Shown: in pieces, positions 1 to 64,000 of the stretch
How the letters are laid out: the number at the start of each line of letters is the position of its first letter
How positions within the stretch are numbered: the first letter of the stretch is position 1
Assembly: GCA_031316115.1 (NCBI GenBank)
Contig: JALDRC010000001.1
Coordinates: forward strand, 248,001 to 312,000
Origin: Nitrososphaeraceae archaeon
GTDB lineage: Archaea > Thermoproteota > Nitrososphaeria > Nitrososphaerales > Nitrososphaeraceae
DNA: 64,000 nt
Direction: 5' to 3'
Made by a program: the position numbers and the translations under genes
Notes under the pieces: model-generated
What the model saw: the letters and a program-made list of their open reading frames with translations, nothing else
Database searches by the model: none
What the model was told of the DNA's origin: nothing

Positions 1-472
1 CAAATTTAACAAAATATTGATCAAAATCAAAATTTTCAATTGGTTCTAACTTTACCTGATTGCGAGCCTTAGTAATAGGATTGGATAAATCAGTAATCAT
101 GTTTTGAAGAACCTGGAGCAAATCTTCAAGTGAAACAGGAGAAGTTGATGTAAGTCTGAATGGAAAGCTTATAGGGTTTATATTAGGAATTTCTTTGTCT
201 TCGATGTTTTCTGGAATTTTTCGCTCTAAAGAAATCTTTTCTAGTTTAAAAATACTTTCCACTTTTAGCCTATAAATCAATGAAGATGACCAAATAGCTA
301 TACCACATACTCGTAAATCCTTTTTCCCACTGGAATTAATTATATCTAAAAGGAGCTGAAGTAGACTTGAGATATCTATATCCCATACATTTTGCTTTCC
401 TAAAAGAGAGGTATTAAATAATATGTTTAGTGGAGGTTCTGAAAGAGATTGATTTGTATTTTCAGGATTCAA
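1..472 (-). CDS. scpA: Segregation and condensation protein ScpA, partial
   Basis: This frame is open to the left edge of the window, so the C-terminus is missing. The visible part resembles the kleisin ScpA, which bridges SMC heads in chromosome segregation. It has an N-terminal WDIDISSLLQLLLDII segment, a DLRVCG segment followed by a helix like the ScpA DLRxSGxxLxxAxxLxxxKSE region, and a VSLEDLLQVLQNMI segment. No ATG, GTG or TTG occurs in frame before the TTG at 472, and an in-frame stop lies just upstream, so TTG is the likely start. It lies 56 nt downstream of rpoK on the same strand and is probably cotranscribed with it. The family call rests on motif resemblance only. Confidence 0.7.
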   Translation of the reverse strand, partial: MNPENTNQSLSEPPLNILFNTSLLGKQNVWDIDISSLLQLLLDIINSSGKKDLRVCGIAIWSSSLIYRLKVESIFKLEKISLERKIPENIEDKEIPNINPISFPFRLTSTSPVSLEDLLQVLQNMITDLSNPITKARNQVKLEPIENFDFDQYFVKF

Positions 473-528
473 TAGCCAATTATCCCCTGAGAAAATTAAA
501 AGGATGTTGTTTATTTATAGGATGATAA

Positions 529-1083
529 TTAAGATTTCATCCAATCAATCGGAATGTCTTGATATAAACCGTTGGGTAAGATCCTACGGATAGATATAGG
601 CAAAGCTTTGGATTCTAGTTCCATTAAAGCAAGTGAAATAGAGCTTCTACTAATGTTATCATTTAGGTTTATCATTAGAGGTGCTCCAAAAGATAATTGT
701 AATGCCCTTGCGCCAGTGATTCTTGCCTTTTCAAATCTAGTTAATCTTTTAGGACCAATGAGAATTTCTTTATCTTTAGGAATAACTTCACTTAACTCAA
801 ATTCTCTCTCGTCATATTCAACAAACTTTTCTGATCTTGTACTAATTGCATCTTCTGTGGCAGCAAGATCTAAATTGTTTTCTTCACCTTTTTTCGAAGC
901 TAAGTCATTATCTGTGGAAGTAACCTTTTTAATTTTTTTTGTTTTGGCCTTAGTTTTTGTGGTTTTTGTTTTTAGATTTGATACCGCAATTTTGTTTTCA
1001 TTTATATCTGTATTTTCCTCTGGTTCAACTTTATCATTATCCATATTATTTTTTTTCTCATCATTCAATATCTTGTTAACCAA
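529..1083 (-). CDS. rpoK: DNA-directed RNA polymerase subunit K (Rpb6/omega homologue)
   Basis: The C-terminal 80 residues carry the RpoK/Rpb6 signature: PKRLTRFEKARITGARALQL, then an ALMELESKALPISIRR stretch and the PIDWMKS end. Rpb6/omega clamps the largest RNA polymerase subunit during assembly. The N-terminal 100 residues are a low-complexity Lys/Asn/Glu-rich extension; archaeal RpoK is normally only about 60-100 residues long. The TTG start at 1083 has a TTTAATTATA box about 26 nt upstream, which fits a leaderless transcript; an internal ATG at 1044 is an alternative. scpA follows on the same strand. Confidence 0.93.
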   Translation of the reverse strand: MVNKILNDEKKNNMDNDKVEPEENTDINENKIAVSNLKTKTTKTKAKTKKIKKVTSTDNDLASKKGEENNLDLAATEDAISTRSEKFVEYDEREFELSEVIPKDKEILIGPKRLTRFEKARITGARALQLSFGAPLMINLNDNISRSSISLALMELESKALPISIRRILPNGLYQDIPIDWMKS

Positions 1084-1138
1084 GAACAGTGCAAAAGCTT
1101 ATTAGAATATAATTAAACGTTGCGAATTTAAGCAATCG

Positions 1139-1147
1139 CTATAAAGG
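1139..1147 (+). promoter_or_regulatory. TATA box of the cyclophilin-like gene
   Basis: CTATAAAGG is centred about 26 nt upstream of the TTG at 1169. This is the archaeal TATA-to-start distance for a leaderless mRNA and supports the TTG start. Confidence 0.55.
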
Positions 1148-1168
1148 CCTTCTAAATATAGATACGCA

Positions 1169-1582
1169 TTGATAGAAGGTGCTAGGAATAATAAATTTTC
1201 AGTATCCAGGATTCCTATAGAGATCGCCATAGAAAAAAAAGGAATAATTAAAGCTCAACTTATCCGTCATTTGGCCCCTTTAACAATTTCAGAAATATTA
1301 AAAAATCTACCACTAAAAGGGAATGCTTACTCTCATCTTAATAGATTTTATTATTTACCTACTAATTTAGAATTAGGGGCCGAAAAACAAAAAAATGTCT
1401 TTAATAGTGGAGATATATCATACTTACCTTCAAACGGTGCTATTTGTTTTTTTGTTGCTGAAACAGAAACCTCTCTAATGAATTATATCGGAAAAATTAT
1501 ATCTAATATGGATATCCTTAGAAAATTAGAATCGACGGATATCCTGACTGTACGTGAAGATAGTGTTTTAGCTACTGACTAG
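1169..1582 (+). CDS. Cyclophilin-like fold protein (TM1367/DUF369 type)
   Basis: The 137-residue product fits the cyclophilin-like family typified by TM1367. It has an ILKNLPLKGNAYSHLNRFYY segment, a GDISYLPSNGAICFFVAETE core resembling the family GDVAYWPxGxAxCxFFGxT motif, and a late YIGKI. These proteins have a cyclophilin fold without proven prolyl isomerase activity, and their role is unknown. No signal peptide or membrane segment is visible. The gene converges on rps25e and the two stop regions overlap by 15 bp. Confidence 0.8.
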   Translation: MIEGARNNKFSVSRIPIEIAIEKKGIIKAQLIRHLAPLTISEILKNLPLKGNAYSHLNRFYYLPTNLELGAEKQKNVFNSGDISYLPSNGAICFFVAETETSLMNYIGKIISNMDILRKLESTDILTVREDSVLATD

Positions 1583-1885
1583 AGAATAGATTCGATGACC
1601 ACTATAACCACCTATTCTAGTAACTTTTCCCTTGCTTTCTAAATTTTTAATATAGTTGTTCGCTACAGAAATCTTTACACCTAATGTCTTTGAAATTGCT
1701 TGAATAGTTATTGATTTCATGCCTTGTAATTTACTCGTATCATTAAGGTCATCTATAAAAACAGAAGATTTTTGTCTTTGAGCCTTAGATATAGGTTTAG
1801 CTTCCTCTTTCTTAGGTTTAGCAGAGGCTTCCTTATTTTGCTTTGGATTAGATTTGGTAGTTGGTTTTTTTTTTACTCCACCCAT
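1568..1885 (-). CDS. rps25e: 30S ribosomal protein S25e
   Basis: The 105-residue protein has a Lys-rich N-terminal tail of about 45 residues starting MGGVKKKPTTKS. A winged-helix domain follows (ITIQAISKTLGVKISVANNY, then LESKGKVTRIGGYSGHRIYS), which matches archaeal/eukaryotic S25e, a small-subunit protein of the 30S head. The ATG at 1885 has a TTTATAAAA box about 25 nt upstream, consistent with a leaderless mRNA. It converges on the upstream cyclophilin-like gene. Confidence 0.93.
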   Translation of the reverse strand: MGGVKKKPTTKSNPKQNKEASAKPKKEEAKPISKAQRQKSSVFIDDLNDTSKLQGMKSITIQAISKTLGVKISVANNYIKNLESKGKVTRIGGYSGHRIYSLVSS

Positions 1886-1960
1886 ATTTAGATCCCAGAT
1901 AACCCATTTTATAAATTATATAGAAATAATAATCTATAATCTCAATTAGAACTAAGAATA

Positions 1961-1968
1961 CTTTAAAA
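1961..1968 (+). promoter_or_regulatory. TATA box of the DNA ligase gene
   Basis: TTTAAAAG is centred about 27 nt before the TTG start at 1992, supporting a leaderless transcript. Confidence 0.5.
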
Positions 1969-1991
1969 GATATTTTTTATTAGATTGATTA

Positions 1992-3746
1992 TTGGATTTT
2001 TCTTTTGTAGCAGAAACATTCCAAAATATGGAACAAACTAGTAGCAGAATTTCATTAACTAACCATCTTGTCTCATTACTCAAAAAGACCCCTACAAATA
2101 TAATAAAAAAGATAATCTATTTAATACAGGGAAAATTATATCCAGCCTATGAAGGAATAGAATTAGGTCTAGCAGAAAAATTAACCATTCGATCTATTGC
2201 AGATTCTATTGGGATATCTATAAATGAAGTTGACAAGGTGTATTCAAAACTAGGAGATTTAGGAGATACTGTAGCTGAAATATCAACTAGAAGGTATCAA
2301 CAGACTCTTTTTACTGAAAAGATAACTGTAGATAGAGTTTACAATACATTTGAAAAAATTGCAAAAACATCAGGCTCAGGTTCTCAAACTACAAAATTAA
2401 GACTAGTTACGAGTTTACTAAATGATGCAACACCTATAGAAAGTAAGTATATTATTAAATTTTTGCTTGGAAATCTCAGACTCGGAATTGCAGATTATAC
2501 CATGATGGATGCTTTATCAATAACCTTTACGGGTGACAAATTGAAGAGAGATGTGATTGAAGATCGGTATAATATTTGTAGTGACCTAGGTACAATTGCT
2601 GAATTATTAGCCCAAAGAGGAATAGAAGGGCTAGATGAGATTAAAATTACACCGTTAAAACCAATTAGACCGATGCTGGCTACAAGAATTTCTGGACCAG
2701 AAGAAATTTTAGAGAGAACCAATAACCTAGTTGCAGCGGAGTTTAAACTAGATGGAGAAAGAGTACAAATTCACAAAGACCGTTCAAAAGTAGAGTTATA
2801 TTCAAGAAGCTTAGAAAAAATAACAGAAAATTATCCAGACATAGTAGAAGCTGTAAATAGTATTAAAATAGATAAATTTATACTAGAAGCCGAAATTGTT
2901 CCAGTTAACCTTCATAATAAAATACTCCCTTTTCAGGAATTGATGCATAGAAAAAGAAAACATAATATAGAAGAAAATTTGAAAAAATATCCAATTAAAG
3001 TATATTTGTTTGATATTTTATTTCTCTCTGGTAGAGATCTGACATCCTTTGAATATATAAAAAGACGAAGAATGCTAGAAAAGGTTGTTGCAGAAAATAA
3101 CATAAAAATAATAAATCTGATTCAACAAAGGACTTTGTCTAAAAGTAGCCAAATTAAACGATTCTTTTCTCTTGCAATAAGAAGCGGATGTGAAGGGTTG
3201 ATGTTTAAACAGATGAAAAGCAGATACAGAGCTGGTTCTAGAGAATACTTGTGGATGAAATTAAAAAAAGAATACGACAAGTCTTTAGGAGATTCTTTTG
3301 ATCTTACTATAATAGGAGCATTACTAGGAAAAGGGAGAAGAACGGGATATTATGGAGCATTACTTCTTGCGACATATGATAAAGAAACCAATACTTTTCA
3401 TAGTACATGTAAAGTAGGTACAGGATTTACGGATAAAAATTTGGAATTTCTTTATACAGAGTTAAAAAAATACATAATAAATAAAACTGATCCGAGAGTA
3501 GTAACAAAAATGAAAATGGATATTTGGTTTAAACCCGTTATTGTACTTGAGATTATTGCTTCTGAGATCACCTTAAGTCCTATTCATACAGCCGCTAACA
3601 ATTTAATTAAAGAAAACTTCGGATTAGCACTTAGATTTCCCAAATTCTCGAGGATTAGATTCGATAAAAATGCGGAAGATTCTACCAGTTCAAGTGAATT
3701 ACTCGATCTTTATAAGATATATCTTAAGAAGAGAGTCCCAGGATAA
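1992..3746 (+). CDS. lig: ATP-dependent DNA ligase
   Basis: This is a 584-residue archaeal replicative/repair ligase, of normal family length. An N-terminal helical DNA-binding domain (about 1-220) precedes the nucleotidyltransferase domain with motif I KLDGER (K252 should be the adenylated lysine). Further motifs seen are LYSRSLEKITENYPDI (III), a CEGLMFK segment (IV) and LWMKLKKEYD (V). The OB-fold domain with GKGRRTGYYGALLLA follows. It seals nicks in duplex DNA. The start is TTG, supported by the upstream TATA box. The gene stands alone between divergent and convergent neighbours. Confidence 0.97.
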   Translation: MDFSFVAETFQNMEQTSSRISLTNHLVSLLKKTPTNIIKKIIYLIQGKLYPAYEGIELGLAEKLTIRSIADSIGISINEVDKVYSKLGDLGDTVAEISTRRYQQTLFTEKITVDRVYNTFEKIAKTSGSGSQTTKLRLVTSLLNDATPIESKYIIKFLLGNLRLGIADYTMMDALSITFTGDKLKRDVIEDRYNICSDLGTIAELLAQRGIEGLDEIKITPLKPIRPMLATRISGPEEILERTNNLVAAEFKLDGERVQIHKDRSKVELYSRSLEKITENYPDIVEAVNSIKIDKFILEAEIVPVNLHNKILPFQELMHRKRKHNIEENLKKYPIKVYLFDILFLSGRDLTSFEYIKRRRMLEKVVAENNIKIINLIQQRTLSKSSQIKRFFSLAIRSGCEGLMFKQMKSRYRAGSREYLWMKLKKEYDKSLGDSFDLTIIGALLGKGRRTGYYGALLLATYDKETNTFHSTCKVGTGFTDKNLEFLYTELKKYIINKTDPRVVTKMKMDIWFKPVIVLEIIASEITLSPIHTAANNLIKENFGLALRFPKFSRIRFDKNAEDSTSSSELLDLYKIYLKKRVPG

Positions 3747-4604
3747 ACTCAAAGACAAGTAATAACATAATTAGTTTAAAATATGTATATGTATATTTAC
3801 TTTTCAGTAAAAAAGAAATGATTGTCTGTTTTAATTTACCTTACATTTATAATTAATCACGATAGAAAGTAATTTCTGTTAAATATAATAATAATTATCA
3901 CAAGTTTAGTAATATTTTTGAAACGATGTTTAATATTTAAAAAAACTCGATAAACAAATTATGTAAGGTACACGTAATCCAAATTTCAGATCCAACATTT
4001 TTCTTATTTTATATAGATTAGATTTGAGGTAATTTTATATTCCAAAATTATATAATTTTTAACAACAAATTTTCTTCTTCATTCTCTAAATATAGTCATT
4101 AATATAGTTCTCAATCAAATATTTGTAAAAAATTTTTTTGAATCACTATTTGAGTATTAATGCTATTTTCAATTATTAACAAGATGAAAATATACATAAA
4201 ATAAATTAATTGTGGGTACTTTATTTTTTATTGTTTTACTAAATTTAATACTTTATGAATATTTTTTTTACCAAATTGCCTCCTCTGTCAAAAAACAATA
4301 AGGACATTGGATGTTTGTATAACTATTTCTTTATAATTGAACTAATATCAATATTTAGAAGTCATTTATAAAAAGTTAAAAACCCTCGACATACATCGAA
4401 AAATGAGTGATATTTTTATTGAATTCAAGACTTTTTTAAATTTGGTTATCCTAATATATCAATATTCTTAAAATAATAAACAGAAAAAGAAAACCAAAAA
4501 ATAATCATATTAAAAAATACTTTCGGAATGATTTATGATATTTATTCCTTTACTTTAAAAAGCAAAGTGAATATTTCAAATTAGAAAAGTTATTTCTATC
4601 ACAT
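3747..4604. other. AT-rich intergenic region between convergent genes
   Basis: Both flanking genes end here. The 858 bp are extremely AT-rich. No coding potential, tRNA, inverted terminal repeat or transposase remnant was recognised. Confidence 0.5.
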
Positions 4605-4751
4605 CTATTGAGCTTGTCTACTGTCCTTTGTAGGTTTTAATGGTGGCGGTAACTTTTCCAACTTATGAGTTGGATTAGCAAGATAATGTCTAGAAGCACC
4701 CTCTCCAGAAAGAACAATATTACAGACTAAACATTTGTACTTTATTGCCAT
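4605..4751 (-). CDS. Small zinc-finger-like protein (48 aa)
   Basis: A complete 48-codon frame starts at ATG 4751. The N-terminus MAIKYKCLVCNIVLSGEGAS has CxxC at residues 7-10, followed by RHYLANPTHK with two histidines. This is a plausible single CCHH zinc site. The remainder is proline/lysine-rich. It lies downstream of the larger FttA gene region's 3' end in the same orientation, with 92 bp between. Small zinc proteins of this kind are common in Thaumarchaeota, but no function is known to me. Confidence 0.65.
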   Translation of the reverse strand: MAIKYKCLVCNIVLSGEGASRHYLANPTHKLEKLPPPLKPTKDSRQAQ

Positions 4752-4843
4752 ATCTCAATCCAGTAGTATGTAATTAAACTACCCTAAAAAGTCTATTGTT
4801 CAAAATTAATCTAAGAATTGAGTTTATAGGATAAGATTTATTT

Positions 4844-7063
4844 TCATCTTAGTTTGATAATTTCTCGATTATCTGGAACCATAGAACGAATTCCAAGCTT
4901 ATTATATATACTACTGGCAACATTTTCTGATTTTGTTCGCTCTCCATGATTAACTAAGACTCTTTTAGGCTTTGCTCTTGATATGAAATTCAAAATTTGA
5001 TTATAATCACTGTGTCCACTAAACCCATCTATTTTTTGAGTTTGAGATTTTAGAGGGATTACTTTTACTTTCCCTAATTTATCCATCATAGAAACTTCAT
5101 TTGTAGTTCCATCTAGAACACGTCTTCCCAGAGTACCTTTAATTTGATAGGATACAAATATAATTTTGTTAATCTGGCTTGTGGCTATTTCTTTGAAATA
5201 TTCTACCGAAGGGCCTCCTTCCAGCATTCCAGAGGTAGCCATTATTATTGCAGGATTTCTATCCCTTAAAACCTCATCTCGTTTCCCATAACCATTAACT
5301 ACAGTAAAGTATTCAGATTGAAACGGATTAATTCCTTGTGAAACAGATCGCCGGACATCTTGACCAAGATAATGAGCATAAGACATATGAATGGCACTTG
5401 CTTCGGATATCATGCCCTCTATATAAATTGGAGATTCAACTAATCTCCCTTCTCGCATTTCCTTATCAATAACTAACATTATCTCTTGAGCACGTCCAAC
5501 AGCAGGTACCGGAATTAAAACCTTCCCTCCCGTAGTTAATGTTTTATTGACGCTTTCGGTAAAATTACTATATACAGTAGATTGATCAGGCATAACATCT
5601 GAGCTGCCACCATAAGTACTTTCAGTAATAAGTGTTTCAACTCTAGGATAATTAGCTATTGCACTATCTAACAATTGTGTTTTTGCAAATTTATAATCGC
5701 CAGAATACAAAATATTATGAGATCCAGAGATATTCATATGAACGGTAGCACTACCCATTATATGTCCAGCGTTATTCATTGTAATGGTTATATCTGGAGA
5801 TATGTCTGTTGGTTTTCCATAAGATAACGGTATGGTATGTTTAATTACTTCATTAATATCTCTAGTTTCATATGAACAATAAGACCCATTATTTTGTGCC
5901 ACTTTAACAGAATCCATTTGCAAAAGAGACATTAGGGGTAAGGTTGGCTCAGTGCAATATACAGGACCATTATAACCATACTTAAATAGAGTTGGTAAGA
6001 ATCCCTGGTGATCAATGTGAGCATGACTGATGATGATAGCATCAAGATCCTCTAGGCTAAAGTTAAACCAGTCGATCCTTGGATAAGCATCAATAGTGTT
6101 ATTTTCGCCAGGATTTATACCGCAATCTAACATTACCTTACTTTCTGATGTTACCACTATAAAACAAGATCTTCCGACTTGTTTAACTCCACCTAAACAA
6201 AAAATCAATACTTCTTTAGAATTATTAAATGATTTTGATGACTTTTCTACGAACGTATCTTTTATTATATCTTTTTCATAATCAAATTTACGATTTTGAA
6301 CATTTGTAATATCAGCATCGTATTTAATTTGTGTAGTGTTTATTTGATTATTTTTATCTTCTTTTCTAAAGAGAGGTTCTCGATATATCCTTTTTCCCAT
6401 AAATCTAAGAAAATTTAGCCTTTCTTTAGAAGAGGCCTTTAAGATCGAATGTATGTTTGTGATACTCTGAGAAGATATATGAGATGATCTTCGTAAATGA
6501 ACTATCCAACCTGTAGATTGAGCTATTTTAATTAATGTATCTGCGTCTATTGATTCTGGCTTATTTACCTCTAAGATAACTTCTGAAGTAGCGTCATCGC
6601 AAAATATTGCTGATACGGTAATACCTTTTGAGAGTATTTTTGAAATTAATATTCTTGTCTGTTCCTCATCTGCACGAATCGAAGGATCAGTTCTTATTAT
6701 AAAACGTTTTTTTAATGTTTTAGATAATGAAGAAAGATAGTAAGTAAGTTCTGTAAGGGCAAATTTAGGATTTTTAGTATACAATGCAATGTTTGGGCCT
6801 TCAAATCTACCAGATGTAATTTGTGACTCAATTGGAATTGATTTAATGATCTTTTGTACTATATTTTCTTCATCTCTTAGTGTTGTAATAGATTCCAAAT
6901 CAGAAATTTTCTTTTGGGTGTTATTTTGTATTTTAGATCCTTCTATCGCAAGTTTATTTTCTTGGTAGGCGGATAGAGTAATATTTTCTGCATTATCTCT
7001 TCTATCATTATTTGATAACTCTATATTATTATTAATTCCACTATTGTTTTGTTTTCTTTTCAA
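4844..7063 (-). CDS. KH/beta-CASP ribonuclease and transcription terminator FttA (aCPSF1)
   Basis: The 739-residue protein has a KH-type region at about 65-215, a metallo-beta-lactamase domain with HAHIDH at 347-352, and a beta-CASP part with ESTYGG, GGKVLIPVPAVGRAQE, SGMLEGGP and the C-terminal GFSGHSDY and VNHGE motifs. Archaeal FttA/aCPSF1 cleaves nascent transcripts near U-rich sites and causes factor-dependent termination. Homologues are about 630-650 residues. The extra length here is an Asn-rich N-terminus of about 60 residues and a charged linker (about 230-283) between the KH and lactamase parts. The start is TTG at 7063 with TTATAAAG about 20 nt upstream. Confidence 0.95.
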   Translation of the reverse strand: MKRKQNNSGINNNIELSNNDRRDNAENITLSAYQENKLAIEGSKIQNNTQKKISDLESITTLRDEENIVQKIIKSIPIESQITSGRFEGPNIALYTKNPKFALTELTYYLSSLSKTLKKRFIIRTDPSIRADEEQTRILISKILSKGITVSAIFCDDATSEVILEVNKPESIDADTLIKIAQSTGWIVHLRRSSHISSQSITNIHSILKASSKERLNFLRFMGKRIYREPLFRKEDKNNQINTTQIKYDADITNVQNRKFDYEKDIIKDTFVEKSSKSFNNSKEVLIFCLGGVKQVGRSCFIVVTSESKVMLDCGINPGENNTIDAYPRIDWFNFSLEDLDAIIISHAHIDHQGFLPTLFKYGYNGPVYCTEPTLPLMSLLQMDSVKVAQNNGSYCSYETRDINEVIKHTIPLSYGKPTDISPDITITMNNAGHIMGSATVHMNISGSHNILYSGDYKFAKTQLLDSAIANYPRVETLITESTYGGSSDVMPDQSTVYSNFTESVNKTLTTGGKVLIPVPAVGRAQEIMLVIDKEMREGRLVESPIYIEGMISEASAIHMSYAHYLGQDVRRSVSQGINPFQSEYFTVVNGYGKRDEVLRDRNPAIIMATSGMLEGGPSVEYFKEIATSQINKIIFVSYQIKGTLGRRVLDGTTNEVSMMDKLGKVKVIPLKSQTQKIDGFSGHSDYNQILNFISRAKPKRVLVNHGERTKSENVASSIYNKLGIRSMVPDNREIIKLR

Positions 7064-7243
7064 AGCATATCGTCCATTTCTTTATAATTCAATTATATAT
7101 CCATATTATAGAGAATATATAAAATTTCACGGATATTAACTGATATAATAATATATTATTTACTAGTTCCTTTAATATATTTTTAGGTATTTAAAAGAAA
7201 TTTAAAATAGGTTATATGGTAAGTATCCGTTCTTGAGAAGCCT

Positions 7244-8470
7244 CTACCAAGGTATCCATGGCAGAACGAAAACAGTTATGACTATACCTATCATGATAAT
7301 CGTTAAAATTGTAGACGGAGTAATTTTAGAATTCTTTGTTTTTATTTTTTTGCTGAGTAGACTACCATACCATTGACCTCCGTCTAACATAGCAATAGGT
7401 AAAGCATTAAAAATTCCTACATTAAAATTGATAAACCAATTCCAGAATAAGAAATTCGCTATAATTGGATAGTTGCTTCCAAAAATGCTTGATGTATAGT
7501 AAGGGGCCATCAGATCCGAAAAAGGTACCAAACTCTGTTGAAGGGTAGGGGGCATTAATATTGCTAAAGGTGATGCACTAAAGGCTTTTTTGTAAACATC
7601 AAGCAACAGTTCTGGATCAGGATTTAAATTTGTCAATGAAACTCCCATCACAACATTGTCTTTAGGAGAAATACTGGGAAGTTTTACTGTACTAATTCTT
7701 TCTTGTTTATCCTTTGAAGTCCATGCTATTTCTATGGAAGATCCTAAGTTATCTTGGAGAATTTGACGAAACTTTGAAACATCATTCATTGGTTGTCCGT
7801 TTATCGATCTTATTATCGAATCCTTTTCTAATCCTATTGATTCTGCCAAAGAATTTTGGTTTACTCCTAGTATTTTTAACCCTACATCTGTGGGTTGGGA
7901 ATTAGAAATAGGAGAAAGTGTAGAGATTACTAGAAACAACAAAGCCAGTGAAATACCTGCTAAAATCATATTATTTAATGGACCTGCTGTAAGGATCGCA
8001 CTCTTTTGTTTAAATGTCGTTTTATCAAGTTCATCTTGTTGAATGTTAACGAAAGCACCTATCGGTATTCCAAGAAACAATACTAGCCCAGTAGATTCTA
8101 CCTTTGTATCATAAACACGTGCCACTATCCCATGTCCTGCCTCGTGTATTACTATTGTGATTATCAAGGCTACTAGAGCATAATGCCATGGTAAAATAGG
8201 ATTTAATCCTGGAATCAGAATGTTACTCTGTGGTCCAAGATCTCTAGCCCCAGCCCTCGCAGAGTCATTAGAAAAGAGAACAAAAATAGAGGTGAAGATG
8301 AGGAAAATTGCTAATGCAGTGATAAGGGGCATCAAATACGTATTAAAATCAGCATAATATTTCCCAACCTTTGTTTTCGCTATTTTATCAAAAAATCGTA
8401 ATCCAAAAGGAGTATGAATAAGTATTAAAGGTAATTTTAATTCAGTCTTTATACCAGTATTCGTTTGCAA
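7244..8470 (-). CDS. Site-2-protease-type membrane metalloprotease (M50) with PDZ
   Basis: The 408-residue polytopic membrane protein has a hydrophobic segment at about 43-68. The zinc motif HEAGH lies at 109-113 inside a membrane helix. A PDZ-like domain (GVNQNSLAESIGLEKDSIIR, SINGQPMN) follows, and a C-terminal helix carries LDGGQW, which supplies the third zinc ligand. This is the arrangement of RseP/S2P intramembrane proteases, which cut membrane-anchored regulators. The substrate is unknown. It is divergent from the glycosylase gene. Confidence 0.92.
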   Translation of the reverse strand: MQTNTGIKTELKLPLILIHTPFGLRFFDKIAKTKVGKYYADFNTYLMPLITALAIFLIFTSIFVLFSNDSARAGARDLGPQSNILIPGLNPILPWHYALVALIITIVIHEAGHGIVARVYDTKVESTGLVLFLGIPIGAFVNIQQDELDKTTFKQKSAILTAGPLNNMILAGISLALLFLVISTLSPISNSQPTDVGLKILGVNQNSLAESIGLEKDSIIRSINGQPMNDVSKFRQILQDNLGSSIEIAWTSKDKQERISTVKLPSISPKDNVVMGVSLTNLNPDPELLLDVYKKAFSASPLAILMPPTLQQSLVPFSDLMAPYYTSSIFGSNYPIIANFLFWNWFINFNVGIFNALPIAMLDGGQWYGSLLSKKIKTKNSKITPSTILTIIMIGIVITVFVLPWIPW

Positions 8471-8570
8471 ATAACATACTTTGAACTAAATCATATTTAA
8501 ATCAATCATATTTTATCAAGGTATTGGCATATTTAATAATTGATTTCATAGAATTCAGAATAGAATTCAA

Positions 8571-9218
8571 TTGACAATTAATCTTCTCAATAGGAAATTT
8601 TTTGAAAGAGAAACCATAGTGGTTGCCAAGGAAATGATAGGAAAAAAATTAGTTCGGCTATTTAGAACTGATTCTACGATAATCAAATTGGCAGGGATTA
8701 TAGTCGAAACTGAAGCATATGGATATTTAGATGATAAAGCCAGTCATGCTTTCAAAGGGATGAATTCTCGGAATAGATATATGTTCGGAGACGTTGGCTA
8801 CTCTTACGTATATTTTACCTATGGAAATCATTATTGCTTTAATGTATCTGCACATACTAAAACCAAAGATGCAGGTGCGGTATTAATTCGAGCTATTGAA
8901 CCGATCCTTGGCATAAACATGATGATAAAAAATAGGAAAAAAATAGATATTTTAAATTTGACTTCAGGTCCTGGAAAAATGACGAAGGCATTAGCTATAG
9001 ATAAAAAAGATAATGGAATAGATATTACAGATTCCAATAGTACCATCTATTTAGAAGATACAATTGTGTCCAATGTGGTATTATCAACAAAAAGGATCGG
9101 AATAGAGATGGATAAGGACAAGTATTGGAGGTTTATTTACGCAGAAAAAGATAGAGGAAAGATTGTAATTAATAGATATGTATCAAGAAAAAAAGAGAAT
9201 ACGAAATTTCTGGAGTGA
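8571..9218 (+). CDS. DNA-3-methyladenine glycosylase (AAG/MPG family)
   Basis: The 215-residue protein matches the alkyladenine glycosylase family of base excision repair. It has a VETEAY motif at residues 45-50 bearing the catalytic glutamate, then SHAFKGMNSRNRYMFG, then the YVYFTYGNHYCFNV DNA-intercalation region, and TSGPGKMTKAL. The start is TTG. It would remove alkylated purines from DNA in the cytoplasm. It converges closely (17 bp) on the glycosyltransferase gene. Confidence 0.94.
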   Translation: MTINLLNRKFFERETIVVAKEMIGKKLVRLFRTDSTIIKLAGIIVETEAYGYLDDKASHAFKGMNSRNRYMFGDVGYSYVYFTYGNHYCFNVSAHTKTKDAGAVLIRAIEPILGINMMIKNRKKIDILNLTSGPGKMTKALAIDKKDNGIDITDSNSTIYLEDTIVSNVVLSTKRIGIEMDKDKYWRFIYAEKDRGKIVINRYVSRKKENTKFLE

Positions 9219-9235
9219 AATTTATAGCTTTATTC

Positions 9236-10450
9236 TTAAAGAGGATTTTGATGTGAAGATATTACATATCTTCTTCCTCTCCAGTTTACTGTACCATTGT
9301 TAAAAGCCTTAATTATACCTTTAATAAATCCGAAAACAATAATAAAACCACCTATTGGTGCTCCAAGAGAATGTAGCCAATTTATACCAAGAGTGTTTTT
9401 AGTTTGTATAGTACTCGTCAAAATTATTAGCGTTATTATAAGTAAACAAATTTCACTAACCATAAACAGTAACTTATCGAATTTTAGAAGAGAGAGGCAT
9501 AGAAAGCAAGTAATTAATAGAAAAGGAGACAATATTAAGAAAAATAATGCAATTGTCAACATCAATGTCTTGATACTATTTCCTTTTGATAATGGTATAA
9601 CTAGTCTATCTATAGCATCTATTAACTCATGCCTATTTCTTGCCCAATGCGCATTTACAACACTTTCCCCTCTAATCATTTTCATGCTGTATTTCCCTTC
9701 TTTTACTTTTTTACCTAGTGCTCCATCTTCAATTATTTCATTTTTTACAGCTCTATGCGTTCCTACATCTTCGTAAGTCTTTTTTGTTATAATATAATAA
9801 CTTCCAAAAAAGTATCCTAATTTTGAATTGGGATTGTTAACCTTCAATGGAGAATATTGGGTATATAGAAAAGTGGTCAAAATTGGTAATGTAAATTTGG
9901 TAAAAATGTCATTGCTTAGTAATTTTGGTACTATGGTTAATGCTTGTAAATCATTAGAATTTAGAAATGAAACAGACATTTCCAAGGAAGAAATTGAATG
10001 ATATGAATCGGCATCTGTGAAAAGTAAAAGATCTCCTGAAGATTTCAGATATCCATTATAACACGCCCAATTTTTTCCAATCCAGCCATAGGGTCTTGTT
10101 TTGACATCTAATGTAATTATGTTAGAATTGTTTTTTTCGTAATCTTTCAGAATATTTAAGGTGTTATCAGAAGAAGAATCGTTAACTAATATAATTTCAA
10201 AATTAGGATAGGATTGTTTTAATAGACTCTCTATGCATTTTTTTATGTATTTAGCTTCATTTCTTGCAGGTACTATTATGCTGACTTTTTGAAAAGATCG
10301 AATTTGATTTTTATAGTTAGTGTAATTTGTTAACTTAGGAGATCTGATCAATGACTGTATTGTAGAAATCAACAAATACGACCAAGTAAGCAATACTCCT
10401 ATCATTATTGATATCAAAAAATAAGTTCCAATGAGAAAATCAATATTCAT
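9236..10450 (-). CDS. Membrane-anchored family 2 glycosyltransferase
   Basis: The 404-residue protein has an N-terminal membrane helix (about 5-30) and a GT-A domain with VSIIVPARNEAKYIKKCIES, ILVNDSSSDNTLNIL and LLFTDADSYHS (DxD metal site). A later GALGKKVKE acceptor-region segment is followed by three hydrophobic segments in the last 120 residues. This layout is typical of GT2 enzymes that use lipid-linked or membrane acceptors. The acceptor and sugar cannot be told. It starts with ATG. Confidence 0.9.
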   Translation of the reverse strand: MNIDFLIGTYFLISIMIGVLLTWSYLLISTIQSLIRSPKLTNYTNYKNQIRSFQKVSIIVPARNEAKYIKKCIESLLKQSYPNFEIILVNDSSSDNTLNILKDYEKNNSNIITLDVKTRPYGWIGKNWACYNGYLKSSGDLLLFTDADSYHSISSLEMSVSFLNSNDLQALTIVPKLLSNDIFTKFTLPILTTFLYTQYSPLKVNNPNSKLGYFFGSYYIITKKTYEDVGTHRAVKNEIIEDGALGKKVKEGKYSMKMIRGESVVNAHWARNRHELIDAIDRLVIPLSKGNSIKTLMLTIALFFLILSPFLLITCFLCLSLLKFDKLLFMVSEICLLIITLIILTSTIQTKNTLGINWLHSLGAPIGGFIIVFGFIKGIIKAFNNGTVNWRGRRYVISSHQNPL

Positions 10451-10570
10451 GTTATGTTTATTTATTAGACAGGATGAACTAATAATTATACTATTGTATA
10501 GAAAGGGTTGGAAAAGAGATTCGCAAGTGGTACAATAGAGCTAAAATTAATTATGAGTAACATCTGAATT

Positions 10571-11000
10571 TATGAATAAATCTGCTAGAATACCTATTGG
10601 AAAAGATGCTCTAAAAAAATAATTTGTAATATCAAGGTAATACTAGAATCAACAACAAGACATGACGATATAGATTTTGGACCCATTGTTAGAAAAATAT
10701 CAAAAATAAAAAATATTAAACTTTAGGCAGATAAAGATATGAGTGAATATTACCATGTACTTGAGAGAAATGAAGAAATTATGCATTATATCAATCTAGA
10801 TATGAAAATGTACCTATATGGAAACCCCAAGGACATACAGAAGAGCTATGAAATGTAGATGTAACAAAATTAGATGCATTCAAAAAACTAAGATGACATC
10901 ATTGTTTCAGTCATAAAGAGTTGATCTGGAGAATATAGAACATCTAAATTAATACGATTGTAAAATAGAGTATTGAAATTCATATGCATAGTAAACAATG
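10571..11000 (+). pseudogene. Decayed IS5-type transposase remnant
   Basis: Pieces in several frames resemble the C-terminal half of an IS5-family DDE transposase. They include a TTRHDD segment (as in the common xRKHDS motif), ADKDMSEYYHVLERN (as in ADKGYDSExNH) and VPIWKPQGHTEE (as in VPIWRTRGKYRKEM). There are several stops and frameshifts, and no termini were recognised. This is the only clear mobile-element trace in the first 30 kb. Confidence 0.5.
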
Positions 11001-11101
11001 TTCATAAGATGCTAAATTTAGTTATTCTTAGAAATATTCTACAAATCCAAATAACAGACAAGCTTAATATACGGTTGAGATAGTCGCTAAGACAAATACC
11101 A

Positions 11102-11785
11102 ATGCTGATAATATTTGACGTTGAAGGCGTTTTGCTAAATGCAGAGTATCTTCCGGTTTTGGCGCAAGTATTTGGCCCACAGAAAGAAAAGGAGATTTGG
11201 GATATTACTAAACAAGGTATAAGAGGAGATATTAATTGGGAGGAAGGCCTTATAAAAAGAGTACATGCATTACGGGGAATAAAATATGAAGATGCAAAGA
11301 AAATTGGGGAAAACTTAGAAATTATGCCAGGTGCAAAGGAGCTTTGTTTATCATTAAAAAAAGCAGGGTGGAAAATGATAGCTGTTTCCGGTGGTTTTAC
11401 AATTATCACTGATAGATTAAAACAAGAGCTGGGATTAGATATAATATTTTCTAATGAACTGATTTTCAAAGATGGATTATTGGACGACATAGATCTTAAA
11501 GTTACATCTGATAAATCTTTACATGTTCGACCCATTCTAGAAAAATGGAATGTTAAAAAAGAAGAAATTGTCGTAGTGGTCGATGGGGCTAATGATTTGA
11601 AATTATTCGATTTAGCCACTTACACTGTGGGATTTTGTCCAGTTGATGTAGTGAAGAAAATGGCTGATGAAGTGATAGAAATAAGGAATTTATTATTATT
11701 AAAAGATCTATTGGAAAAACGGTTTGGTAAATCTATTTTACATAGGAGCGAAAACTATCTCAAGGATTGCCAATTAAGAAGTTAG
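11102..11785 (+). CDS. HAD-family phosphatase, SerB-like
   Basis: The 227-residue HAD hydrolase resembles archaeal phosphoserine phosphatase. Motif I is FDVEGV (D6 nucleophile; the usual +2 Asp is Glu8). Motif II is AVSGG, and motif IV is VVDGANDLKLF. The DxE motif and missing Thr depart from the canonical DxDxT, so the exact substrate is uncertain; serine biosynthesis is one option. The final codons overlap the start of cofE by 19 bp, implying translational coupling. Confidence 0.8.
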   Translation: MLIIFDVEGVLLNAEYLPVLAQVFGPQKEKEIWDITKQGIRGDINWEEGLIKRVHALRGIKYEDAKKIGENLEIMPGAKELCLSLKKAGWKMIAVSGGFTIITDRLKQELGLDIIFSNELIFKDGLLDDIDLKVTSDKSLHVRPILEKWNVKKEEIVVVVDGANDLKLFDLATYTVGFCPVDVVKKMADEVIEIRNLLLLKDLLEKRFGKSILHRSENYLKDCQLRS

Positions 11786-12552
11786 AGATCATTCCTGTTC
11801 CTGTTTCAACTGAAATAACAATTGATGACGATATTGTTAATTTATTACTGAGATCAGTCAATAAAATTGGTTCGAAATTAATAGACAAAGATATTTTGGT
11901 GATCGCGCAAAAAATAATATCTAAACAGGAAGGAAGATTCGTCAACTTGCGAGATATTATACCTTCACAAAATGCATTAGAAATTAATAAGTATGTCAAT
12001 AAAGATCCTCGATTAATAGAAGTTATTTTAAGAGAATCAAAACAAATTGTTCGAATTTTTAACAATACCATAATAGCAGAAACAAAGCAAGGATTTATTT
12101 GTGCCAACGCCGGCGTAGACAGAAGTAATGTAAGTAAAGATGGTAACATAGTTTTACTACTCCCTAAGAATCCAGATAAGTCTGCTGAGAAAATTAGACA
12201 AGAAATTGAGGAAAAAATAGGAAAAAAAATAGCAGTAATAGTATCAGATACCTTTGGAAGACCATTCAGAAATGGGCAAACGAACGTGGCAATTGGTATT
12301 TCTGGAATTAAACCAATTAAAAGCTACGTTGGTAAAATAGATATGTATGGACATCCACTTCGAGTTACAGAGATTGCGATAGCTGATGAGCTGGCTGGAG
12401 CTTCAGAATTAGTCATGGGAAAATCGGATTATACTCCTTTTTCCATCATCAGAGGGTTTAGTTTTTCTATATCAAAAAAATCAAATGGGGAAGAATTGAA
12501 AAGGAAAAAAAAGTTTGATATGTTTAGAGGAGAGTTCAAGTTGTTTTTATAA
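11767..12552 (+). CDS. cofE: Coenzyme F420-0:L-glutamate ligase
   Basis: The 261-residue product matches CofE/FbiB-type gamma-glutamyl ligases, which add glutamates to F420-0. It has IIPVPVSTEI at the N-terminus, a KIISKQEGR segment, GFICANAGVDRSN, VIVSDTFGRPFRNGQTNVAI and DMYGHPLRVTEIAIADELA. The start is TTG at 11767 within the 3' end of the HAD phosphatase gene, so the two genes form an operon. F420 biosynthesis is known in Thaumarchaeota, although the role of the cofactor there is little understood. Confidence 0.95.
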   Translation: MPIKKLEIIPVPVSTEITIDDDIVNLLLRSVNKIGSKLIDKDILVIAQKIISKQEGRFVNLRDIIPSQNALEINKYVNKDPRLIEVILRESKQIVRIFNNTIIAETKQGFICANAGVDRSNVSKDGNIVLLLPKNPDKSAEKIRQEIEEKIGKKIAVIVSDTFGRPFRNGQTNVAIGISGIKPIKSYVGKIDMYGHPLRVTEIAIADELAGASELVMGKSDYTPFSIIRGFSFSISKKSNGEELKRKKKFDMFRGEFKLFL

Positions 12553-12671
12553 TTTAATATGACAAAGAAAAAATCTATTTTCCAATTGTTTAAATAAACA
12601 GAATTCTTATTGATTTCTTTCAATAATGAGTATATCTAAGTTTAAATTCCTCCAGATTACAATTACTATAT

Positions 12672-12914
12672 ATGAATAATGATAATGAATTTAAAAAAAT
12701 TATTGATGTTAGAGGTCTTTATTGTCCGGAACCAGTATTCAGAACAAAAATAGAAATGGAAAAAATGATAAGAGGAGACAAATTAAAAGTTGTTGCTGAT
12801 GATCCACAATCAGAGGAAGACATCTCTAGATGGGTAAACAGGAATGGGCATGAGTTAGTTTCTATCGATAAGAAAGAGCAAAATCTTGTATTTATAATTA
12901 GGAAGGCAAAATAG
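12672..12914 (+). CDS. TusA/SirA-like sulfur carrier protein
   Basis: The 80-residue protein has the TusA motif RGLYCPEP, with the sulfur-carrying Cys18 in CPxP. The usual beta-alpha-beta-alpha pattern follows (MIRGDKLKVVADDPQSEEDI). TusA proteins pass persulfide sulfur between enzymes. Only 5 bp separate it from the cysteine synthase gene, which suggests a shared transcript and a sulfur-assimilation or sulfur-trafficking role. Confidence 0.92.
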   Translation: MNNDNEFKKIIDVRGLYCPEPVFRTKIEMEKMIRGDKLKVVADDPQSEEDISRWVNRNGHELVSIDKKEQNLVFIIRKAK

Positions 12915-12919
12915 GAAAA

Positions 12920-13918
12920 ATGGTTGGATTTACGTTAAAAACAGAAATCGAACAAAAGATCGGTAATACTCCTTTACTAGAATTACCTAACTTTTCGACA
13001 AATACGGTAAAACTTTTCGCTAAACTAGAGTGGCATAACCCATTTGGTTCAGTTAAAGATAGAGCAGCGTACTGGATGATAAAAGATGCAGAAAAGAGAG
13101 GATTGATCCATAAAAATAAAAGCATAATAATAGAACCTACCTCTGGAAATACTGGAATAGCCTTAACTGGAATAGCCTCAAAGATGGGTTATAAAGTAGA
13201 GATAGTTATCCCGGAAAAAGTTAGCGAAGAAACAAAGAAAATTTTAAAAGCTCTTGGTGCTGCTATTCACGAAACTTCAGACGATCTTTGTCCCAGAGTC
13301 GGAGCAGGAACTGATCAAAGTATTGCATTGGCAAAAGCCATTGCTACACCTAGACCTGATATTTATTACATGCCAAATCAATATGAGAACGATGCAAACT
13401 TTTTAGCTCATTATGAAAGTACCGGACCTGAAATTTGGAAGCAAACGAACGGTTCGGTAACACATTTCCTCACAGGATGTGGTACTGGAGGAACAATTAC
13501 TGGAACAGGATCCTTTTTAAAAGAGAAAAATCCTCGTATCCAAATCATTGCAGTGCAAGCCCAAAAAAATCATTTACTACAAGGGTTAAGAAATTTTGAA
13601 GAATCTTCCATGCCAGATCTTTTTAAAAGGAGAGAGCAAGTTATAGACGAATGGTTTACTGCTACTAACGAAGAATCATTCAATATGGTAAAAGAACTTT
13701 CAGATAAAGAAAATATTATGGTTGGTCCATCCTCTGGTTCTGTTATGGCTGCAATGATGAGACAAAGGAACAAGATTGACAGAGGAACAATAGTCGGTAT
13801 TTTTGCTGATGATGGAAGAAAATTCAAAAGTTTGTATTTACAGCAGAATGTATTTGCTGAAGAGCAATATGAAAAGAATATGCTCAAGGCAATGCATCTT
13901 TCAGATCTAAGCTATTAA
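12920..13918 (+). CDS. PLP-dependent cysteine synthase family protein
   Basis: The 332-residue fold-type II PLP enzyme has PFGSVKDR, where K46 should form the Schiff base. It also has the PTSGNTGIALTGIA substrate loop, the phosphate-binding GCGTGGTITGTG loop and VGPSSGSV near the end. It probably makes cysteine from O-acetyl- or O-phosphoserine and a sulfur donor. Cystathionine beta-synthase or related activity cannot be excluded. It lies directly behind the sulfur carrier gene. Confidence 0.92.
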   Translation: MVGFTLKTEIEQKIGNTPLLELPNFSTNTVKLFAKLEWHNPFGSVKDRAAYWMIKDAEKRGLIHKNKSIIIEPTSGNTGIALTGIASKMGYKVEIVIPEKVSEETKKILKALGAAIHETSDDLCPRVGAGTDQSIALAKAIATPRPDIYYMPNQYENDANFLAHYESTGPEIWKQTNGSVTHFLTGCGTGGTITGTGSFLKEKNPRIQIIAVQAQKNHLLQGLRNFEESSMPDLFKRREQVIDEWFTATNEESFNMVKELSDKENIMVGPSSGSVMAAMMRQRNKIDRGTIVGIFADDGRKFKSLYLQQNVFAEEQYEKNMLKAMHLSDLSY

Positions 13919-13965
13919 TGGAATTGAAATAACAAATCAAATGACAAATTAAGGAAAAAGAATAA

Positions 13966-14958
13966 TTATTTCAATTTATCGCTAAGCCATTTTTCAACAT
14001 CTAGGGCTGCCATGCATCCGTATCCCGCAGCCGTAACTGCCTGTCGATATCGATAATCATGTACATCCCCAGCAGCAAATACTCCTTCTACACTTGTCTT
14101 TGTGTTTTCTTTTAAGACAATATAGCCGTGTGCATCCATTTCTATCTGACCATTAAAGATTTTAGTATTAGGTTCATGGCCTATCGCAACGAATAAACCG
14201 CCTGTATTTATTCCTATTTCTTCAGATGTTTTTAAATCTTTAATGGTTATTTTCGATATTTTTTTGTCTCCTTCAATTTTTTTGATAACAGCATTCCAAA
14301 TAAATTGGATCTTTGGGTTTTCGAATGCTTTTTCTTGAAGTATTTTACTGGCGCGAAGAGTATCTCTACGATGAATGATTTTTACAGATCTTCCAAATTT
14401 TGTAAGAAAAGTCGCTTCTTCTAAAGCTGTGTCCCCACCTCCGGCTACTACAATATCCTCTCCTTTAAAAAATGGTCCGTCACATGTTGCACAATATGAT
14501 ACTCCTCTTCCTCCATACTTTTCTTCTCCCGTTATTCCAAGTTTTCTAGGAGAAGCACCAGTACAAATAAGAATTGATTTTGAAATATACTTTACAGCAT
14601 GTGTTTTGACTATAAATGGTTGAACACTGAAGTCAACTTCTCTCACCTCATCGTCTACAATATTAGCTCCGAACCGTTCTGCCTGCTGTCTCATATTCAT
14701 CATTAATTCTGGTCCAAAGATCCCGTTTGGAAATCCCGGATAATTTTCTACTTCACTTGTAGTCATTAGCTGTCCTCCGGGAAGAGAGCCTGTAATAATT
14801 AATGTATTAAGTTTAGCCCTAGATGTATAAGTTCCAGCTGTAAATCCAGCAGGACCAGATCCTATAATAATTACATCGAAAATCTCAAGATTGTCATCCG
14901 AAGTATCATCATTTCGAATGGTTTTATTCTTGAAATTATTATCTTTACGGCTTTGCAT
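13966..14958 (-). CDS. trxB: Thioredoxin reductase
   Basis: The 330-residue flavoprotein has an N-terminal FAD motif (IIGSGPAGFTAGTYTSRA), the redox pair CATC (C156, C159) and an NADPH-binding GGGDTALEEA. The C-terminal FAD motif is FAAGDVHDYRYRQAVTAAGYG. A 25-residue polar N-terminal extension precedes the fold. It reduces thioredoxin with NAD(P)H in the cytoplasm. It converges on the cysteine synthase gene. Confidence 0.96.
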   Translation of the reverse strand: MQSRKDNNFKNKTIRNDDTSDDNLEIFDVIIIGSGPAGFTAGTYTSRAKLNTLIITGSLPGGQLMTTSEVENYPGFPNGIFGPELMMNMRQQAERFGANIVDDEVREVDFSVQPFIVKTHAVKYISKSILICTGASPRKLGITGEEKYGGRGVSYCATCDGPFFKGEDIVVAGGGDTALEEATFLTKFGRSVKIIHRRDTLRASKILQEKAFENPKIQFIWNAVIKKIEGDKKISKITIKDLKTSEEIGINTGGLFVAIGHEPNTKIFNGQIEMDAHGYIVLKENTKTSVEGVFAAGDVHDYRYRQAVTAAGYGCMAALDVEKWLSDKLK

Positions 14959-15068
14959 TAATAATAGAGAAAAATAAACTCATTAATAATTTATTAGCGT
15001 AGTATAGATGTAATTTAAAATGCATGATTGATCCCAATATTGGAAAACGACCAATGAAACTGACCAAT

Positions 15069-15917
15069 CTATATTAATCTACTAGTATTATTTTTTATAA
15101 TTTTGAGATGTTTTTTACAAATATTTGTATTCAGGTTCAATCTTATTAGTTCTTCTTGCCAATGAGAGTTAAAAAGTCTACAATTGGAATCATTACAAAA
15201 TGGATCACCTTCTATCATATAACATATAGACTGCATTGATAGTCCCTCAATTATTGAATTTATCCTATTATCATTGTATTCTATAAATTTTCCTCTATAT
15301 TCGTTTTCGACCTCAGCTAATAGTTCAGGATCTCTAGAATGATATAAAACCTTGAGATAATATTCTTTGGGCCTTGCAGGCCCATAGATCAAACCAGATG
15401 TAGACAATATAGTAGGATTTCCAAAAATAACTGACCTAGCATGATACTTCCAATCAATATCATCAAAGGAACCAAGAAGTTTATCGGTTATTATTATATG
15501 CAACTCGGAAAGATTTACTTCAAAATCAAGTTGACAGAGGATTTCTTGATAGAGTTTTTGCAAAAGTATACCATCATACAGCAATAAATTTTCCTTTAAG
15601 ATGAAATCTTGAAACCTCGTCAGATAATATTCTTGATTACATATAGGCTTTATACCAAACATAAAATGGTCTTCTGGAAAATCTTTGAAAGGTAGGATTT
15701 GATTTGAATCTAATTCACGCTTGATGTTCTGGACGATGCATTTGCTTTGAAAATATGCTAAATTTAAGTTTAGATGAAAAAGGCGGGATAATCTATTATC
15801 ATTTTTATTATTATTAAATGATAAATTTCGAAAATTTTTTTGTAAATAGTATTCTATTTCTTCAAGTTTAATTTCTGTCCATCTTGAGAAATTATAAAAA
15901 AATACGTCTGTTAGCAT
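15069..15917 (-). CDS. Archaeal conserved protein, possibly DUF6775 family
   Basis: The 282-residue protein has no membrane segment. Its middle (about 160-205) reads LSELHIIITDKLLGSFDDID, then YHARSVIFGNPTILSTSGLI and YGPARPKEYY. This resembles an archaeal uncharacterised family (DUF6775, sometimes annotated as putative metallopeptidase). Near the C-terminus are C-rich pieces, DPFCNDSNCRLFNSHWQEE and CKKH, that could bind a metal. The family assignment is from memory of the pattern and should be searched. It lies upstream of trxB on the same strand. Confidence 0.65.
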   Translation of the reverse strand: MLTDVFFYNFSRWTEIKLEEIEYYLQKNFRNLSFNNNKNDNRLSRLFHLNLNLAYFQSKCIVQNIKRELDSNQILPFKDFPEDHFMFGIKPICNQEYYLTRFQDFILKENLLLYDGILLQKLYQEILCQLDFEVNLSELHIIITDKLLGSFDDIDWKYHARSVIFGNPTILSTSGLIYGPARPKEYYLKVLYHSRDPELLAEVENEYRGKFIEYNDNRINSIIEGLSMQSICYMIEGDPFCNDSNCRLFNSHWQEELIRLNLNTNICKKHLKIIKNNTSRLI

Positions 15918-15981
15918 TTATCCGTTATCGAGAGATATAGAGGTATAAAAATAGAAGTAAATGGGAATCAAAGATACCCAT

Positions 15982-16782
15982 CTAATTAGGAATTTCAGGT
16001 GATTCTTTCAATTTACTTGCTACAACTTCAGCGGCTTTTTTTCCTGAAAGTAACATTGATCCAAACGTAGGTCCCATTCGTGGTAGCCCATAAGTTTCTG
16101 TGACGGACATACCAGTTGCGATTAATCCTGGAAAAACTTCTCCAGTATAGTTTACCACTGCATCTTCACTTATATCAACCGACATCGGATCCATTCCTCT
16201 CCATTTCACATACCCTCGTTCCATTAACCTTTTAACAGCGACAGAATCATGACCAGAAGCATCAATTACGATCTTACTTTCAAAGGCGATAGGGTCTACG
16301 CAAGTTATATTTCTTGGTAAAGCAGACACAGGCATCCAATTAACTACTACTCCTCCTACTCGTTTATTTTTTATCACTAGATCATCAAATTTTGTAAGCT
16401 GCAAAAACCTAACTCCAGCATCGCAGGCAGATGCAATTAGCTTCGAACATGCATTCGGTCCCCATGTTGCATAAAGGCCTTTACGTATAGTTCTGTATGG
16501 AACGCCTAATTCATCCCATATTTTTTCAGCAGGAGATCTGACTGTAACAGGATTCATCATATATCCACCAACCCAATAACCGCCTCCAAGATAATTATTT
16601 TGTTCAATAATCAATGTTCTTATACCTAGTTTGCCTAGCTCCCTTCCAGCTGATAAGCCAGCTGGTCCAGCTCCTATGATTATCACTTCTGAATCTGCAT
16701 ATTCATTCATAGTTTCAATGAACATACCAGCAATTGATCTAGTGATCTCTTTTTCGCTTACATCGGAAAAAATTTTTGGCAT
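15982..16782 (-). CDS. thi4: Thiamine thiazole synthase Thi4
   Basis: The 266-residue protein has an N-terminal FAD/NAD motif (VIIIGAGPAGLSAGRELGKL), then NNYLGGGYWVGGYMMNPV and the C-terminal LPRMGPTFGSMLLSGKKAAE. It forms the thiazole moiety of thiamine from NAD and glycine. The residue before VDP is Cys161, the position of the sulfur-donating cysteine of yeast Thi4. Methanogen-type enzymes have histidine there and use free sulfide. This enzyme may therefore be the single-turnover type. ThiD-ThiN for the pyrimidine branch lies 2 kb away. Confidence 0.95.
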   Translation of the reverse strand: MPKIFSDVSEKEITRSIAGMFIETMNEYADSEVIIIGAGPAGLSAGRELGKLGIRTLIIEQNNYLGGGYWVGGYMMNPVTVRSPAEKIWDELGVPYRTIRKGLYATWGPNACSKLIASACDAGVRFLQLTKFDDLVIKNKRVGGVVVNWMPVSALPRNITCVDPIAFESKIVIDASGHDSVAVKRLMERGYVKWRGMDPMSVDISEDAVVNYTGEVFPGLIATGMSVTETYGLPRMGPTFGSMLLSGKKAAEVVASKLKESPEIPN

Positions 16783-16892
16783 ATATATACAAGTTTAGTT
16801 TGATTATATATTATTAATGAATTTATTTATGGTAATTGTAGATTTAAAGATATTTTTTATTATGTATTTTACAAACTTTGATTTTGGCTCAA

Positions 16893-18164
16893 TCATTGAT
16901 TTATATTATCATTTAGGCCTTTTCCTGGGATAGTATATCCTCGAATCTTTCCGTCAATTTCATTTATCATTTTGATAAAATCACTTTTGTGAGAATTAAG
17001 ATATTCCTGTCCTTTGTCCTTTAGTCTATTTAGATACAGTCTAAGGTCTCTGTGTTCGTTAAAAAATTTTTCAATCATTAGGCTTCCATGAACTGTTGGA
17101 TTAATTAATTGATCAAAATATTCCATAGTCAAAGCCACATCCCCCTTCTCAACCGAATCTCTGGATTTATCTAATAATTCGGAAATATCCCGAAGTTGTT
17201 GAATTGGTGGAGTAATTTCTCTAGATTTTCCCATGAATCCAGATCTTTTGACTGTTCCTACCTTGGAAGCTATTTCTTTTGAGACCTCATAATACTCCTC
17301 TTTACTAAAAATATTTTTCTTTTCTTTCCTGTTAACTAATCCTTTCATTGTCAGTTTAAGCAGTGCGTCTTCTACCTCTACCTTATCCATTCCTGTTATC
17401 CATACTATTTTACCAGAGTAGTCATAACCTAGGCGGATAGCTTCTAATACAACTACCTCTACAATACGTCTAAAACCTTCTTCAGCTTTTGCATTTTCAA
17501 AATCTCTATCTCGTACCGCTCTTTTAGCATAAGAAATGTCTATTTCTATGGACCTTTTAAGAGCTTCTATCCCGTCATCGATTCTTCCATCTAATACCAT
17601 GTAACATGCGAGATTGTACCATGACATTCCATCATTGTGATCGATATCTATTCCTTTTTCACAGCATTCAATAGCCCTCTGAAGATTACCCAAACGATAA
17701 TAGGATAATCCTTTTAGGTTCCATGCTTCAGAGTTGTTAACATCAAGATCAAGAGCTCGATCATAACAAGATACGGCCACCGTAAACTCATTCAAATGAA
17801 AATGTGAATATCCTTTTTTTATCCATGCATTTACAAAGTTTGGATCTATCCGTAAGGCTAATTCAAAACATCTAATTGCATCTACAAGTTTTTCATTAGC
17901 CATATAATTAATTCCTTTATTATAAATGTCATATTTCTGAATATCAATAATGTCATTCTTTGAATTATTTTTAGAATTTGATGAATCTTTTTTTTCGGAA
18001 TTTTTGTTATCTTCGAAATTTTCTATATTATTTTCTAAATCATTAGATTTATCTATATTATTAACATGTTTATCGTCATTTTTATCTATTTCTTTTGTAA
18101 TTTTGGAAGGCTCTGCAGATGAGTTAATTTTTTTCAATATTCTCCTTCCTAAAAATATATCCAT
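16893..18164 (-). CDS. TPR-repeat protein
   Basis: The 423-residue soluble protein begins with an acidic, Asn/Lys-rich tail (about 10-72). Four consecutive TPR units follow at about 75-215 (for example GINYMANEKLVDAIRCFELA, GYSHFHLNEFTVAVSCYDRA and GLSYYRLGNLQRAIECCEKG). The C-terminal 200 residues are charged and helical and contain a winged-helix-like stretch (MDKVEVEDALLKLTMKGLVN). TPR units usually mediate protein binding. The partner is unknown. It starts with ATG and is divergent from the DnaJ gene, which may hint at a proteostasis role. Confidence 0.85.
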   Translation of the reverse strand: MDIFLGRRILKKINSSAEPSKITKEIDKNDDKHVNNIDKSNDLENNIENFEDNKNSEKKDSSNSKNNSKNDIIDIQKYDIYNKGINYMANEKLVDAIRCFELALRIDPNFVNAWIKKGYSHFHLNEFTVAVSCYDRALDLDVNNSEAWNLKGLSYYRLGNLQRAIECCEKGIDIDHNDGMSWYNLACYMVLDGRIDDGIEALKRSIEIDISYAKRAVRDRDFENAKAEEGFRRIVEVVVLEAIRLGYDYSGKIVWITGMDKVEVEDALLKLTMKGLVNRKEKKNIFSKEEYYEVSKEIASKVGTVKRSGFMGKSREITPPIQQLRDISELLDKSRDSVEKGDVALTMEYFDQLINPTVHGSLMIEKFFNEHRDLRLYLNRLKDKGQEYLNSHKSDFIKMINEIDGKIRGYTIPGKGLNDNINQ

Positions 18165-18315
18165 ATATACACTAATTCCTCATTACGAAGATAAATAGAT
18201 TATGATTAAATACATTGTGTCTAAATTGATAGTTCATAAATCCTTATGAAAAGTAAGATTGAAAAATGCTCAGAACCGAAAGAAATTATTATTTGGTAAT
18301 CGAATGATATAGTAG

Positions 18316-18759
18316 GTGTCTGATTATTACAAAATTTTAGGGTTAAGTATAAACGCTACTCAAAAAGATATTAAAAAAGCTTTTAGAGATTTAGCTCTAA
18401 AATATCATCCAGATAAAAATATGAACTCCCAAGAATCTAGGGAGAAATTTATGGAAATTGTTGAAGCTTATGAAGTTCTTTCTGATGAACAATCGAAGAA
18501 TAGATATGACCTATCATTTAATAAAAAAATAGGAATAGATAAACCAAATTTTTCACAATCAAATTTTAGGTGGACACCTTCAGCTGATTTTGATAGATTT
18601 TATAGTTATGAGAATCTCAAAAGACAATACAGGCACGAAGGATTTAGGGGAGGAATGTGGGATATTACCGAAAAGTCCAATTCGGATTTATGGAAAGCAA
18701 CTATGATTCTATTTGGTGCTTTAGGATTATTGTCTCTATTTATAATCATGAAAATTTAG
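18316..18759 (+). CDS. Membrane-tethered DnaJ-domain protein
   Basis: The 147-residue protein starts with a J domain ([20 protein letters not shown]) containing the essential HPD motif in KYHPDKN. It lacks the Gly/Phe, zinc and substrate domains of full DnaJ. A hydrophobic C-terminal helix ([20 protein letters not shown]) suggests tail anchoring. It would recruit a DnaK/Hsp70 to the membrane. The start is GTG, which gives the usual J-domain N-terminus. Confidence 0.88.
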
Positions 18760-18923
18760 ATTATTGAAAAAATAACAATTGAACAGATATTTTGTGTGTA
18801 ATTCAAATTAGGACGAAAATATTAATGAACCCCTACAGGTAAAAAAAATTGAAAATAATCAAAAATAAAACGATATGGTTGTCATTAAATTTCAAATACA
18901 ATTTTAAATGTTAGGCTGTTACA

Positions 18924-20273
18924 ATGAAAAGAAAATCTGTTTTAACAATAGCTGGAAGTGATCCTACTTCTGGTGCTGGAATACAAGCTGACTTGAGAAC
19001 ATTTTCTATGTTAGGAGTATATGGATGTAGCGCTATCACCACAATTACTGTACAAAATACTACGAAGATCTCAAAGGTTTTTCCTTTACCCTCAGAGCTA
19101 GTTGCTCAACAAATAGAATCAGTACTAGATGACATAAAGATTAGTTCAATCAAAATAGGAGTTATTTATGACAAAAAGATAATCTATTCGATAAATCAAA
19201 TCCTCAAGGATAAAGATATTCCAATCATAGTAGATCCTGTTTTCTTTTCATCTACAGGATTTGCATTATTAAAGTCAAATAGTTTTAATCATTATATTGA
19301 GAAAATACTTCCTTTAGCTACGATAGTTACTCCGAATTTGAAAGAGGCGGAAATTCTATCTAAAAAAAGGATCTATAATAAGAACAGTGTAATTGAATCT
19401 TTAAATGCAATCAGAACCTTGGGAGCAAAAAATGTAATTTTAAAGGGTTTGAAATTAAAAAAGAAACAAACTTCAGATGTTTTAATGGAGGAAACTAGTA
19501 CAATTTCCGAATTTACAAATCCTTGGCTACAAATTCGTGAAAATCATGGATCAGGTTGTAATTTTTCTGCTGCAATCACATCTTTCATATCTAAAGAATA
19601 TAGAGTAAAAATGGCCTGTCAAATGGCCAATGAAGTCTTACATAAATCGTTGCAGAATCCCATTAATATTGGTAAAGGATTACCTGTGATTGACCCTAAT
19701 TATAGTAATTATCTTCACTTCTTTAGATATCAAGTATTATCGGAATTAACCAAGGCAATTGAAAAATTCCAAGAAATTGAAAATGTCTGGGTATTGATTC
19801 CTGAAACCCAAACTAATTTTGTCTATGCTATTCCAGAAGCATCATCGATCAAAGACATAGCAGGAGTTAATGGGAGGATAATAAAAATTGGGAAAAAAGT
19901 CAGACCAGCCTCATATATTGAATTCGGTGTTTCAAAGCATGTCGCTTCCGGACTTTTATCCTATATGGAAATAGAACCTTCCATTAGATCTGCTATAAAT
20001 ATAAAATATGATGAAAAAATATTGGAAATATGTAAAAAGTTTCTTATTTTGTCTGAATATAATAGACATTTTGAACCAAAGAATATCAAAGAGAAGGAAG
20101 GTAATTCCATTAAATGGGGAATTAAAGAAGCTCTGTTGAAAAATAGAAATGCAAATTTGATATATCATAAAGGAGATATTGGAAAAGAGCCAATGATCAC
20201 ATTATTTGCGGATAATCCTGAGAGAATCATAAATCATGTTAAAAAAATAATTAACCTGATGGCAAGGTATTAG
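18924..20273 (+). CDS. thiDN: Bifunctional HMP(-P) kinase / thiamine phosphate synthase (ThiD-ThiN)
   Basis: The 449-residue fusion has an N-terminal ThiD kinase (about 1-260) with LTIAGSDPTSGAGIQADLRT, IVDPVFFSSTG and a late GSGCNFSAAI. The C-terminal ThiN domain (about 270-449) has KAIEKFQEIENVWVLIPE and GKKVRPASYIEFGVSKHVAS. ThiD phosphorylates hydroxymethylpyrimidine and ThiN joins it to thiazole phosphate. Together with Thi4 nearby, this covers most of archaeal thiamine assembly. Confidence 0.95.
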   Translation: MKRKSVLTIAGSDPTSGAGIQADLRTFSMLGVYGCSAITTITVQNTTKISKVFPLPSELVAQQIESVLDDIKISSIKIGVIYDKKIIYSINQILKDKDIPIIVDPVFFSSTGFALLKSNSFNHYIEKILPLATIVTPNLKEAEILSKKRIYNKNSVIESLNAIRTLGAKNVILKGLKLKKKQTSDVLMEETSTISEFTNPWLQIRENHGSGCNFSAAITSFISKEYRVKMACQMANEVLHKSLQNPINIGKGLPVIDPNYSNYLHFFRYQVLSELTKAIEKFQEIENVWVLIPETQTNFVYAIPEASSIKDIAGVNGRIIKIGKKVRPASYIEFGVSKHVASGLLSYMEIEPSIRSAINIKYDEKILEICKKFLILSEYNRHFEPKNIKEKEGNSIKWGIKEALLKNRNANLIYHKGDIGKEPMITLFADNPERIINHVKKIINLMARY

Positions 20274-20348
20274 TACTATTTAATTACTGTTATCTAATGA
20301 ATTAATGATTTATAAGTTAATTTTGGATAGAAATGTGGATCAAAGAAG

Positions 20349-21056
20349 ATGCAAGCTGTAATACTAGCTGGTGGTCTAGGTACTAGATTACAACCTTATA
20401 CGTTTTTCATTCCTAAACCTATGTTACCTTTGGGAAATAAACCATTATTAGAGCATCTTATAGAATGGATAGCTAATATTGGAATCATTGACGAAGTAAT
20501 TATTTGTGTTAGTTATTTACACAGATCTATCGAGGATTATTTTGAAGACGGGGCTAGATTTGGAATCAAAATATCCTATGTAAGATCTGAGAAACCACTT
20601 GCAACAGCTGGACAGTTAAAAACAGCTGAATCAGTGCTTCAGGATCGTTTTGTATGTCTTTATGGAGATTCAGTTTATGATTTCAATCTGGAAAAGATGA
20701 TAAATAACCATGTGAGATCAAATGCATTTCTTTCCATGGCACTAATGCATTACAAAACACGATTAAAATACGGATTTATTGAAATTAGAAAAAGCAATAA
20801 AAATGTAACTGAGTGGAGAGAAAAACCAGAGGTAGGTGGTTTAATAAATATAGGATGTTACATTATGGAAAAGGATTTTTTAAAACTAATACCAAGACAT
20901 AGTACTATAGGTATGGATAAGATTGTAGAAAAAGCAATAAAAATGAAAAGACTAGTAAAAGCATTTACCATCGAATCTGGATTCATAGATATAGGAGATA
21001 AAAGATCATATTTAGAAGCATACAAGGAATATACTAAAAAATTAGGAAAAATATGA
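20349..21056 (+). CDS. Sugar-1-phosphate nucleotidyltransferase
   Basis: The 235-residue protein carries the nucleotide-binding signature LAGGLGTRLQPYTFFIPKPM and a YGDS metal site. It also has the EWREKPEVGG sugar-binding loop and a FIDIGD motif. It activates a hexose phosphate to an NDP-sugar for surface polysaccharide or glycoprotein synthesis. Glucose-1-P thymidylyl- and mannose-1-P guanylyltransferases share these motifs and cannot be separated here. It lacks the C-terminal beta-helix acyltransferase domain. Confidence 0.9.
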   Translation: MQAVILAGGLGTRLQPYTFFIPKPMLPLGNKPLLEHLIEWIANIGIIDEVIICVSYLHRSIEDYFEDGARFGIKISYVRSEKPLATAGQLKTAESVLQDRFVCLYGDSVYDFNLEKMINNHVRSNAFLSMALMHYKTRLKYGFIEIRKSNKNVTEWREKPEVGGLINIGCYIMEKDFLKLIPRHSTIGMDKIVEKAIKMKRLVKAFTIESGFIDIGDKRSYLEAYKEYTKKLGKI

Positions 21057-21183
21057 TATTTTTAAAGACTTAAACCGTTTTATTTGTTAATTCCCTATAA
21101 TTTTTGTAACCCATAATTCTAAAAAAGAATTAATAGATCAAGTACATGATCATAAGAAGATTTAATTGGATTGATTGATATTC

Positions 21184-21528
21184 ATGAACAGTGACACCTC
21201 TATCAAGGACTCACAAAGAAAAACCCACTTCTGCGTAAGAAAAATGTATTATCAAGGATCTTTAATGATAAACATATGTGACGAGGAACTTTTAGGAAAA
21301 AGAATATCTAATGGATCCATAAATATGGATATTAGACAAGAGTTTTTTATTGAAGTGATGGATGAAACACAGATACGAGATCTTTTACATAAGTCATCAA
21401 TAACCAATCTAATTGGAAATAGAGTAATACAAAAGACTTTAGATTGGAAACTAGCTAAGAAAGAAAGTATAAAAACAATTTCAAATATTCCTTTTTTAAT
21501 GATTTATAAATTTACTAAGGACTATTAA
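21184..21528 (+). CDS. DUF424 family protein
   Basis: The 114-residue protein has the DUF424 pattern: KMYYQGSLMINICDEELLGK, then NGSINMDIRQEFF, and ITNLIGNRVIQK. This small archaeal family is often encoded near translation or RNA genes, which fits the KH-protein gene 52 bp downstream. Its biochemical function is unknown. An ATG at 21184 is preferred over a TTG nine bases upstream because it gives the usual N-terminal length. Confidence 0.82.
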   Translation: MNSDTSIKDSQRKTHFCVRKMYYQGSLMINICDEELLGKRISNGSINMDIRQEFFIEVMDETQIRDLLHKSSITNLIGNRVIQKTLDWKLAKKESIKTISNIPFLMIYKFTKDY

Positions 21529-21580
21529 TTTAACTGCTTTTCAAGTCAATATTTAAAAGAATCTCAATTTCAAAAATACA

Positions 21581-22153
21581 TTGGAGACCAAATTATTGAA
21601 CTATCAAAGGAGTATTAGGATTCCAAAAGATCGAGTAGGAGTGATTATTGGTAAAAATGGAAATATAAAACAAGAAATCGAAAAAAAATTTAAAATTGAT
21701 ATTTCCATAGATAGTGATTATGGTGATGTGACATTAAGTTCACAAGTAAATAATTATGATATTTTGGACTTAAATAAAGCCGCAGAAATTGTTCACGCTA
21801 TTTCGAAGGGTTTTTCACCAGAACGTGCTTTTGACTTGATTAGTGATGACAATATTTTGGAGATCATTGATATCAGAAGTTTTGCTGGAAAATCAGATAA
21901 TAAATTGATAAGAATAAAGAGTAGATTAATAGGAGAACGAGGTAAATCGCGCAGAACACTCGAAGAGTTAACAGGTACTTATATTTCGATTTATGGACAC
22001 AATGTAAGTATTATAGGATTGCCTGAACAAATAAGTCTAGCTTCTAAAGCAATAACTATGCTTTGTATAGGGAAATCACATAAATTCGTCTATGAATTTC
22101 TTCAAAAGATAAAACGGAAATCAAAGTTGGAACGAATGAAATTATGGGAATAG
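21581..22153 (+). CDS. KH-domain RNA-binding protein, Dim2/Pno1-like
   Basis: The 190-residue protein has two KH domains. The first has RVGVIIGKNGNIKQEIEKKF with the GxxG loop. The second has RLIGERGKSRRTLEELTG, and the two flank an AISKGFSPERAFDLI linker. This is the architecture of archaeal Dim2/Pno1, which binds the 3' end of pre-16S rRNA during small-subunit maturation. The start is TTG. It is probably cotranscribed with the DUF424 gene. Confidence 0.9.
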   Translation: METKLLNYQRSIRIPKDRVGVIIGKNGNIKQEIEKKFKIDISIDSDYGDVTLSSQVNNYDILDLNKAAEIVHAISKGFSPERAFDLISDDNILEIIDIRSFAGKSDNKLIRIKSRLIGERGKSRRTLEELTGTYISIYGHNVSIIGLPEQISLASKAITMLCIGKSHKFVYEFLQKIKRKSKLERMKLWE

Positions 22154-22619
22154 ACAATAGAATATAATGTAATATATTTACTAACAATAAATGGTCTTTT
22201 GCATAATTTAGAAACCTGATATTTTGCATACTTTCATAACCAAGTTAATCGTTAGAGCACGATAGATCATCCATAAAAGAATGATTATATCAAGCAGAAG
22301 CCTGACGTTTCCTGGCATCATATTTTACATGGTAATTCCATGTTGTCATCCACTGTTATTATGATCTTATTAAAGGTAATAGTCATACCCATGATAGAAA
22401 AAGGTTCAAATATTAAGTTTCGGGTTCTTAAATATTGAGCAACCATGATATCTCACATTGACCATGAAAGATTTTGTATTTTACATTCTGCCGAGATAGA
22501 ATTTGTCAATAAGTGTGATATACGACAACAAAAGAATTAGGGATATCCAACCCTTCAAAGAAATATCTTTGTAATGATTAACTATTTAATTAATTAAAAT
22601 CAATTTATAAAAAATAAAA
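22154..22619. other. Intergenic region between convergent genes, one short hairpin
   Basis: No gene was recognised in 466 bp. A perfect 6-bp hairpin, ACATGG-TAATT-CCATGT, lies at 22327-22343. A GGTTCAAAT string near 22411 looks like a tRNA B box, but no acceptor or T-stem pairs with it. An ncRNA is possible but not supported. Confidence 0.35.
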
Positions 22620-23189
22620 TCATTCTCTGTTTTTATAACCCCATCTTTGAAACATAGTATGAGGTATATCAAACTGATCCAATACTTTTCCTACTAGATG
22701 GGAAACTAGATCATCTATCGTAGATGGTTTTGAATAAAAACCTGGCATAGAAGGTAGTACGATTACATCCATCTTGGATAGTTTTAACATATTTTCCAGA
22801 TGAATAGTAGATAGAGGAGTTTCTCTTGGGACAATAACTAAGCGTCTATGCTCTTTTATGCAAACGCTTGCAGATCTTGAAATAAGATTATCATCTTGAC
22901 CATGAGCTATACTTGATAGAGTTTTCATGCTACACGGTATGATCACCATACCATCTGTTTTAAAAGAACCACTAGATATCGATGCAGCCATATTCTTGTT
23001 ATCATAATGAAATGTGGCCAGAGACTTTACTATGTTTGGATCGGTGTTAGTTTCAATTTTGATTGTATTTGAACCCCATTCACTAATAATAAGATGTGTT
23101 TCTAAATCTAATTGACTAAGATAATTTAATAATTTAATTCCATAAATTACTCCTGAACTTCCAGTTATTGCAACAACAAGTTTTTTCAC
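22620..23189 (-). CDS. ubiX: Flavin prenyltransferase UbiX
   Basis: The 189-residue protein matches UbiX/Pad1. It has VAITGSSGVIYGIKLL at the N-terminus, PCSMKTLSSIAHGQDDNLIS, the RLVIVPRETPLSTIHLENML active region and VGKVLDQFDI at the end. It prenylates FMN to prenyl-FMN, the cofactor of UbiD-type decarboxylases. The start is ATG at 23189. No ubiD is visible in this window. Confidence 0.95.
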   Translation of the reverse strand: MKKLVVAITGSSGVIYGIKLLNYLSQLDLETHLIISEWGSNTIKIETNTDPNIVKSLATFHYDNKNMAASISSGSFKTDGMVIIPCSMKTLSSIAHGQDDNLISRSASVCIKEHRRLVIVPRETPLSTIHLENMLKLSKMDVIVLPSMPGFYSKPSTIDDLVSHLVGKVLDQFDIPHTMFQRWGYKNRE

Positions 23190-23432
23190 ATAAACTGATG
23201 TAAGAGTCGATGATAAGTATTTATCTTTATTAGTGGAAAAAAATTAGATTTACTTACTAATAGTGCTTTAAATTAAAAAAGGGATTAAGATGGTATCTCA
23301 GATACCCTTCTCTAGCACATAAATTTTTTATCTAATAAAATCTATTTCCTTCGAAATGAAATGAGTTATAATATCGAATTGAATTTTTCAACTAATCTTT
23401 ATAATCCTTAATAACAAAACTAAGTTCATAAG

Positions 23433-24332
23433 ATGTTAACTATTTTTGGAACAATTGCTTTAGATACAACTAGAACTCACCTAAAGACTGTCACTAGAGT
23501 CTTAGGAGGAGCTGCAACCTATGCATCCTTATCCGCTTGTAAATACTTCCCTACTAACCTTGTGGGTGTGATTGGTTCAGACTTTCCTTTACAATATATG
23601 GAAATATTAAAAAGAAATGTTGATACAAGTGGATTGATTTTTAAAGAAAATGGAAAAACATTTCACTATGATTCTTCGTTCGATGAAACCTTGACAATAA
23701 GAAGATCAAATAAAACAGAACTGAATGTAATACAAAAATTTGAACCGATAATTCCTGACGAATATATAGATTCAAAATTTATTTTTCTGGCGAACAACGA
23801 TCCAACACAAAATATCAACATTTTAAAGTTATTTAGTGATCCTAAATTGGTCATATGTGATACTATAGAATACTGGATTCATAACAAATATGATGAATTA
23901 AACAGCCTGATGAAAAATGTTAATGGGATCATAATTGATTCACAAGAAGCTAGATTAATTACTCATGAACACAATCTAATAAAGTGTGCTAGGATAATAA
24001 GAGAAATTGTTAAAGATTTTGTCATAATAAAAAAAGGTGAACATGGTTCCATGTTATTCTACCAAGATATGATTTTTTTATTGCCTGCTTTTCCAATTGA
24101 AAATGTTATAGATCCTACTGGTGCAGGAGATTGTTTTGCAGGTGGATTCCTAGGATATTTGGCAAAAAGTGGCAGAGTTAATGAAAGAATATTAAAAGAA
24201 GCCTGTATCTACGGTAATGTTATGGGGTCGTTTGCAATTCAGGACTATGGTCCAAGTAAATTAATCGATTTATCACCAGAAGAAATAGAAAACAGGGTAA
24301 AAATATACAAAGGTTTTATAGAAAATCGATAA
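23433..24332 (+). CDS. PfkB-family sugar kinase
   Basis: The 299-residue kinase has an N-terminal TRVLGGAATYASLSAC segment and the C-terminal ribokinase signature DPTGAGDCFAGGFLGYL with the catalytic Asp. The family phosphorylates sugars or nucleosides. The ligand cannot be read from the sequence. The ATG at 23433 has TTTATAAT centred about 31 nt upstream. Confidence 0.9.
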   Translation: MLTIFGTIALDTTRTHLKTVTRVLGGAATYASLSACKYFPTNLVGVIGSDFPLQYMEILKRNVDTSGLIFKENGKTFHYDSSFDETLTIRRSNKTELNVIQKFEPIIPDEYIDSKFIFLANNDPTQNINILKLFSDPKLVICDTIEYWIHNKYDELNSLMKNVNGIIIDSQEARLITHEHNLIKCARIIREIVKDFVIIKKGEHGSMLFYQDMIFLLPAFPIENVIDPTGAGDCFAGGFLGYLAKSGRVNERILKEACIYGNVMGSFAIQDYGPSKLIDLSPEEIENRVKIYKGFIENR

Positions 24333-24708
24333 ATTGGTAAATCGAATAGATTTATGGATTGCTAAAAATAAACTGTTAATATTGAAGCGATCTATGATAT
24401 TATTTTGCTAGTGACACTCATCTTTGTGAATTTTATGATAATTACTATAATTAAAAAGAACCTATTGATATGATTCAATATAATTTAGATTTAACTCGAA
24501 TAATTAGTTGTTTATTTGGAATGTAAATTACAAAATCGAAGAAAAATACTACACCTATTCATTGTAAATATAATATATTTTACTTGTCTAATTTATTTCG
24601 AAATGTGTCTTTATTGTAAAATGGTTACAAATTTAAAGTATATTGGTATATATACGATTAATATTTATCGTTTCAGGTATATTTAAAAACACAATATTAT
24701 TCATAGTA

Positions 24709-24801
24709 ATGACTCGACCAATTCCGAAACTTATGTGGTATTACAATTATCGTCAAAATAACTGTAAAATAATTTACCTAGCCAAAAAAGAACCACAATA
24801 A
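24709..24801 (+). CDS. Possible 30-aa leaderless small protein
   Basis: The ATG at 24709 opens a 30-codon frame, MTRPIPKLMWYYNYRQNNCK followed by IIYLAKKEPQ. A TATATTTAA box is centred 27 nt upstream, the spacing seen for confirmed genes here. The peptide is basic and aromatic-rich. Short frames arise easily by chance, so only the promoter spacing supports it. Confidence 0.3.
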   Translation: MTRPIPKLMWYYNYRQNNCKIIYLAKKEPQ

Positions 24802-24822
24802 TGTTATCACAAGAAAATTCTT

Positions 24823-24909
24823 TTGAGAAAAAAGTCTCGAGGTAAAGCAATACATAAGGTAATGGGAAGTTTTAGTATAGTATTAGTTGCAACAACGGTT
24901 TTGTTATAG
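24823..24909 (+). CDS. Possible truncated signal-peptide-like small ORF
   Basis: A 28-codon TTG frame encodes RKKSRGKAIHKVMG followed by a hydrophobic SFSIVLVATTVLL. This looks like the N-terminal region of a thaumarchaeal exported protein that stops right after the hydrophobic core. It may be a gene remnant. Evidence is weak. Confidence 0.25.
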   Translation: MRKKSRGKAIHKVMGSFSIVLVATTVLL

Positions 24910-25124
24910 AGCTTAATATGTAGATTCTAAAGTAATTATATAGTAAATTAGGTCGATTGTAATATAGGAGTAGTCATATATTTTTATTGAGATACAAGAT
25001 TGAGAAACGAAATCTAGCATACTAAAAATTTTTTCATAAAATTAAATTAGATGTGTTTCAAAATAACGGTTTTATGGGTTTTCCATATTATTTGAATTTT
25101 GGTTTATAAATTCTAAATGTTAAG

Positions 25125-25946
25125 TTAGATGGAAAGAGATGAGATTTTTTTATATTGAAATCCTTTACAGTCTCTTATTTTATCTAAGAGATTTCTCGTG
25201 GTTTTGACAGGGGAAGAAGAATTTATTATATATCGACCAATGATTAAATAATCTGCTCCTGAGTTAATAACGGAAGTAATATCGCCACCTTGAGTTATTA
25301 ATCCTGGTGAGTAAATTGGAATTTTGCTACCTAGACTCGATATTTCCTTGATAATTTCTGTTCGAGTGCCTCCTATAATAAATCCATCGGCACTACAGGA
25401 TTTTCCGTAATTATAAAGGATTCGATATAATGGTATAATTTCTTTCTCATTGGACTTGTGGTTGGAAGAATTTGAATCACTAACAATTTTTAAACCATAA
25501 CCGTCCATCGCACCAGGATGACTCATATATAAAAGAGTTAGTACACCAAAATCTTTTGCATGTGCATATTCTATAAGTGATTTTGTTTCTGAAATACCAA
25601 TAAACGGATTAACTATTACTGCATCAAAATTTAAATCACCTAATTTATTAATTGTGATATTATTTGTATTTCCTATATCATTTAGTTTTATATCTGCAAT
25701 TACAGAGATATTCTTTTCTTTAGCAAAATTATTTAAACTTAGAATTTCTTTTCTTGATAATGATAAGAGTAAATGAAAGTTAATTTTTATTCCACAGATA
25801 TAATCTCCTATTTCAGCTATCAGATCATATGATTTTTGAAATAAAATATCATTAAAATAATCCAAATCTAACGCAAGGATCAATGGAGATTTTTTTTTTA
25901 TAGCCGAATCATGTATTTTGTACTTATAATAAGGATACTTAATCAT
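25125..25946 (-). CDS. pyrF: Orotidine 5'-phosphate decarboxylase
   Basis: The 273-residue TIM-barrel protein has the catalytic DxKxxD tetrad region ADIKLNDIGNT (D85, K87, D90). It also has LILALDLDY at strand 1, VLTLLYMSHPGAMDGYG in the phosphate loop region and a late IGRYI. It makes UMP in pyrimidine synthesis. It overlaps the upstream hypothetical gene by 8 bp, indicating an operon. carAB for the same pathway lies 12 kb away. Confidence 0.93.
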   Translation of the reverse strand: MIKYPYYKYKIHDSAIKKKSPLILALDLDYFNDILFQKSYDLIAEIGDYICGIKINFHLLLSLSRKEILSLNNFAKEKNISVIADIKLNDIGNTNNITINKLGDLNFDAVIVNPFIGISETKSLIEYAHAKDFGVLTLLYMSHPGAMDGYGLKIVSDSNSSNHKSNEKEIIPLYRILYNYGKSCSADGFIIGGTRTEIIKEISSLGSKIPIYSPGLITQGGDITSVINSGADYLIIGRYIINSSSPVKTTRNLLDKIRDCKGFQYKKISSLSI

Positions 25947-26649
25947 CAGTAATCACAAGTGGATGCTCGTTCATAAGTCTTATAACTTTAAGATAAATAT
26001 ATCCATGCTCCTCGATATTGTTAGTAAATACTGGTCTTTCTAATTTCTGGCTGGAGTATTTTAGAAATCTCCCTGGTTCATAATCTATATCGAGATAATA
26101 ATAATATGTTAAATTATCATTATCCAAAAAATTTAATGAAGTACCTAAAGAATATCTTTGACTTTTCTTGTCTTTAAATACAAAAATCGGCAATGGTGGT
26201 TCATCGTATATGGTTTTATAAGCAGCTACCTTCACAAGACTCGATAGATCGCGTAATTTTATCTTTGTATAGCTGAGCTTTTTACTTTTTCTAGAGCTCT
26301 TTTCCATGATTGAAGGGAGTTTTTCTATGTTAATGATTGGTGAATATACATAAAGTGTGTTAGATGCAGTCTCTACTGGCATAACAGTTTCAAATGATGT
26401 AGTACACCTGTAGGCAAGATACTGATAGGAAGAAGATTGAGTTACAGGAGATTCTCCTTGTTGTTCTGGAGATCTCACATAATAAATAAGAGGAATTCCG
26501 TTTACGAATTCTGTTTGAACTGAAAATATGTTGGCACCTTTGAAATTAGTAGAAAAAGAGGGTAATGGAGAACGTTCCAATGCACAAACTAACCTCCCAA
26601 AATTGTTTAAATCGATTAATTCAATATAAAATGGTGATTTTAATTCCAA
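25939..26649 (-). CDS. Conserved hypothetical protein upstream of pyrF
   Basis: I do not recognise this 236-residue protein. It has no membrane helix or signal peptide and appears as a beta-rich N-terminal half (FKGANIFSVQTEFVNGIPLI) followed by a basic stretch (SSRKSKKLSYTKIKLRDLSS) and a tyrosine-rich segment (NLTYYYYLDIDYEPGRFLKY). Its stop overlaps pyrF by 8 bp, so the two are likely coexpressed. No metal or nucleotide motif is evident. Confidence 0.75.
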   Translation of the reverse strand: MELKSPFYIELIDLNNFGRLVCALERSPLPSFSTNFKGANIFSVQTEFVNGIPLIYYVRSPEQQGESPVTQSSSYQYLAYRCTTSFETVMPVETASNTLYVYSPIINIEKLPSIMEKSSRKSKKLSYTKIKLRDLSSLVKVAAYKTIYDEPPLPIFVFKDKKSQRYSLGTSLNFLDNDNLTYYYYLDIDYEPGRFLKYSSQKLERPVFTNNIEEHGYIYLKVIRLMNEHPLVITDD

Positions 26650-27055
26650 GCAAATATCCTCAAAGGATAAGGTAATTAATATTTATGGTAAAATTAAGGA
26701 TTATAGTTAGTAAATCAAATTTGAACTATGATAAACCTTGCTATTGGATCTAAGCTACTGAAAATCTATTAAATTTTTCCAGATCAAATTCTTCCAGTTC
26801 ATGGATACTGATAATTAAGCTATTGTTTGCATGATACCCTGTTTTCAGAGAATAGAGATAATAGCGATTTACAGAAATCAAGTCTATTTGATACTATTTA
26901 ATGAATCCAAGTTCCTAACTTGATCAATGAAAGTCTAAATCAGTCTAAAATGTTAACGATTCAAGAATTGGAAAATATTCTGTTTAAATTATTTGATATG
27001 TTTTAAGAATGAGAGCATAAATCCAATGAGTTCATAATAAAATAGGATTTATATT
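26650..27055. other. Divergent intergenic region
   Basis: The 406 bp separate two divergently read hypothetical genes and should hold both promoters. No gene, RNA or repeat was recognised. Confidence 0.4.
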
Positions 27056-27517
27056 TTGAAAGTATATAATATTAAAAACCTGAGTAGCGAAGAAACCAAC
27101 GATAAGATATGTTTTACTGTTAAAAAAGCAATCGAGTATTTAAATAAGTATTTGGAAATGTTGGATACTAATAAAATTCAAAAGTATGGAAATACAGAAG
27201 TACAATCCATAGAAAGAAATCTTTTCGAAAATGATTTTAATCTTTGGAAAGCATATAGTTGGATAGAGTACTCTATTCTTAGACTGCAACTAAAAAACGA
27301 TTTAAATGAAAATAGTTCTTTAATTTCTGATAAAAAAAAAAAGAATACCAAGAATACTGATATAAAAATGGTAATTACAATCGTGAATGAAAGATTAAAA
27401 GGGATGGATTATGATGATAAGGACATTATGATAAGCAGTTTGAGAGAAATTAGAGATGCACTTCGAGTAATATTGAAAATGACTGTTTTCAAACGAGAAA
27501 GTAACGTCTTTAGGTAA
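27056..27517 (+). CDS. Hypothetical helical protein
   Basis: The 153-residue protein is not recognised. It is charged and mostly helical, with a Lys-rich linker (DKKKKNTKNTDIK) at about 92-104 and a C-terminal helix region MDYDDKDIMISSLREIRDAL. The start is TTG. It converges on purA with 22 bp between. Confidence 0.6.
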   Translation: MKVYNIKNLSSEETNDKICFTVKKAIEYLNKYLEMLDTNKIQKYGNTEVQSIERNLFENDFNLWKAYSWIEYSILRLQLKNDLNENSSLISDKKKKNTKNTDIKMVITIVNERLKGMDYDDKDIMISSLREIRDALRVILKMTVFKRESNVFR

Positions 27518-27539
27518 CTATTATAAAAAAATTTTAATA

Positions 27540-28544
27540 TCATTTTCTGCGATCAATTATTGCATTCATTTCTGCTCCAGTACCTATAAGAACTACATCC
27601 AGTCCTAGTTCTGATTCGATATCCTCTACAAATTGAAGTGCGTTCGTGGAAAGTTTATTAAATTCTGTCACTCCTGAGATTTCCGGATACAATACATCGA
27701 GTTTAGTTAGGGCAATAGTGGTTGCACCATTAAGCCTAATCGCTTTTTTTGCCATTTTCATGTTAAAAGGAGACGATCTACGTTCTCTTCCTGTAACACT
27801 TCCATATTCTAACCATCCTTTTTTTTCAGATTCTTTTCTTTCCAACTCATTTTCTAATGGACCCCCTCCGACCCTAGTTACAAATGATTTGAATACAACT
27901 ATAACATCATCGACATTCTTTGGACCAATTCCGACATCGGCACATATCGATGATGCTGTTACATCCTTTGAAGTTACATACGGATAACTACCGTGGAATA
28001 AAGATAGAAAGGTTCCTTGTGTACCTTCAAGTAGGACATACTCTTTCTTCTCAAGATACGAATAAATCATAAGTCCTACGTCAGTAATGTATTCTTTCAG
28101 TTCCGTTCGATCCTTGGCAAGATTTAAAATCCTTAGAGCCCTATCGGAATTTGCCGGACCTGTGCCTGTACCTGTTGTTCCTATATTATTTTTTAAATAA
28201 CCTTCTGAACTATCCCTTAAAATATGTTCATTAGATATGATCCCGCAATTCGAATCAATGAAAGTTCTTTTTTGTGCATTAAATCTCTCAATTTCTTGTA
28301 ATAATATTTCAGGATTTACCAAAACGCCTGCACCAATCGCCAATTTTGTATTTTTATTCAGTACACCACTTGGTAGCATTCTAACCTTGAATGTTTTATC
28401 TCCCATTACGAATGTATGCCCTGCGTTTGGACCTACTCCTCCTCTTGCTGCGATGCTAGGATTATCTTTATTTACTAAATAAGATATAATTTTCCCTTTT
28501 CCTTCATCTCCAAAAAAACCTCCAATGATTACCCTGCAACCCAC
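27540..28544 (-). CDS. purA: Adenylosuccinate synthetase
   Basis: The 334-residue protein has FGDEGKGK at 11-18 (the IMP/GTP site), GGVGPNAGHTFV with the catalytic histidine, and EGTQGTFLSLFHGSYPYVTS. The C-terminal base-binding ALTKLDVL follows. It commits IMP to AMP. It belongs to the compact archaeal form of about 340 residues rather than the 430-residue bacterial form. Confidence 0.95.
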   Translation of the reverse strand: MGCRVIIGGFFGDEGKGKIISYLVNKDNPSIAARGGVGPNAGHTFVMGDKTFKVRMLPSGVLNKNTKLAIGAGVLVNPEILLQEIERFNAQKRTFIDSNCGIISNEHILRDSSEGYLKNNIGTTGTGTGPANSDRALRILNLAKDRTELKEYITDVGLMIYSYLEKKEYVLLEGTQGTFLSLFHGSYPYVTSKDVTASSICADVGIGPKNVDDVIVVFKSFVTRVGGGPLENELERKESEKKGWLEYGSVTGRERRSSPFNMKMAKKAIRLNGATTIALTKLDVLYPEISGVTEFNKLSTNALQFVEDIESELGLDVVLIGTGAEMNAIIDRRK

Positions 28545-28635
28545 AAATTAGTTAAAAATATTTCTATATTTAATTTATCAGTAATTCTAGTAAATACGTA
28601 ACATTTAAAAAAAATTGCAAAATATTTAAAAGTAA

Positions 28636-29103
28636 ATGTCTGCAACTCCTAGGACTACTGAAAATGTAATTCAAATATTGGCAACATTGCAAGAATTTTT
28701 AAGGAAACCTATAATCAAGAATAAACTTATAGACTTTTATCGCTTAGAGAAGGCAGATCAAATAGAAATTATCGGATTAATCCTTACTTCTATTCCAAGT
28801 ATAGATAGGAATATTTTAGAAGAATTAATGATAACTTGGTTTGGAGTTCTATCACAATTTGACAATATAAAGATTAGCTACATATTGAGTATCTATTTAG
28901 AAGAGATTTTTAAAAAGCCAGAATTAATTCCAACTCTGGTTCCCTCAATATTAAAAACTGCAGGGAGTTTAGACGAAAGCAACAAAGAGGTATTACGTGT
29001 TTGTTTCATAGAGATATTATTTAATTCACCTGTCAAAGATAAAATTATTAAAACATTTGATAAACAGACTATGGATTTTCTAAATATAACAATTAACATT
29101 TAG
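28636..29103 (+). CDS. Hypothetical all-helical protein
   Basis: This 155-residue protein is not recognised. It is predicted helical throughout, with Ile/Leu-rich amphipathic segments and no membrane helix or motif. An ATTTAAAAAA box lies about 28 nt before the ATG, supporting expression. It is divergent from purA. Confidence 0.6.
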   Translation: MSATPRTTENVIQILATLQEFLRKPIIKNKLIDFYRLEKADQIEIIGLILTSIPSIDRNILEELMITWFGVLSQFDNIKISYILSIYLEEIFKKPELIPTLVPSILKTAGSLDESNKEVLRVCFIEILFNSPVKDKIIKTFDKQTMDFLNITINI

Positions 29104-29604
29104 CTCATTTCCAAATAAATAACAAAAATAAAAAAATTAGACCATATCTAAATTTTCTTTAATGCCATTTTGAACCTATGTATTGAAGATAAGATAATTT
29201 AATTGCCTAGTGTATCAATATAATTCAATTCAATTTATCAAGTCTGTTGAATTTTAAGGAAAACCATTGAAAATGATTTATTTTTTACAATTTATCCAGT
29301 CACAGAGAAATTACAGAATTTAGAGATTGGTGATAGAAGAATCAAATAAACGTATTATTTTGTGAACTTGAAAATATTCCTCTCTGGGAATATTACTATT
29401 AATCAATCTTCTTAATATTCATTTGAACAGTGAAATTAAATCGTAATTGTCGTAAATTAATTTAACCACATGTGATGGTATTCATGAGATGGTAAACCTA
29501 ATTAAAATCTCATGCTTAATAAAAAAAAATCAACATTTACTAATGCATCTGTATGAACATAGTAATATATGTATGATTATTCAAATCAAAGAATATTACA
29601 ATAA
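29104..29604. other. Intergenic region
   Basis: The 501 bp between two plus-strand genes are AT-rich. No gene or structured RNA was recognised. Confidence 0.4.
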
Positions 29605-29913
29605 TTGTCAAAGCCAAGACGATATTCCTCTGAATACACGATGCTAACTATTTTAGAATATCTCTATATAAATTCTAGATATAGTCCTGTTAGCAAATAT
29701 CATATAATGACAAAGGTTAGGGATATAAAAAAACAACGTCCAGATAGAATCACTTTTTTATTGGATAAGTTGGAACAAAATCATTATATATATTCTTTTC
29801 AAACATCAAATGCAAAATTTTATACAATAACGGATAATGGCATTGACGAATATGTTAAATGGGTGAAAAATTTTCTAATGTTCGTTAGAAAGAATAACAA
29901 CATGATAGAATAG
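29605..29913 (+). CDS. Winged-helix DNA-binding regulator
   Basis: The 102-residue protein reads as a winged helix: YTMLTILEYLYINSRYSPVS, then KYHIMTKVRDIKKQRPDRIT as the recognition-helix region, LLDKLEQNHYIY, and a wing ending KFYTITDNGIDEYVKWV. This is the ArsR/PadR-like layout common in archaea. The start is TTG. The target is unknown. The divergent membrane protein gene is not its neighbour by promoter, since the two genes converge. Confidence 0.78.
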   Translation: MSKPRRYSSEYTMLTILEYLYINSRYSPVSKYHIMTKVRDIKKQRPDRITFLLDKLEQNHYIYSFQTSNAKFYTITDNGIDEYVKWVKNFLMFVRKNNNMIE

Positions 29914-29933
29914 TAAATCGAAATAAACAAAAA

Positions 29934-30716
29934 TTAAATTGTAATACTAGATTTTTCAACAAGTACGATTTTATTAATAATTTTGTCCTTTGAATTAGAT
30001 ACGATATCATATACCCTTTCAGAGATTTCTTCGGCTATCAGTATTGTAATTCCAATCTTATTTTTGTGAGAGTATCGTTTTACTTGTTTGACAAATGCGT
30101 CGAGGATGAATTCATCTACTTTTTTGTCGTAAATATTTATAATTATACCACCATAGTCTGATAATGCTTTAGATAGTTCCTTATCTTCTATTGCATTCTC
30201 TTTGTCTATTAAAATATTAAAAATATCACCATTTCTTTCAACATCAAAAAATTCAGCTGACCTTTGTTTTTGTTCCAAATAAGGTTGTAGTTTGGTGTTT
30301 ATAGGTTCTAGAATAGTGGAAAGTGCAGTTAGAACTTCTTTTTTATCTTTATTTGAGATCATAATTCGAAGCTCTGTAGCTAATGAATTTCTTTCAAAAA
30401 GATTGATCCATTTATCTAAAAGGTTTCGATATTTGCCAATTGGTTGTAAAATCATTATAACGATAAAAAGTATGATAATAGAAACAAAAATTATTAACAA
30501 ATCCAGGAGTTCGTCTTCCAATATAGATTTTAATCCAAAATCAGCGGATAAATCAATTGAGACTAGGAAAATCAACCCTGCAAGTATTCCGATGATTATC
30601 CTAAAGTTAATTGTAATAGTTTTTAATAGTATCGAGGCTTCATGCCCATATCTAGTAGACAAAGTAGGAGATGTAGCATCGAAATTATCATTAATATCAT
30701 TAATTTTTTTTTTCAT
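29934..30716 (-). CDS. Two-helix membrane protein with cytoplasmic C-terminal domain
   Basis: The 260-residue protein has two strong hydrophobic segments at about 36-55 (IIIGILAGLIFLVSIDL) and 70-92 (LLIIFVSIIILFIVIMIL). A soluble domain of about 165 residues follows, with an alternating pattern ending YSHKNKIGITILIAEEIS. The family is not recognised. It may be a sensor or scaffold at the membrane. Confidence 0.65.
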   Translation of the reverse strand: MKKKINDINDNFDATSPTLSTRYGHEASILLKTITINFRIIIGILAGLIFLVSIDLSADFGLKSILEDELLDLLIIFVSIIILFIVIMILQPIGKYRNLLDKWINLFERNSLATELRIMISNKDKKEVLTALSTILEPINTKLQPYLEQKQRSAEFFDVERNGDIFNILIDKENAIEDKELSKALSDYGGIIINIYDKKVDEFILDAFVKQVKRYSHKNKIGITILIAEEISERVYDIVSNSKDKIINKIVLVEKSSITI

Positions 30717-31361
30717 CCTTCTCTGTCTTACTTTTTAAATATTAACAGCAGATATATAAACAACACTTCAAGATTTAATTTAGATAATTTAGATGGTATT
30801 ATTCATATATAATTTCATTATTAATTATTAGAATAATAGCAATAAATTGATAAATTAATTTAGGTGAGTTGAAAATTATGAGGAATATGAATTTGAAGAA
30901 TTTGAGGATCAAGTTTTATAAGATAATTTAAAGATTTACTAATCCAAGGATTTGTTAAATCTAATTAATGTTGCTGGTGTTGTATTCGTTGAATAGTTAA
31001 GAATTTTTCTTCAGAATTCCAAAAAAGGATTTTATAATGTTCATAAACAGAATAATCATTTTAAAAATTAATAATGCAAAACTCACAAATCAAGAAAATT
31101 TACTTGTACATTCTATGCTATACTAATGTTCCTTCAGTATTAAATTTATAGATATATTACTTTTTTAATATGATTTTTTTTGATTTCATTGTTAATAATC
31201 CTTGAACTTCTTTTTTGATAAAAATCATTGTTGTGATTGATCTAATATTTTATCCTAATATGCAGTCATTTATAATGATCTATAGAATATTCTGAAATCG
31301 TTTGAATGGTAGTCTAAGAGAAATGACAAATAATCAAGATATATTATACAAATTTTTTAAC
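30717..31361. other. Gene-poor AT-rich region
   Basis: The 645 bp before the IS110-derived element contain no recognised gene, RNA or repeat. Confidence 0.4.
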
Positions 31362-31368
31362 GGTTCTG

Positions 31369-31695
31369 ATTATATGAAAATATTTAGGTATCTTTCCTTG
31401 TTTGTTTGTCTACAGGCTAGGTTCCACATTAACATACATCATAAAGGAGTTAGGCGCTGACTGTATCGATATCAGAGGTGATAATATACCATCTCATTAA
31501 GAAGGTTATTAGATGTTGCCTTCATTATATCAATTAAAAATTAAAACAAAAAAAGAAAGAAAAAATAAAACTTAATGGAAGAGAACATATTTAATATATG
31601 CTTTTTAAAGAATCTTTAATATTCTTAATTTTAATAGAAAATAACTATTAGCAGGAAAAAGGATTTTCTGGTACAAATAGAGATTTTAATAGATG
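31369..31695 (+). mobile_element. Transposase-less IS110 derivative (copy C), about 327 bp
   Basis: The segment is homologous to the left leader of the intact IS110 element at 60824-62260, then jumps directly to that element's right tail, with no transposase. Outside it is GGTTCTG (31362-31368), the start of an IS6 terminal repeat, and the rest of that repeat resumes after GATG at 31692-31695. A second copy of the same length lies at 54887-55212. Both appear joined at a shared GGAA, which suggests one ancestral deletion that later moved. Confidence 0.7.
31417..31540 (+). ncRNA. Candidate bridge-RNA-like leader (copy C)
   Basis: This stretch aligns by eye with the leader upstream of the intact IS110 transposase. 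It retains GGCTAGGTTC, a GGTTC-N4-TTAAC box (31420-31433), a hairpin-forming AGTTAG-GCG-CTGACT and AGATGTTGCC. The outer closing stem of the intact copy is not preserved. Expression is unknown. Confidence 0.45.
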
Positions 31696-32360
31696 CAGCT
31701 TTAAGTAAAAGATAAAGATATGTTTATTTTATTTATCATGACAAATAACAAAATAACATCCAACTATATTGTGATGTATTCTGTTTATCTATACTTTATT
31801 GGTAGGTTTAAAAAGTATATTCTAATCACAAGTTCCATCTAATGATATAAGTTGTGTTTTTATATGGAACTGGATTGAGAGTTAGATCTTTCAGATTTAG
31901 ATAAGGAAGAGAGTATTTGCATTTGTAATGGATAAAATGTCATGCAGGGAGGAAAATAGCATTGATGGTTATGATTTTGTATATAACCATTTTACAGTTC
32001 TGCGCGGGGATCGATATCACAGGTAGAAACAGGATTTTTGGAGAATTTATCAGATCTCATCTCAAGGTCTGAAATACATTCAATCTATACAAAGAATGGT
32101 ATATATGATATGGGGAAATATCTAGTTTAGGGGATTTAAAGACCATCATTATTCAATACTAGAAAGTTTGATAATTCAAAGTAATCATTATTTGAAACAC
32201 CGAATAGAAAGTTTTGCTAGTTAGAATCCCTGGATTAAAGAATTTCATAATCTATTGTACTAAAGTTGATATGATTCTTTGTTTGTATGTATAACAATAC
32301 AATATCGAATAATAACAAGCATTGGTGAATAATCATCAGTATAATCTGAAATTAAGAGTC
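31696..32360 (+). mobile_element. Heavily decayed IS6-family copy
   Basis: Nucleotide similarity to the better IS6 copies runs through the whole stretch (GTATTCTGTTTATCTATACT, then TATATGGAACTGGATTGAGA) to a right end, AAATTAAGAGTC. Many stops and indels are present. Its left terminal repeat is split by the IS110 derivative: the outer GGTTCTG is at 31362-31368. Confidence 0.6.
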
Positions 32361-32491
32361 TTCTATAACTTATTGGAGTTATCCATATAATTTTCCTAAT
32401 ACTAAATCAAATATTCAATAATAGAAGTTAATAGAGCGAATCTCAATTCAGACTAAAATTGAGTTATAAAATAAACCAGAAAAGTCTAGAT

Positions 32492-32740
32492 TTATTGTTC
32501 TTCTGGATTTTTTTGTATTTGCTCTCCTTGTTCCAAGCCGAAGAATATCCTTTCATGTTTTTTTAATGCTTTTCTATGTTCAGGTAATGACATATCTAAC
32601 CGCATTTCATTTATTACCATCACTGCATAAGTTGTCCACTCCTTCCAACATGAGTTGCAAGAGGAATATTTTTTCTGGGTAGGATCTTCTACCAAAGAAT
32701 CATCAAACATATTTTTACACTTTGAACATTTTTGATCCAT
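32492..32740 (-). CDS. Zinc-ribbon protein with Fe(II)-trafficking (YggX)-like C-terminus
   Basis: The 82-residue protein has two CxxC pairs (CSKCKNMF at 4-11 and CNSCW at 28-32). WKEWTTYAVMVINEMRLDMS, LPEHRKALKKHERIFFG follows. The spacing W-x2-W, INE-x-R-L, PE-x-RK and the FFG end closely match bacterial YggX (WxxWxxxQTMLINExRLN...FLFG). YggX protects against oxidative damage and handles iron. The relationship is motif-based inference. The start is ATG at 32740. Confidence 0.72.
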   Translation of the reverse strand: MDQKCSKCKNMFDDSLVEDPTQKKYSSCNSCWKEWTTYAVMVINEMRLDMSLPEHRKALKKHERIFFGLEQGEQIQKNPEEQ

Positions 32741-32801
32741 AAAATATTGGAATTATAATTGACTATATTTGATTCTTATGCAAACATGATTAAGAGCGTA
32801 A

Positions 32802-33041
32802 TTACTTGCTAGTTTTGGGTCCGTAAGAATGGAATTTTTTGATATGATCTCTCATCTGTTCCATGCCAAAAAATCCCAAATTACATTTTTGGCAATGATA
32901 CATTTTTCCACTCCCGTGAATGACCTGTTCGTGTTGCATTGCAAATTCAATTCTTCTAAACCTTCTTTTGCAAATACCACATTCATACCTTCTAAAAATC
33001 TTTTCGATAAATTTGAACATAGGCAAATCAAAAAATATCAT
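32802..33041 (-). CDS. Two-finger C2H2 zinc protein
   Basis: The 79-residue protein has two C2H2 fingers: YECGICKRRFRRIEFAMQHE followed by QVIH, and YHCQKCNLGFFGMEQMRDHI followed by KKFH. Small archaeal C2H2 proteins bind DNA, RNA or protein. An internal ATG at residue 8 is an alternative start. It lies 61 bp upstream of the YggX-like gene on the same strand, perhaps as an operon. Confidence 0.82.
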   Translation of the reverse strand: MIFFDLPMFKFIEKIFRRYECGICKRRFRRIEFAMQHEQVIHGSGKMYHCQKCNLGFFGMEQMRDHIKKFHSYGPKTSK

Positions 33042-34220
33042 TTTATTATATAAAAGAATGTAGTTAAAAGGTTTTCAATATTATTGATTTGTTCTCAGTT
33101 ATGTTAAAATTCACATCTAAAATAACTATAATCTACTATGATATCATAATCTTCCCACTATTAAAGAAAGGGATCACTTGAATTCAAATACCTTTTCCAC
33201 ATTATTGCCATTTAATTCAGCCTATCATTACCTTCACTTAAATCAGGATTTGAACCCCCATAAACAAAGTTATTTAATTTATTACCATGGAATTGAATAT
33301 CGCCATCTGATCTGATTATTTTGTCATATAGAGAATGAACCAAAAAATTCATTATTTTCGAAACATCATTTTAAAATATCTATTCCTTTCTTAACCGAAA
33401 TAATATTAGGTCAGTATTACTCAATAATATTTTTTGGGACCAATTCAGCGATCTGGGAATTCTAAATTAGATATTCCAGCTAAAACTTTACCTCTTTGAT
33501 AATCGCAACACATAATACCAATCTATTATAGGAAGCTCTTTCATAAAAGTTAGATGAATAATTATTTACTAAAAATGAAATTTGAATCACAAGAATTCAT
33601 TTTTTATATAGTATTTACAAAGTTTATCTGGTATAGTGAATATTTTTCGAAAATTATCTTAGATATTATATTATATGATACTCTTCTAAATAATTTTATT
33701 AGTAATAATCATATGTTTAAATCACAAGAAATAGATTAATAAAAAAGTCAATGAGAAAACTAGTATTAGTTACAAACAATTTTTTTAAGTCCAATAAAAC
33801 TCTTCCAAAGAGAACAATTCAAGATAATTAAAGTGTATAATGAATGTAGACAAATTTAAGACAATTTTGACTAATTGTTTAGTAAAATAAACAGCCATAA
33901 TTGATATACATTTTACAAAAAAAATATAGAATAACTTATAGGCAAACTACTCCAGGATTGTCCTATTATTACTCATTACTCTTACTACTAACAGTTCAAA
34001 ATATTTTTCTAAACCCAGATTCCAATTAGAATTATTTGAATATTAAATGTGGAGTCTGTTGGGATTAATCATGTTGATTCTCTTAGGCTATAGAGAATAA
34101 AAAACCATCAATTTCATTGGAAGTGGATGGAAGAGGTTTTATTTAATATGATGAAATGATAAAAATAATCTTGTTTTCCCATTTGTATCATACATCGTAT
34201 ATGTAAGTTAGGATGTCGAT
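33042..34220. other. Gene-poor AT-rich region
   Basis: About 1.2 kb with no gene I can support. A 61-codon frame at 33554-33739 is Ile/Phe/Tyr-rich as expected for random AT-rich DNA and was not called. Confidence 0.4.
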
Positions 34221-34591
34221 GTGATTTTCAACACAAATAATTACTATAATCTTATTGGAGACAGTAGTAATGATAAAATTTTCCTGGAGAATGCTGACTT
34301 CAATCTGTCTGGTTCTTCTGGTAATCATTGTCTCATTTGAGGTAATGAAAATGACAATTTAATCGGATCTTATGGAGATGAATATCTATCAGGAATGGAT
34401 AAAAATGATAAAATTTATATCGATTACTAGATAGACACTTTAAGGATAAAAAGTAGTAGATTTTTATAGTTGCAGATATTCTTTCGGAATTATCGATTTA
34501 GATTCATATTAAAGAGGTCCTCATATTGATAATTCTGACTGTGATCTTAGTTACTCCTTTAACTTACCTGATTAGTAAGTTAAGAGAATAA
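34221..34591 (+). pseudogene. Remnant of an RTX-like calcium-binding repeat protein
   Basis: One frame gives NLIGDSSNDKIFLENADF, NLSGSSGNHCLI, a stop, then GNENDNLIGSYGDEYLSGMD and KNDKIYIDY. This is the degenerate GGxGxD nonapeptide pattern of RTX/hemolysin-type proteins. After further stops, the end reads ILTVILVTPLTYLISKLRE, a membrane anchor. Together they suggest the last repeats and C-terminal anchor of a surface protein that has decayed. Confidence 0.5.
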
Positions 34592-34623
34592 TCTAATCAC
34601 AAAAAATAAGAAAAAATAGATGG

Positions 34624-34758
34624 TTATTCTTTTATTTCTGAGAGAATCTTTTCAATTGCTTGACTATAACTAGTCATTTTAAACTTTTTTGCATAGTCTT
34701 CTACTACTTTTAATTGATAGGGACTAAAGCATATAGGCATAGTTTTTTGATTTATCAT
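34624..34758 (-). CDS. Small protein, possibly ribbon-helix-helix (44 aa)
   Basis: The complete frame starts at ATG 34758: MINQKTMPICFSPYQLKVVE, DYAKKFKMTSYSQAIEKILS, EIKE. A short strand followed by two helices, with SYSQAIEKIL as the second, fits a ribbon-helix-helix DNA-binding fold. It lies 67 bp downstream of the aIF5A gene on the same strand. Function is unknown. Confidence 0.6.
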   Translation of the reverse strand: MINQKTMPICFSPYQLKVVEDYAKKFKMTSYSQAIEKILSEIKE

Positions 34759-34825
34759 GATAGTAAATAGTACTGCTTGGTTTTTATGTGTTTCCTAACA
34801 TTATAGATTTTTATCAACATGATTG

Positions 34826-35218
34826 CTAGCCTTTTACTCTAACTATTTTTATTCTATCGAGTACCTTCCAATACTCGATCTCGCCACCTTGAACAATTTT
34901 ATCTCTTATTTCTTCTTCTACTGAAGATGTTTCGAATACCTCAAAAGTCTCAAGATCCATTATTTGTAGGGCTGAACCAGTTATAGATACGACCTGTCCG
35001 TTTCTTTTGTCTATGAGGGGTACTTCAACATTCGCAGAAACCGGAGACACCATACCATGTTTGGAACCATCAAAAACTCCTATTGCAGAAACACGTGCTT
35101 TAGCAGAACCATGTTTTCCAGGTTTACTATGATCGTAAGAAACAATTCTACAAGGTTCATTATCAATTATAATATACGATCCAACCTTTAAACTGCCAAG
35201 CTCCATTGGCTTACTCAT
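34826..35218 (-). CDS. Translation initiation factor aIF5A
   Basis: The 130-residue protein has the hypusination loop SKPGKHGSAK, where K35 should be modified to hypusine or deoxyhypusine. The N-terminal SH3-like domain has LKVGSYIIIDNEPCRIVSYD, and a C-terminal OB domain follows. aIF5A relieves ribosome stalling at difficult motifs such as polyproline. It starts with ATG. Confidence 0.96.
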   Translation of the reverse strand: MSKPMELGSLKVGSYIIIDNEPCRIVSYDHSKPGKHGSAKARVSAIGVFDGSKHGMVSPVSANVEVPLIDKRNGQVVSITGSALQIMDLETFEVFETSSVEEEIRDKIVQGGEIEYWKVLDRIKIVRVKG

Positions 35219-35296
35219 AATTATTCAAAGAGGAAATATATTGATATTTAATATTTCTGTTTTTATGATTTAAATTCTGATGTTTCCAATAAAAAA

Positions 35297-36172
35297 TCAT
35301 TTTGTACTTTCTGCAACATACCATTTAGGATGGGATATTTTTTTAGAATACTTTATCTTGTGATATGGTAGAAATGAATAACAATAAAGTAACGCTATTC
35401 CTCCTATTGGATCATTCAAAAAGCAACTAATAGATGTTGTCAAATTCATCTTTTTAGAAAGCTTTTTTGTTTTAACTAGTGAAATCTGTCTATGTCCTGA
35501 ATCCGCTCTAATGACTTGTGATAAAAAATCATAGAGATTAGAGGGAGCTTTGAAGAAAACCACTGCTTCATCTATATATTTTATCTCTTTATTTAGTTTA
35601 AGAACCTCGTCTTGTATAAATAGGTCAATTGCAATGATATTTTCAGGAATATGTATTTTTTTTGCCAAATCACTTTTGATTGCAAAAGCCCTCCCCATTA
35701 CTGTATACTGAGTTATGGCCTGTTTTCTTATTTTTCTCAACCAATTGGAAATAAATTTAGCAGCTCTTTCGTAAATATTACTATAATTAACTGGCTGTGA
35801 ATTAGAGGCAGATAGACCATTATCGATTTTCGCAAAATTTTTTACCAAGTTGTACGTGCAATTTTCATCGAGAGAAATATCTGCATCATATAAAACTATG
35901 ATATCTCCAGTAGATTGTTTAAATATCATATTCCATCCACGAGCAGCTCCCTTTCTAACTTGGTTATGAAAAAGATGTATTTTAAGATCAGGATTCTCTT
36001 CTGTAAAAGATCTAATGAGATTAGGAGTATCATCAGAGGAGTCATCGCATATTATTATTTCTCTCAAATGAAATGAATTTGGAATTTTTTGAGATTTTAT
36101 AGAATTGAGAATATTAAGGATATTTTTTTGTTCATTAAATGAAATTATTCCAATAGTAATTTCATTCGTCAT
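35297..36172 (-). CDS. Family 2 glycosyltransferase
   Basis: The 291-residue protein has ITIGIISFNEQKNILNILNS, EIIICDDSSDDTPNLI, KGAARGWNMIF and the DxD motif in IIVLYDADISLD, all typical of GT-A glycosyltransferases. One weak hydrophobic stretch near the C-terminus (GGIALLYCYSFLPY) might touch the membrane. An upstream TTG would add eight residues, but ATG at 36172 gives the normal domain start. Donor and acceptor are unknown. Confidence 0.9.
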   Translation of the reverse strand: MTNEITIGIISFNEQKNILNILNSIKSQKIPNSFHLREIIICDDSSDDTPNLIRSFTEENPDLKIHLFHNQVRKGAARGWNMIFKQSTGDIIVLYDADISLDENCTYNLVKNFAKIDNGLSASNSQPVNYSNIYERAAKFISNWLRKIRKQAITQYTVMGRAFAIKSDLAKKIHIPENIIAIDLFIQDEVLKLNKEIKYIDEAVVFFKAPSNLYDFLSQVIRADSGHRQISLVKTKKLSKKMNLTTSISCFLNDPIGGIALLYCYSFLPYHKIKYSKKISHPKWYVAESTK

Positions 36173-36196
36173 GTGAACCCAATAATAACACAACAT

Positions 36197-36992
36197 CAGC
36201 CAATATTAATTTTATATAACGAAGACTAATCTGATCAGTACTTATCGTCTTTATTATTCTTAAAATTTTAATAAACAATTATTTAGATGGTAAACATCTT
36301 AGAATTTTATAACTTAGAATATAATTTCTAGTGATAGGGAATTTTTTTGTTATTCTCACTTTATAATATTAATAAAATTCATAGCATTCAAAAAAGAGTA
36401 TAGTTTATTGTCTTAAATTGACTGATGTTAATTCCCTGATAGTATTTAGCCATCGATTCATAGTAGATTAACGATGGTTTTCAAAAGGAATTGACTGGTT
36501 TCAAGATTTAAGGAAGTTTAAAGTAAAATAACATGAATATAATAATGCCTTGAGATTGAGATATTACATCAATTAAACCTCAAAAGCATTAAAATATTTG
36601 TATTAATTATAAACAATACTTAATTGTTACAACAAACTTTTAATTTTTTAACTGTATTTGGTATTCTAATTAGAAAATAATCAGAATTATCCATTCTATA
36701 CTTTTGAAATACTCGAGATTGAAATTCAACAGTTAGGTTAAATTAATTTAATTAAAAAATGGTTTTTTGATATATTTTCGTTTCTAAAACATTATTTGTA
36801 ACCTTTCATAAGAACCTATTAAGGAATTAATATCTTAACAAAGAAAAATTTAGGATCTTCCCTTTATTAAAACATGAACTTATTTTCATATAAGATCATG
36901 AATATATTGATCTTTGAAATGCAAAATTTTAATAATTCATCAAAATTAAAATTTAATATTTAGAGAGGTGTATTATTATAGAAAAATTTAAA
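36197..36992. other. Intergenic region upstream of carA
   Basis: About 800 bp separate the divergent glycosyltransferase and carA genes. A TTATATAAAA box near 36210 on the minus strand probably serves the glycosyltransferase. No other feature was recognised. Confidence 0.4.
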
Positions 36993-37002
36993 TTTTATAA
37001 AT
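36993..37002 (+). promoter_or_regulatory. carA TATA box
   Basis: TTTTATAAAT is centred 27 nt upstream of the ATT at 37025. This spacing matches leaderless genes in the window and would place transcription start on the proposed ATT codon. Confidence 0.55.
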
Positions 37003-37024
37003 TTTTTATTGTTAATGATATAAA

Positions 37025-38173
37025 ATTCCTACGCGTTCTCAAAGATATACTGGGTATAATGCAGAGATAGTATTAGCAAATGGTAAAGCTTTTCCAGGTA
37101 TTGGATTTGGTTATCCATCTATTCGATCTGGCGAGGTAGTTTTTAACACAGGCATGGTTGGTTATACTGAGAGTTTAACAGATCCTTCATACAGTGGCCA
37201 AATTTTATGTTTGACCTATCCTCTCATAGGGAATTATGGAGTTCCAGATATAAACATTTTAGATGAATTTGGTCTACCCAAATTTTTCGAGTCTGATAGA
37301 ATACAATGCAGTGGTTTGATTATTCATAAGCTTTCTGATATTGCTAGTCATTGGAGTTGTGTAAAAACTCTTGATGAGTGGTTATATGAAGAAAAGATTC
37401 CTGGCATTTATGGTATAGATACACGAGAATTAACGAAAATTATACGTCAAGATGGCGTGATGATGGGGATTATTTCATCTTCGAAAAACAAACTTGAAAA
37501 GTTAGATGCATCAGCGGTTTTACAGAAAGACAGATATGACAATAAAAATTTTATGCAAACAGTATCATCAAAAAATGTACAAGTCTATGGTAATTCCAAC
37601 GATAAGGTTATAGTACTTATAGATACTGGAACCAAATTTAGTATTATTAGAAATTTGTTAATGAGAGGTTATAAAGTAGTCCAGCTTCCTTGGAATGCTT
37701 CATTTAATCAAGTTATGTCAATCAAACCTAAAGGTGTAGTAATTAGTAATGGCCCCGGAGATCCTAAAATGTGTCAAGAAACAATTAAGACCGCAACACA
37801 ATTAATAGAAAAATCTATTCCTACTCTAGGAATTTGTCTTGGAAATCAAATTCTCGCATTATCTGCTGGAGCAGATACATTTAAGTTAAAGTATGGTCAC
37901 AGAGGACAAAATAAAACATGTATGAACATTGAAAATAATCAGTCCTATATTACCAGTCAAAACCATGGATATGGTATTGACCCTAAAACACTTGAAATGA
38001 CAGGATTTGAACCATGGTTTTTTAATCCAGATGATAAGACCATAGAAGGAATAATACATAAAGATAAGCCAGCCCTAGCAGTACAATTCCATCCAGAAGC
38101 GTCACCTGGTCCTTATGATTGTACTTTTGTTTTTGATAAATTTACAGAAATTATTGATTTAAATAAGAGATGA
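37025..38173 (+). CDS. carA: Carbamoyl-phosphate synthase small subunit (glutaminase)
   Basis: The frame encodes a complete CarA only if it begins upstream of the first ATG at 37154. Residues YNAEIVLANGKAFPGIGFGY, then SIRSGEVVFNTG, precede that ATG and are conserved in the family. No ATG, GTG or TTG occurs between an in-frame TGA at 37016 and 37154, so the proposed start is ATT at 37025 (382 residues). The glutaminase triad regions are visible: LGICLGNQILALSAGA with the nucleophilic Cys, and FHPEASPGP. It supplies ammonia to CarB for pyrimidines and arginine. Loss of one T at 37018-37021 would give ATG ATA AAA ATT, so a frameshift or sequence error is the main alternative. Confidence 0.9.
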   Translation: MPTRSQRYTGYNAEIVLANGKAFPGIGFGYPSIRSGEVVFNTGMVGYTESLTDPSYSGQILCLTYPLIGNYGVPDINILDEFGLPKFFESDRIQCSGLIIHKLSDIASHWSCVKTLDEWLYEEKIPGIYGIDTRELTKIIRQDGVMMGIISSSKNKLEKLDASAVLQKDRYDNKNFMQTVSSKNVQVYGNSNDKVIVLIDTGTKFSIIRNLLMRGYKVVQLPWNASFNQVMSIKPKGVVISNGPGDPKMCQETIKTATQLIEKSIPTLGICLGNQILALSAGADTFKLKYGHRGQNKTCMNIENNQSYITSQNHGYGIDPKTLEMTGFEPWFFNPDDKTIEGIIHKDKPALAVQFHPEASPGPYDCTFVFDKFTEIIDLNKR

Positions 38174-38202
38174 AAATTATCTAAGTAAATTTGTTTAGTA
38201 TC

Positions 38203-38212
38203 TATATAAAAA
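38203..38212 (+). promoter_or_regulatory. carB TATA box and Shine-Dalgarno-like site
   Basis: TATATAAAAA is centred 25 nt upstream of the ATA at 38232. A GAGGTGA element at 38220-38226 ends 5 nt before the same ATA. Both point to the ATA rather than the GTG at 38223, which lies inside the purine-rich element. Confidence 0.5.
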
Positions 38213-38231
38213 TTAAAGTGAGGTGAAAAAA

Positions 38232-41200
38232 ATACCAAAAAATAGCAATATAAAAAAAGTTATAGTATTAGGTAGTGGGGCAATAAAAATCGGAGAAGCA
38301 GGCGAATGTTATCTTAATAGATGACCGCTAATTTGATTACTCTGGTTCACAATGTCTCAAAGCTTTGAGGGAGGAAGGAATTCAAACAATATTAATTAAT
38401 CCTAATATCGCTACTATTCAGACTGATTCTAGATTCTCCGATAAGGTCTATTTACTGCCTATTACTCCTCAATACGTTTCTAAAATATTAGAAATTGAAA
38501 GACCAGATTCTATTATGTTATCATTTGGAGGTCAAACTGCCTTAAACTGTGGTACATCTTTATTTAGAAATGGAACTCTTAACAAATACGGTATAACAAT
38601 TCTAGGAACACCTATAGGAGGAATAGAAAGGACAGAAGATCGACAACTTTTCAAAGAGGCCATGCAAAAAAGTTCAATACCTGTTTTACCTAGTTCTCCA
38701 GCATATACAGTAAAAGAAGCCATAGATATTGCAAAAAAAATGGGTTATCCAATAATCATCAGAGTTGCATATACACTAGGAGGCAAGGGAGGAGGAGTAG
38801 CACATAACGAATATGAACTACAAGAGATTGTACATCGAGGCTTATCCATCAGTATGACTCGCCAAGTTTTAATAGAAAAATACGTAGGTCATTGGAAACA
38901 AATAGAATATGAGGTAATGAGAGACTATAAGGGTAATTCAATAATTGTCTGCAATATGGAAAATATCTTGGCAATGCGAGTACATACCGGTGATAATATA
39001 GTCGTAGCCCCTTCACAGACACTTAATAATTATGAATATCACATGTTACGATCTGCAGCAATAAGAGGGACGAAAGAAGTAGGCATAATTGGAGAATGCA
39101 ATATACAGTTTGGACTTAATCCTAAAAGTGAAGAATACTGTGCGATTGAAATAAATGCGAGATTGTCTAGATCTTCTGCTCTTGCTAGTAAGGCGACTGG
39201 ATATCCCCTAGCATACATGGCTGCAAAATTAGGTATAGGTTATTCCTTAGATGAGTTAGTGAACAAAGTCACTAAGAAAACTACCGCTTTTTTTGAACCT
39301 TCACTAGATTATATAGTTTTAAAAATGCCACGATGGGATTTCAATAAATTTGAGAATGTAAATCGTAGGCTAGGAACTGCTATGAAATCAGTTGGAGAGG
39401 TAATGGCAATTGGAAGAAATTTTGAGGAAGTCATTCAGAAAGCAATAAGAATGTGTGAGACTGGGAAACTGGGCTTAGTTGAAAATTCTGGATTTACAAA
39501 CCCCCAAGAAGAAGAATTGGAAAAAATAGAATATTCACTTTTGTATCCTGATGATACAATTTTATTTCAACTGGTTAGGGCGATATATAATGGTATTACT
39601 ATTGAAAGGATAAATGAATTATCTAGTATAGATCCTTGGTTTCTTACAAAAATTAAGAATATAGTCGAAATGGAAAAAAAACTGAGGAGTATAGGACTAG
39701 ATTTTGATGAGAACATTATAAGAGAATCCAAAAAATTAGGATTTTCGGATAGACAGTTGAGTTCATATCTAAATTTAAATGAAATAATCATACGTAAATT
39801 CAGAAAAAAATTTGGAATAGAACCTGTCATCAAGCAAATTGATACATTGGCAGCAGAATGGCCTGCTCAGACCAATTATCTTTATCTGACCTATGGAGGC
39901 GATACTGACGATCTAACAATCCCCAAGAGAAATAATAATGCAATAGTTCTTGGAGCAGGCCCTTATAGGATCGGTAGTAGTGTAGAATTTGATTGGGGAA
40001 CTGTCAACATGGTTATCGGGTTAAAGGAAAATGGAGCCAATGAAGTATCCATAATCAACTGTAATCCAGAAACAGTATCCACTGACTTCGATGTTTCGGA
40101 TAGATTGTACTTTGAAGAAATAAGTTTTGAAAGAGTTATGGATATTTCCGAAAAGGAAAATTATCCCGGGGTAATTACATGTGTTGGAGGACAAACTGCT
40201 AATAATTTGACATTGAAACTAGCCCAGAATGGTATAAAAATAATTGGGACTCAAAGTAATGATGTAGATAGAGCTGAAGATAGAGAAAAGTTCGGGAAAT
40301 TACTTGATTCGTTAAGAATTCCACAACCTCCATGGAAAAAATTTAATAATCTTCATGAAGCATTTGCCTTTTGTAGAACAGTTGGATATCCAGTTTTAGT
40401 TAGACCATCATATGTTTTGAGCGGAGCTGCTATGAAGGTGGTATGGGATGATCACCAACTAGAAAAATTTATAGAAAATGCAACCATTGTGAGTCCAGAC
40501 CATCCTATAGTTATTACAAAATTTTTTCAAGAAGCTGCAGAAGTCGAAGTAGACGGTGTAGGCACAAAAGAAAATGTAATCATAGGTTCTATAATAGAGC
40601 ATATCGATAATGCTGGAATACATTCTGGTGATGCTATGATGTGTATCCCTCCTTGGAGATTAAGTAGAGATATCATGGATACGATAACAAATTATACTAA
40701 TAAAATAGTTAGATCTCTTAATGTAATAGGACCATTTAATATTCAATTCCTTGTGAAAGATGACAATGTATTAGTTATTGAGGCAAACATCAGGGCATCT
40801 AGATCTTTACCGTTCGTTTCGAAATACATTGGAGTAAATCTAATAAATCTTGCTGCAAAAGCAATGCTTGGAAAGAGTTTACCTAAAATCAAGGACCAAT
40901 GGCTGAAAACGAGTGGTTTTGGCATAAAAGTTCCTCAATTTTCTTTTATGCAACTAGAAGGTGCAGATATAGTGTTAGGAGTTGAAATGCAATCCACAGG
41001 AGAAGTTGCATGTTTTGGGACAAGTTTTTACGATGCCTTAAGCAAATCTTTCACAGCAGCAGGATATTCATTGCCTTTATGTGGAACTGCCTTAATTACC
41101 ATAGGGGGACAAAAAAACAAAGAAAAGTTACTTCCTCTCATTTCATTGATATCTTCAATGGATTTTAAGATTTTGGCTACTGAACATACTGCTGATTTTT

Positions 41201-41532
41201 TAGAAAATAATGGATTTATTAAAGTCCAGAAAGTATATAAGATAAGTGAACCTGAACGAAAACCAAATATTATTGATTTATTATATGACCGTAAAATAGA
41301 TTTTATAATAAATATTCCTGCTACTGTCACCATGGAAAAATACCTGGACATGTTAACTGATGAATACCAAATAAGAAGAAAGGCGGTGGAAATGGGAATT
41401 CCAGTAATGACAACTATTGAAACAGCCATTTCATTTGTGAAGACGCTAGAATGGCAAAAAAATAATTCCACTACCATTATTCCATTAAACAACTATCTGA
41501 CTGATAATGAAATCAATAGGATGAATCAATAA
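38232..41532 (+). CDS. carB: Carbamoyl-phosphate synthase large subunit, interrupted by a 25-nt candidate intron
   Basis: After removing 38307-38331, the gene reads as a full CarB of about 1,090 residues. The N-terminus is PKNSNIKKVIVLGSGAIKIG then EAGEFDYSGSQCLKALREEG, followed by two ATP-grasp halves (MLSFGGQTALNCG; CVGGQTANNLTLKLAQNG), ammonia-tunnel regions and the C-terminal allosteric domain. It makes carbamoyl phosphate from ammonia, bicarbonate and two ATP. Unspliced, the first exon ends at a TGA at 38322 and the rest starts only at a TTG at 38365, losing essential N-terminal structure. The start is ATA 38232 (MPKN-type N-terminus, Shine-Dalgarno) or GTG 38223. The long intact remainder suggests the gene works. 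The stop overlaps the convergent phosphoesterase gene by 7 bp. Confidence 0.9.
38307..38331 (+). other. Candidate bulge-helix-bulge intron in carB mRNA
   Basis: These 25 nt split codons for GEAGE and FDYSGSQ. By hand they fold as follows. The inner helix is GTTATC (38308-38313) with GATGAC (38320-38325) around a 6-nt loop. There is a 3-nt bulge AAT (38305-38307). The central 4-bp helix is GGCG (38301-38304) with CGCT (38326-38329). The opposite 3-nt bulge is AAT (38330-38332). Cutting each bulge after its second base, as archaeal splicing endonuclease does, removes exactly 25 nt and restores the frame. The outer exon-exon helix is weak. Confidence 0.7.
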
Positions 41533-42320
41533 AAATTAGAACTTTTTAATTTTTTCAAGTCTCCTATAATAAAACCGTCTAATGTAAATACAATACTATC
41601 CAATATTACATCTTCCTTATTTAGTAAATTAATTATCGGTGATATCGATGTTTCAAAAGACCGGTATTTAGCTGAAGAAGAATAGAAATATTTGTTGAAT
41701 GTTGGAACAACAATAATTTCTAAGACACCTTTTTTTTTGAGCCCGTACAAAGATTCTTTCTTTACCTTAATATATATCCATAGCCTTTTTCCATGAACTG
41801 TACTTTTTGGATCAAAAAAAACGGGATGTATATGACCCATTATTATTTTATTTATATTCGCATTCACTTTATTGGGAAGTGAATGTCCATGTAATAGCAA
41901 TGTGTCATCGATAACAAGTCCACCTACATTACAAGTTATTACCGAATCTGGAATGAGTTTGCTTAAATTGGAGTCGTGGTTACCAGGTATTAATATTACA
42001 TCAGTATTTCCTGACAATTTTTCAAAAAAAGTAGGAATAGTCCGCCATTCGATTGGTGAAATTTGAGAAATTGAACTTTTAATATCTCCTAAAATTACTA
42101 TTCCATCGATTTTGTGAGATTCATTAATTTTATTAATGTCTTCTAGAATATTTTTTAAAATATTATCTGAATTTATGCTTATTCCTTTTTTTATTAATTC
42201 GTATTCAAATCCCAAATGCAGATCTGACAAAACTAGATATGATTTCTTTTTATTTTCTATCCTATATTCAGTTTCTAAAATAAGAGCTCCGTAGGGATAT
42301 ATAGGATATGCCTTAGTCAC
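41526..42320 (-). CDS. Calcineurin-like metallophosphoesterase
   Basis: The 264-residue protein has the dimetal motifs in order: LSDLHLGFEYE, VILGDIKSS, LIPGNHDSN, LLHGHSLP and IMGHIHPVF. This is the archaeal single-domain phosphoesterase type, often fused to or near helicase genes in other archaea. The substrate is unknown (nucleotide or nucleic acid). The start is TTG or GTG-like at 42320, after which the sequence reads TKAYPIYPYGALILE. Confidence 0.9.
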   Translation of the reverse strand: MTKAYPIYPYGALILETEYRIENKKKSYLVLSDLHLGFEYELIKKGISINSDNILKNILEDINKINESHKIDGIVILGDIKSSISQISPIEWRTIPTFFEKLSGNTDVILIPGNHDSNLSKLIPDSVITCNVGGLVIDDTLLLHGHSLPNKVNANINKIIMGHIHPVFFDPKSTVHGKRLWIYIKVKKESLYGLKKKGVLEIIVVPTFNKYFYSSSAKYRSFETSISPIINLLNKEDVILDSIVFTLDGFIIGDLKKLKSSNFY

Positions 42321-42559
42321 ATCCTATATTATTAGAATCGATCTTTAATATTCTATGGATTGATTTTAGTAAAAAAGATTGTGAAGTTCCTATTTTTTAA
42401 CCAGATAAATTAAGAATTTATGATTATTACAAAATCATGTTTATCTAAATGACAGCATTGATAAAGAAAAAATTATTATTTAAATTAGTTATTTAACATT
42501 CCTAATATCTGAACAAATCTGTTAAATGTCAAGAAACGAAAATAAATTATAATATTACC

Positions 42560-43280
42560 GGAGAGGTTAACTTAACTAAAGAGCTAAATCTATGTTTGTT
42601 ACTTTCTAATAATATATGTTGTTTAGATCGACCATAAATAAAACATCCGATATTATTGTAATGTATTCACTGTATTTGTATATTGTTGGTCTTATTCTAC
42701 CAAGTATATCCAAAATACTGGAACTATTCAAGGATCAATATAGTAATCATCTTACAATTTCGGAGTGGATACAAAGATTTGGATCATGTGAAATTTACAG
42801 GAGACAAATAATATCCGCATTAATCATAAATTAAACTGTTATACAGACTTGTAATCGGCAGTTCTGGTTATGAATATGTAATGAACCAATACATAGATCT
42901 GTGCTTGGGATCCATACATATAAAGAAAGAAACATGTTTGGAGCGGAGAATTTTATCTGTTATCTTGTATCAAAATATGGAAAACATCCAGTGTATACAG
43001 ATGGTGGTACATGGTTTAATGAAGCATGTAACGTAGTGGGATTAAATCATTATCTAAATTCTTCAATAGACAAATATATGGTAAAAAGAATAAGTTGATA
43101 TGTGAAAGTTATAATAGCAAGTTTTATGATATTTATCTTTGTGGTCTAAATGATAGTGACGTATTCCATGTTGATAATTGGATACAATTCTTTGTATCTA
43201 TTAATAATGACATCATAGAAATAATTATAATAATTTTGAATTAGATAATGATATCAATATTATCTTAATTTAACACAACC
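42560..43280 (+). mobile_element. Decayed full-length IS6-family copy
   Basis: The left end reads GGAGAGGTTAACTTAACTAA and the right end ATCTTAATTTAACACAACC, giving about 721 bp. Two frames remain: MYSLYLYIVGLILPSISKIL at the N-terminus, and [20 protein letters not shown], the second catalytic Asp region. Stops and frameshifts separate them. The family call rests on the IS6-like GGNNCTGTTAA ends and the DDE motifs. Confidence 0.75.
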
Positions 43281-43350
43281 TAATTTTTATATGGTATATT
43301 AGAAATTGTTTGCCATAGTTGTTCTTATATTATATCCCTAAAATCCAACG

Positions 43351-43600
43351 GTGCTAACTTTACTATTTAACCTCAAATTTTGAACAGGATTCTGTTTCGC
43401 ATTCTTGTATTGTATAGATAAATGAATAGTTTAAACCAATTGTATACGTGTTGTAGATAACAATTATTCTTGATCTTGTAATTGACATAGGGATAATAAT
43501 CATCAAAATATTATTTTCATCCTTAAAATCCCGTATAACTCGTTCAATCAGACTTTTCTCTAAAAGTGTATGCAATCTATGTTTGATATGCAAAATCTAA
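43351..43600 (-). mobile_element. IS6-family right-end fragment
   Basis: Read on the minus strand, [20 protein letters not shown] matches the C-terminal part of the IS6 copy at 53767 ([20 protein letters not shown]). After a frameshift it runs into a terminal region beginning GGTGCT at 43351. The N-terminal two thirds are missing. Confidence 0.6.
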
Positions 43601-43639
43601 CAATAATACTCTGAAAGACGTTATATAACGATGCTTTTA

Positions 43640-43985
43640 GCGTCATCTCTTTTATCATGTTTTCAAATCAAATAACAGTAACATATTTTCCAAACATTCT
43701 CTGGATACATGAAAAGACGGACTCCAAAATCCTTCTATGTGGAGATATAGCACAATCCTTCAAATAATTAAAATTATTTTTCTGTATCTTCACAGTCTTA
43801 TTTCTAAGGTATTGATTATCCTTTCTAGATTTAGAATTTGTTCTTAACTTGATTTCTGATGGGATTATACCACTTAATGGTAGAAATTGAAAATTATTGT
43901 TATTATCATAGGCTATATCATTCACCACAGAATCTACTATTTTATTTTGCTTTCCTCTTGTATCAATAAGAGAATCGACAAAAAT
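43640..43985 (-). pseudogene. IS5-type transposase C-terminal fragment
   Basis: The minus strand reads IAYDNNNNFQFLPLSGIIPS, then IKLRTNSKSRKDNQYLRNKT and ILESVFSCIQRMFGKYVT. This is the ADxAYDSxxNFxFL...VExVFSxxKRMFGEY pattern of an IS5-family transposase. The N-terminal half is absent. Confidence 0.55.
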
Positions 43986-44159
43986 TAATTATATTCGCTG
44001 CAGATCCTTTTCTAATATTACAGTATACATCTATCTCATCCCTGCACTTTCTTTGCAATCAGGTATTTTGTGCAATTAAATGTACCGTTCTAATTTTTGT
44101 GCCATGTAATATTATATCTACAATAATTATTTAAAATCCTTAACGACGTCAAAAAATTC

Positions 44160-44206
44160 GTCAAGTTGTCATCAAAACGGTCAAGTCAGTCAAGAAATTA
44201 GTCAAG
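44160..44206 (+). repeat. Cluster of four GTCAAG hexamers
   Basis: GTCAAG occurs at 44160, 44180, 44189 and 44201, all in the same orientation within 47 bp. Two of them extend to GTCAAGTTG. The surrounding AT-rich DNA makes this unlikely by chance. No gene follows closely, so a regulatory role is speculative. Confidence 0.5.
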
Positions 44207-44378
44207 TTGCTATGTTTTTACAGAAAGTGTATATTTACTATACCAATTTATATAATTTTAATGTTATAATAATTCTGTTTAAGAGACTAAAGATATGATT
44301 AGACTTTGGTTTAGAAGATTCTTTACAAAAGAATAATTTAGATTTTTGTTGATGTGAAAGATCAGTTAGAAATTGTAT

Positions 44379-44636
44379 TTAGGTAAAATGGATAGTAGTA
44401 TATGCCACTTGAATGATGACATTGCTAATCTGTTTTTTTAGTTTAACTTTCTTTACTGGATGCTCATTGATTCTTGATCTGTTATGATATCTCTTTTGGT
44501 TTGTCCGGGGCCTATCGTTTTTAGTACTAACTGTTAAGTTTTCTATACTTTCATCCCTGTATCTTTCTGACCAATCCAAAGTGGATATATTGTTTCTGTG
44601 AAGATCTTTAATATTTATGCAAAATCTTTTTATCAT
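44379..44636 (-). pseudogene. Possible IS630-type transposase N-terminal fragment
   Basis: An 85-codon frame contains LDWSERYRDESIENLTVSTK then NDRPRTNQKRYHNRSRINEH. This recalls the WxxRYxxxGxxGLxDRxRSGRP region after the helix-turn-helix of IS630/IS150 transposases. The frame could also be random, and support is weak. Confidence 0.3.
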
Positions 44637-45005
44637 ATATTACACCTAAAACCTGTAAACATCTTTATTTTAGGATGGTATTCAAATTCTGTAGAGTTTT
44701 TCAAAATCTTTCTTTTGATACTTCTATATTAATAAATGTGATGTATTATGTCAAAAAGACCATAATAACTGATAGATATTCTGAGTAGTTATATGTTATG
44801 CTATGGTGAAATATTAGGAAAATATTCAAGTAAAATCGTTTCCTTTTACATAAAGAATTAAGAGTTTAAAATTAATTAAATGCAAACTTTTGATTTTTTT
44901 TGATTAAGGAGAATAAAAGCTCAAGATTGTAAGATCGATTATCAAATAATAACATTTTCCATTATTTCTAAAATTGTTAATATATTCTTTATTAATTGAT
45001 GTACC

Positions 45006-45052
45006 TACCTACATAGGTTACAATTTCATTTACCTACATAGGTTACAATTTC
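45006..45052 (+). repeat. Tandem duplication of the inner left terminal repeat
   Basis: The 22-bp string TACCTACATAGGTTACAATT+TC occurs at 45006-45027 and again at 45031-45052, with a period of 25 bp. It duplicates part of the IS481 left terminal repeat. This could be a doubled transposase-binding site. Confidence 0.8.
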
Positions 45053-45078
45053 TAGCTCTGCTAGGAAGTGTATAGAAA

Positions 45079-46017
45079 ATAGAAATACAAACAAGATATA
45101 ATTTACTTCATGAAAAAGAATGGACTGGAGATACTGTAATTGATATCTGTATTAGATATCAGATATCCAGAAAGATATACTACAAGTGGAAGAACAGGTA
45201 TCTAAAGTATGGAATATATGGACTTAAGGATAAAAGTAGAAAACCACATAATATGCAACCTGGAAAAGTAACAAAAGAGATAGAACAGGAAATAATAAAT
45301 TTACGTATAACAAAACGATTTGGATGCAATCGTATCAAATTCAGATTAAAGCGTTTAAAGGAAATATCACTCAGTACTAGAACCATATACAACATACTGA
45401 AAAAGCATGGTTTGAATATCCTAACATGAAAAATCAGAAACAGAAAATACAAAAGATTTGCAATGAAAAAAGCAAACCAGATGGTACAGATGGATATTTT
45501 AGGTCCTTTTTATCTAGAAAATTGTGCTCAAAAGAACTATGTTATCAGTTGTGAAGATGATTGTTCAAGAAAAACAGCAAGTGAATGGACTGAGAGAAAA
45601 AGAAGTATAGATGTAATAGACGTACTTGAAGACTACATAATAGAAAATGGTAAACCTGAAAAGGTAATGCAGGATAATGGTAAACAGTTTACATCCAAAA
45701 TATTCAGACGTTTTCTACAACGTAACAATATAAAAGATAGATCCATACCTGCCAGATATCCACAATTACAGGGTAAAATTGAAGCATATAACAAGATTGT
45801 AAAGAATGAGTTTATAGCAGTAGAAAATATTCCTAATGTAGAAGATGGAAAGAGAATATATGCCATGTTTGTAAAAGGATACAATGAAGAAAGAGAACAT
45901 GGTGGTATAGGTGGTCATACACCATCTGAAATGTTTCTTATGAAAGGAAGATTAAATAACCATAATGGTAACAAGAAAGTCAAGCAGATAAAAAGTGTTA
46001 CCCATGGTGGTAAGTGA
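45079..46017 (+). pseudogene. IS481-family transposase with one internal TGA
   Basis: The frame gives a helix-turn-helix (GDTVIDICIRYQISRKIYYK) and a KSRKPHNM region. TGA follows at 45427-45429, and then a full rve integrase core: QMDILGPFYL with the first Asp, VMQDNGKQFTSK with the second, and LQGKIEAYNKIVKNEF with the Glu. No ATG/GTG/TTG precedes the helix-turn-helix; the nearest candidate is ATA at 45079. Only one lesion is otherwise visible, so inactivation is recent. Confidence 0.8.
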
Positions 46018-46053
46018 ATCTGTTACCTATGTATGCAAGTACAACAATTAATA

Positions 46054-46501
46054 TTCGCTTATACTTATCTTATTAATGTGTCTAATATTTTTATCTGTTT
46101 ATAGTGATATTAAATACTACTACCACTATATTATAAAAATGGTTGATTAAACTATGAAATTTTTTTTTATTAATCAATCTAAAAAATCGACATGATGTTA
46201 AAAATATTTTTACAATACTATAAAACATTAGCTTATTATCTTGATAATAATATTGTAGTAAATGAATACAAAAACTCAATTTTCAAGTAATAGGTAACAC
46301 AAAATTCAAAAAATGATTCTGTGGGATTTGAATGTTTTTATAAAGATTGACCAGAATATTTTTTTATTGATAATCTAGGATATTAGCAATTATCAATCCA
46401 AAAGAGAAAAGTAGAATAAAATATTCAAATCATTATCCAAAGTAATCTGAATCAATGTTTATATAATTTTTCTGGTAACGAACTAAATAGAGGTTATTTA
46501 A
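46054..46501. other. Intergenic region
   Basis: The 448 bp hold an AT-only inverted repeat (TTGATTAA...TTAATCAA near 46142-46178) and no recognised gene. Confidence 0.35.
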
Positions 46502-46939
46502 TTGAAAAAAATTCACCAACCAATAAAAAAAATAGCTTCAGTTGTTTTACCAATAATATTAATAGTATTGATTGCTTCTTTAATAATTATATATTTTTTA
46601 AATCAACAAATAATAAATATTTATCAATATGATAAATCAATAGGTATAATAGGTTATAATCAAATCTTTGCAACCTCTACAAATCCTACTGGTATAGCAA
46701 CTGATAACAAAGGAAATATTTATGTTCTCGACGATGAAAATGACAAGGTAAAAAAGTTTACGAATAATGGTACATTTGTTAAAGAATGGGATATTCAAAG
46801 AACAAAAATGGCAGATTTAGTTCTCACAGGTATAGCAACTGATAACAAAGGAAATATTTATGTTATTGATCTTGGAGGTGGTCAAGTAAAAAAGTTTACT
46901 AATAATGGTACATTTGTTAAAGAATGGAACATCAATTAG
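46502..46939 (+). CDS. Short membrane-anchored NHL-repeat protein
   Basis: The 145-residue protein has an N-terminal membrane anchor (ASVVLPIILIVLIASLIIIY). Two nearly identical NHL units follow (TGIATDNKGNIYVLDDENDK, VKKFTNNGTFVKEWDI and the second copy). NHL beta-propellers need about six units, so this is probably a truncated member of a surface-protein family. It could still oligomerise. The start is TTG. The IS-rich surroundings favour truncation. Confidence 0.65.
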   Translation: MKKIHQPIKKIASVVLPIILIVLIASLIIIYFLNQQIINIYQYDKSIGIIGYNQIFATSTNPTGIATDNKGNIYVLDDENDKVKKFTNNGTFVKEWDIQRTKMADLVLTGIATDNKGNIYVIDLGGGQVKKFTNNGTFVKEWNIN

Positions 46940-47075
46940 GATGTTTATTTTATCAACCTATGATTTTCTCCTAAATTAGGGCTAAAAGTAGTAGATTTTA
47001 CAGCTTGATATTATTTTTTTTTCAAAAAGAAATTTTATCTTCTCGATATTTTTTGACAAAACTATTAATATTATC

Positions 47076-47373
47076 AGTTCTGTTAATTTAAGCAAGAAAA
47101 GATATAGCTAAGAATTTATTATTTATTATATAAATAGAATCAAAATTATATTCTTTTCTACCTAAGAGGCGAATTGAAAGAGAAATGAAGTATTTTTAAG
47201 ATTTTATAGAATGTTTTGATGAGTATTATCCTTGTATCAATTATAAGATCAGTAATAATTGTGATCCACAAATTGTCAACAATTCGAATAATCTATTTTG
47301 TTTATTTGTATAATCTAAAAGTCAATAACTTTTTGTACAAATTTGGTTATGAAATAGTCCTAACCTAACCGGA
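47076..47373 (+). mobile_element. Internally deleted IS6 derivative (about 298 bp)
   Basis: The left end AGTTCTGTTAATTTAAGCAA and right end CCTAACCTAACCGGA match IS6 termini here. Between them only the left 60 bp and the C-terminal third (FKDFIECFDEYYPCINYKI) remain, so about 420 bp are missing. It has no full transposase and resembles a miniature element. Confidence 0.65.
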
Positions 47374-47456
47374 ATTAAAAAACAATATTATACATATTTC
47401 TTTCAGAATATAAAAGTGCTAATATACTAGAAGAGATAATAAGGATCATTAGAAAA

Positions 47457-48608
47457 TTGAAATTAACAAAAGTAATATTGGTTACCTATCCTGAGGATTT
47501 TATTTTAAACGAAGGAAAGCAACTTGTACTTTCTATTCCAAATTATGAAATTGTTAAAATTTTTACACAGAAATATCTTAATCATGCAAAATATGGAATA
47601 GGGTCAGGCAAAGCAGAAGAAATAACGCAATTTGTACAACAAACCACAGGAATAGAAGAAATAATTGTGGATAATCACTTGACATCCAAACAGATATACA
47701 ATCTTGAGAAATTGATAGGAGTTACTGTCAAAGATCGTGAAAGACTAATTTTAGATATTTTTTTTACACGAGCCACCACAGTTGAAGCAAAATTACAGAT
47801 TCAATTAGCAGAGATTGAATACGAGATGCCTCGTATAAGGGAAAAGGCAAAACTACTGAGTAATAGTAAAGAAAGAGCGGGAAAAGGCGGAATGGGAGAA
47901 TACATAGTAGATGTACACTTTCGAGACTTGAAAAGACAAATGTCATTTATTAGAGAAAAGTTAAATGATGCAAAACTTAAACGCAAAATCTATCAATATC
48001 AGAGACAGAAAATAAAAATGTATATTGTTTCTCTAGTGGGTTATACAAGTTCAGGAAAAACTACATTATTTAATCTACTTACAGATGAATCCAAAGAGAT
48101 ATCCCCAAATTTGTTTACTACACTTTCAACGACCACGAGATCACTTAAAGATTCTCCTCATAGTAAAAATATTACTAAAAAAGGAGGTGAAGGAATATTA
48201 ATTGTAGATACAGTAGGTTTTATTAGTAGACTTCCCCCGTATATGATTGATGCATTTAAATCTACTTTAGAAGAGTCTATTGTTGCTGATCTAATATTGC
48301 TTTTACTAGATTCATCAGAAGAGATTGAAGATATGAGAATAAAATATTTAAATTGTTTACAGATTTTGGAAGAATTAAATGTGGACAAGTCTAAGTTAGT
48401 TATAGTATTCACAAAAGTAGATAAAATTGATAAAAGAATAATTTCTGAAATCGTGAGAAAATTAGAAATAAGTAAGAATAATAATAGTAATAATAATATA
48501 ATATGGATATCATCTAAAACAGGTTATGGCATCCATAAGCTTAAAACATTATTCATGAAAAAGCAACTCTTACAAACTACACATGAAAATAAAAATGTTA
48601 ATTTATAG
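47457..48608 (+). CDS. hflX: HflX-type GTPase
   Basis: The 383-residue protein has the HflX N-terminal domain (KYGIGSGKAEEITQFVQQTT), the coiled coil around 115-190 with the GKGGMGE motif, and a GTPase domain. G1 is GYTSSGKT (195-202), G3 is DTVGF and G4 is TKVD. HflX binds the large ribosomal subunit and rescues or splits stalled ribosomes. The start is TTG. It is one of the few intact chromosomal genes in the IS island. Confidence 0.95.
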   Translation: MKLTKVILVTYPEDFILNEGKQLVLSIPNYEIVKIFTQKYLNHAKYGIGSGKAEEITQFVQQTTGIEEIIVDNHLTSKQIYNLEKLIGVTVKDRERLILDIFFTRATTVEAKLQIQLAEIEYEMPRIREKAKLLSNSKERAGKGGMGEYIVDVHFRDLKRQMSFIREKLNDAKLKRKIYQYQRQKIKMYIVSLVGYTSSGKTTLFNLLTDESKEISPNLFTTLSTTTRSLKDSPHSKNITKKGGEGILIVDTVGFISRLPPYMIDAFKSTLEESIVADLILLLLDSSEEIEDMRIKYLNCLQILEELNVDKSKLVIVFTKVDKIDKRIISEIVRKLEISKNNNSNNNIIWISSKTGYGIHKLKTLFMKKQLLQTTHENKNVNL

Positions 48609-48857
48609 TACTATACAGAACTAAATTCTGAGGTCGAATAACAGAATTAGTCGATATTATTAAAAGGATGAGAAAAAAACTAGTGATATAAATGGTTACC
48701 CAATAATCTATTACCTTAATAAACAAATAAAATGAAATAATAACAATATAATGTGCAGTAAGGAAGTAAAAATTACGAGCAAGGAGATCAGCAAATCAGG
48801 CCGAAATAGCAAGTTACAAATACTACCAACTCAATCATTATCTTTATAAGATAATAT

Positions 48858-49094
48858 ATGGTGTGCAAGGGAATCTGTTCACGCCATCAAGCAATAAGAC
48901 CTAGTACTGGTATGAGGTATTTGATAGGACAAAAACGTTGTCAGGTTTGCCAAATTTTTATATATTGGCAAGGTTTTTTTTGCCCATGTTGTGGATATAG
49001 ATTAAGAACTAGACCTAGAAATAGGAAATACAAGATCACTTTGAGTAATATAGCAAGCAAATATAAAAGCGGAACTGTCAAAATTCAAAAATAA
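48858..49094 (+). CDS. Small thaumarchaeal zinc-ribbon protein
   Basis: The 78-residue protein has MVCKGICSRH at the N-terminus and RCQVCQIFIYWQGFFCPCCG with two CxxC knuckles. A basic YRLRTRPRNRKYK tail follows. The pattern recalls short multi-copy zinc-ribbon proteins of Thaumarchaeota. It could bind nucleic acid, but the function is unknown. Confidence 0.75.
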   Translation: MVCKGICSRHQAIRPSTGMRYLIGQKRCQVCQIFIYWQGFFCPCCGYRLRTRPRNRKYKITLSNIASKYKSGTVKIQK

Positions 49095-49339
49095 CCGAAA
49101 TGAAAGATAATTAATAAATATTGTTTTGTTCTCATTAACAAGTCATATTAACCCAATCTATAGATTGATAATTTTACATATGCCATAATCTGGCCTTCTG
49201 TAAACATCGAATCTAGACTATTATATTCTTATTATTGTTTAAATATCTCCATGAATAATTTCTAAAGTAATAAATGCTTGAATAATCAGATATTGTTGCC
49301 TCAAAGGAAGTCTCAGGTTAGCTTATGGAAGGCGTGTTA

Positions 49340-49446
49340 AATACATAACTGGATACAATTTATTGTTTCTCTGTATAATGATATAATAGTAAATAATAAT
49401 CGTGATTTTGTTCTGAAGGAGATGAATTTATCTAGAATTAAGAAAC
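49340..49446 (+). mobile_element. IS6-family right-end fragment
   Basis: The text reads TAACTGGATACAATTTATTG, then NNNRDFVLKEMNLS in translation. This matches the last 100 bp of the IS6 copies (HVYxWIQFxVSLYND). It ends near TCTAGAATTAAGAAAC. Confidence 0.5.
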
Positions 49447-49548
49447 ATTTTTTGCTCAAAATTGTAATATTAATGAAGTTAGCAATGATCGTTTGTACTC
49501 AAACTAAATTAGAGGTTGCTATATATATGTGGAGATGTAATATAAATT

Positions 49549-49875
49549 ATGATAACATATAATAGTTTTCCAATGAGAGATTGGCATGTTAAACATATGG
49601 AAAAAACAATAGTCAAATATATTTCTGGACTATCCACAAATCCATCGTTATGGGAAAAGAGGCAATATAAAAGATTTAATAATATTTATCGAACTCGAGG
49701 AAATATAAAAAATGACATCAAACATGGAGTAACAAATGAAGAAGTCCAGTTATTTTTACAGAAACTTCGTGATGATTCTACTTTTCTTGATTTAAGAAAC
49801 AAAGACGGTGTTCTTGAAAGACTGGATGAGGTAGAAAAATATTTCTATAAATTACGCTATCATATAGATAGTTGA
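49549..49875 (+). CDS. Hypothetical protein (108 aa)
   Basis: This charged, helical protein is not recognised (SLWEKRQYKRFNNIYRTRGN; KHGVTNEEVQLFLQKLRDDS). It has no cysteine motif or membrane segment. The ATG follows an AT-rich stretch. Its length and non-repetitive composition favour a real gene over chance. Confidence 0.55.
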   Translation: MITYNSFPMRDWHVKHMEKTIVKYISGLSTNPSLWEKRQYKRFNNIYRTRGNIKNDIKHGVTNEEVQLFLQKLRDDSTFLDLRNKDGVLERLDEVEKYFYKLRYHIDS

Positions 49876-49988
49876 AAAAATCGAACCTTCTTCTATTTTA
49901 TAAGAAAGAGTAACATAGTTTAACCAGCATAGTTTAACTAATTCTAATAATTAAATCATATAAGTGTAGGCGTGTGTTCAATTATTGA

Positions 49989-50023
49989 GTAACGACCAGC
50001 ATAACACAATCAATGGTCGTTAC
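49989..50023 (-). terminator. Strong hairpin downstream of a small zinc gene
   Basis: GTAACGACCA (49989-49998) pairs perfectly with TGGTCGTTAC (50014-50023) around a 15-nt loop. It starts 17 nt after the stop of the minus-strand gene at 50040, so it may end or protect that transcript. No long T run follows. Confidence 0.45.
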
Positions 50024-50039
50024 AAAACGGCAAAAGCTG

Positions 50040-50207
50040 TTATGGTACATTTCTGGAGCATGTATCACAATATTTTTCTATGAGAGTAACGCCATCTCCA
50101 ACGCTGAATAATGCTTCTTGTGTAGCAATCTCACCACAAGATATACAGAATTTAGTCTTTCCGTTATTATTAATAATAGATCTTAACCTTGAAAATACTT
50201 TTTCCAT
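50040..50207 (-). CDS. Small zinc-binding-like protein (55 aa)
   Basis: The frame from ATG 50207 encodes MEKVFSRLRSIINNNGKTKF, CISCGEIATQEALFSVGDGV, TLIEKYCDTCSRNVP. Two CxxC pairs (21-24 and 47-50) form a likely treble-clef or ribbon zinc site. A hairpin follows the stop. Function is unknown. Confidence 0.65.
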   Translation of the reverse strand: MEKVFSRLRSIINNNGKTKFCISCGEIATQEALFSVGDGVTLIEKYCDTCSRNVP

Positions 50208-50598
50208 GTTATTGTCTTTCTCTCCTTGAAGTTGAATCTGATTTCAATAGCAACATGGATTTAATACCTATCATATCACTTATGAATGTATTATTGTTAT
50301 TCATATTATATAACAATTCTTATAGTATAAGAACTTGTCTAATACTTTATAAACAATAGATAGTTTTCAGTGAACTATAAATCATGACTCATCATAGTTT
50401 TGGATTAAATTTTGTATCAAGTTAAATTTACATACCCAATATTTTGTTTATATTAATAATTATCATCAAATAATTCTTATTTCATTTTGTCTAAAAAATA
50501 AGTAATAATTGTTCAAGTTAAAATTTAAGCTTTAAAAATAAATCTATTTCTCTTTATTTCACTATATTAGAATTTATTATCATTACAATTGAATTAAT

Positions 50599-51321
50599 GG
50601 TTCTGTTAACTTAAGCAGAAACAGCTATAGCTGAGAACATTCTATTTATAATATGAATCAAATCAAATTTGAGAAAGAACTAGAACATCTAACTATATTG
50701 TAATGTATTCTCTTTACCTGTACTTTCTTGGTTTGAGTTTACGAAATGCATCTAAAGCATTGATTATATTTAGAGATGAAATGCAAAGTCATGTTTCTGT
50801 TTGGAACTGGATTCAGAGTTTTGGGTTCATGCCAAATTTACAAGAGAAAAAGAGTACCTGCTTTTATTATAGTTGAAACAATTGTTCAGATAGGACAGAA
50901 ACATTTCTGGTTATGGGTTTGTATTGAACCTTTGTACAGTTCTGTGTTTGGAATCTATCTCTCTGAAGAGAGAAATATGCTTGTTGCTGAAAAATTCATC
51001 AGATCTCTTGTATCAAAATATGGAAAACATACCATCTATACAGATGGTGGAACATGGTATGATTAAGCATGCAATGTAATTGGATTAAAACACTATCTAT
51101 ATTCTTCAATAGAGAAAAGTTTGATGGAAAGAGTAAACCAGTACCTGAAAGATCCTATAGAAAGTTTTGATGATTACTATCCATGTAGTCAAGAGGAATG
51201 CAATCTATTTCATGTACATACCTGGATACAATTTTTATTTCTATGTACAACGATACTATAGCAAACAATAATCATTTTGAGTTAGAAAAGGAGGTGAGTA
51301 TTATCTTAAATTAACAGAGCC
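50599..51321 (+). mobile_element. Decayed full-length IS6-family copy
   Basis: The ends are GGTTCTGTTAACTTAAGCAG and AATTAACAGAGCC (723 bp). Frames retain YLYFLGLSLRNASKAL, then [19 protein letters not shown] and SSIEKSLMERVNQYLKD, broken by several stops. GAATTAAT precedes the left end and recurs 4 bp beyond the right end, possibly an 8-bp target duplication. Confidence 0.78.
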
Positions 51322-51539
51322 TTTAGAATTAATAATACTCTCGAATAACTCAGAATACCTAAATAATTTCGTATAATAGTGTGTTATATTAATTATCATG
51401 TATTTTCTAATCAAATTTTATTTTCGTATGTGATATAGAGTAGAAGTTATCAACTAACATGTTTATCCCCCTAATATCCTCACAGTGTTTCCCAAAAATT
51501 AATTGATTAAATTATTACAGGAAGGAAACTAATATTATG

Positions 51540-52330
51540 GTAAAGGAAAGATTCTCTTTGTAATAAGAGCAAAATTTGGTAATGTCATTTCTGCTTATTC
51601 TTCTGATGACATATATAGAAATAGACCATGGCGTTTATACTGGCTAGATAGGTTCTCCAAAAATGAGTAGAGGGATTCAAAAATAAACCAAAAAGTGGTA
51701 GACATCAAGATATACAGACACAACATTACATAAGATACAAAATGAATTAGCTTCCAGCAAATTGGGTTGGACTACAAAACAGGGTGAAGATTTGATTCTA
51801 AACAAAAGTGGAATCGAATATCACCATATCCAAATTTAAAGACAAGCATAGAGGGGGATTCAAACAGAAGGTAATAAGAAAGGTCTATGTAAACACACCA
51901 TCTAAGGAGTAAAAAGAGCATTTTAAAAAGAATCAAAAATCCTGAATACCTTCCAATAGAGAGTTAACAGTAGTATCACTTGATGAATCATTCTTCTTCA
52001 ATAATTCCCTTAACAGGAAAAGTAGTGATAGAAAAAGAAGATGTACCAGTTGTAAGAATCATAATATCCATTCAGGATCAGTCTTATTTGGCACTACCAG
52101 TATAGATATGAAACAGTATTCAGATAATATCACTGGTTTAATGAAAATACATTTTTAGATTACCTGAAGAAAATAGAAAAGAAATTCCCAAAATGCCACC
52201 TCCTCCTGGATAACGCAAAATAGCTTTATAGATTAAAAAAACGAATATTTTGATAAATATAAAAAATTTGATTCCGAAATGTATACCGATAGCATCTTCT
52301 GAATTTATGGTTCTAGAAGAGACATAGCAT
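51540..52330 (+). pseudogene. Decayed IS630-family transposase
   Basis: Fragments in several frames follow the IS630 order: RPWRLYWLDRF and SGRHQDIQ (helix-turn-helix end), then TVVSLDESFFFNN (first acidic motif), KFPKCHLLLDNA (LxLDNAxxH) and a late PKCIPIASSEFMVLEE. Many stops are present and no termini were found. Confidence 0.55.
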
Positions 52331-52577
52331 TTTACTAAAGATGATCTGCATGTCTCATAATATTATTCTTTCTTTACCAATTTCAGAAATAAAATAAATA
52401 GATAGTTTATAACTAAAAGATTCAATCTAAATACAAGAAATTATTACTTTCGAGAATTGATAATTAGAAAACATAAGCTAGTTGGTATAATTAAAAATAT
52501 ATTACCATGGATTAATAAATAAATCTATATATTGTATAGAAATAAATATTACTATACAAAGGGCATTAATACATGAG

Positions 52578-52584
52578 TTATATA
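52578..52584 (+). promoter_or_regulatory. TATA box of the phasin-like gene
   Basis: TTATATA is centred 24 nt before the ATG at 52605. This favours that ATG over the one 12 nt upstream. Confidence 0.5.
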
Positions 52585-52604
52585 CCATACTAATGTTTAT
52601 ATAT

Positions 52605-53219
52605 ATGTCTTCCAAAGAAGTAAAAATAAATGAAAATAGAGATATAACTGATCAGAAATCTAATAAAAAATATACAACTAAATCTAACAAAGATTATAAT
52701 AATTTCAATGAAACAATAACTAACACCTTAAATCAACAACAAGATGCAATAAACAAGATACTTGATAATACATTACATAATATAAAAAAAAGTACATACC
52801 AAGCTAGCAAACAAATCCCACAATATACCCAACGTATAGCTGAATTTCAAGAACAAAATATTCAAATGCTCAAAGAGATTGCTTCTGACTTTATAGAAGC
52901 AGAAAAACAAATAGTAGCCTCTTTTCAAATAAATGGAGATAGAAATAATAATGTAAACTTTACTGATGATTTATGGGATTTGTATAATCCACAAAGAATT
53001 GCTGAAAATCACATAGTATCTGTAAGTAATTTCACAATCTATTTGTCAAATACCAACAATCTAATAAATGATGCTCTGGTATCTAATTTGGGAGTATACA
53101 ATAGAGCGCTTAAACAAACACAGGATGATGTAAATGCTTTCGCAAAAGCAAATACAAATACAAATCATATAAAATCAGCAACTGTTTATAATAAAGATGC
53201 AAATACTTTTATTCCTTGA
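52605..53219 (+). CDS. Phasin-like coiled-coil protein, paralogue 1
   Basis: The 204-residue soluble protein has a charged N-terminus and a long amphipathic helical middle (LNQQQDAINKILDNTLHNIK; EFQEQNIQMLKEIASDFIEA). A DLWDLYNPQRIAENH turn and another helical region follow. About half of the aligned residues match the protein at 59782-60366. Size, composition and helices recall phasins that coat polyhydroxyalkanoate granules, which some soil Thaumarchaeota can make, but no PHA synthase is here. Function is inference. Confidence 0.7.
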   Translation: MSSKEVKINENRDITDQKSNKKYTTKSNKDYNNFNETITNTLNQQQDAINKILDNTLHNIKKSTYQASKQIPQYTQRIAEFQEQNIQMLKEIASDFIEAEKQIVASFQINGDRNNNVNFTDDLWDLYNPQRIAENHIVSVSNFTIYLSNTNNLINDALVSNLGVYNRALKQTQDDVNAFAKANTNTNHIKSATVYNKDANTFIP

Positions 53220-53334
53220 CAATACATCTTTATATGATACAAAAAACTATCGTATATGTACTATGGAACATTTTTGCAAGTAAAAAGATTTGAAATGATA
53301 TTAAATGAAATCTTTTATTTCATAAAATAGTTCC

Positions 53335-53696
53335 AAAATTATTATTATAGTAGATGATGAGTATGTTGATCTTTTTAGTTCTAGAATATTTTAAGAATCA
53401 GATTATATTATTACTTTATTTATTTATTCCTTATTACCACTGATTTATATTATAATCCTTCCAGATTTTAGTGTGCGATTACTAATACCAAATATCGGGA
53501 TCAAATATTTGAATTGCTTCAAAATATATAAACAAATAGAAGATATAGGTCATGCAATAAGAATTGTTTTGTAACTTTAGATATTTTAGATGACTTTTTC
53601 TGTATAGTTCTAGGAATATCTGCAGGTCAAATTATGATAAAACCTGTAGATAAACGGATATTTTTAAATACTGTGAAAAAGGTTTTATCAAGACTG
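53335..53696 (+). pseudogene. Decayed response-regulator receiver domain
   Basis: Pieces follow the receiver order. KIIIIVDDEYVDLFSS is strand 1 with the acidic pair. FSVRLLIPNIGIKYLNCFKI resembles the phosphoacceptor strand with its MPxxDGxxL loop. ISAGQIMIKPVDKRIFLNTV ends with the KPVDK strand 5 motif. Stops and frameshifts separate them, and the phosphoacceptor Asp is not preserved. Confidence 0.5.
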
Positions 53697-53766
53697 TTTT
53701 ACCATCGAATTTAATACAATAGTATTTCTGATTCGTGGATTATACAAATAAATGAATTGATTGATC

Positions 53767-54493
53767 GGTGCTGTTAAGTTAACGAAAGAGCTAAAGCTAT
53801 GAATGTTCTATTTCTAATCTATGGTCATTAGATTATTTGAAAGAAACAGAACATCCACATGTATAGTAATGTATTCTTTGTATTTGTACTTTCTTGGTCT
53901 CAGTCTATGAAATACGGCTAAAGCACTGGAACTATTTAAGGATCAGAATAGAAGTTATGTTGCAATTTGGGAGTGGATTCAACGTTTTGGTTCACTACAG
54001 ATTTTTAAGAGAAAAAAAGTATCTGCTTTTATCATAGATGAAACTATAATTCAGATTGGTAACCAACATTATTGGTTATGGATTTGTATTGAACCAGTTC
54101 AAAGATCTGTTCTTGGAATCAATATATCAGAACAGAGAAACATGTTTGTAGCAGAGAATTTTATCAGATCTCTTGTATCTAAATATGGTAGACATACAGT
54201 TTACACTGATGGTGGTACATGGTATCCTCAAGCATGTAACTTTTTACATCTAAAACATAGATTACATTCTCCTTTGGAGAAGAGTTTGATTGAAAGAGTT
54301 CTGCAGTATTTTAAAGATAGAACAGAATGTTTTGATGATTGCTATCCATGTATCAAAAAGAATAGTAGTAGAAAATGTGATCTTCAACATGTATACAATT
54401 GGATGAAATTATTTGTTTATCTCTATAATTCAAAAGTTAGAAATATTATTTTATTCAAAATTGGAGGTGAAATACTCTTAACTTAACAGGACC
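53767..54493 (+). mobile_element. IS6-family copy, nearly intact (727 bp)
   Basis: The terminal inverted repeats GGTGCTGTTAAGTTAA and TTAACTTAACAGGACC bound one transposase frame. It reads FLGLSL then a TGA then NTAKALELF, followed by [40 protein letters not shown] and [11 protein letters not shown], which are the three acidic motifs. The TGA replaces an Arg codon (CGA in other copies). This is the best-preserved IS6 copy here. No clear target duplication is visible. Confidence 0.85.
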
Positions 54494-54523
54494 GAAGTAA
54501 CATATAGATTAAAGCAAGTATAT

Positions 54524-54721
54524 ATGTATCTGATGAATAAAGAAATAAATAAAAAAAAATATGTAGATCGTGAGGGAAGAAATGAAATATTAGCAATTCA
54601 TGAAGGTGATTTTGTACGATTTTTTAGAATAGAAGGAGGTAAGATGTTGGACGAGGATGTTCTTATTTTCGGAGATTTCATAATCATGACGAGGGAAGAA
54701 GGTTGGAAGGAAATAGTATAA
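54524..54721 (+). CDS. Hypothetical small protein (65 aa)
   Basis: The product KKYVDREGRNEILAIHEGDF, VRFFRIEGGKMLDEDVLIFG is short, acidic and beta-rich. It is not recognised. It may be a native gene lying just beyond the IS6 right end. Confidence 0.4.
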   Translation: MYLMNKEINKKKYVDREGRNEILAIHEGDFVRFFRIEGGKMLDEDVLIFGDFIIMTREEGWKEIV

Positions 54722-54775
54722 TTAATACGCTCACATTAATTAAGATATTATACTTTTATAATATTGATATTCAAA

Positions 54776-54886
54776 GGCTCTTTTAACTTAAGGAAATTTT
54801 AAGATAAAAATAAAAAATCTATCAAAAATGAGCATAGAACATATTAGGAAAAGTAGATATTGAGAGAATTTTTACCTTTAAGTTAA
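54776..54886. mobile_element. Miniature IS6 remnant split by an IS110 derivative
   Basis: The left end GGCTCTTTTAACTTAAGG and right end CCTTTAAGTTAACA enclose only about 85 bp. The outer part of the right end, CAGAACC, is found at 55213-55219 on the far side of the inserted IS110 derivative. No coding sequence remains. Confidence 0.55.
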
Positions 54887-55212
54887 CATCTATTAAAATC
54901 TCGATCTGTATCAGGTCATCATTATGTTCCTATTAACAGTAATTTTCTATTATAATTAATAATATTAAGGGTTATCGAGAATAGCCTATGCTAGATATGT
55001 TATTTTCCTTTCATTTTTATTTTTTCATTCTTTTTTTCTTTTTTTATTTCGGCTTAGAGGCGGCAAACATCTATTCGCCTTCTTTATGAGGTAGCATTAT
55101 AGCCGCTCGGATATAGGTTCAGTCAGAGCCTGACTCTCTCACGTAGTATGTTAATTTTGAACCTAGCCTGCATACAAAAGGGAACGGTACCCAATAGAAT
55201 TTTTCATCTAGT
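54887..55212 (-). mobile_element. Transposase-less IS110 derivative (copy B), about 326 bp
   Basis: On the minus strand it starts right after GGTTCTG (55219-55213). It reproduces the IS110 leader, crosses to the right tail at GGAA, and ends GATG before TTAACTTAAAGG. Length and junction match copy C at 31369-31695. It lacks the transposase found in the complete copy at 60824-62260. Confidence 0.72.
55051..55170 (-). ncRNA. Candidate bridge-RNA-like leader (copy B)
   Basis: It is strongly similar to the leader of the intact IS110 (GGCTAGGTTCAAAATTAACA is identical). It has a perfect hairpin AGTCAG-GCT-CTGACT, an AGGTTCA/TGAACCT pairing, the GGTTC-N4-TTAAC box (55163-55150) and an outer GGCT/AGCC pairing. 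The loop between these parts differs from the intact copy. Confidence 0.5.
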
Positions 55213-55220
55213 CAGAACCG

Positions 55221-55424
55221 ATAAAACGTCTATCAAAAAGAGAGACAATAAGAATAAGTGCTGGAAGACATTTCAAACATCAGATAAGTGATAAGTTTGT
55301 CATGCTTTTAGTATACTACAAATTGTACATCACCAATGCGTTATCAGGAGTTCTGTTTGGTCGTGATCAGAGCAATGTACAAAGAGATTCAAGATATTTG
55401 GAACTAATCGTACAGCCTAAATAA
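55221..55424 (+). pseudogene. N-terminal transposase fragment (HTH_Tnp_4/DDE_Tnp_4 type)
   Basis: One frame reads IKRLSKRETIRISAGRHFKH, QISDKFVMLLVYYKLYITNA and LSGVLFGRDQSNVQRDSRYL, then stops. This is the MLLxYYRxYxTxxxxGxLFxxDQSNVxRxIxxLE helix-turn-helix typical of transposases with a Tnp_4 catalytic domain. The catalytic domain is missing. Confidence 0.55.
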
Positions 55425-55625
55425 TAGATCATATAATTATAACAAATATTGATTTCCAGGGATTACAGTTGGAGTTAGCTCTGTGGAGTCCAAAATAAAA
55501 AAAATTGGTAAAAATGCTTTTATAATCTTTGTATGTATTCATGAATATTATAGATTTGCAAAACTATTCTTCCTAATGGGAATATGACATATCAAACTTA
55601 AATATTCGTTCTGTATATATAAAAC

Positions 55626-55718
55626 ATGTTTCGTAACATATTTGGTAAATTATTTGGTAAAAAAGAAAAGAAAATAGATAACAAAATAGAAGATAAAAAG
55701 CTAAAAGAAAACGCTTAA
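55626..55718 (+). CDS. Possible 30-aa basic peptide
   Basis: The ATG frame encodes MFRNIFGKLFGKKEKKIDNK, IEDKKLKENA. The amphipathic FRNIFGKLFGKK start looks like a membrane-binding helix. It is too short to be sure. Confidence 0.3.
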   Translation: MFRNIFGKLFGKKEKKIDNKIEDKKLKENA

Positions 55719-56225
55719 TTATATCTATTTTTGAATTTTGTTTGGTTATCATCCCCGTGTAAACTCTGGTACAATTAATTGACCTTGTACGCTTTCCTTT
55801 GCATACCTAACCAGATCAATACACTTCTTTCACCATGATAAGTTGCAACATTCCAATAACTTGATCGTCTTAAGCGAGTATGTTATTAAGTAACGCATTT
55901 ATTATTTTCATTTCTCTCCGCCACAGAAACAAATTTTATTTTCACTATTAACTAGGTCAACCTGTAAAGATAAGTCATACTACAAAAAGTAGCATTTATT
56001 TCTGTATTTACTCTATATATAATGTAATATTCAAATTTTTTCATATTGTTAATATCTTCTTCTATTCTTTTATGTGGGATTTTTTCAACAATTTCTTATT
56101 TATCAATTAATATTCTTTAAGGTAATACCCCATCTTTTGGAATAGAAATTAGATAGTTATTGATATAACATCACGTTTGACTCAAGCCTGAGGTTAGTCC
56201 TGTTAAACTAATCGGAAGTGTGATA
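55719..56225. other. Intergenic region
   Basis: About 500 bp with no recognised gene or RNA. The last part may belong to the 5' end of the IS5 copy that follows. Confidence 0.35.
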
Positions 56226-56752
56226 AAAAGATAGGAATAAAATGGAATTGGCAATCACTTGATAGTATCTCTATAAAATCACCTTTAGGGGGCGATGACA
56301 GGTCATAATCCTACAGTTAGGAGTAAATTAGGTAGCAAAAGACATATTCTGACAGATAAAGATGGTATTCCTCTTTCTACTTTTATAACATCTGCAAATA
56401 CTCATGATGTTACTGTTGCAACAAAGACAATGGATAATATCGTTCTCCAACGACCATCAACATCATCTACATCCAAATATAACCAGAATCTATGTCTTGA
56501 TAAAGCATATCAATCCAAAGAAGTAGAACAAGAAATCATCAAAAGAGGATACACTCCTCATATACGTCGCAGAAGAGAGAAAGACAACAAATTATTTTAT
56601 AAAAAGCATACTGCAAGAAGATGGGTAGTAGAGAGAACAAATTCATGGCATAACAGATTTAGGAAATTGTTTACAAGATATGAAAAGAAAGATGAGAACT
56701 ACTTGCTCTTGTAGAATTAGCAAATAGTGTTATTATTTATAGGGGGTTAATT
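56226..56752 (+). pseudogene. Truncated IS5-family (IS427-like) transposase
   Basis: WNWQSLDSISIKSPLGG is followed after a frameshift by TGHNPTVRSKLGSKRHILTD, then ITSANTHDVTVA, DKAYQSKEVEQEII, RRWVVERTNSWHNRFRKLFT and, after another frameshift, VELANSVIIYRGLILG. This is the standard second half of a DDE_Tnp_1 transposase. The N-terminal domain is missing. Confidence 0.75.
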
Positions 56753-56817
56753 TTGGGATAGACTCTAAATATATTGATTTCAAGTAGATATCTATAACCA
56801 GAGATGCTAATAATAAA

Positions 56818-57104
56818 TCGGAATTATAGTTTCATCCATGGTGTATGCAGTTAATCTTTTTCTTAATTTTGTATGATTCAACTGCAAACATTGGTATCCA
56901 TTTCCAAACAGCAATAAACACATTTTATCATCTCCAAATATAATCAATGCTTTAGATGTATTTCGTAAACTTAAACCAAGAAAGTACAGATAAAGAGAAT
57001 AAAGTACAATAAAAGAAGAGTTTTTATGCCAATTAAATTTAATTTTATTCATATCATATTTAGAACATTCTTAGCTATATCTTTTCCTACTTATTTTAAG
57101 AGCC
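56818..57104 (-). mobile_element. IS6-family left-end fragment
   Basis: The minus strand starts at a terminus GGCTCTTAAAATAAGTAGG (57104) and encodes VLYSLYLYFLGLSLRNTSKA and a TMDETIIPI segment before similarity ends. The catalytic C-terminal half is missing. Confidence 0.65.
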
Positions 57105-57129
57105 ACAGATTGCGATTAAAAATGAAGTT

Positions 57130-57324
57130 TTATATAAAATTTGGTTTCCAGTATTTATTATTCCATTTTATAAATTCTGGATTTTGCATGTCATCATCAT
57201 ATTTTATCTCATAAATTTCATTATTTTCAAGTATTGAATTAATGAGTAAATCGCAGTTAACATAAGATATGGTGTTAGAAGCCGAAATCCACATATTACT
57301 TTCTGACATCTTCTTTTTTATCAT
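57130..57324 (-). CDS. Hypothetical fragment downstream of the cyclase-like gene
   Basis: A 64-residue frame (SESNMWISASNTISYVNCDL, YDDDMQNPEFIKWNNKYWKP) starts 1 bp after the stop of the cyclase-like frame. It may be a separate small gene or the displaced C-terminus of that protein. The IS6 fragment begins 26 bp beyond its end. Confidence 0.35.
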   Translation of the reverse strand: MIKKKMSESNMWISASNTISYVNCDLLINSILENNEIYEIKYDDDMQNPEFIKWNNKYWKPNFI

Positions 57325-58458
57325 CTATTTGATATTCCCCAAATTGGATAAGATATTTATCTTTCCAAAACCAACTTCCATACTGTTAAATCGAAAATTA
57401 GTACTTTCTTCAATATTTCGCCTAATCTCATTCACATATGACTGTTCGATCTGTAATAATGTCACTCCCCAATCTTTATGCCAATTAAGAAAATCTATAC
57501 ATAAATCCCTTGTGTTGTGGTTTTCCCAATCTTTTTTTATGTTATATTTTTCCATGACCATGATTCTAGTACTTGTTAGCCTTGGATTATTTTTAGCTGA
57601 TCTTCTCCTTAATCTTGCATGATAATTTAATAAAGATGTATTTGAATGATACCTTAGAAATCTACTAGGGACCATTGTATTGATAGAATCATAGGTTTTA
57701 GCATGTTGGAAAAGTGAATGATACATATTTTTCATTGAACCATTAAGTAAAATTATATTATAACCTTGATCTATTTTCTTCTTTAGGAGAATCCCTTCAT
57801 ATTCAAAAAACGTATCAAATGGACTAGACAATTCAGAATCTATATTTATTCTATCAATAATACCTCGTTTATCTACTGGAAAATTACAGTTCCCAAAAAT
57901 TTGAAAATCGTTATTTGGTGAATTATTACAAAAATTAGCTACATGTATTGACTTTTGATGCTTAACAAAATATTCACCTAAATCCTGGAATAATCGTCGA
58001 CTTAGTTTAGCTGGTAATAGACGTTCTAAATCATTCTTGTGTTTGTTAAAACTTTTGTATATATTCTCACTCAACAATATATGACCTTCATCACAAGCTC
58101 TCACATAATCTTCTCGCTATTGCTGGTCCGTCACCCCAAACGGGAATTCCTACTAGTGATCTGGCAGTATCGAGTTCAATTGCATATCCTCGTGCTATTC
58201 CAATTTTTAATCTTAAATTAGATTGATCTCTTGATTGAGGAAATTCCTTATGTATTTTTAATGCAAGATGTAAGGGTAATATAGTATCTTCCTTAAACCA
58301 TATTATAACTCCGTCGCCTGTAAATGCAGTCTGAATTATCTTTTCATGAGAAGATAAAATATCTTTAATTACTATTAATAAGTCTTTAATATTTTGATTC
58401 TGTGATTCTGGATCTTTTGAAGAACCAACTATATCAATACAAAAAAATCATATTCCAT
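57325..58458 (-). pseudogene. Class III nucleotide-cyclase-like gene with two frameshifts
   Basis: The minus strand reads FCIDIVGSSKDPESQNQ, FTGDGVIIWFKEDTI, LKIGIARGYAIELD and VWGDGPAIARRL, then after a one-base shift near 58107 RACDEGHILLSENIYKSF. This is the order of a class III adenylate/guanylate cyclase homology domain. An unrecognised domain of about 230 residues follows. The ATG at 58458 is out of frame with the domain because of a run of seven T. With both frames corrected the gene would encode about 375 residues. Either the gene is dead or two homopolymer/base errors are present. Confidence 0.65.
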
Positions 58459-58865
58459 AAAAAATAATATTAAGTTCCAAATATCTAACCTTTTCTAATG
58501 TTAGTATAATTCAAGCAGTATATACTATAATTAACCTGTGAAACGATCTTCATTTCTTACGTGTAGATATTTAAAAATCAATATTATTTATCATTTCAAC
58601 ATAATCAATCTTACAATTTAAGTTAAATTTCAATTTTTTGAATTAGAATGTTTATAAATCATTTCCTAATTTTTTATAACTATTATTAATAAATTATTGT
58701 AATTAGTAGCATAAAACTTAATACATACTTTTCTAAGATTTAAGATAGTTGGTATGTAAAGGTAAATATATGTAATACTAATAAAGATTAATAATAGAAA
58801 GTAGAAAGTGAAAATCCATTTCAGAAAACAATCAATTTATAATGAAGCATGTATAAATATTTCAA
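58459..58865. other. Divergent intergenic region
   Basis: About 400 AT-rich bp between the cyclase-like gene and a small zinc gene. Nothing else was recognised. Confidence 0.35.
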
Positions 58866-59006
58866 ATGTATTTGAGTTGTACATTATGTAAGAAGGAGTT
58901 TAATAATTTGGTTGAAGGAGTAAAATATTCCAGTTCGGCTATAGGTGTTATATCATTTTGTTCAGATAAATGTTGTAGGATATATCTTAACGAAAAATTG
59001 AAATAG
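58866..59006 (+). CDS. TRASH-like small zinc/metal-binding protein (46 aa)
   Basis: The frame from ATG 58866 encodes MYLSCTLCKKEFNNLVEGVK, YSSSAIGVISFCSDKCCRIY, LNEKLK. CxxC followed by FCSxxC matches the TRASH metal-binding knuckle, found in metallochaperones and metal sensors. Function is unknown. Confidence 0.62.
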   Translation: MYLSCTLCKKEFNNLVEGVKYSSSAIGVISFCSDKCCRIYLNEKLK

Positions 59007-59118
59007 ATGATTTTCTTTTTAATAATAGTCTAATAATTTCCCAATAAACAAAAATAACCTACCAAAATTGAAAATAACGATATATAGATTTGATTGAAAT
59101 TACCAAAGTAATTTAAAG

Positions 59119-59637
59119 TTATTGTATTATCAAAACGGGTTTTTTAATATGTCTAACTATTTTGTGGACATCACTAAATAAAGATTTAAACCATGAATCC
59201 ATATGTAAAGATAACATAATGACCAAATCATAGTTATTGTTATTAATTTCATCTGCTATTCCATCAACTACATTACCGGTTAGAAATTTATAAGAAACAT
59301 TATTTTTACATCCTGCTACTTTGCATTTCTTGATTTTATCCTCCATAGCCTCTATTACATCCCCTTTTATCTTTCGATGAAAGTCTTGATCATCAATTTG
59401 TGATATCTCATGAGACCCCTCGAATGAAATATTTCCTAATTTTTCAACATCTGGTAATATACGAAGAATAAATAATTCTGCGCCAGTAGAATTAGATAAA
59501 TAAACAGCATAATTAAGTGCCTTATTTGATATATCTTTTCCATCATCAGTAACGAGTATTTTTTTAAACGCAGGGAGTTTATCTTTTGAGATACGGAATT
59601 CGTCTATTTCTTTAGGGGTATCTTTATCTTTACTCAT
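59119..59637 (-). CDS. Universal stress protein (UspA family)
   Basis: The 172-residue product has FKKILVTDDGKDISNKALNY at strand 1, a central acidic helix and an insert with two cysteines (KKCKVAGCKNN). The C-terminal GNVVDGIADEINNNNYDLVI and KKPVLIIQ complete the Usp fold. The usual G-2x-G-9x-G-S/T ATP loop is not evident, so it may not bind ATP. The ATG at 59637 has a TATTTATA box about 26 nt upstream and is preferred to a start 42 bp further out. Confidence 0.88.
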   Translation of the reverse strand: MSKDKDTPKEIDEFRISKDKLPAFKKILVTDDGKDISNKALNYAVYLSNSTGAELFILRILPDVEKLGNISFEGSHEISQIDDQDFHRKIKGDVIEAMEDKIKKCKVAGCKNNVSYKFLTGNVVDGIADEINNNNYDLVIMLSLHMDSWFKSLFSDVHKIVRHIKKPVLIIQ

Positions 59638-59781
59638 AATATATGTATATAATGTTTTGATATAAATATATAACTTCAAATTTATATCTAGATATTTTAT
59701 AATAAAAATTAGAGGCTGGATTTAATATCAAATCAAACCCAGTAGTTTTTAGTTATTCTTAATATTTACTTCTAAATTACA

Positions 59782-60366
59782 TCAATTAACCTGTTTTAAA
59801 TAACTTGTATTTGTTCTTAGTAAAGTCTTTAAATTATCACGAGTATGTTCAAGTGCTGTATCATATAATCTCATATTAGATTCCAAAGTATTATTTATAA
59901 CATTGATGGAATTTAATAGATAGGTTGTGAAATTATTTACCATTACTGTGTTATTTTCAAAGATTCTTTGTGGATTATACCAATCCCATACTTCAGAGAG
60001 GTTTACATTATGTCTATCTGCTTTTGATTGAAAAGAATCTATTACTTCTTTTTCTGCTTCGATAAAGTCAGATGCAATATCTTTTACAGTTTGAATAGTA
60101 TGTTCTTGATATTCAGAAAAACGTTGTGCATATCTTGGAATTTCTCGTGTAGCTTCATCGGTACTTTTTTTAATAGTTTGTAAGGTGTTGTCAAGAGTTT
60201 TGTATATTGCATCTTTTTGTTGATTTAATGTTTTATTGTAGTCAAAATTTATACTTTCAGTGAAATTATTGTTGTCTTTATTGAATTTAGTTGTATTTTT
60301 TTCACTAAATTTTGGTTCATTTACTGATATATTTTCTGTTTTTTTTATTTCTTCTTTTGCTGACAT
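59782..60366 (-). CDS. Phasin-like coiled-coil protein, paralogue 2
   Basis: The 194-residue helical protein is a clear paralogue of the product at 52605-53219. They share LDNTLxxIKKST, IASDFIEAEK and WYNPQRIxEN, with about half of the aligned residues alike. No signal peptide or membrane helix is present. Phasin-like coating of granules is one idea. Structural or stress roles are equally possible, and the neighbouring universal stress protein gene fits a stress role. Confidence 0.7.
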   Translation of the reverse strand: MSAKEEIKKTENISVNEPKFSEKNTTKFNKDNNNFTESINFDYNKTLNQQKDAIYKTLDNTLQTIKKSTDEATREIPRYAQRFSEYQEHTIQTVKDIASDFIEAEKEVIDSFQSKADRHNVNLSEVWDWYNPQRIFENNTVMVNNFTTYLLNSINVINNTLESNMRLYDTALEHTRDNLKTLLRTNTSYLKQVN

Positions 60367-60541
60367 AAAGATATGTAACTTATCAACACATATAAACTAA
60401 CATAATTGTATCTAATGTGTATGTATATTCTGTAGATTAACTATTTTTATTTTATATAAATTACTAACAAACAGTAAAGTTTATTCTAATTAAGTATGAT
60501 ATTAACGTCATTTTTTATTCCTATTTTTATTTTTATTTTTA

Positions 60542-60745
60542 TTATAGATCATTCTTTTTTAATAATGAAAAAATTTTGATACGTTTACATATTAAATTTA
60601 TCAATAAATAGGATAGTAAAGAAGCGGCTAAAGATGATATTATAACTGCCTCAAACGGCCTAAATCCTGCTAGCAATAGCTCAAACAATATTATCCATCG
60701 TGACACATTATTAACTACATCAAATATTGACCAAGCAAATAGCAT
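60542..60745 (-). CDS. Small two-helix membrane protein (67 aa)
   Basis: The product MLFAWSIFDVVNNVSRWIIL, FELLLAGFRPFEAVIISSLA, ASLLSYLLINLICKRIKIFS has two hydrophobic stretches and a basic C-terminus. It is not recognised. It could be a truncated gene next to the IS110 insertion. Confidence 0.45.
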   Translation of the reverse strand: MLFAWSIFDVVNNVSRWIILFELLLAGFRPFEAVIISSLAASLLSYLLINLICKRIKIFSLLKKNDL

Positions 60746-60859
60746 CTTTTTTATTATCTGTTTTAAGATAGTAAAGTTAATCTGGCTAGTAAATTTATCA
60801 GTATAGTTATCTTTATGGCTCTGACGATATGAAAATCTTATAGTTTGTTTATTGTTGTA

Positions 60860-60984
60860 TGTTGGCTAGGTTCAAAATTAACATACTCCGTAAGAGAGTG
60901 AGGCTGTGACTGAACCATATCTTATGAAGTGGCTATCATACTACAATAGAGAGTGCATGGATGTTTGCCACCTGTTAGCCAACA
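60860..60984 (+). ncRNA. Candidate bridge RNA of the IS110 element
   Basis: TGTTGGCTA (60860-60868) is perfectly complementary to TAGCCAACA (60976-60984), enclosing 125 nt. Inside, GGTTCA pairs with TGAACC. GGTTC-N4-TTAAC (60869-60882) echoes the two halves of the insertion site GGTTCTG^TTAAC. IS110 elements such as IS621 express a bridge RNA from the leader that specifies donor and target. That this is such an RNA is inference. Confidence 0.6.
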
Positions 60985-61019
60985 AAACAAGAAAAAAAGA
61001 AGGTGAATAAAAAAGGAAA

Positions 61020-62090
61020 TTGAATCATCTTGGAATAGATGTTGGAAAGAGAAAATGCAGGGCAGCACTAAAAGACGATAAAGGAAAGATACTAGATGAA
61101 TTCTTCTTTGGTAACAATTCTGATGGAATATCCAATCTAATTAATAGGATATATTATCATGACACAAAAGAATGCAATGCGGTACTGGAATCTACAGGCA
61201 ACATGTGGATGAGAATACACTACACACTAGAAGATAATGGAATAGATACTATACTAGCAAATACATACAAGACAAAGATAATAGCACAAGCAAAGATAAA
61301 ATCAGATAAACTTGATGCACGTATTCTATCTGATCTACTGAGAACTGGATTGATATACGAGTCATATGTACCTGTAAAGGAATTTAGAGACAAAAGGAGT
61401 CTTGTTAGACATAGGATAGTATTATCTCGAACCAAGACAAAACTGGCAAACAAGATACACTCGATTTTAGACAAATATGAATACAGAACAGAACTGACTG
61501 ATATATTTGGAAAATCCGGAATTGAATGGTTGAAATCACTGTCTGTCTCACCAATAGACAGGATAATTCTGGATACGACGCTGACATCAATAGAATCTAT
61601 CGATAACCAAATACAAATAGTATCAAAAGAGATTGCAAGATATGCATGGCAGGACAACAAGGATGTAAAAATACTTCTCAGTATGACAGGAATTGACATA
61701 TTTTCTGCAATGTTGATATCAACAGAGATAGTTGATATTCACAGATTCTCTACACCATGGAAACTAGTCAGTTATGCAGGACTTGCACCTTCAACGCGAG
61801 AATCATCAGGAAAAATAAAAACAGGACAAATAACAAAACAAGGATCTCCCTTGTTGAGATGGATATTGGTACAGTGTGCATTATCTGCAATAAGACATGA
61901 CCATCATATGAGAACATTCTATGAAAGAATCAAACAGAGAAAGGGACACGGTAAAGCCATAGTAGCAACAGCAAAAGAGATGCTTGTCATAATATGGTAC
62001 ATGCTAACAAGACAACAATTGTATCGATTCAAGAACAGGACCAGATATGAGCAGAAACTACAACGACTGAAGAAGAGTGGATCTAAATAA
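61020..62090 (+). CDS. IS110-family transposase (RNA-guided DEDD recombinase)
   Basis: The 356-residue protein has an N-terminal RuvC-like DEDD domain (GIDVGKRKCRAALKDDKG; VLESTGNMW; KIKSDKLDARILSDLL). A coiled middle is followed by the C-terminal Transposase_20 domain (LLSMTGIDIFSAMLISTEI; SYAGLAPSTRESSG; ITKQGSPLLRWILVQCA), whose serine should attack DNA. The start is TTG. No stop or frameshift is seen, and it is the only intact transposase in the window. It could act in trans on the two short derivatives. Confidence 0.93.
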   Translation: MNHLGIDVGKRKCRAALKDDKGKILDEFFFGNNSDGISNLINRIYYHDTKECNAVLESTGNMWMRIHYTLEDNGIDTILANTYKTKIIAQAKIKSDKLDARILSDLLRTGLIYESYVPVKEFRDKRSLVRHRIVLSRTKTKLANKIHSILDKYEYRTELTDIFGKSGIEWLKSLSVSPIDRIILDTTLTSIESIDNQIQIVSKEIARYAWQDNKDVKILLSMTGIDIFSAMLISTEIVDIHRFSTPWKLVSYAGLAPSTRESSGKIKTGQITKQGSPLLRWILVQCALSAIRHDHHMRTFYERIKQRKGHGKAIVATAKEMLVIIWYMLTRQQLYRFKNRTRYEQKLQRLKKSGSK

Positions 62091-62260
62091 AGATAATTAG
62101 ATAATCAGACAATAAATAACAATACGATGACTTGGAGAACACGGAAGCCACATATAGCGAATGCTATTGTCTAAAATGCTTAATAGATAGAAAGACATAA
62201 CAAAACATGGCTAAACAGGATACAAAAGATAACCAGCATACATGTAGATTTTCATGGATG

Positions 62261-62976
62261 TTAATTTAAGATAATGTTTACCTCCTTTAATAAAAAATCA
62301 TTATTATTATTCACTATAGTATAATTATACATAGAAACAAAGAATTGTATCCAGCTATATACATGAAATAGATCACACTCTTCTTTGATACAAGGATAGT
62401 AATCATCAAAACTTTCTATTCTGTCTTTCAAAAACTGGTTTACTCTTTCCATCAAACTTTTCTCTATTGAAGAATGCAAATAGTGTTTTAATCCAATTAC
62501 ATTGCATGCTTAATCATACCATGTTCCACCATCTGTATAAATGGTATGTTTTCCATATTTTGATACAAGAGATCTGATGAATTTTTCAGCAACAAGCATA
62601 TTTCTCTCTTCAGAGAGATAGATTCCAAACACAGAACTGTACAAAGGTTCAATACAAACCCATAACCAGAAATGTTTCTGTCCTATCTGAATGATGGTTT
62701 CATCTATTATGAAATCAGTTACTATTTTTCTTTTGTAAATCTGACAGGATCCAAATCTTTGAATCCAATTTCAAACAGACACATGATTTCTTTTATCATC
62801 TCTGAATATTACTAATGCCTTAGATGTACTACGTAAACTCAATCCAAGAAAATACATATACAAAGAATACATTACAATAAAAGTAGAGGTTTTATTCCTT
62901 TCAAATTTAATTTTATTCATATCATATTTAGAATTTTCTTAGCTATATCTTTTACTGCTTATCTGAACAGAGGCCT
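62261..62976 (-). mobile_element. Decayed full-length IS6 copy with IS110 in its right end
   Basis: On the minus strand it starts GGCCTCTGTTCAGATAAGCA (62976) and runs through remnants such as SSIEKSLMERVNQFLKDRIE and SFDDYYPC to CTTAAATTAA at 62261. The last seven bases of its right terminus lie beyond the IS110 element at 60817-60823. Stops disrupt the transposase. Confidence 0.75.
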
Positions 62977-63004
62977 TTCATCTATTATATATGAATGTAG
63001 TAAC

Positions 63005-63243
63005 TCTTCTTCTCTTGAAGATCTTTACTGAAACAAATCGTTGAATCCACTCTTAAACTGAAACATGACTCCTATTCTGAATCTTAAAAGGTTCCAATGC
63101 TTTGGATTTATTACTTAAGTCAAGTGCCTATAAAGATAATATGTTACCATTAATGAAGTTCTATTTTTTTCAAATTTGATTTTATACATATCACAACTAC
63201 AAGCTTCTTAGCTATATCTTTTGCTGCTTGAATTAAGAGTCAG
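63005..63243 (-). mobile_element. IS6-family left-end fragment
   Basis: Read on the minus strand, a terminus GACTCTTAATTCAAGCAGCA near 63243 leads into sequence matching the first third of the IS6 copies (AGAGTGGATTCAACGATTTG). It stops close to the next IS6 copy. The catalytic region is absent. Confidence 0.55.
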
Positions 63244-63354
63244 AATAACACCAAAATTTGAAATCATATTTTATCTAACTCAGATTAAATCTAATTTTTT
63301 AAGTTCATTGTTGACTAAAGTATAAATAGTAAAATTAAAAGTCAAATTAGGAAT

Positions 63355-63966
63355 TTAAATTGTTCTAAATGAATAATAACGTTCTTTTAATACCTCAATT
63401 CTCTTTTTTAAGGTCATTGCTGGAAGATCTAAATTAAAAAGTTCCCAAGAATGTGACGGTGAATTTAGATCACCGCTTGACAACTTTTGTAGACATGAAA
63501 TTGCATTTCGAAGATCTCCTGTTACGTAATTTAATGCAATTAAATCTGCCTCATATTCATTATTTTTTAACTCTTCTGCGTTATATGGAAGATTCCCAGG
63601 ACTTAGTATCTCTAGAAATCCTTTAAATATTTCTACGAGTATTGGCGTGTTATAGTCTAAATTTTTTAACAGACGTTCTATAATATTCCACATTAAAGTA
63701 TTTAAACTATGATTTTTGTAGATATGTGCTATTTCATGAGCAAGAATAAATTGAATCTCTTTTTCTGTAAAGTGTCGTTCAGATAAATAATCGAAATTAA
63801 TTAGAATAATTCCTTTGGCATTAATAGGCCAAATAGTAGAATTAATACCAAATGCACCAGCAATAAGCGAAGTTTTAGTATTTATCACTATAACGTTGTG
63901 ATCGTTAATAAGTAAACGATTAGCGAGTATCCAATTGACAGAATCTTGACAATTTTTAATATTCAA
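63355..63966 (-). CDS. M48-family zinc metallopeptidase
   Basis: The 203-residue protein has the zinc motif HEIAH at 77-81 (FILAHEIAHIYKNHS) and the third-ligand region ELKNNEYEADLIALNYV, typical of M48/Ste24-like or related peptidases. There are no strong membrane helices, so it is a soluble, compact form. The TTG start at 63966 is preceded by a TTTATAATAA box about 20 nt upstream. The start may therefore be correct, although the window edge is near. Confidence 0.8.
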   Translation of the reverse strand: MNIKNCQDSVNWILANRLLINDHNVIVINTKTSLIAGAFGINSTIWPINAKGIILINFDYLSERHFTEKEIQFILAHEIAHIYKNHSLNTLMWNIIERLLKNLDYNTPILVEIFKGFLEILSPGNLPYNAEELKNNEYEADLIALNYVTGDLRNAISCLQKLSSGDLNSPSHSWELFNLDLPAMTLKKRIEVLKERYYSFRTI

Positions 63967-64000
63967 CGTTATATTTATTATAAATTCTCCTATAAAAAGA

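Follow-up and report, generated by a model that had tools for sequence, protein, structure and literature searches.

A probable young pseudogene for a cyclase homology domain joined to a PLD-like domain in a Nitrososphaeraceae genome

Extent of the gene and its lesions

The stretch of DNA analysed here, called the window in the following, comprises 64,000 nucleotides of a Nitrososphaeraceae genome (assembly GCA_031316115.1, contig JALDRC010000001.1, positions 248,001 to 312,000), and carries the remnant of a gene that encoded a cyclase homology domain (CHD) followed by a PLD-like domain (Table 1). The ATG start is found at 58458-58456 on the minus strand and a TAA stop at 57130, and the intact gene would have had approximately 444 codons, as in its close intact relative L010; intact homologues in general have about 445 residues. 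The pieces in the window are 69-74% identical to L010 and to a second close intact relative, L011 (tblastn, segments with E = 0.0). The original prediction placed the end of the gene at 57325 and gave the repaired protein 375 residues. Both values are too short, since the reading continues to the stop at 57130, and the open reading frame at 57130-57324 is the C-terminus of the broken gene as judged from the alignment with L010 and L011.

Table 1. Positions in the window of the broken gene, its two domains, its lesions and a neighbouring transposase fragment
Feature	Position	Strand	Basis
CHD and PLD-like gene remnant with at least four small indels	57130..58458	-	Comparison at the DNA level with the intact copies L010 and L011
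Class III CHD with linker	57946..58458	-	Alignment of relatives and predicted fold of an intact relative; border approximate
PLD-like domain without HKD motif	57130..57945	-	Predicted structure of the domain of an intact homologue; motif scan
Lesion 1	58441..58447	-	T run lacking one base that L010 and L011 have
Lesion 2	58098..58104	-	One extra base; may equal +2 and -1 close together
Lesion 3	57367..57368	-	One base fewer than in L010/L011, lost between 57368 and 57367
Lesion 4	57298..57299	-	Two bases missing between 57299 and 57298 compared with L010/L011
Neighbouring DDE transposase fragment	56295..56714	+	PF01609, 6e-15, profile positions 28-188 of 200

The cyclase part is read in one minus-strand frame and the remainder in another, and the net changes along the gene are -1, +1, -1 and -2 bases. 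The two one-base shifts reported originally, one in the T run (now seven T) and one near 58100, are real according to the DNA alignment with L010 and L011. They had been described as the only damage, which does not hold, since two further frame-changing deletions are present near 57368 and 57299. Additional lesions, one of two findings named beforehand as counting against the original prediction, are therefore present, while the other, an N-terminal part that is not a cyclase domain, was not encountered. The earlier argument for recency, which was built on the presence of two lesions, also fails with at least four.

Very recent inactivation is nevertheless supported on other grounds. In the aligned frame no stop codon occurs in the 439 codons that are comparable among the window copy, L010 and L011, while neutrality over the entire length of the window branch would predict about 33, and this confines the neutral time to at most approximately the last 9% of that branch. 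For the window branch a dN/dS of 0.19 was estimated (0.12-0.28 by bootstrap), which is not above the value of either comparison branch (0.19 for L010 and 0.35 for L011). The absence of stops together with the unrelaxed dN/dS indicates that the gene was under selection until late.

The two domains and their relatives

The cyclase homology that was predicted for the N-terminal part is borne out by profile and by structure. A profile made from 12 homologues matched 3mr7 among the solved structures (E 2.9e-4). The model of the full protein was of low quality as a whole (pLDDT 56.2), and the N-terminal domain alone was used; the predicted domain of intact L010 matches 3mr7 with a Z of 18.1 and an rmsd of 2.3 over 159 aligned residues, and Ma1120 with a Z of 17.6. 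As far as predicted models go, the CHD fold of the family is firm. Pfam assigned no family to L010 and L012, and L021 reached 20.2 bits with PF00211, under the cut-off of 21.9; neither NCBIfam nor Pfam offered a name for the L010 protein.

Both metal-binding Asp are invariant in all 16 aligned CHDs, taken from the Nitrososphaeraceae family and the window's genome, and are also found in the window copy. Half of these CHDs are of a TGDG type (L010, L012, L021, L111, L109, L041, L008 and L039), and the base-reading Lys is found in none of these eight and in all of the eight others. At the position four before the second Asp the TGDG-type domains have V/S/S/N/N/N/L/L, and the window copy has A. 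The Asp before W-G is missing in the eight TGDG-type domains and the Asn is replaced in every one of them (by A, T, V or I). The Arg is retained in seven, the exception being L010 with Ser, and is also present in the window copy. We take Lys and Asp to be base-reading, Asn to be ribose-orienting and Arg to be the transition-state residue. In the alignment the adenylyl cyclase Ma1120, for which a structure is solved, carries Ala where Asn is usual, and structure titles with 'KDA to EGY' fit this, so that loss of the Asn alone is no proof of inactivity.

The family has the fold and both metal Asp in common with class III cyclases (PF00211; 3mr7, Ma1120, Rv1900c), but the TGDG-type domains differ from these by having neither the base-reading Lys, nor the Asp before W-G, nor the Asn. 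The pair of base-reading Lys and Asp that marks an active adenylate cyclase, or its guanylate equivalents, is thus not found. The absence of the purine-reading residues, with both metal Asp kept, makes the intact homologues good candidates for forming a non-standard cyclic nucleotide.

The C-terminal domain was originally called unfamiliar. This is correct by sequence, as there is no Pfam family for it in L010, but not by predicted structure, which is PLD-like. The fold was predicted from 18 sequences on the domain of the clade B protein L021 (pLDDT 80.3, pTM 0.78), which is only 21% identical to L010 in this domain. In the comparison of this model with solved structures, 50 out of the 50 matches listed, with Z from 9.0 to 12.3, are PLD-superfamily or PLD-like proteins as judged from their titles. 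The highest values were obtained for Zucchini (Z 12.3), NucT (11.7) and Nuc (11.3), while the effector domains of TrmB and TrmBL2 gave Z 9.1-10.6 at 12-17% identity, and the best match in Foldseek was PLD3 (E 6.2e-4). In a viral structure library the top match, A0A1L3IZS5, carries no name, and the next is a fragment of an envelope protein from orf virus; neither changes the PLD-like reading. A PDB sequence search with the domain alone was set aside, as its best E of 0.071 is chance-like.

The HKD motif HxK(x)4D, scanned as HxK(x)3-5D, was absent in 17 of the 18 sequences, and the sole match, in L103, lies outside the hairpin. This absence suggests that the domain, if the predicted fold is correct, is more likely a binding domain than a catalytic one. 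L103 has the C-terminal domain without a CHD, behind a short N-terminal part which is DNA-binding-like by eye and has no match in Pfam, and L109 has an added C-terminal part weakly resembling a methyltransferase.

The long open piece of the gene gave matches in 12 of the 70 Nitrososphaeraceae genomes searched, including L010 and L011, and the C-terminal domain was found in 13 of the 70, representing two of 12 genera. A phylum-wide draw of 250 genomes contained the domain in two, both Nitrososphaeraceae, and the 10 loci obtained from named genomes all belong to Nitrosocosmicus or Nitrososphaerales archaeon TH1177. This archaeal gene joining a CHD to a PLD-like domain is rare and was, in the genomes searched, found only in two Nitrososphaeraceae genera. 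There is no second copy in the window's own genome. Decayed relatives exist: the G012 copy has suffered a TAG in frame as well as a frame change, and what is left in G005 contains three stops. A TAG late in the gene is found in the G007 copy. L010 is located on contig C232 of the Nitrosocosmicus bin G011, and shows 73-75% to the window's genus compared with 49-52% to the other Nitrosocosmicus copies. This odd affinity may be due to either transfer or misbinning.

In four genomes (G005, G007, G008 and G011) the clade A gene lies at most 3 kb from a radical SAM gene and at most 7 kb from a gene for a small protein, but neither of these was seen on the contigs of G010 and G059. In the window's genome both genes are located past the window end, at window-equivalent positions 65276-66319 and 69075-69389, and transposon sequence intervenes. 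Only the closeness of the radical SAM gene is suggestive of a partnership. Co-occurrence was also considered as a way to a functional partner and was uninformative, the radical SAM gene being present in 55 of the 70 family genomes compared with 13 for the C-terminal domain. Five of the six clade B loci viewed have an ABC-type ATPase gene near the clade B gene and a small ORF behind it. This ORF (L056-L060) has approximately 105 codons, runs in the direction of the clade B gene, is 40-89% identical between loci and is a possible partner.

Nature of the lesions and proposed function

We consider it probable that the window copy is a young pseudogene, and that the intact protein consists of a CHD and a PLD-like domain without HKD motif, the latter likely serving as a ligand-binding control of the CHD. 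Judged from one assembly, the odds of a real young pseudogene against an artefact are about four to one. The gene would have been disabled recently in this genome by the small indels, in a transposon-rich stretch; long open frames cover 33% of the zone 48600-63300 compared with 68% of positions 1-48600.

A sequencing or assembly error, by which an intact gene of the living strain had acquired four artefactual indels, would also leave the codons free of stops and the selection unrelaxed, as errors in a live gene look the same, and one of the lesions sits in a run of seven T. However, this is the only lesion with a long homopolymer, and four breaks within 1.33 kb are to be compared with eight core proteins of the window (4162 codons) whose matches to curated families extend to the C-terminal end or close to it without a break inside the ORFs, although these control genes were picked as long and recognisable and are therefore biased toward intact ones. 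In carA and carB, whose N-terminal ends came out short and were looked at further, the internal indels compared with G060 consist of one of 3 bases and an insert in carB, the latter common to G060. If indels were evenly spread, the chance that four out of four would fall within 1.33 kb of 13.8 kb is approximately 1 in 10,000, a figure which serves as a guide only since the gene was chosen because it is broken. It also speaks against error that the relative G012 has lost a copy independently through its own TAG and frame change. The eight intact core genes therefore favour a real young pseudogene, and the sequencing artefact which the original prediction offered as an alternative is less likely than real lesions; we regard it as unlikely. 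The break in carB had suggested an error-prone assembly as the default explanation, and this was dropped when the insert was found at the same place in G060 and G008; as its letters are changed and its hairpin is kept in both, carB is no evidence of assembly error.

For the intact protein behind this probable pseudogene we propose that a small ligand would bind to the PLD-like domain, and that the ligand-bound domain would change the activity of the CHD, modelled on TrmB. The CHD would then make a cyclic nucleotide, which need not be an adenine or guanine one since the residues reading these bases are missing. Ligand binding, control of the CHD and any cyclase activity are inferred in this proposal. 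PLD-like effector domains control DNA binding in the archaeal TrmB regulators, and the TrmB and TrmBL2 effector domains (2f5t, 3qph, 5bpd) have the PLD-like fold, and an archaeal origin, in common with the C-terminal domain described here, in which HKD is lacking. Unlike in TrmB, the domain is joined to a CHD and not to a winged-helix DNA-binding domain, which places the protein outside the TrmB family, and it is no closer to TrmB than to Zucchini, NucT and Nuc (Z 11-12). Pycsar cyclases make cCMP or cUMP and have a CHD without the canonical purine-reading residues; this trait is common to the present family. A Pycsar system would combine a PycC cyclase with a PycTM or PycTIR effector beside it. 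PADLOC gave no match for L010, L012 and L021, in a library that may not hold every PycC clade, and the loci viewed showed no apparent effector gene that they share next to the cyclase gene.

A more far-reaching reading is that a PLD-like effector domain switches a cyclase for a product other than cAMP or cGMP, so that the same sensor module drives transcription in L103-type proteins and a second messenger in the others, with clade A acting together with the radical SAM protein. We find this quite unlikely, but if true it would represent an unreported archaeal signalling enzyme with a sensor domain otherwise belonging to one-component transcription regulators. Alternatively, the C-terminal domain might act as a phosphodiesterase or nuclease of the PLD type, and the whole protein as a defence effector, as the PLD superfamily fold, the patchy distribution and the repeated decay could indicate. 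This is very unlikely in view of the motif scan, in which the only HxK(x)3-5D match fell outside the hairpin, the lack of a PADLOC family for the three proteins submitted, and the conserved neighbourhood that five of the six clade B loci viewed share. Codon-level constraint is still visible and might suggest that the gene works through frameshifting or as split products, but this can hardly be credited: four separate frame changes would be required, and the six clade A relatives in alignment A1 all do without one.

In the open-access literature we found no description of a CHD fused to a non-catalytic PLD-like domain, and no study of the products or control of thaumarchaeal or Nitrososphaeraceae cyclases; the consulted part of PMC5847659 does not mention cyclase. 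The fusion of a class III CHD with a presumably non-catalytic PLD-like domain is thus an apparently new architecture. The window copy, being probably dead, would show that the gene is dispensable and has little importance beyond that, and it is the intact homologues which are small and testable.

The carB insert and other features of the genome

The sole carB copy of the window, with exon 1 read from a GTG at 38223, has a frame-breaking insert of 25 nt at 38307-38331, exon 2 being read from 38332. In the best 30 matches (L061-L090) of an order-wide draw, where 110 of 121 genomes gave a match, an insert of 21-32 nt is found at exactly the same codon boundary in 27 loci from five families, and in three there is none. 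Each of the 24 distinct forms of the insert either shifts the frame or introduces a stop. Of 96 cells, the 4-bp helix beside the 3-nt bulges is paired in 93, compared with 48 when slid by one base, and the corresponding values for the inner stem are 115 and 39 of 120; the hairpin is covarying across loci. With the insert cut out at the bulges, carB would again encode the conserved Gly-Glu-Phe-Asp-Tyr-Ser-Gly (GEFDYSG). The insert fits a tiny bulge-helix-bulge (BHB) pre-mRNA intron. By 2020 only one other BHB intron in archaeal mRNA had been reported according to the part of PMC7714728 consulted, that of cbf5, and cbf5 is the only spliced archaeal mRNA named in the consulted parts of that article and of PMC2738675. 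No report of a BHB intron in carB was found in the literature searched, and the insert may be worth more than the cyclase pseudogene.

Around the beginning of carA (window approximately 37022-37154; L044, L050) the window, G060 and G008 all lack an ATG, GTG or TTG start in frame. The gene begins with ATT-CC (Ile-Pro) in all three, which suggests a conserved AUU start.

The window's genome has 11 matches to PF00211 in several architectures. L001 has a cupredoxin-like domain with a CHD, L003 and the similar L002 and L007 a CHD with a response-regulator receiver, and L039 and the similar L008 a KaiC-like ATPase with a TGDG-type CHD. The many cyclase domains in ammonia-oxidising Nitrososphaeraceae give the present finding its context.

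Repeats are found in and near the window. One of about 714 bases (62259-62972) has dozens of copies across the genome, mostly 82-92% identical, and more in relatives. The segment 59716-60835 is 98% identical over 1.1 kb to C1:326746-327860 in the same genome, approximately 15 kb past the window end, and this pair is a recent duplication.

What the first reader, a model, noticed from the sequence alone, without database searches (positions are those of the whole stretch)
60817..62270. IS110 element inserted precisely inside an IS6 terminal repeat
The seven bases GGCTCTG before the IS110 element and TTAATTTAAG after it together rebuild the right end of the IS6 copy at 62261-62976. The short derivatives at 31369 and 54887 split IS6 ends at the same position (GGTTCTG then TTAA or its decayed form). 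Three insertions at one point of a repeat family imply targeting, not chance. IS110 elements choose sites through a bridge RNA, so this family looks programmed for IS6 ends.
Basis: partly seen in the sequence, partly recalled or inferred. Interest (0 to 1): 0.88.

Follow-up and report, generated by a model that had tools for sequence, protein, structure and literature searches.

The report
RNA-guided jumping gene targets IS6 ends
In a soil-type archaeon, an RNA-guided mobile element and its gene-less 330-bp offspring insert at one fixed dinucleotide in the terminal repeats of a very abundant second mobile element (IS6), because the guide RNA encoded in each copy spells out that repeat; this is a new archaeal case of a behaviour known from a few bacterial elements.

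Summary
The IS110/IS1111-type element (window 60822-62258, 1437 bp) splits an IS6 terminal inverted repeat as GGCTC^TGTTAATTTAAG. The derivatives at 31367-31693 and 54889-55214 belong to a ~330-bp transposase-less family (MITEs), also placed in IS6-type repeats. GGYTC(TG) belongs to IS6: uninterrupted IS6 copies have 8-bp target duplications directly outside it, and one IS6+MITE composite has a perfect duplication, CTCGAAAC. In this genome all seven distinct insertions with both ends readable rebuild an IS6-like repeat (0-4 mismatches of 17; random rate 0.0002). The non-coding left end folds into a bridge RNA whose four guides match left target, right target and both donor ends; all four covary with their own flanks across 15-21 elements (permutation p about 5e-5), and the hairpins show compensatory changes. 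Guides in related genomes come in types (TTAACA, TTTACA, TGAACA) that match the IS6-repeat types found there. TIR targeting is known in bacteria (IS5075/IS4321, IS1383). New, as far as the held library shows: archaeal host, IS6 as target, an upstream RNA combined with IS1111-type guide order and ends, and MITEs carrying guides. Movement itself is inferred, not observed.

The parts
60822..62258 (+). IS110/IS1111-type element, full length 1437 bp (7-nt left extension TGACGAT, 3-nt right extension GGA outside the subterminal inverted repeats)
60817..60821 (+). GGCTC: outer end of the interrupted IS6 terminal inverted repeat (left target)
   Evidence: IS6 copies with 8-bp duplications directly outside this sequence; composite with intact duplication
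60829..60838 (+). left subterminal inverted repeat ATGAAAATCT
62246..62255 (+). right subterminal inverted repeat AGATTTTCAT
60861..60983 (+). predicted bridge (seeker) RNA: closing stem GTTGGCTA/TTAGCCAAC around a target-binding and a donor-binding hairpin
   Evidence: the two apical hairpins and the donor-loop stem have compensatory changes; the closing stem was read by eye only
60875..60883 (+). right-target guide AAATTAACA = reverse complement of TGTTAATTT (9/9 with own right flank)
60902..60908 (+). left-target guide GGCTGTG (own left flank GGCTCTG, one mismatch; GGCTGTG is a common IS6-end variant in this genome)
60934..60939 (+). right-donor guide TATCAT, complementary to the left end of the element
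   Evidence: only offset 3 of 9 gives signal
60956..60963 (+). left-donor guide CATGGATG, identical to the right end CATGGA plus core TG
61020..62090 (+). DEDD transposase, 356 aa, intact (TTG start)
   Evidence: PF01548 5.8e-23 and PF02371 1.6e-22; NF033542 1.3e-69
62259..62975 (-). remainder of the host IS6 copy (TGTTAATTTAAG... to the far end ...AACAGAGGCC), DDE_Tnp_IS240-type transposase remnant
31367..31693 (+). ~330-bp transposase-less derivative (MITE) with bridge-RNA region, left flank GGTTC, right flank TGCAGCTTTAAG
31694..32320 (+). decayed IS6 body directly right of the MITE
   Evidence: tblastn 28% over 209 aa, 4e-8
54889..55214 (-). second MITE of the same family, left flank GGTTC, right flank TGTTAACTTAAA
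54776..54888 (.). IS6-type miniature (~118 bp with the GGTTC beyond the MITE) whose right repeat the MITE splits
   Evidence: repeat GGCTCTTTTAACTTAAG at 54776-54792; same-sized repeat pairs in G232 and G191

Best explanation
An archaeal IS110/IS1111-superfamily element encodes a DEDD recombinase and, in its left end, a two-hairpin bridge RNA. One loop of the RNA carries AAATTAACA (complementary to the right half-target) and GGCTCTG (identical to the left half-target). Together they spell GGCTC-TG-TTAATTT, the terminal inverted repeat of the resident IS6 family. The other loop carries the element's own ends. The recombinase joins the circular element (core TG) to the core TG of an IS6 end, always with the RNA-bearing end towards the outside of IS6. 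Transposase-less 330-bp MITEs with the same kinds of end and their own guide RNA presumably use the enzyme in trans. Shown: anatomy, placement, guide-flank covariation, RNA hairpin covariation, and that IS6 was the host. Inferred: transcription of the RNA, circle formation, catalysis, and trans-mobilisation of the MITEs.
For: Placement: 7 of 7 distinct insertions in G000 with both ends rebuild an IS6-type repeat with 0-4 mismatches; an IS6 transposase body, or an IS6 miniature, lies directly right of the element and never directly left. IS6 owns GGYTCTG: 8-bp duplications directly outside it (7-8 of 8 matching in about half of the IS6 copies examined) and a perfect CTCGAAAC duplication around the composite at C14:192783. 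Host IS6 bodies are most similar to different uninterrupted IS6 copies, and left flanks are unrelated except the L039/L040 pair, so the insertions are independent. Both IS6 ends are used. Guides: left guide vs own left flank 68/75 matches (permuted mean 35.4); right guide vs own right flank, core excluded, 70/105 (42.5); p=5e-5 each; also with the four nearest copies removed (49/55 vs 23.1; 44/77 vs 25.7). Donor guides: right end 102/105 (73.0) and left end 91/126 (65.6), p=5e-5; only one of nine offsets gives signal. RNA: 93.5% of cells paired, 10 of 16 pairs with changes on both sides, 0 of 500 shuffles as high, collapse when slid by one column. Guide types TTAACA, TTTACA and TGAACA correspond to IS6-repeat types TGTTAA, TGTAAA and TGTTCA in the same group of genomes.
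Against: The window element's left guide (GGCTGTG) has one mismatch to its own flank. Right-guide matches are poor in the distant elements L149, L150 and L158 under the fixed alignment. Several decayed 5' fragments (L036, L041, L045-L048) lie at non-IS6 flanks. Three relatives' right flanks are cut by contig ends (L229, L225, L245), and L225's joined site fits poorly (6 mismatches). No expression, circle or transposition data. Permutation tests do not fully remove shared ancestry.
Confidence: 0.93

Rival explanations
1. GGYTCTG (and TTAA) are constant parts of the IS110 element, and the likeness to IS6 ends is a coincidence of boundary calling.
For: GGYTCTG precedes the left end in nearly all copies of the lineage and in several more distant elements.
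Against: Uninterrupted IS6 copies carry the full repeat with 8-bp duplications just outside; the composite keeps its duplication; more distant elements have other left flanks (GTTGT, AAAAC, GTAAC, TGTGT) that match their own guides.
Confidence: 0.02
2. One insertion happened once, and the copies spread because IS6 carried the embedded element along when it transposed.
For: The C14 composite has an IS6-type duplication on both sides, which transposition of the composite would also give; one pair, L039/L040, shares flank and IS6 body.
Against: Host IS6 bodies are most similar to different uninterrupted IS6 copies; both IS6 ends are occupied (inverse orientations); one host is an IS6 miniature; guide and repeat vary together between genomes. 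It would also leave the guide match unexplained.
Confidence: 0.04
3. IS6 activity (cointegrates, deletions, insertion next to IS110) placed the two elements side by side without any targeting by IS110.
For: IS6 is hugely abundant (146 repeat hits with at most 2 mismatches, against 4 for the control pattern), and this mechanism often makes junctions at IS6 ends.
Against: It would leave a whole repeat next to IS110; here the repeat is split at one dinucleotide with five bases on the far side, in a constant orientation, repeatedly.
Confidence: 0.01

Closest known systems
[quoted passage not shown]
   Same: DEDD element with subterminal inverted repeats that targets the terminal inverted repeat of another mobile element; described there as a safe harbour
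   Different: bacterial; target is Tn3-family repeats, not IS6; as IS1111-family members their non-coding region would be expected downstream of tnp (family rule in PMC11187229, not checked for these two)
IS1383 into the inverted repeats of IS1384 in Pseudomonas putida (Muller 2001; title seen in the reference list of PMC11208160)
   Same: IS110-superfamily element targeting the ends of another IS
   Different: different target IS; bacterial; guide RNA not examined here
IS621 bridge RNA (PMC11208160, PMC11208158)
   Same: RNA in the left end, two loops, four guides covering target and donor, shared core dinucleotide, DEDD recombinase
   Different: core TG instead of CT; guide order reversed (right-target guide first); 10-bp subterminal inverted repeats; recombinase only distantly similar (PDB 8wt6, E 8e-22 with a profile)
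ISEc11, ISKpn4, ISPa11 (IS1111 family seekRNA, PMC11187229)
   Same: subterminal inverted repeats with 7- and 3-bp extensions; top-strand complement precedes bottom-strand match in the RNA
   Different: their RNA lies downstream of the transposase gene; here it lies upstream, an arrangement that paper reports as exceptional (ISMtsp17)

Membership tests
IS110/IS1111 superfamily (DEDD transposase) | RuvC-like DEDD domain plus Transposase_20 domain | tested here: met
   PF01548 81.8 bits and PF02371 80.1 bits, above cut-offs; NF033542 235 bits vs cut-off 140; D7, E57, D96, D99 invariant
IS1111 family | subterminal inverted repeats (11-13 bp as a rule) with 7-bp left and 3-bp right extensions | tested here: met
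   10-bp perfect repeat in the window element, up to 13 bp in relatives; extensions 7 and 3
IS1111 family | target guide order: top-strand complement before bottom-strand match | tested here: met
   right-target guide at 60875 precedes left-target guide at 60902; rule from PMC11187229
IS1111 family | long non-coding region downstream of tnp | tested here: not met
   the guide RNA lies upstream; exceptions of this kind are reported in PMC11187229
IS110 family in the narrow sense | non-coding region upstream of tnp | tested here: met
IS110 family in the narrow sense | target guide order bottom-strand match first, no or short subterminal repeats | tested here: not met
Bridge-RNA system | two loops with guides for both halves of target and donor | tested here: met
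Bridge-RNA system | RNA expressed, bound by the recombinase and required for transposition | not testable with these tools
   needs RNA sequencing and biochemistry
IS6 family (target element) | DDE_Tnp_IS240-type transposase, terminal inverted repeats beginning GG, 8-bp duplication | tested here: met
   PF13610 1.1e-8, above cut-off; repeats and duplications
MITE | short, transposase-less, conserved ends shared with an autonomous relative, multiple copies | tested here: met
   eight copies of 316-332 bp with conserved ends (0.87 identity) in three genomes; a precise autonomous partner with the same left-end type was not found

The most novel reading that the evidence does not exclude
The MITEs are self-guided passengers: each carries a working bridge RNA that reprogrammes a recombinase supplied in trans, so guide and IS6-repeat variants co-evolve in these archaea and the IS110 lineage acts as a hyperparasite that disables IS6 copies by splitting their ends.
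Probability: 0.35. Interest if true: 0.72.

Novelty: new variant of a known kind. Interest (0 to 1): 0.52.

Why it matters
It extends RNA-guided targeting of transposon ends to archaea and to IS6, with many natural guide and target variants in one family of genomes, so guide-target rules can be read from nature. The guide RNA sits upstream of the gene but has IS1111-type order and ends, which bears on how the two groups are related. Small gene-less elements carrying their own guides suggest a minimal cargo format, and splitting of IS6 ends may curb IS6.

Tried and rejected
Viral contigs: no relative. Rfam: only a below-threshold miRNA hit inside the transposase gene, taken as chance. The idea that GGYTCTG is an IS110 part was rejected by IS6 duplications. 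The idea that the guides are in IS621 order was rejected; IS1111 order fits. IS6 repeats lacking exactly TG (GGCTC^TTAATTTAAG, three in the genome) were considered as excision footprints; two were looked at and have no matching duplications, and no mechanism predicts loss of the core, so this was left open. A search for other copies of the target of the second IS110 element (C12) found none with up to 3 mismatches. Papers on IS110 MITEs with guides: none found in the held library, which is not proof of absence.

Full report
What is there. The window lies at C1:248001-312000 of a 3.16-Mb archaeal draft genome whose closest named relative seen here is Nitrososphaerales archaeon TH1177, with Nitrosocosmicus in the same family. 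The element spans 60822-62258. Its single gene, 61020-62090, encodes an intact 356-aa DEDD transposase. It is the only intact copy in the genome; a 43% identical element lies at C12:153827. The ends carry the inverted repeat ATGAAAATCT/AGATTTTCAT set 7 nt from the left and 3 nt from the right end, the rule published for the IS1111 family (PMC11187229).

The flanks. GGCTC stands left and TGTTAATTTAAG right; joined they form GGCTCTGTTAATTTAAG, the terminal repeat of an IS6 family (Pfam DDE_Tnp_IS240). Repeat-like sites with up to two mismatches number 146 in the genome against 4 for the control pattern. To decide whose sequence GGYTCTG is, I examined 30 IS6 loci. In those with both ends readable, about half have 7 or 8 of 8 duplicated bases exactly outside GGYTCTG. 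At C14:192783 a 330-bp derivative sits inside the repeat, and the whole composite is bordered by CTCGAAAC on both sides. So GGYTC is the IS6 end, and the IS6 was hit from inside its repeat.

More cases. A search with the non-coding left end found about 17 clear copies or fragments in the genome. Seven distinct loci have both ends; each rebuilds an IS6-type 17-mer with 0-4 mismatches (random rate 2.2e-4). An IS6 transposase body stands directly right of the right end in all but one, decayed at 31694 and at C14:34104. The exception, at 54889-55214, lies in a ~118-bp IS6 miniature. No IS6 body stands directly left. Relatives in G197, G149, G104 and G232 show the same. Host IS6 bodies differ and left flanks are unrelated, apart from one near-duplicate pair, so the events are independent.

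The derivatives. Eight copies of 316-332 bp in three genomes align end to end. Ends are 0.87 identical, the two RNA loops 0.80 and 0.76, and the spacer between left end and RNA 0.57. They have no transposase gene. They are a MITE family that has kept the guide-RNA region.

The RNA and its guides. The left non-coding region aligns across Nitrososphaeria, Bathyarchaeota and other archaea. Three helices have compensatory changes (10 of 16 pairs, 93.5% of cells paired, 0 of 500 shuffles as high; sliding by one column destroys the signal). In the first loop the 5' strand is complementary to the right flank and the 3' strand is identical to the left flank. For the window element these are AAATTAACA (9 of 9) and GGCTGTG (one mismatch to its flank, but equal to a common IS6-end variant here). 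Relatives with other flanks have other guides, for example GTTGT/TGTTCGCTC in a Bathyarchaeota element, matching 5 of 5 and 9 of 9. Over 15 elements the left guide matches its own flank 68/75 (permuted 35.4) and the right guide 70/105 (42.5), p=5e-5. In the second loop the 3' strand equals the element's right end (102/105 vs 73.0) and the 5' strand is complementary to its left end (91/126 vs 65.6), again p=5e-5, at one offset only. These are the four guides of a bridge RNA (PMC11208160), in the order reported for IS1111 elements (PMC11187229), but the RNA is upstream of the gene as in IS110 elements.

Co-variation with IS6 ends. In this group of genomes IS6 repeats begin TGTTAA, TGTAAA or TGTTCA, and the guides found there are TTAACA, TTTACA or TGAACA. 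The element in G197 (L138) lies at TGTAAAGTTAAG with guide TTTACA; the one in G232 (L245) lies at TGTTAACTT with guide AAGTTAACA; the window element lies at TGTTAATTT with AAATTAACA.

How it most likely works. The element circularises, the RNA pairs with the circle junction (core TG) and with an IS6 end (core TG), and the recombinase exchanges strands there. The orientation is fixed because the repeat is asymmetric around TG. This chain is inferred from IS621 and ISEc11; placement and pairing are shown here, chemistry is not. A likely benefit is an abundant and harmless landing site, as argued for IS5075 (PMC8269217); a likely cost to IS6 is a split end. Both are inference.

Known and new. Elements of this superfamily that target ends of other mobile elements are known: IS5075/IS4321 in Tn21-type repeats, IS1383 in IS1384 repeats; ISEc21 targets IS3-family transposase genes. 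So the kind is known. The archaeal IS6-targeting lineage, the mix of upstream RNA with IS1111-type order and ends, and the guide-bearing MITEs appear undescribed in the held library.

Limits. No experiments; draft genomes cut several right flanks; relatedness is only partly controlled in the permutations; the autonomous partner of the MITE left-end type was not found; decayed 5' fragments at other flanks are not explained. The closing stem of the RNA was read by eye and not scored.

Noticed in passing
L002 (G000:C12:153827) and L148 (G232): A second IS110-type lineage (43% identical) also lies within about 50-200 bp of a DDE_Tnp_1 (IS5/IS4-like) transposase, and its guides match its own flanks; whether it targets that element's end is open.
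   Followed up: partly
window 54776-54888; G232:C162:3517-3635; G191:C396:4398-4516: IS6-type repeats in inverted pairs about 118 bp apart, which look like IS6-derived miniature elements.
   Followed up: partly
G000 C1:70641, C12:280300, C19:83940: Three IS6 ends lack exactly the core dinucleotide TG (GGCTC^TTAATTTAAG); possibly an IS6 variant, possibly a trace of failed excision.
   Followed up: partly
L036, L041, L045-L048: Decayed 5' fragments of related elements at flanks that are not IS6 ends; right ends missing.
   Followed up: partly
window 60829-60862: The left subterminal repeat is followed by a TATA-like stretch (CTTATAGT) about 25 nt before the predicted RNA start, also present as CTTTATT in the MITEs; a possible archaeal promoter inside the element end.
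   Followed up: no
whole genome: Very high IS6 load (47 places listed with over 300 first-look candidates in 3.16 Mb), with several repeat variants.
   Followed up: partly
window 56290-56480: By eye, an IS5-like DDE transposase fragment; not tested.
   Followed up: no
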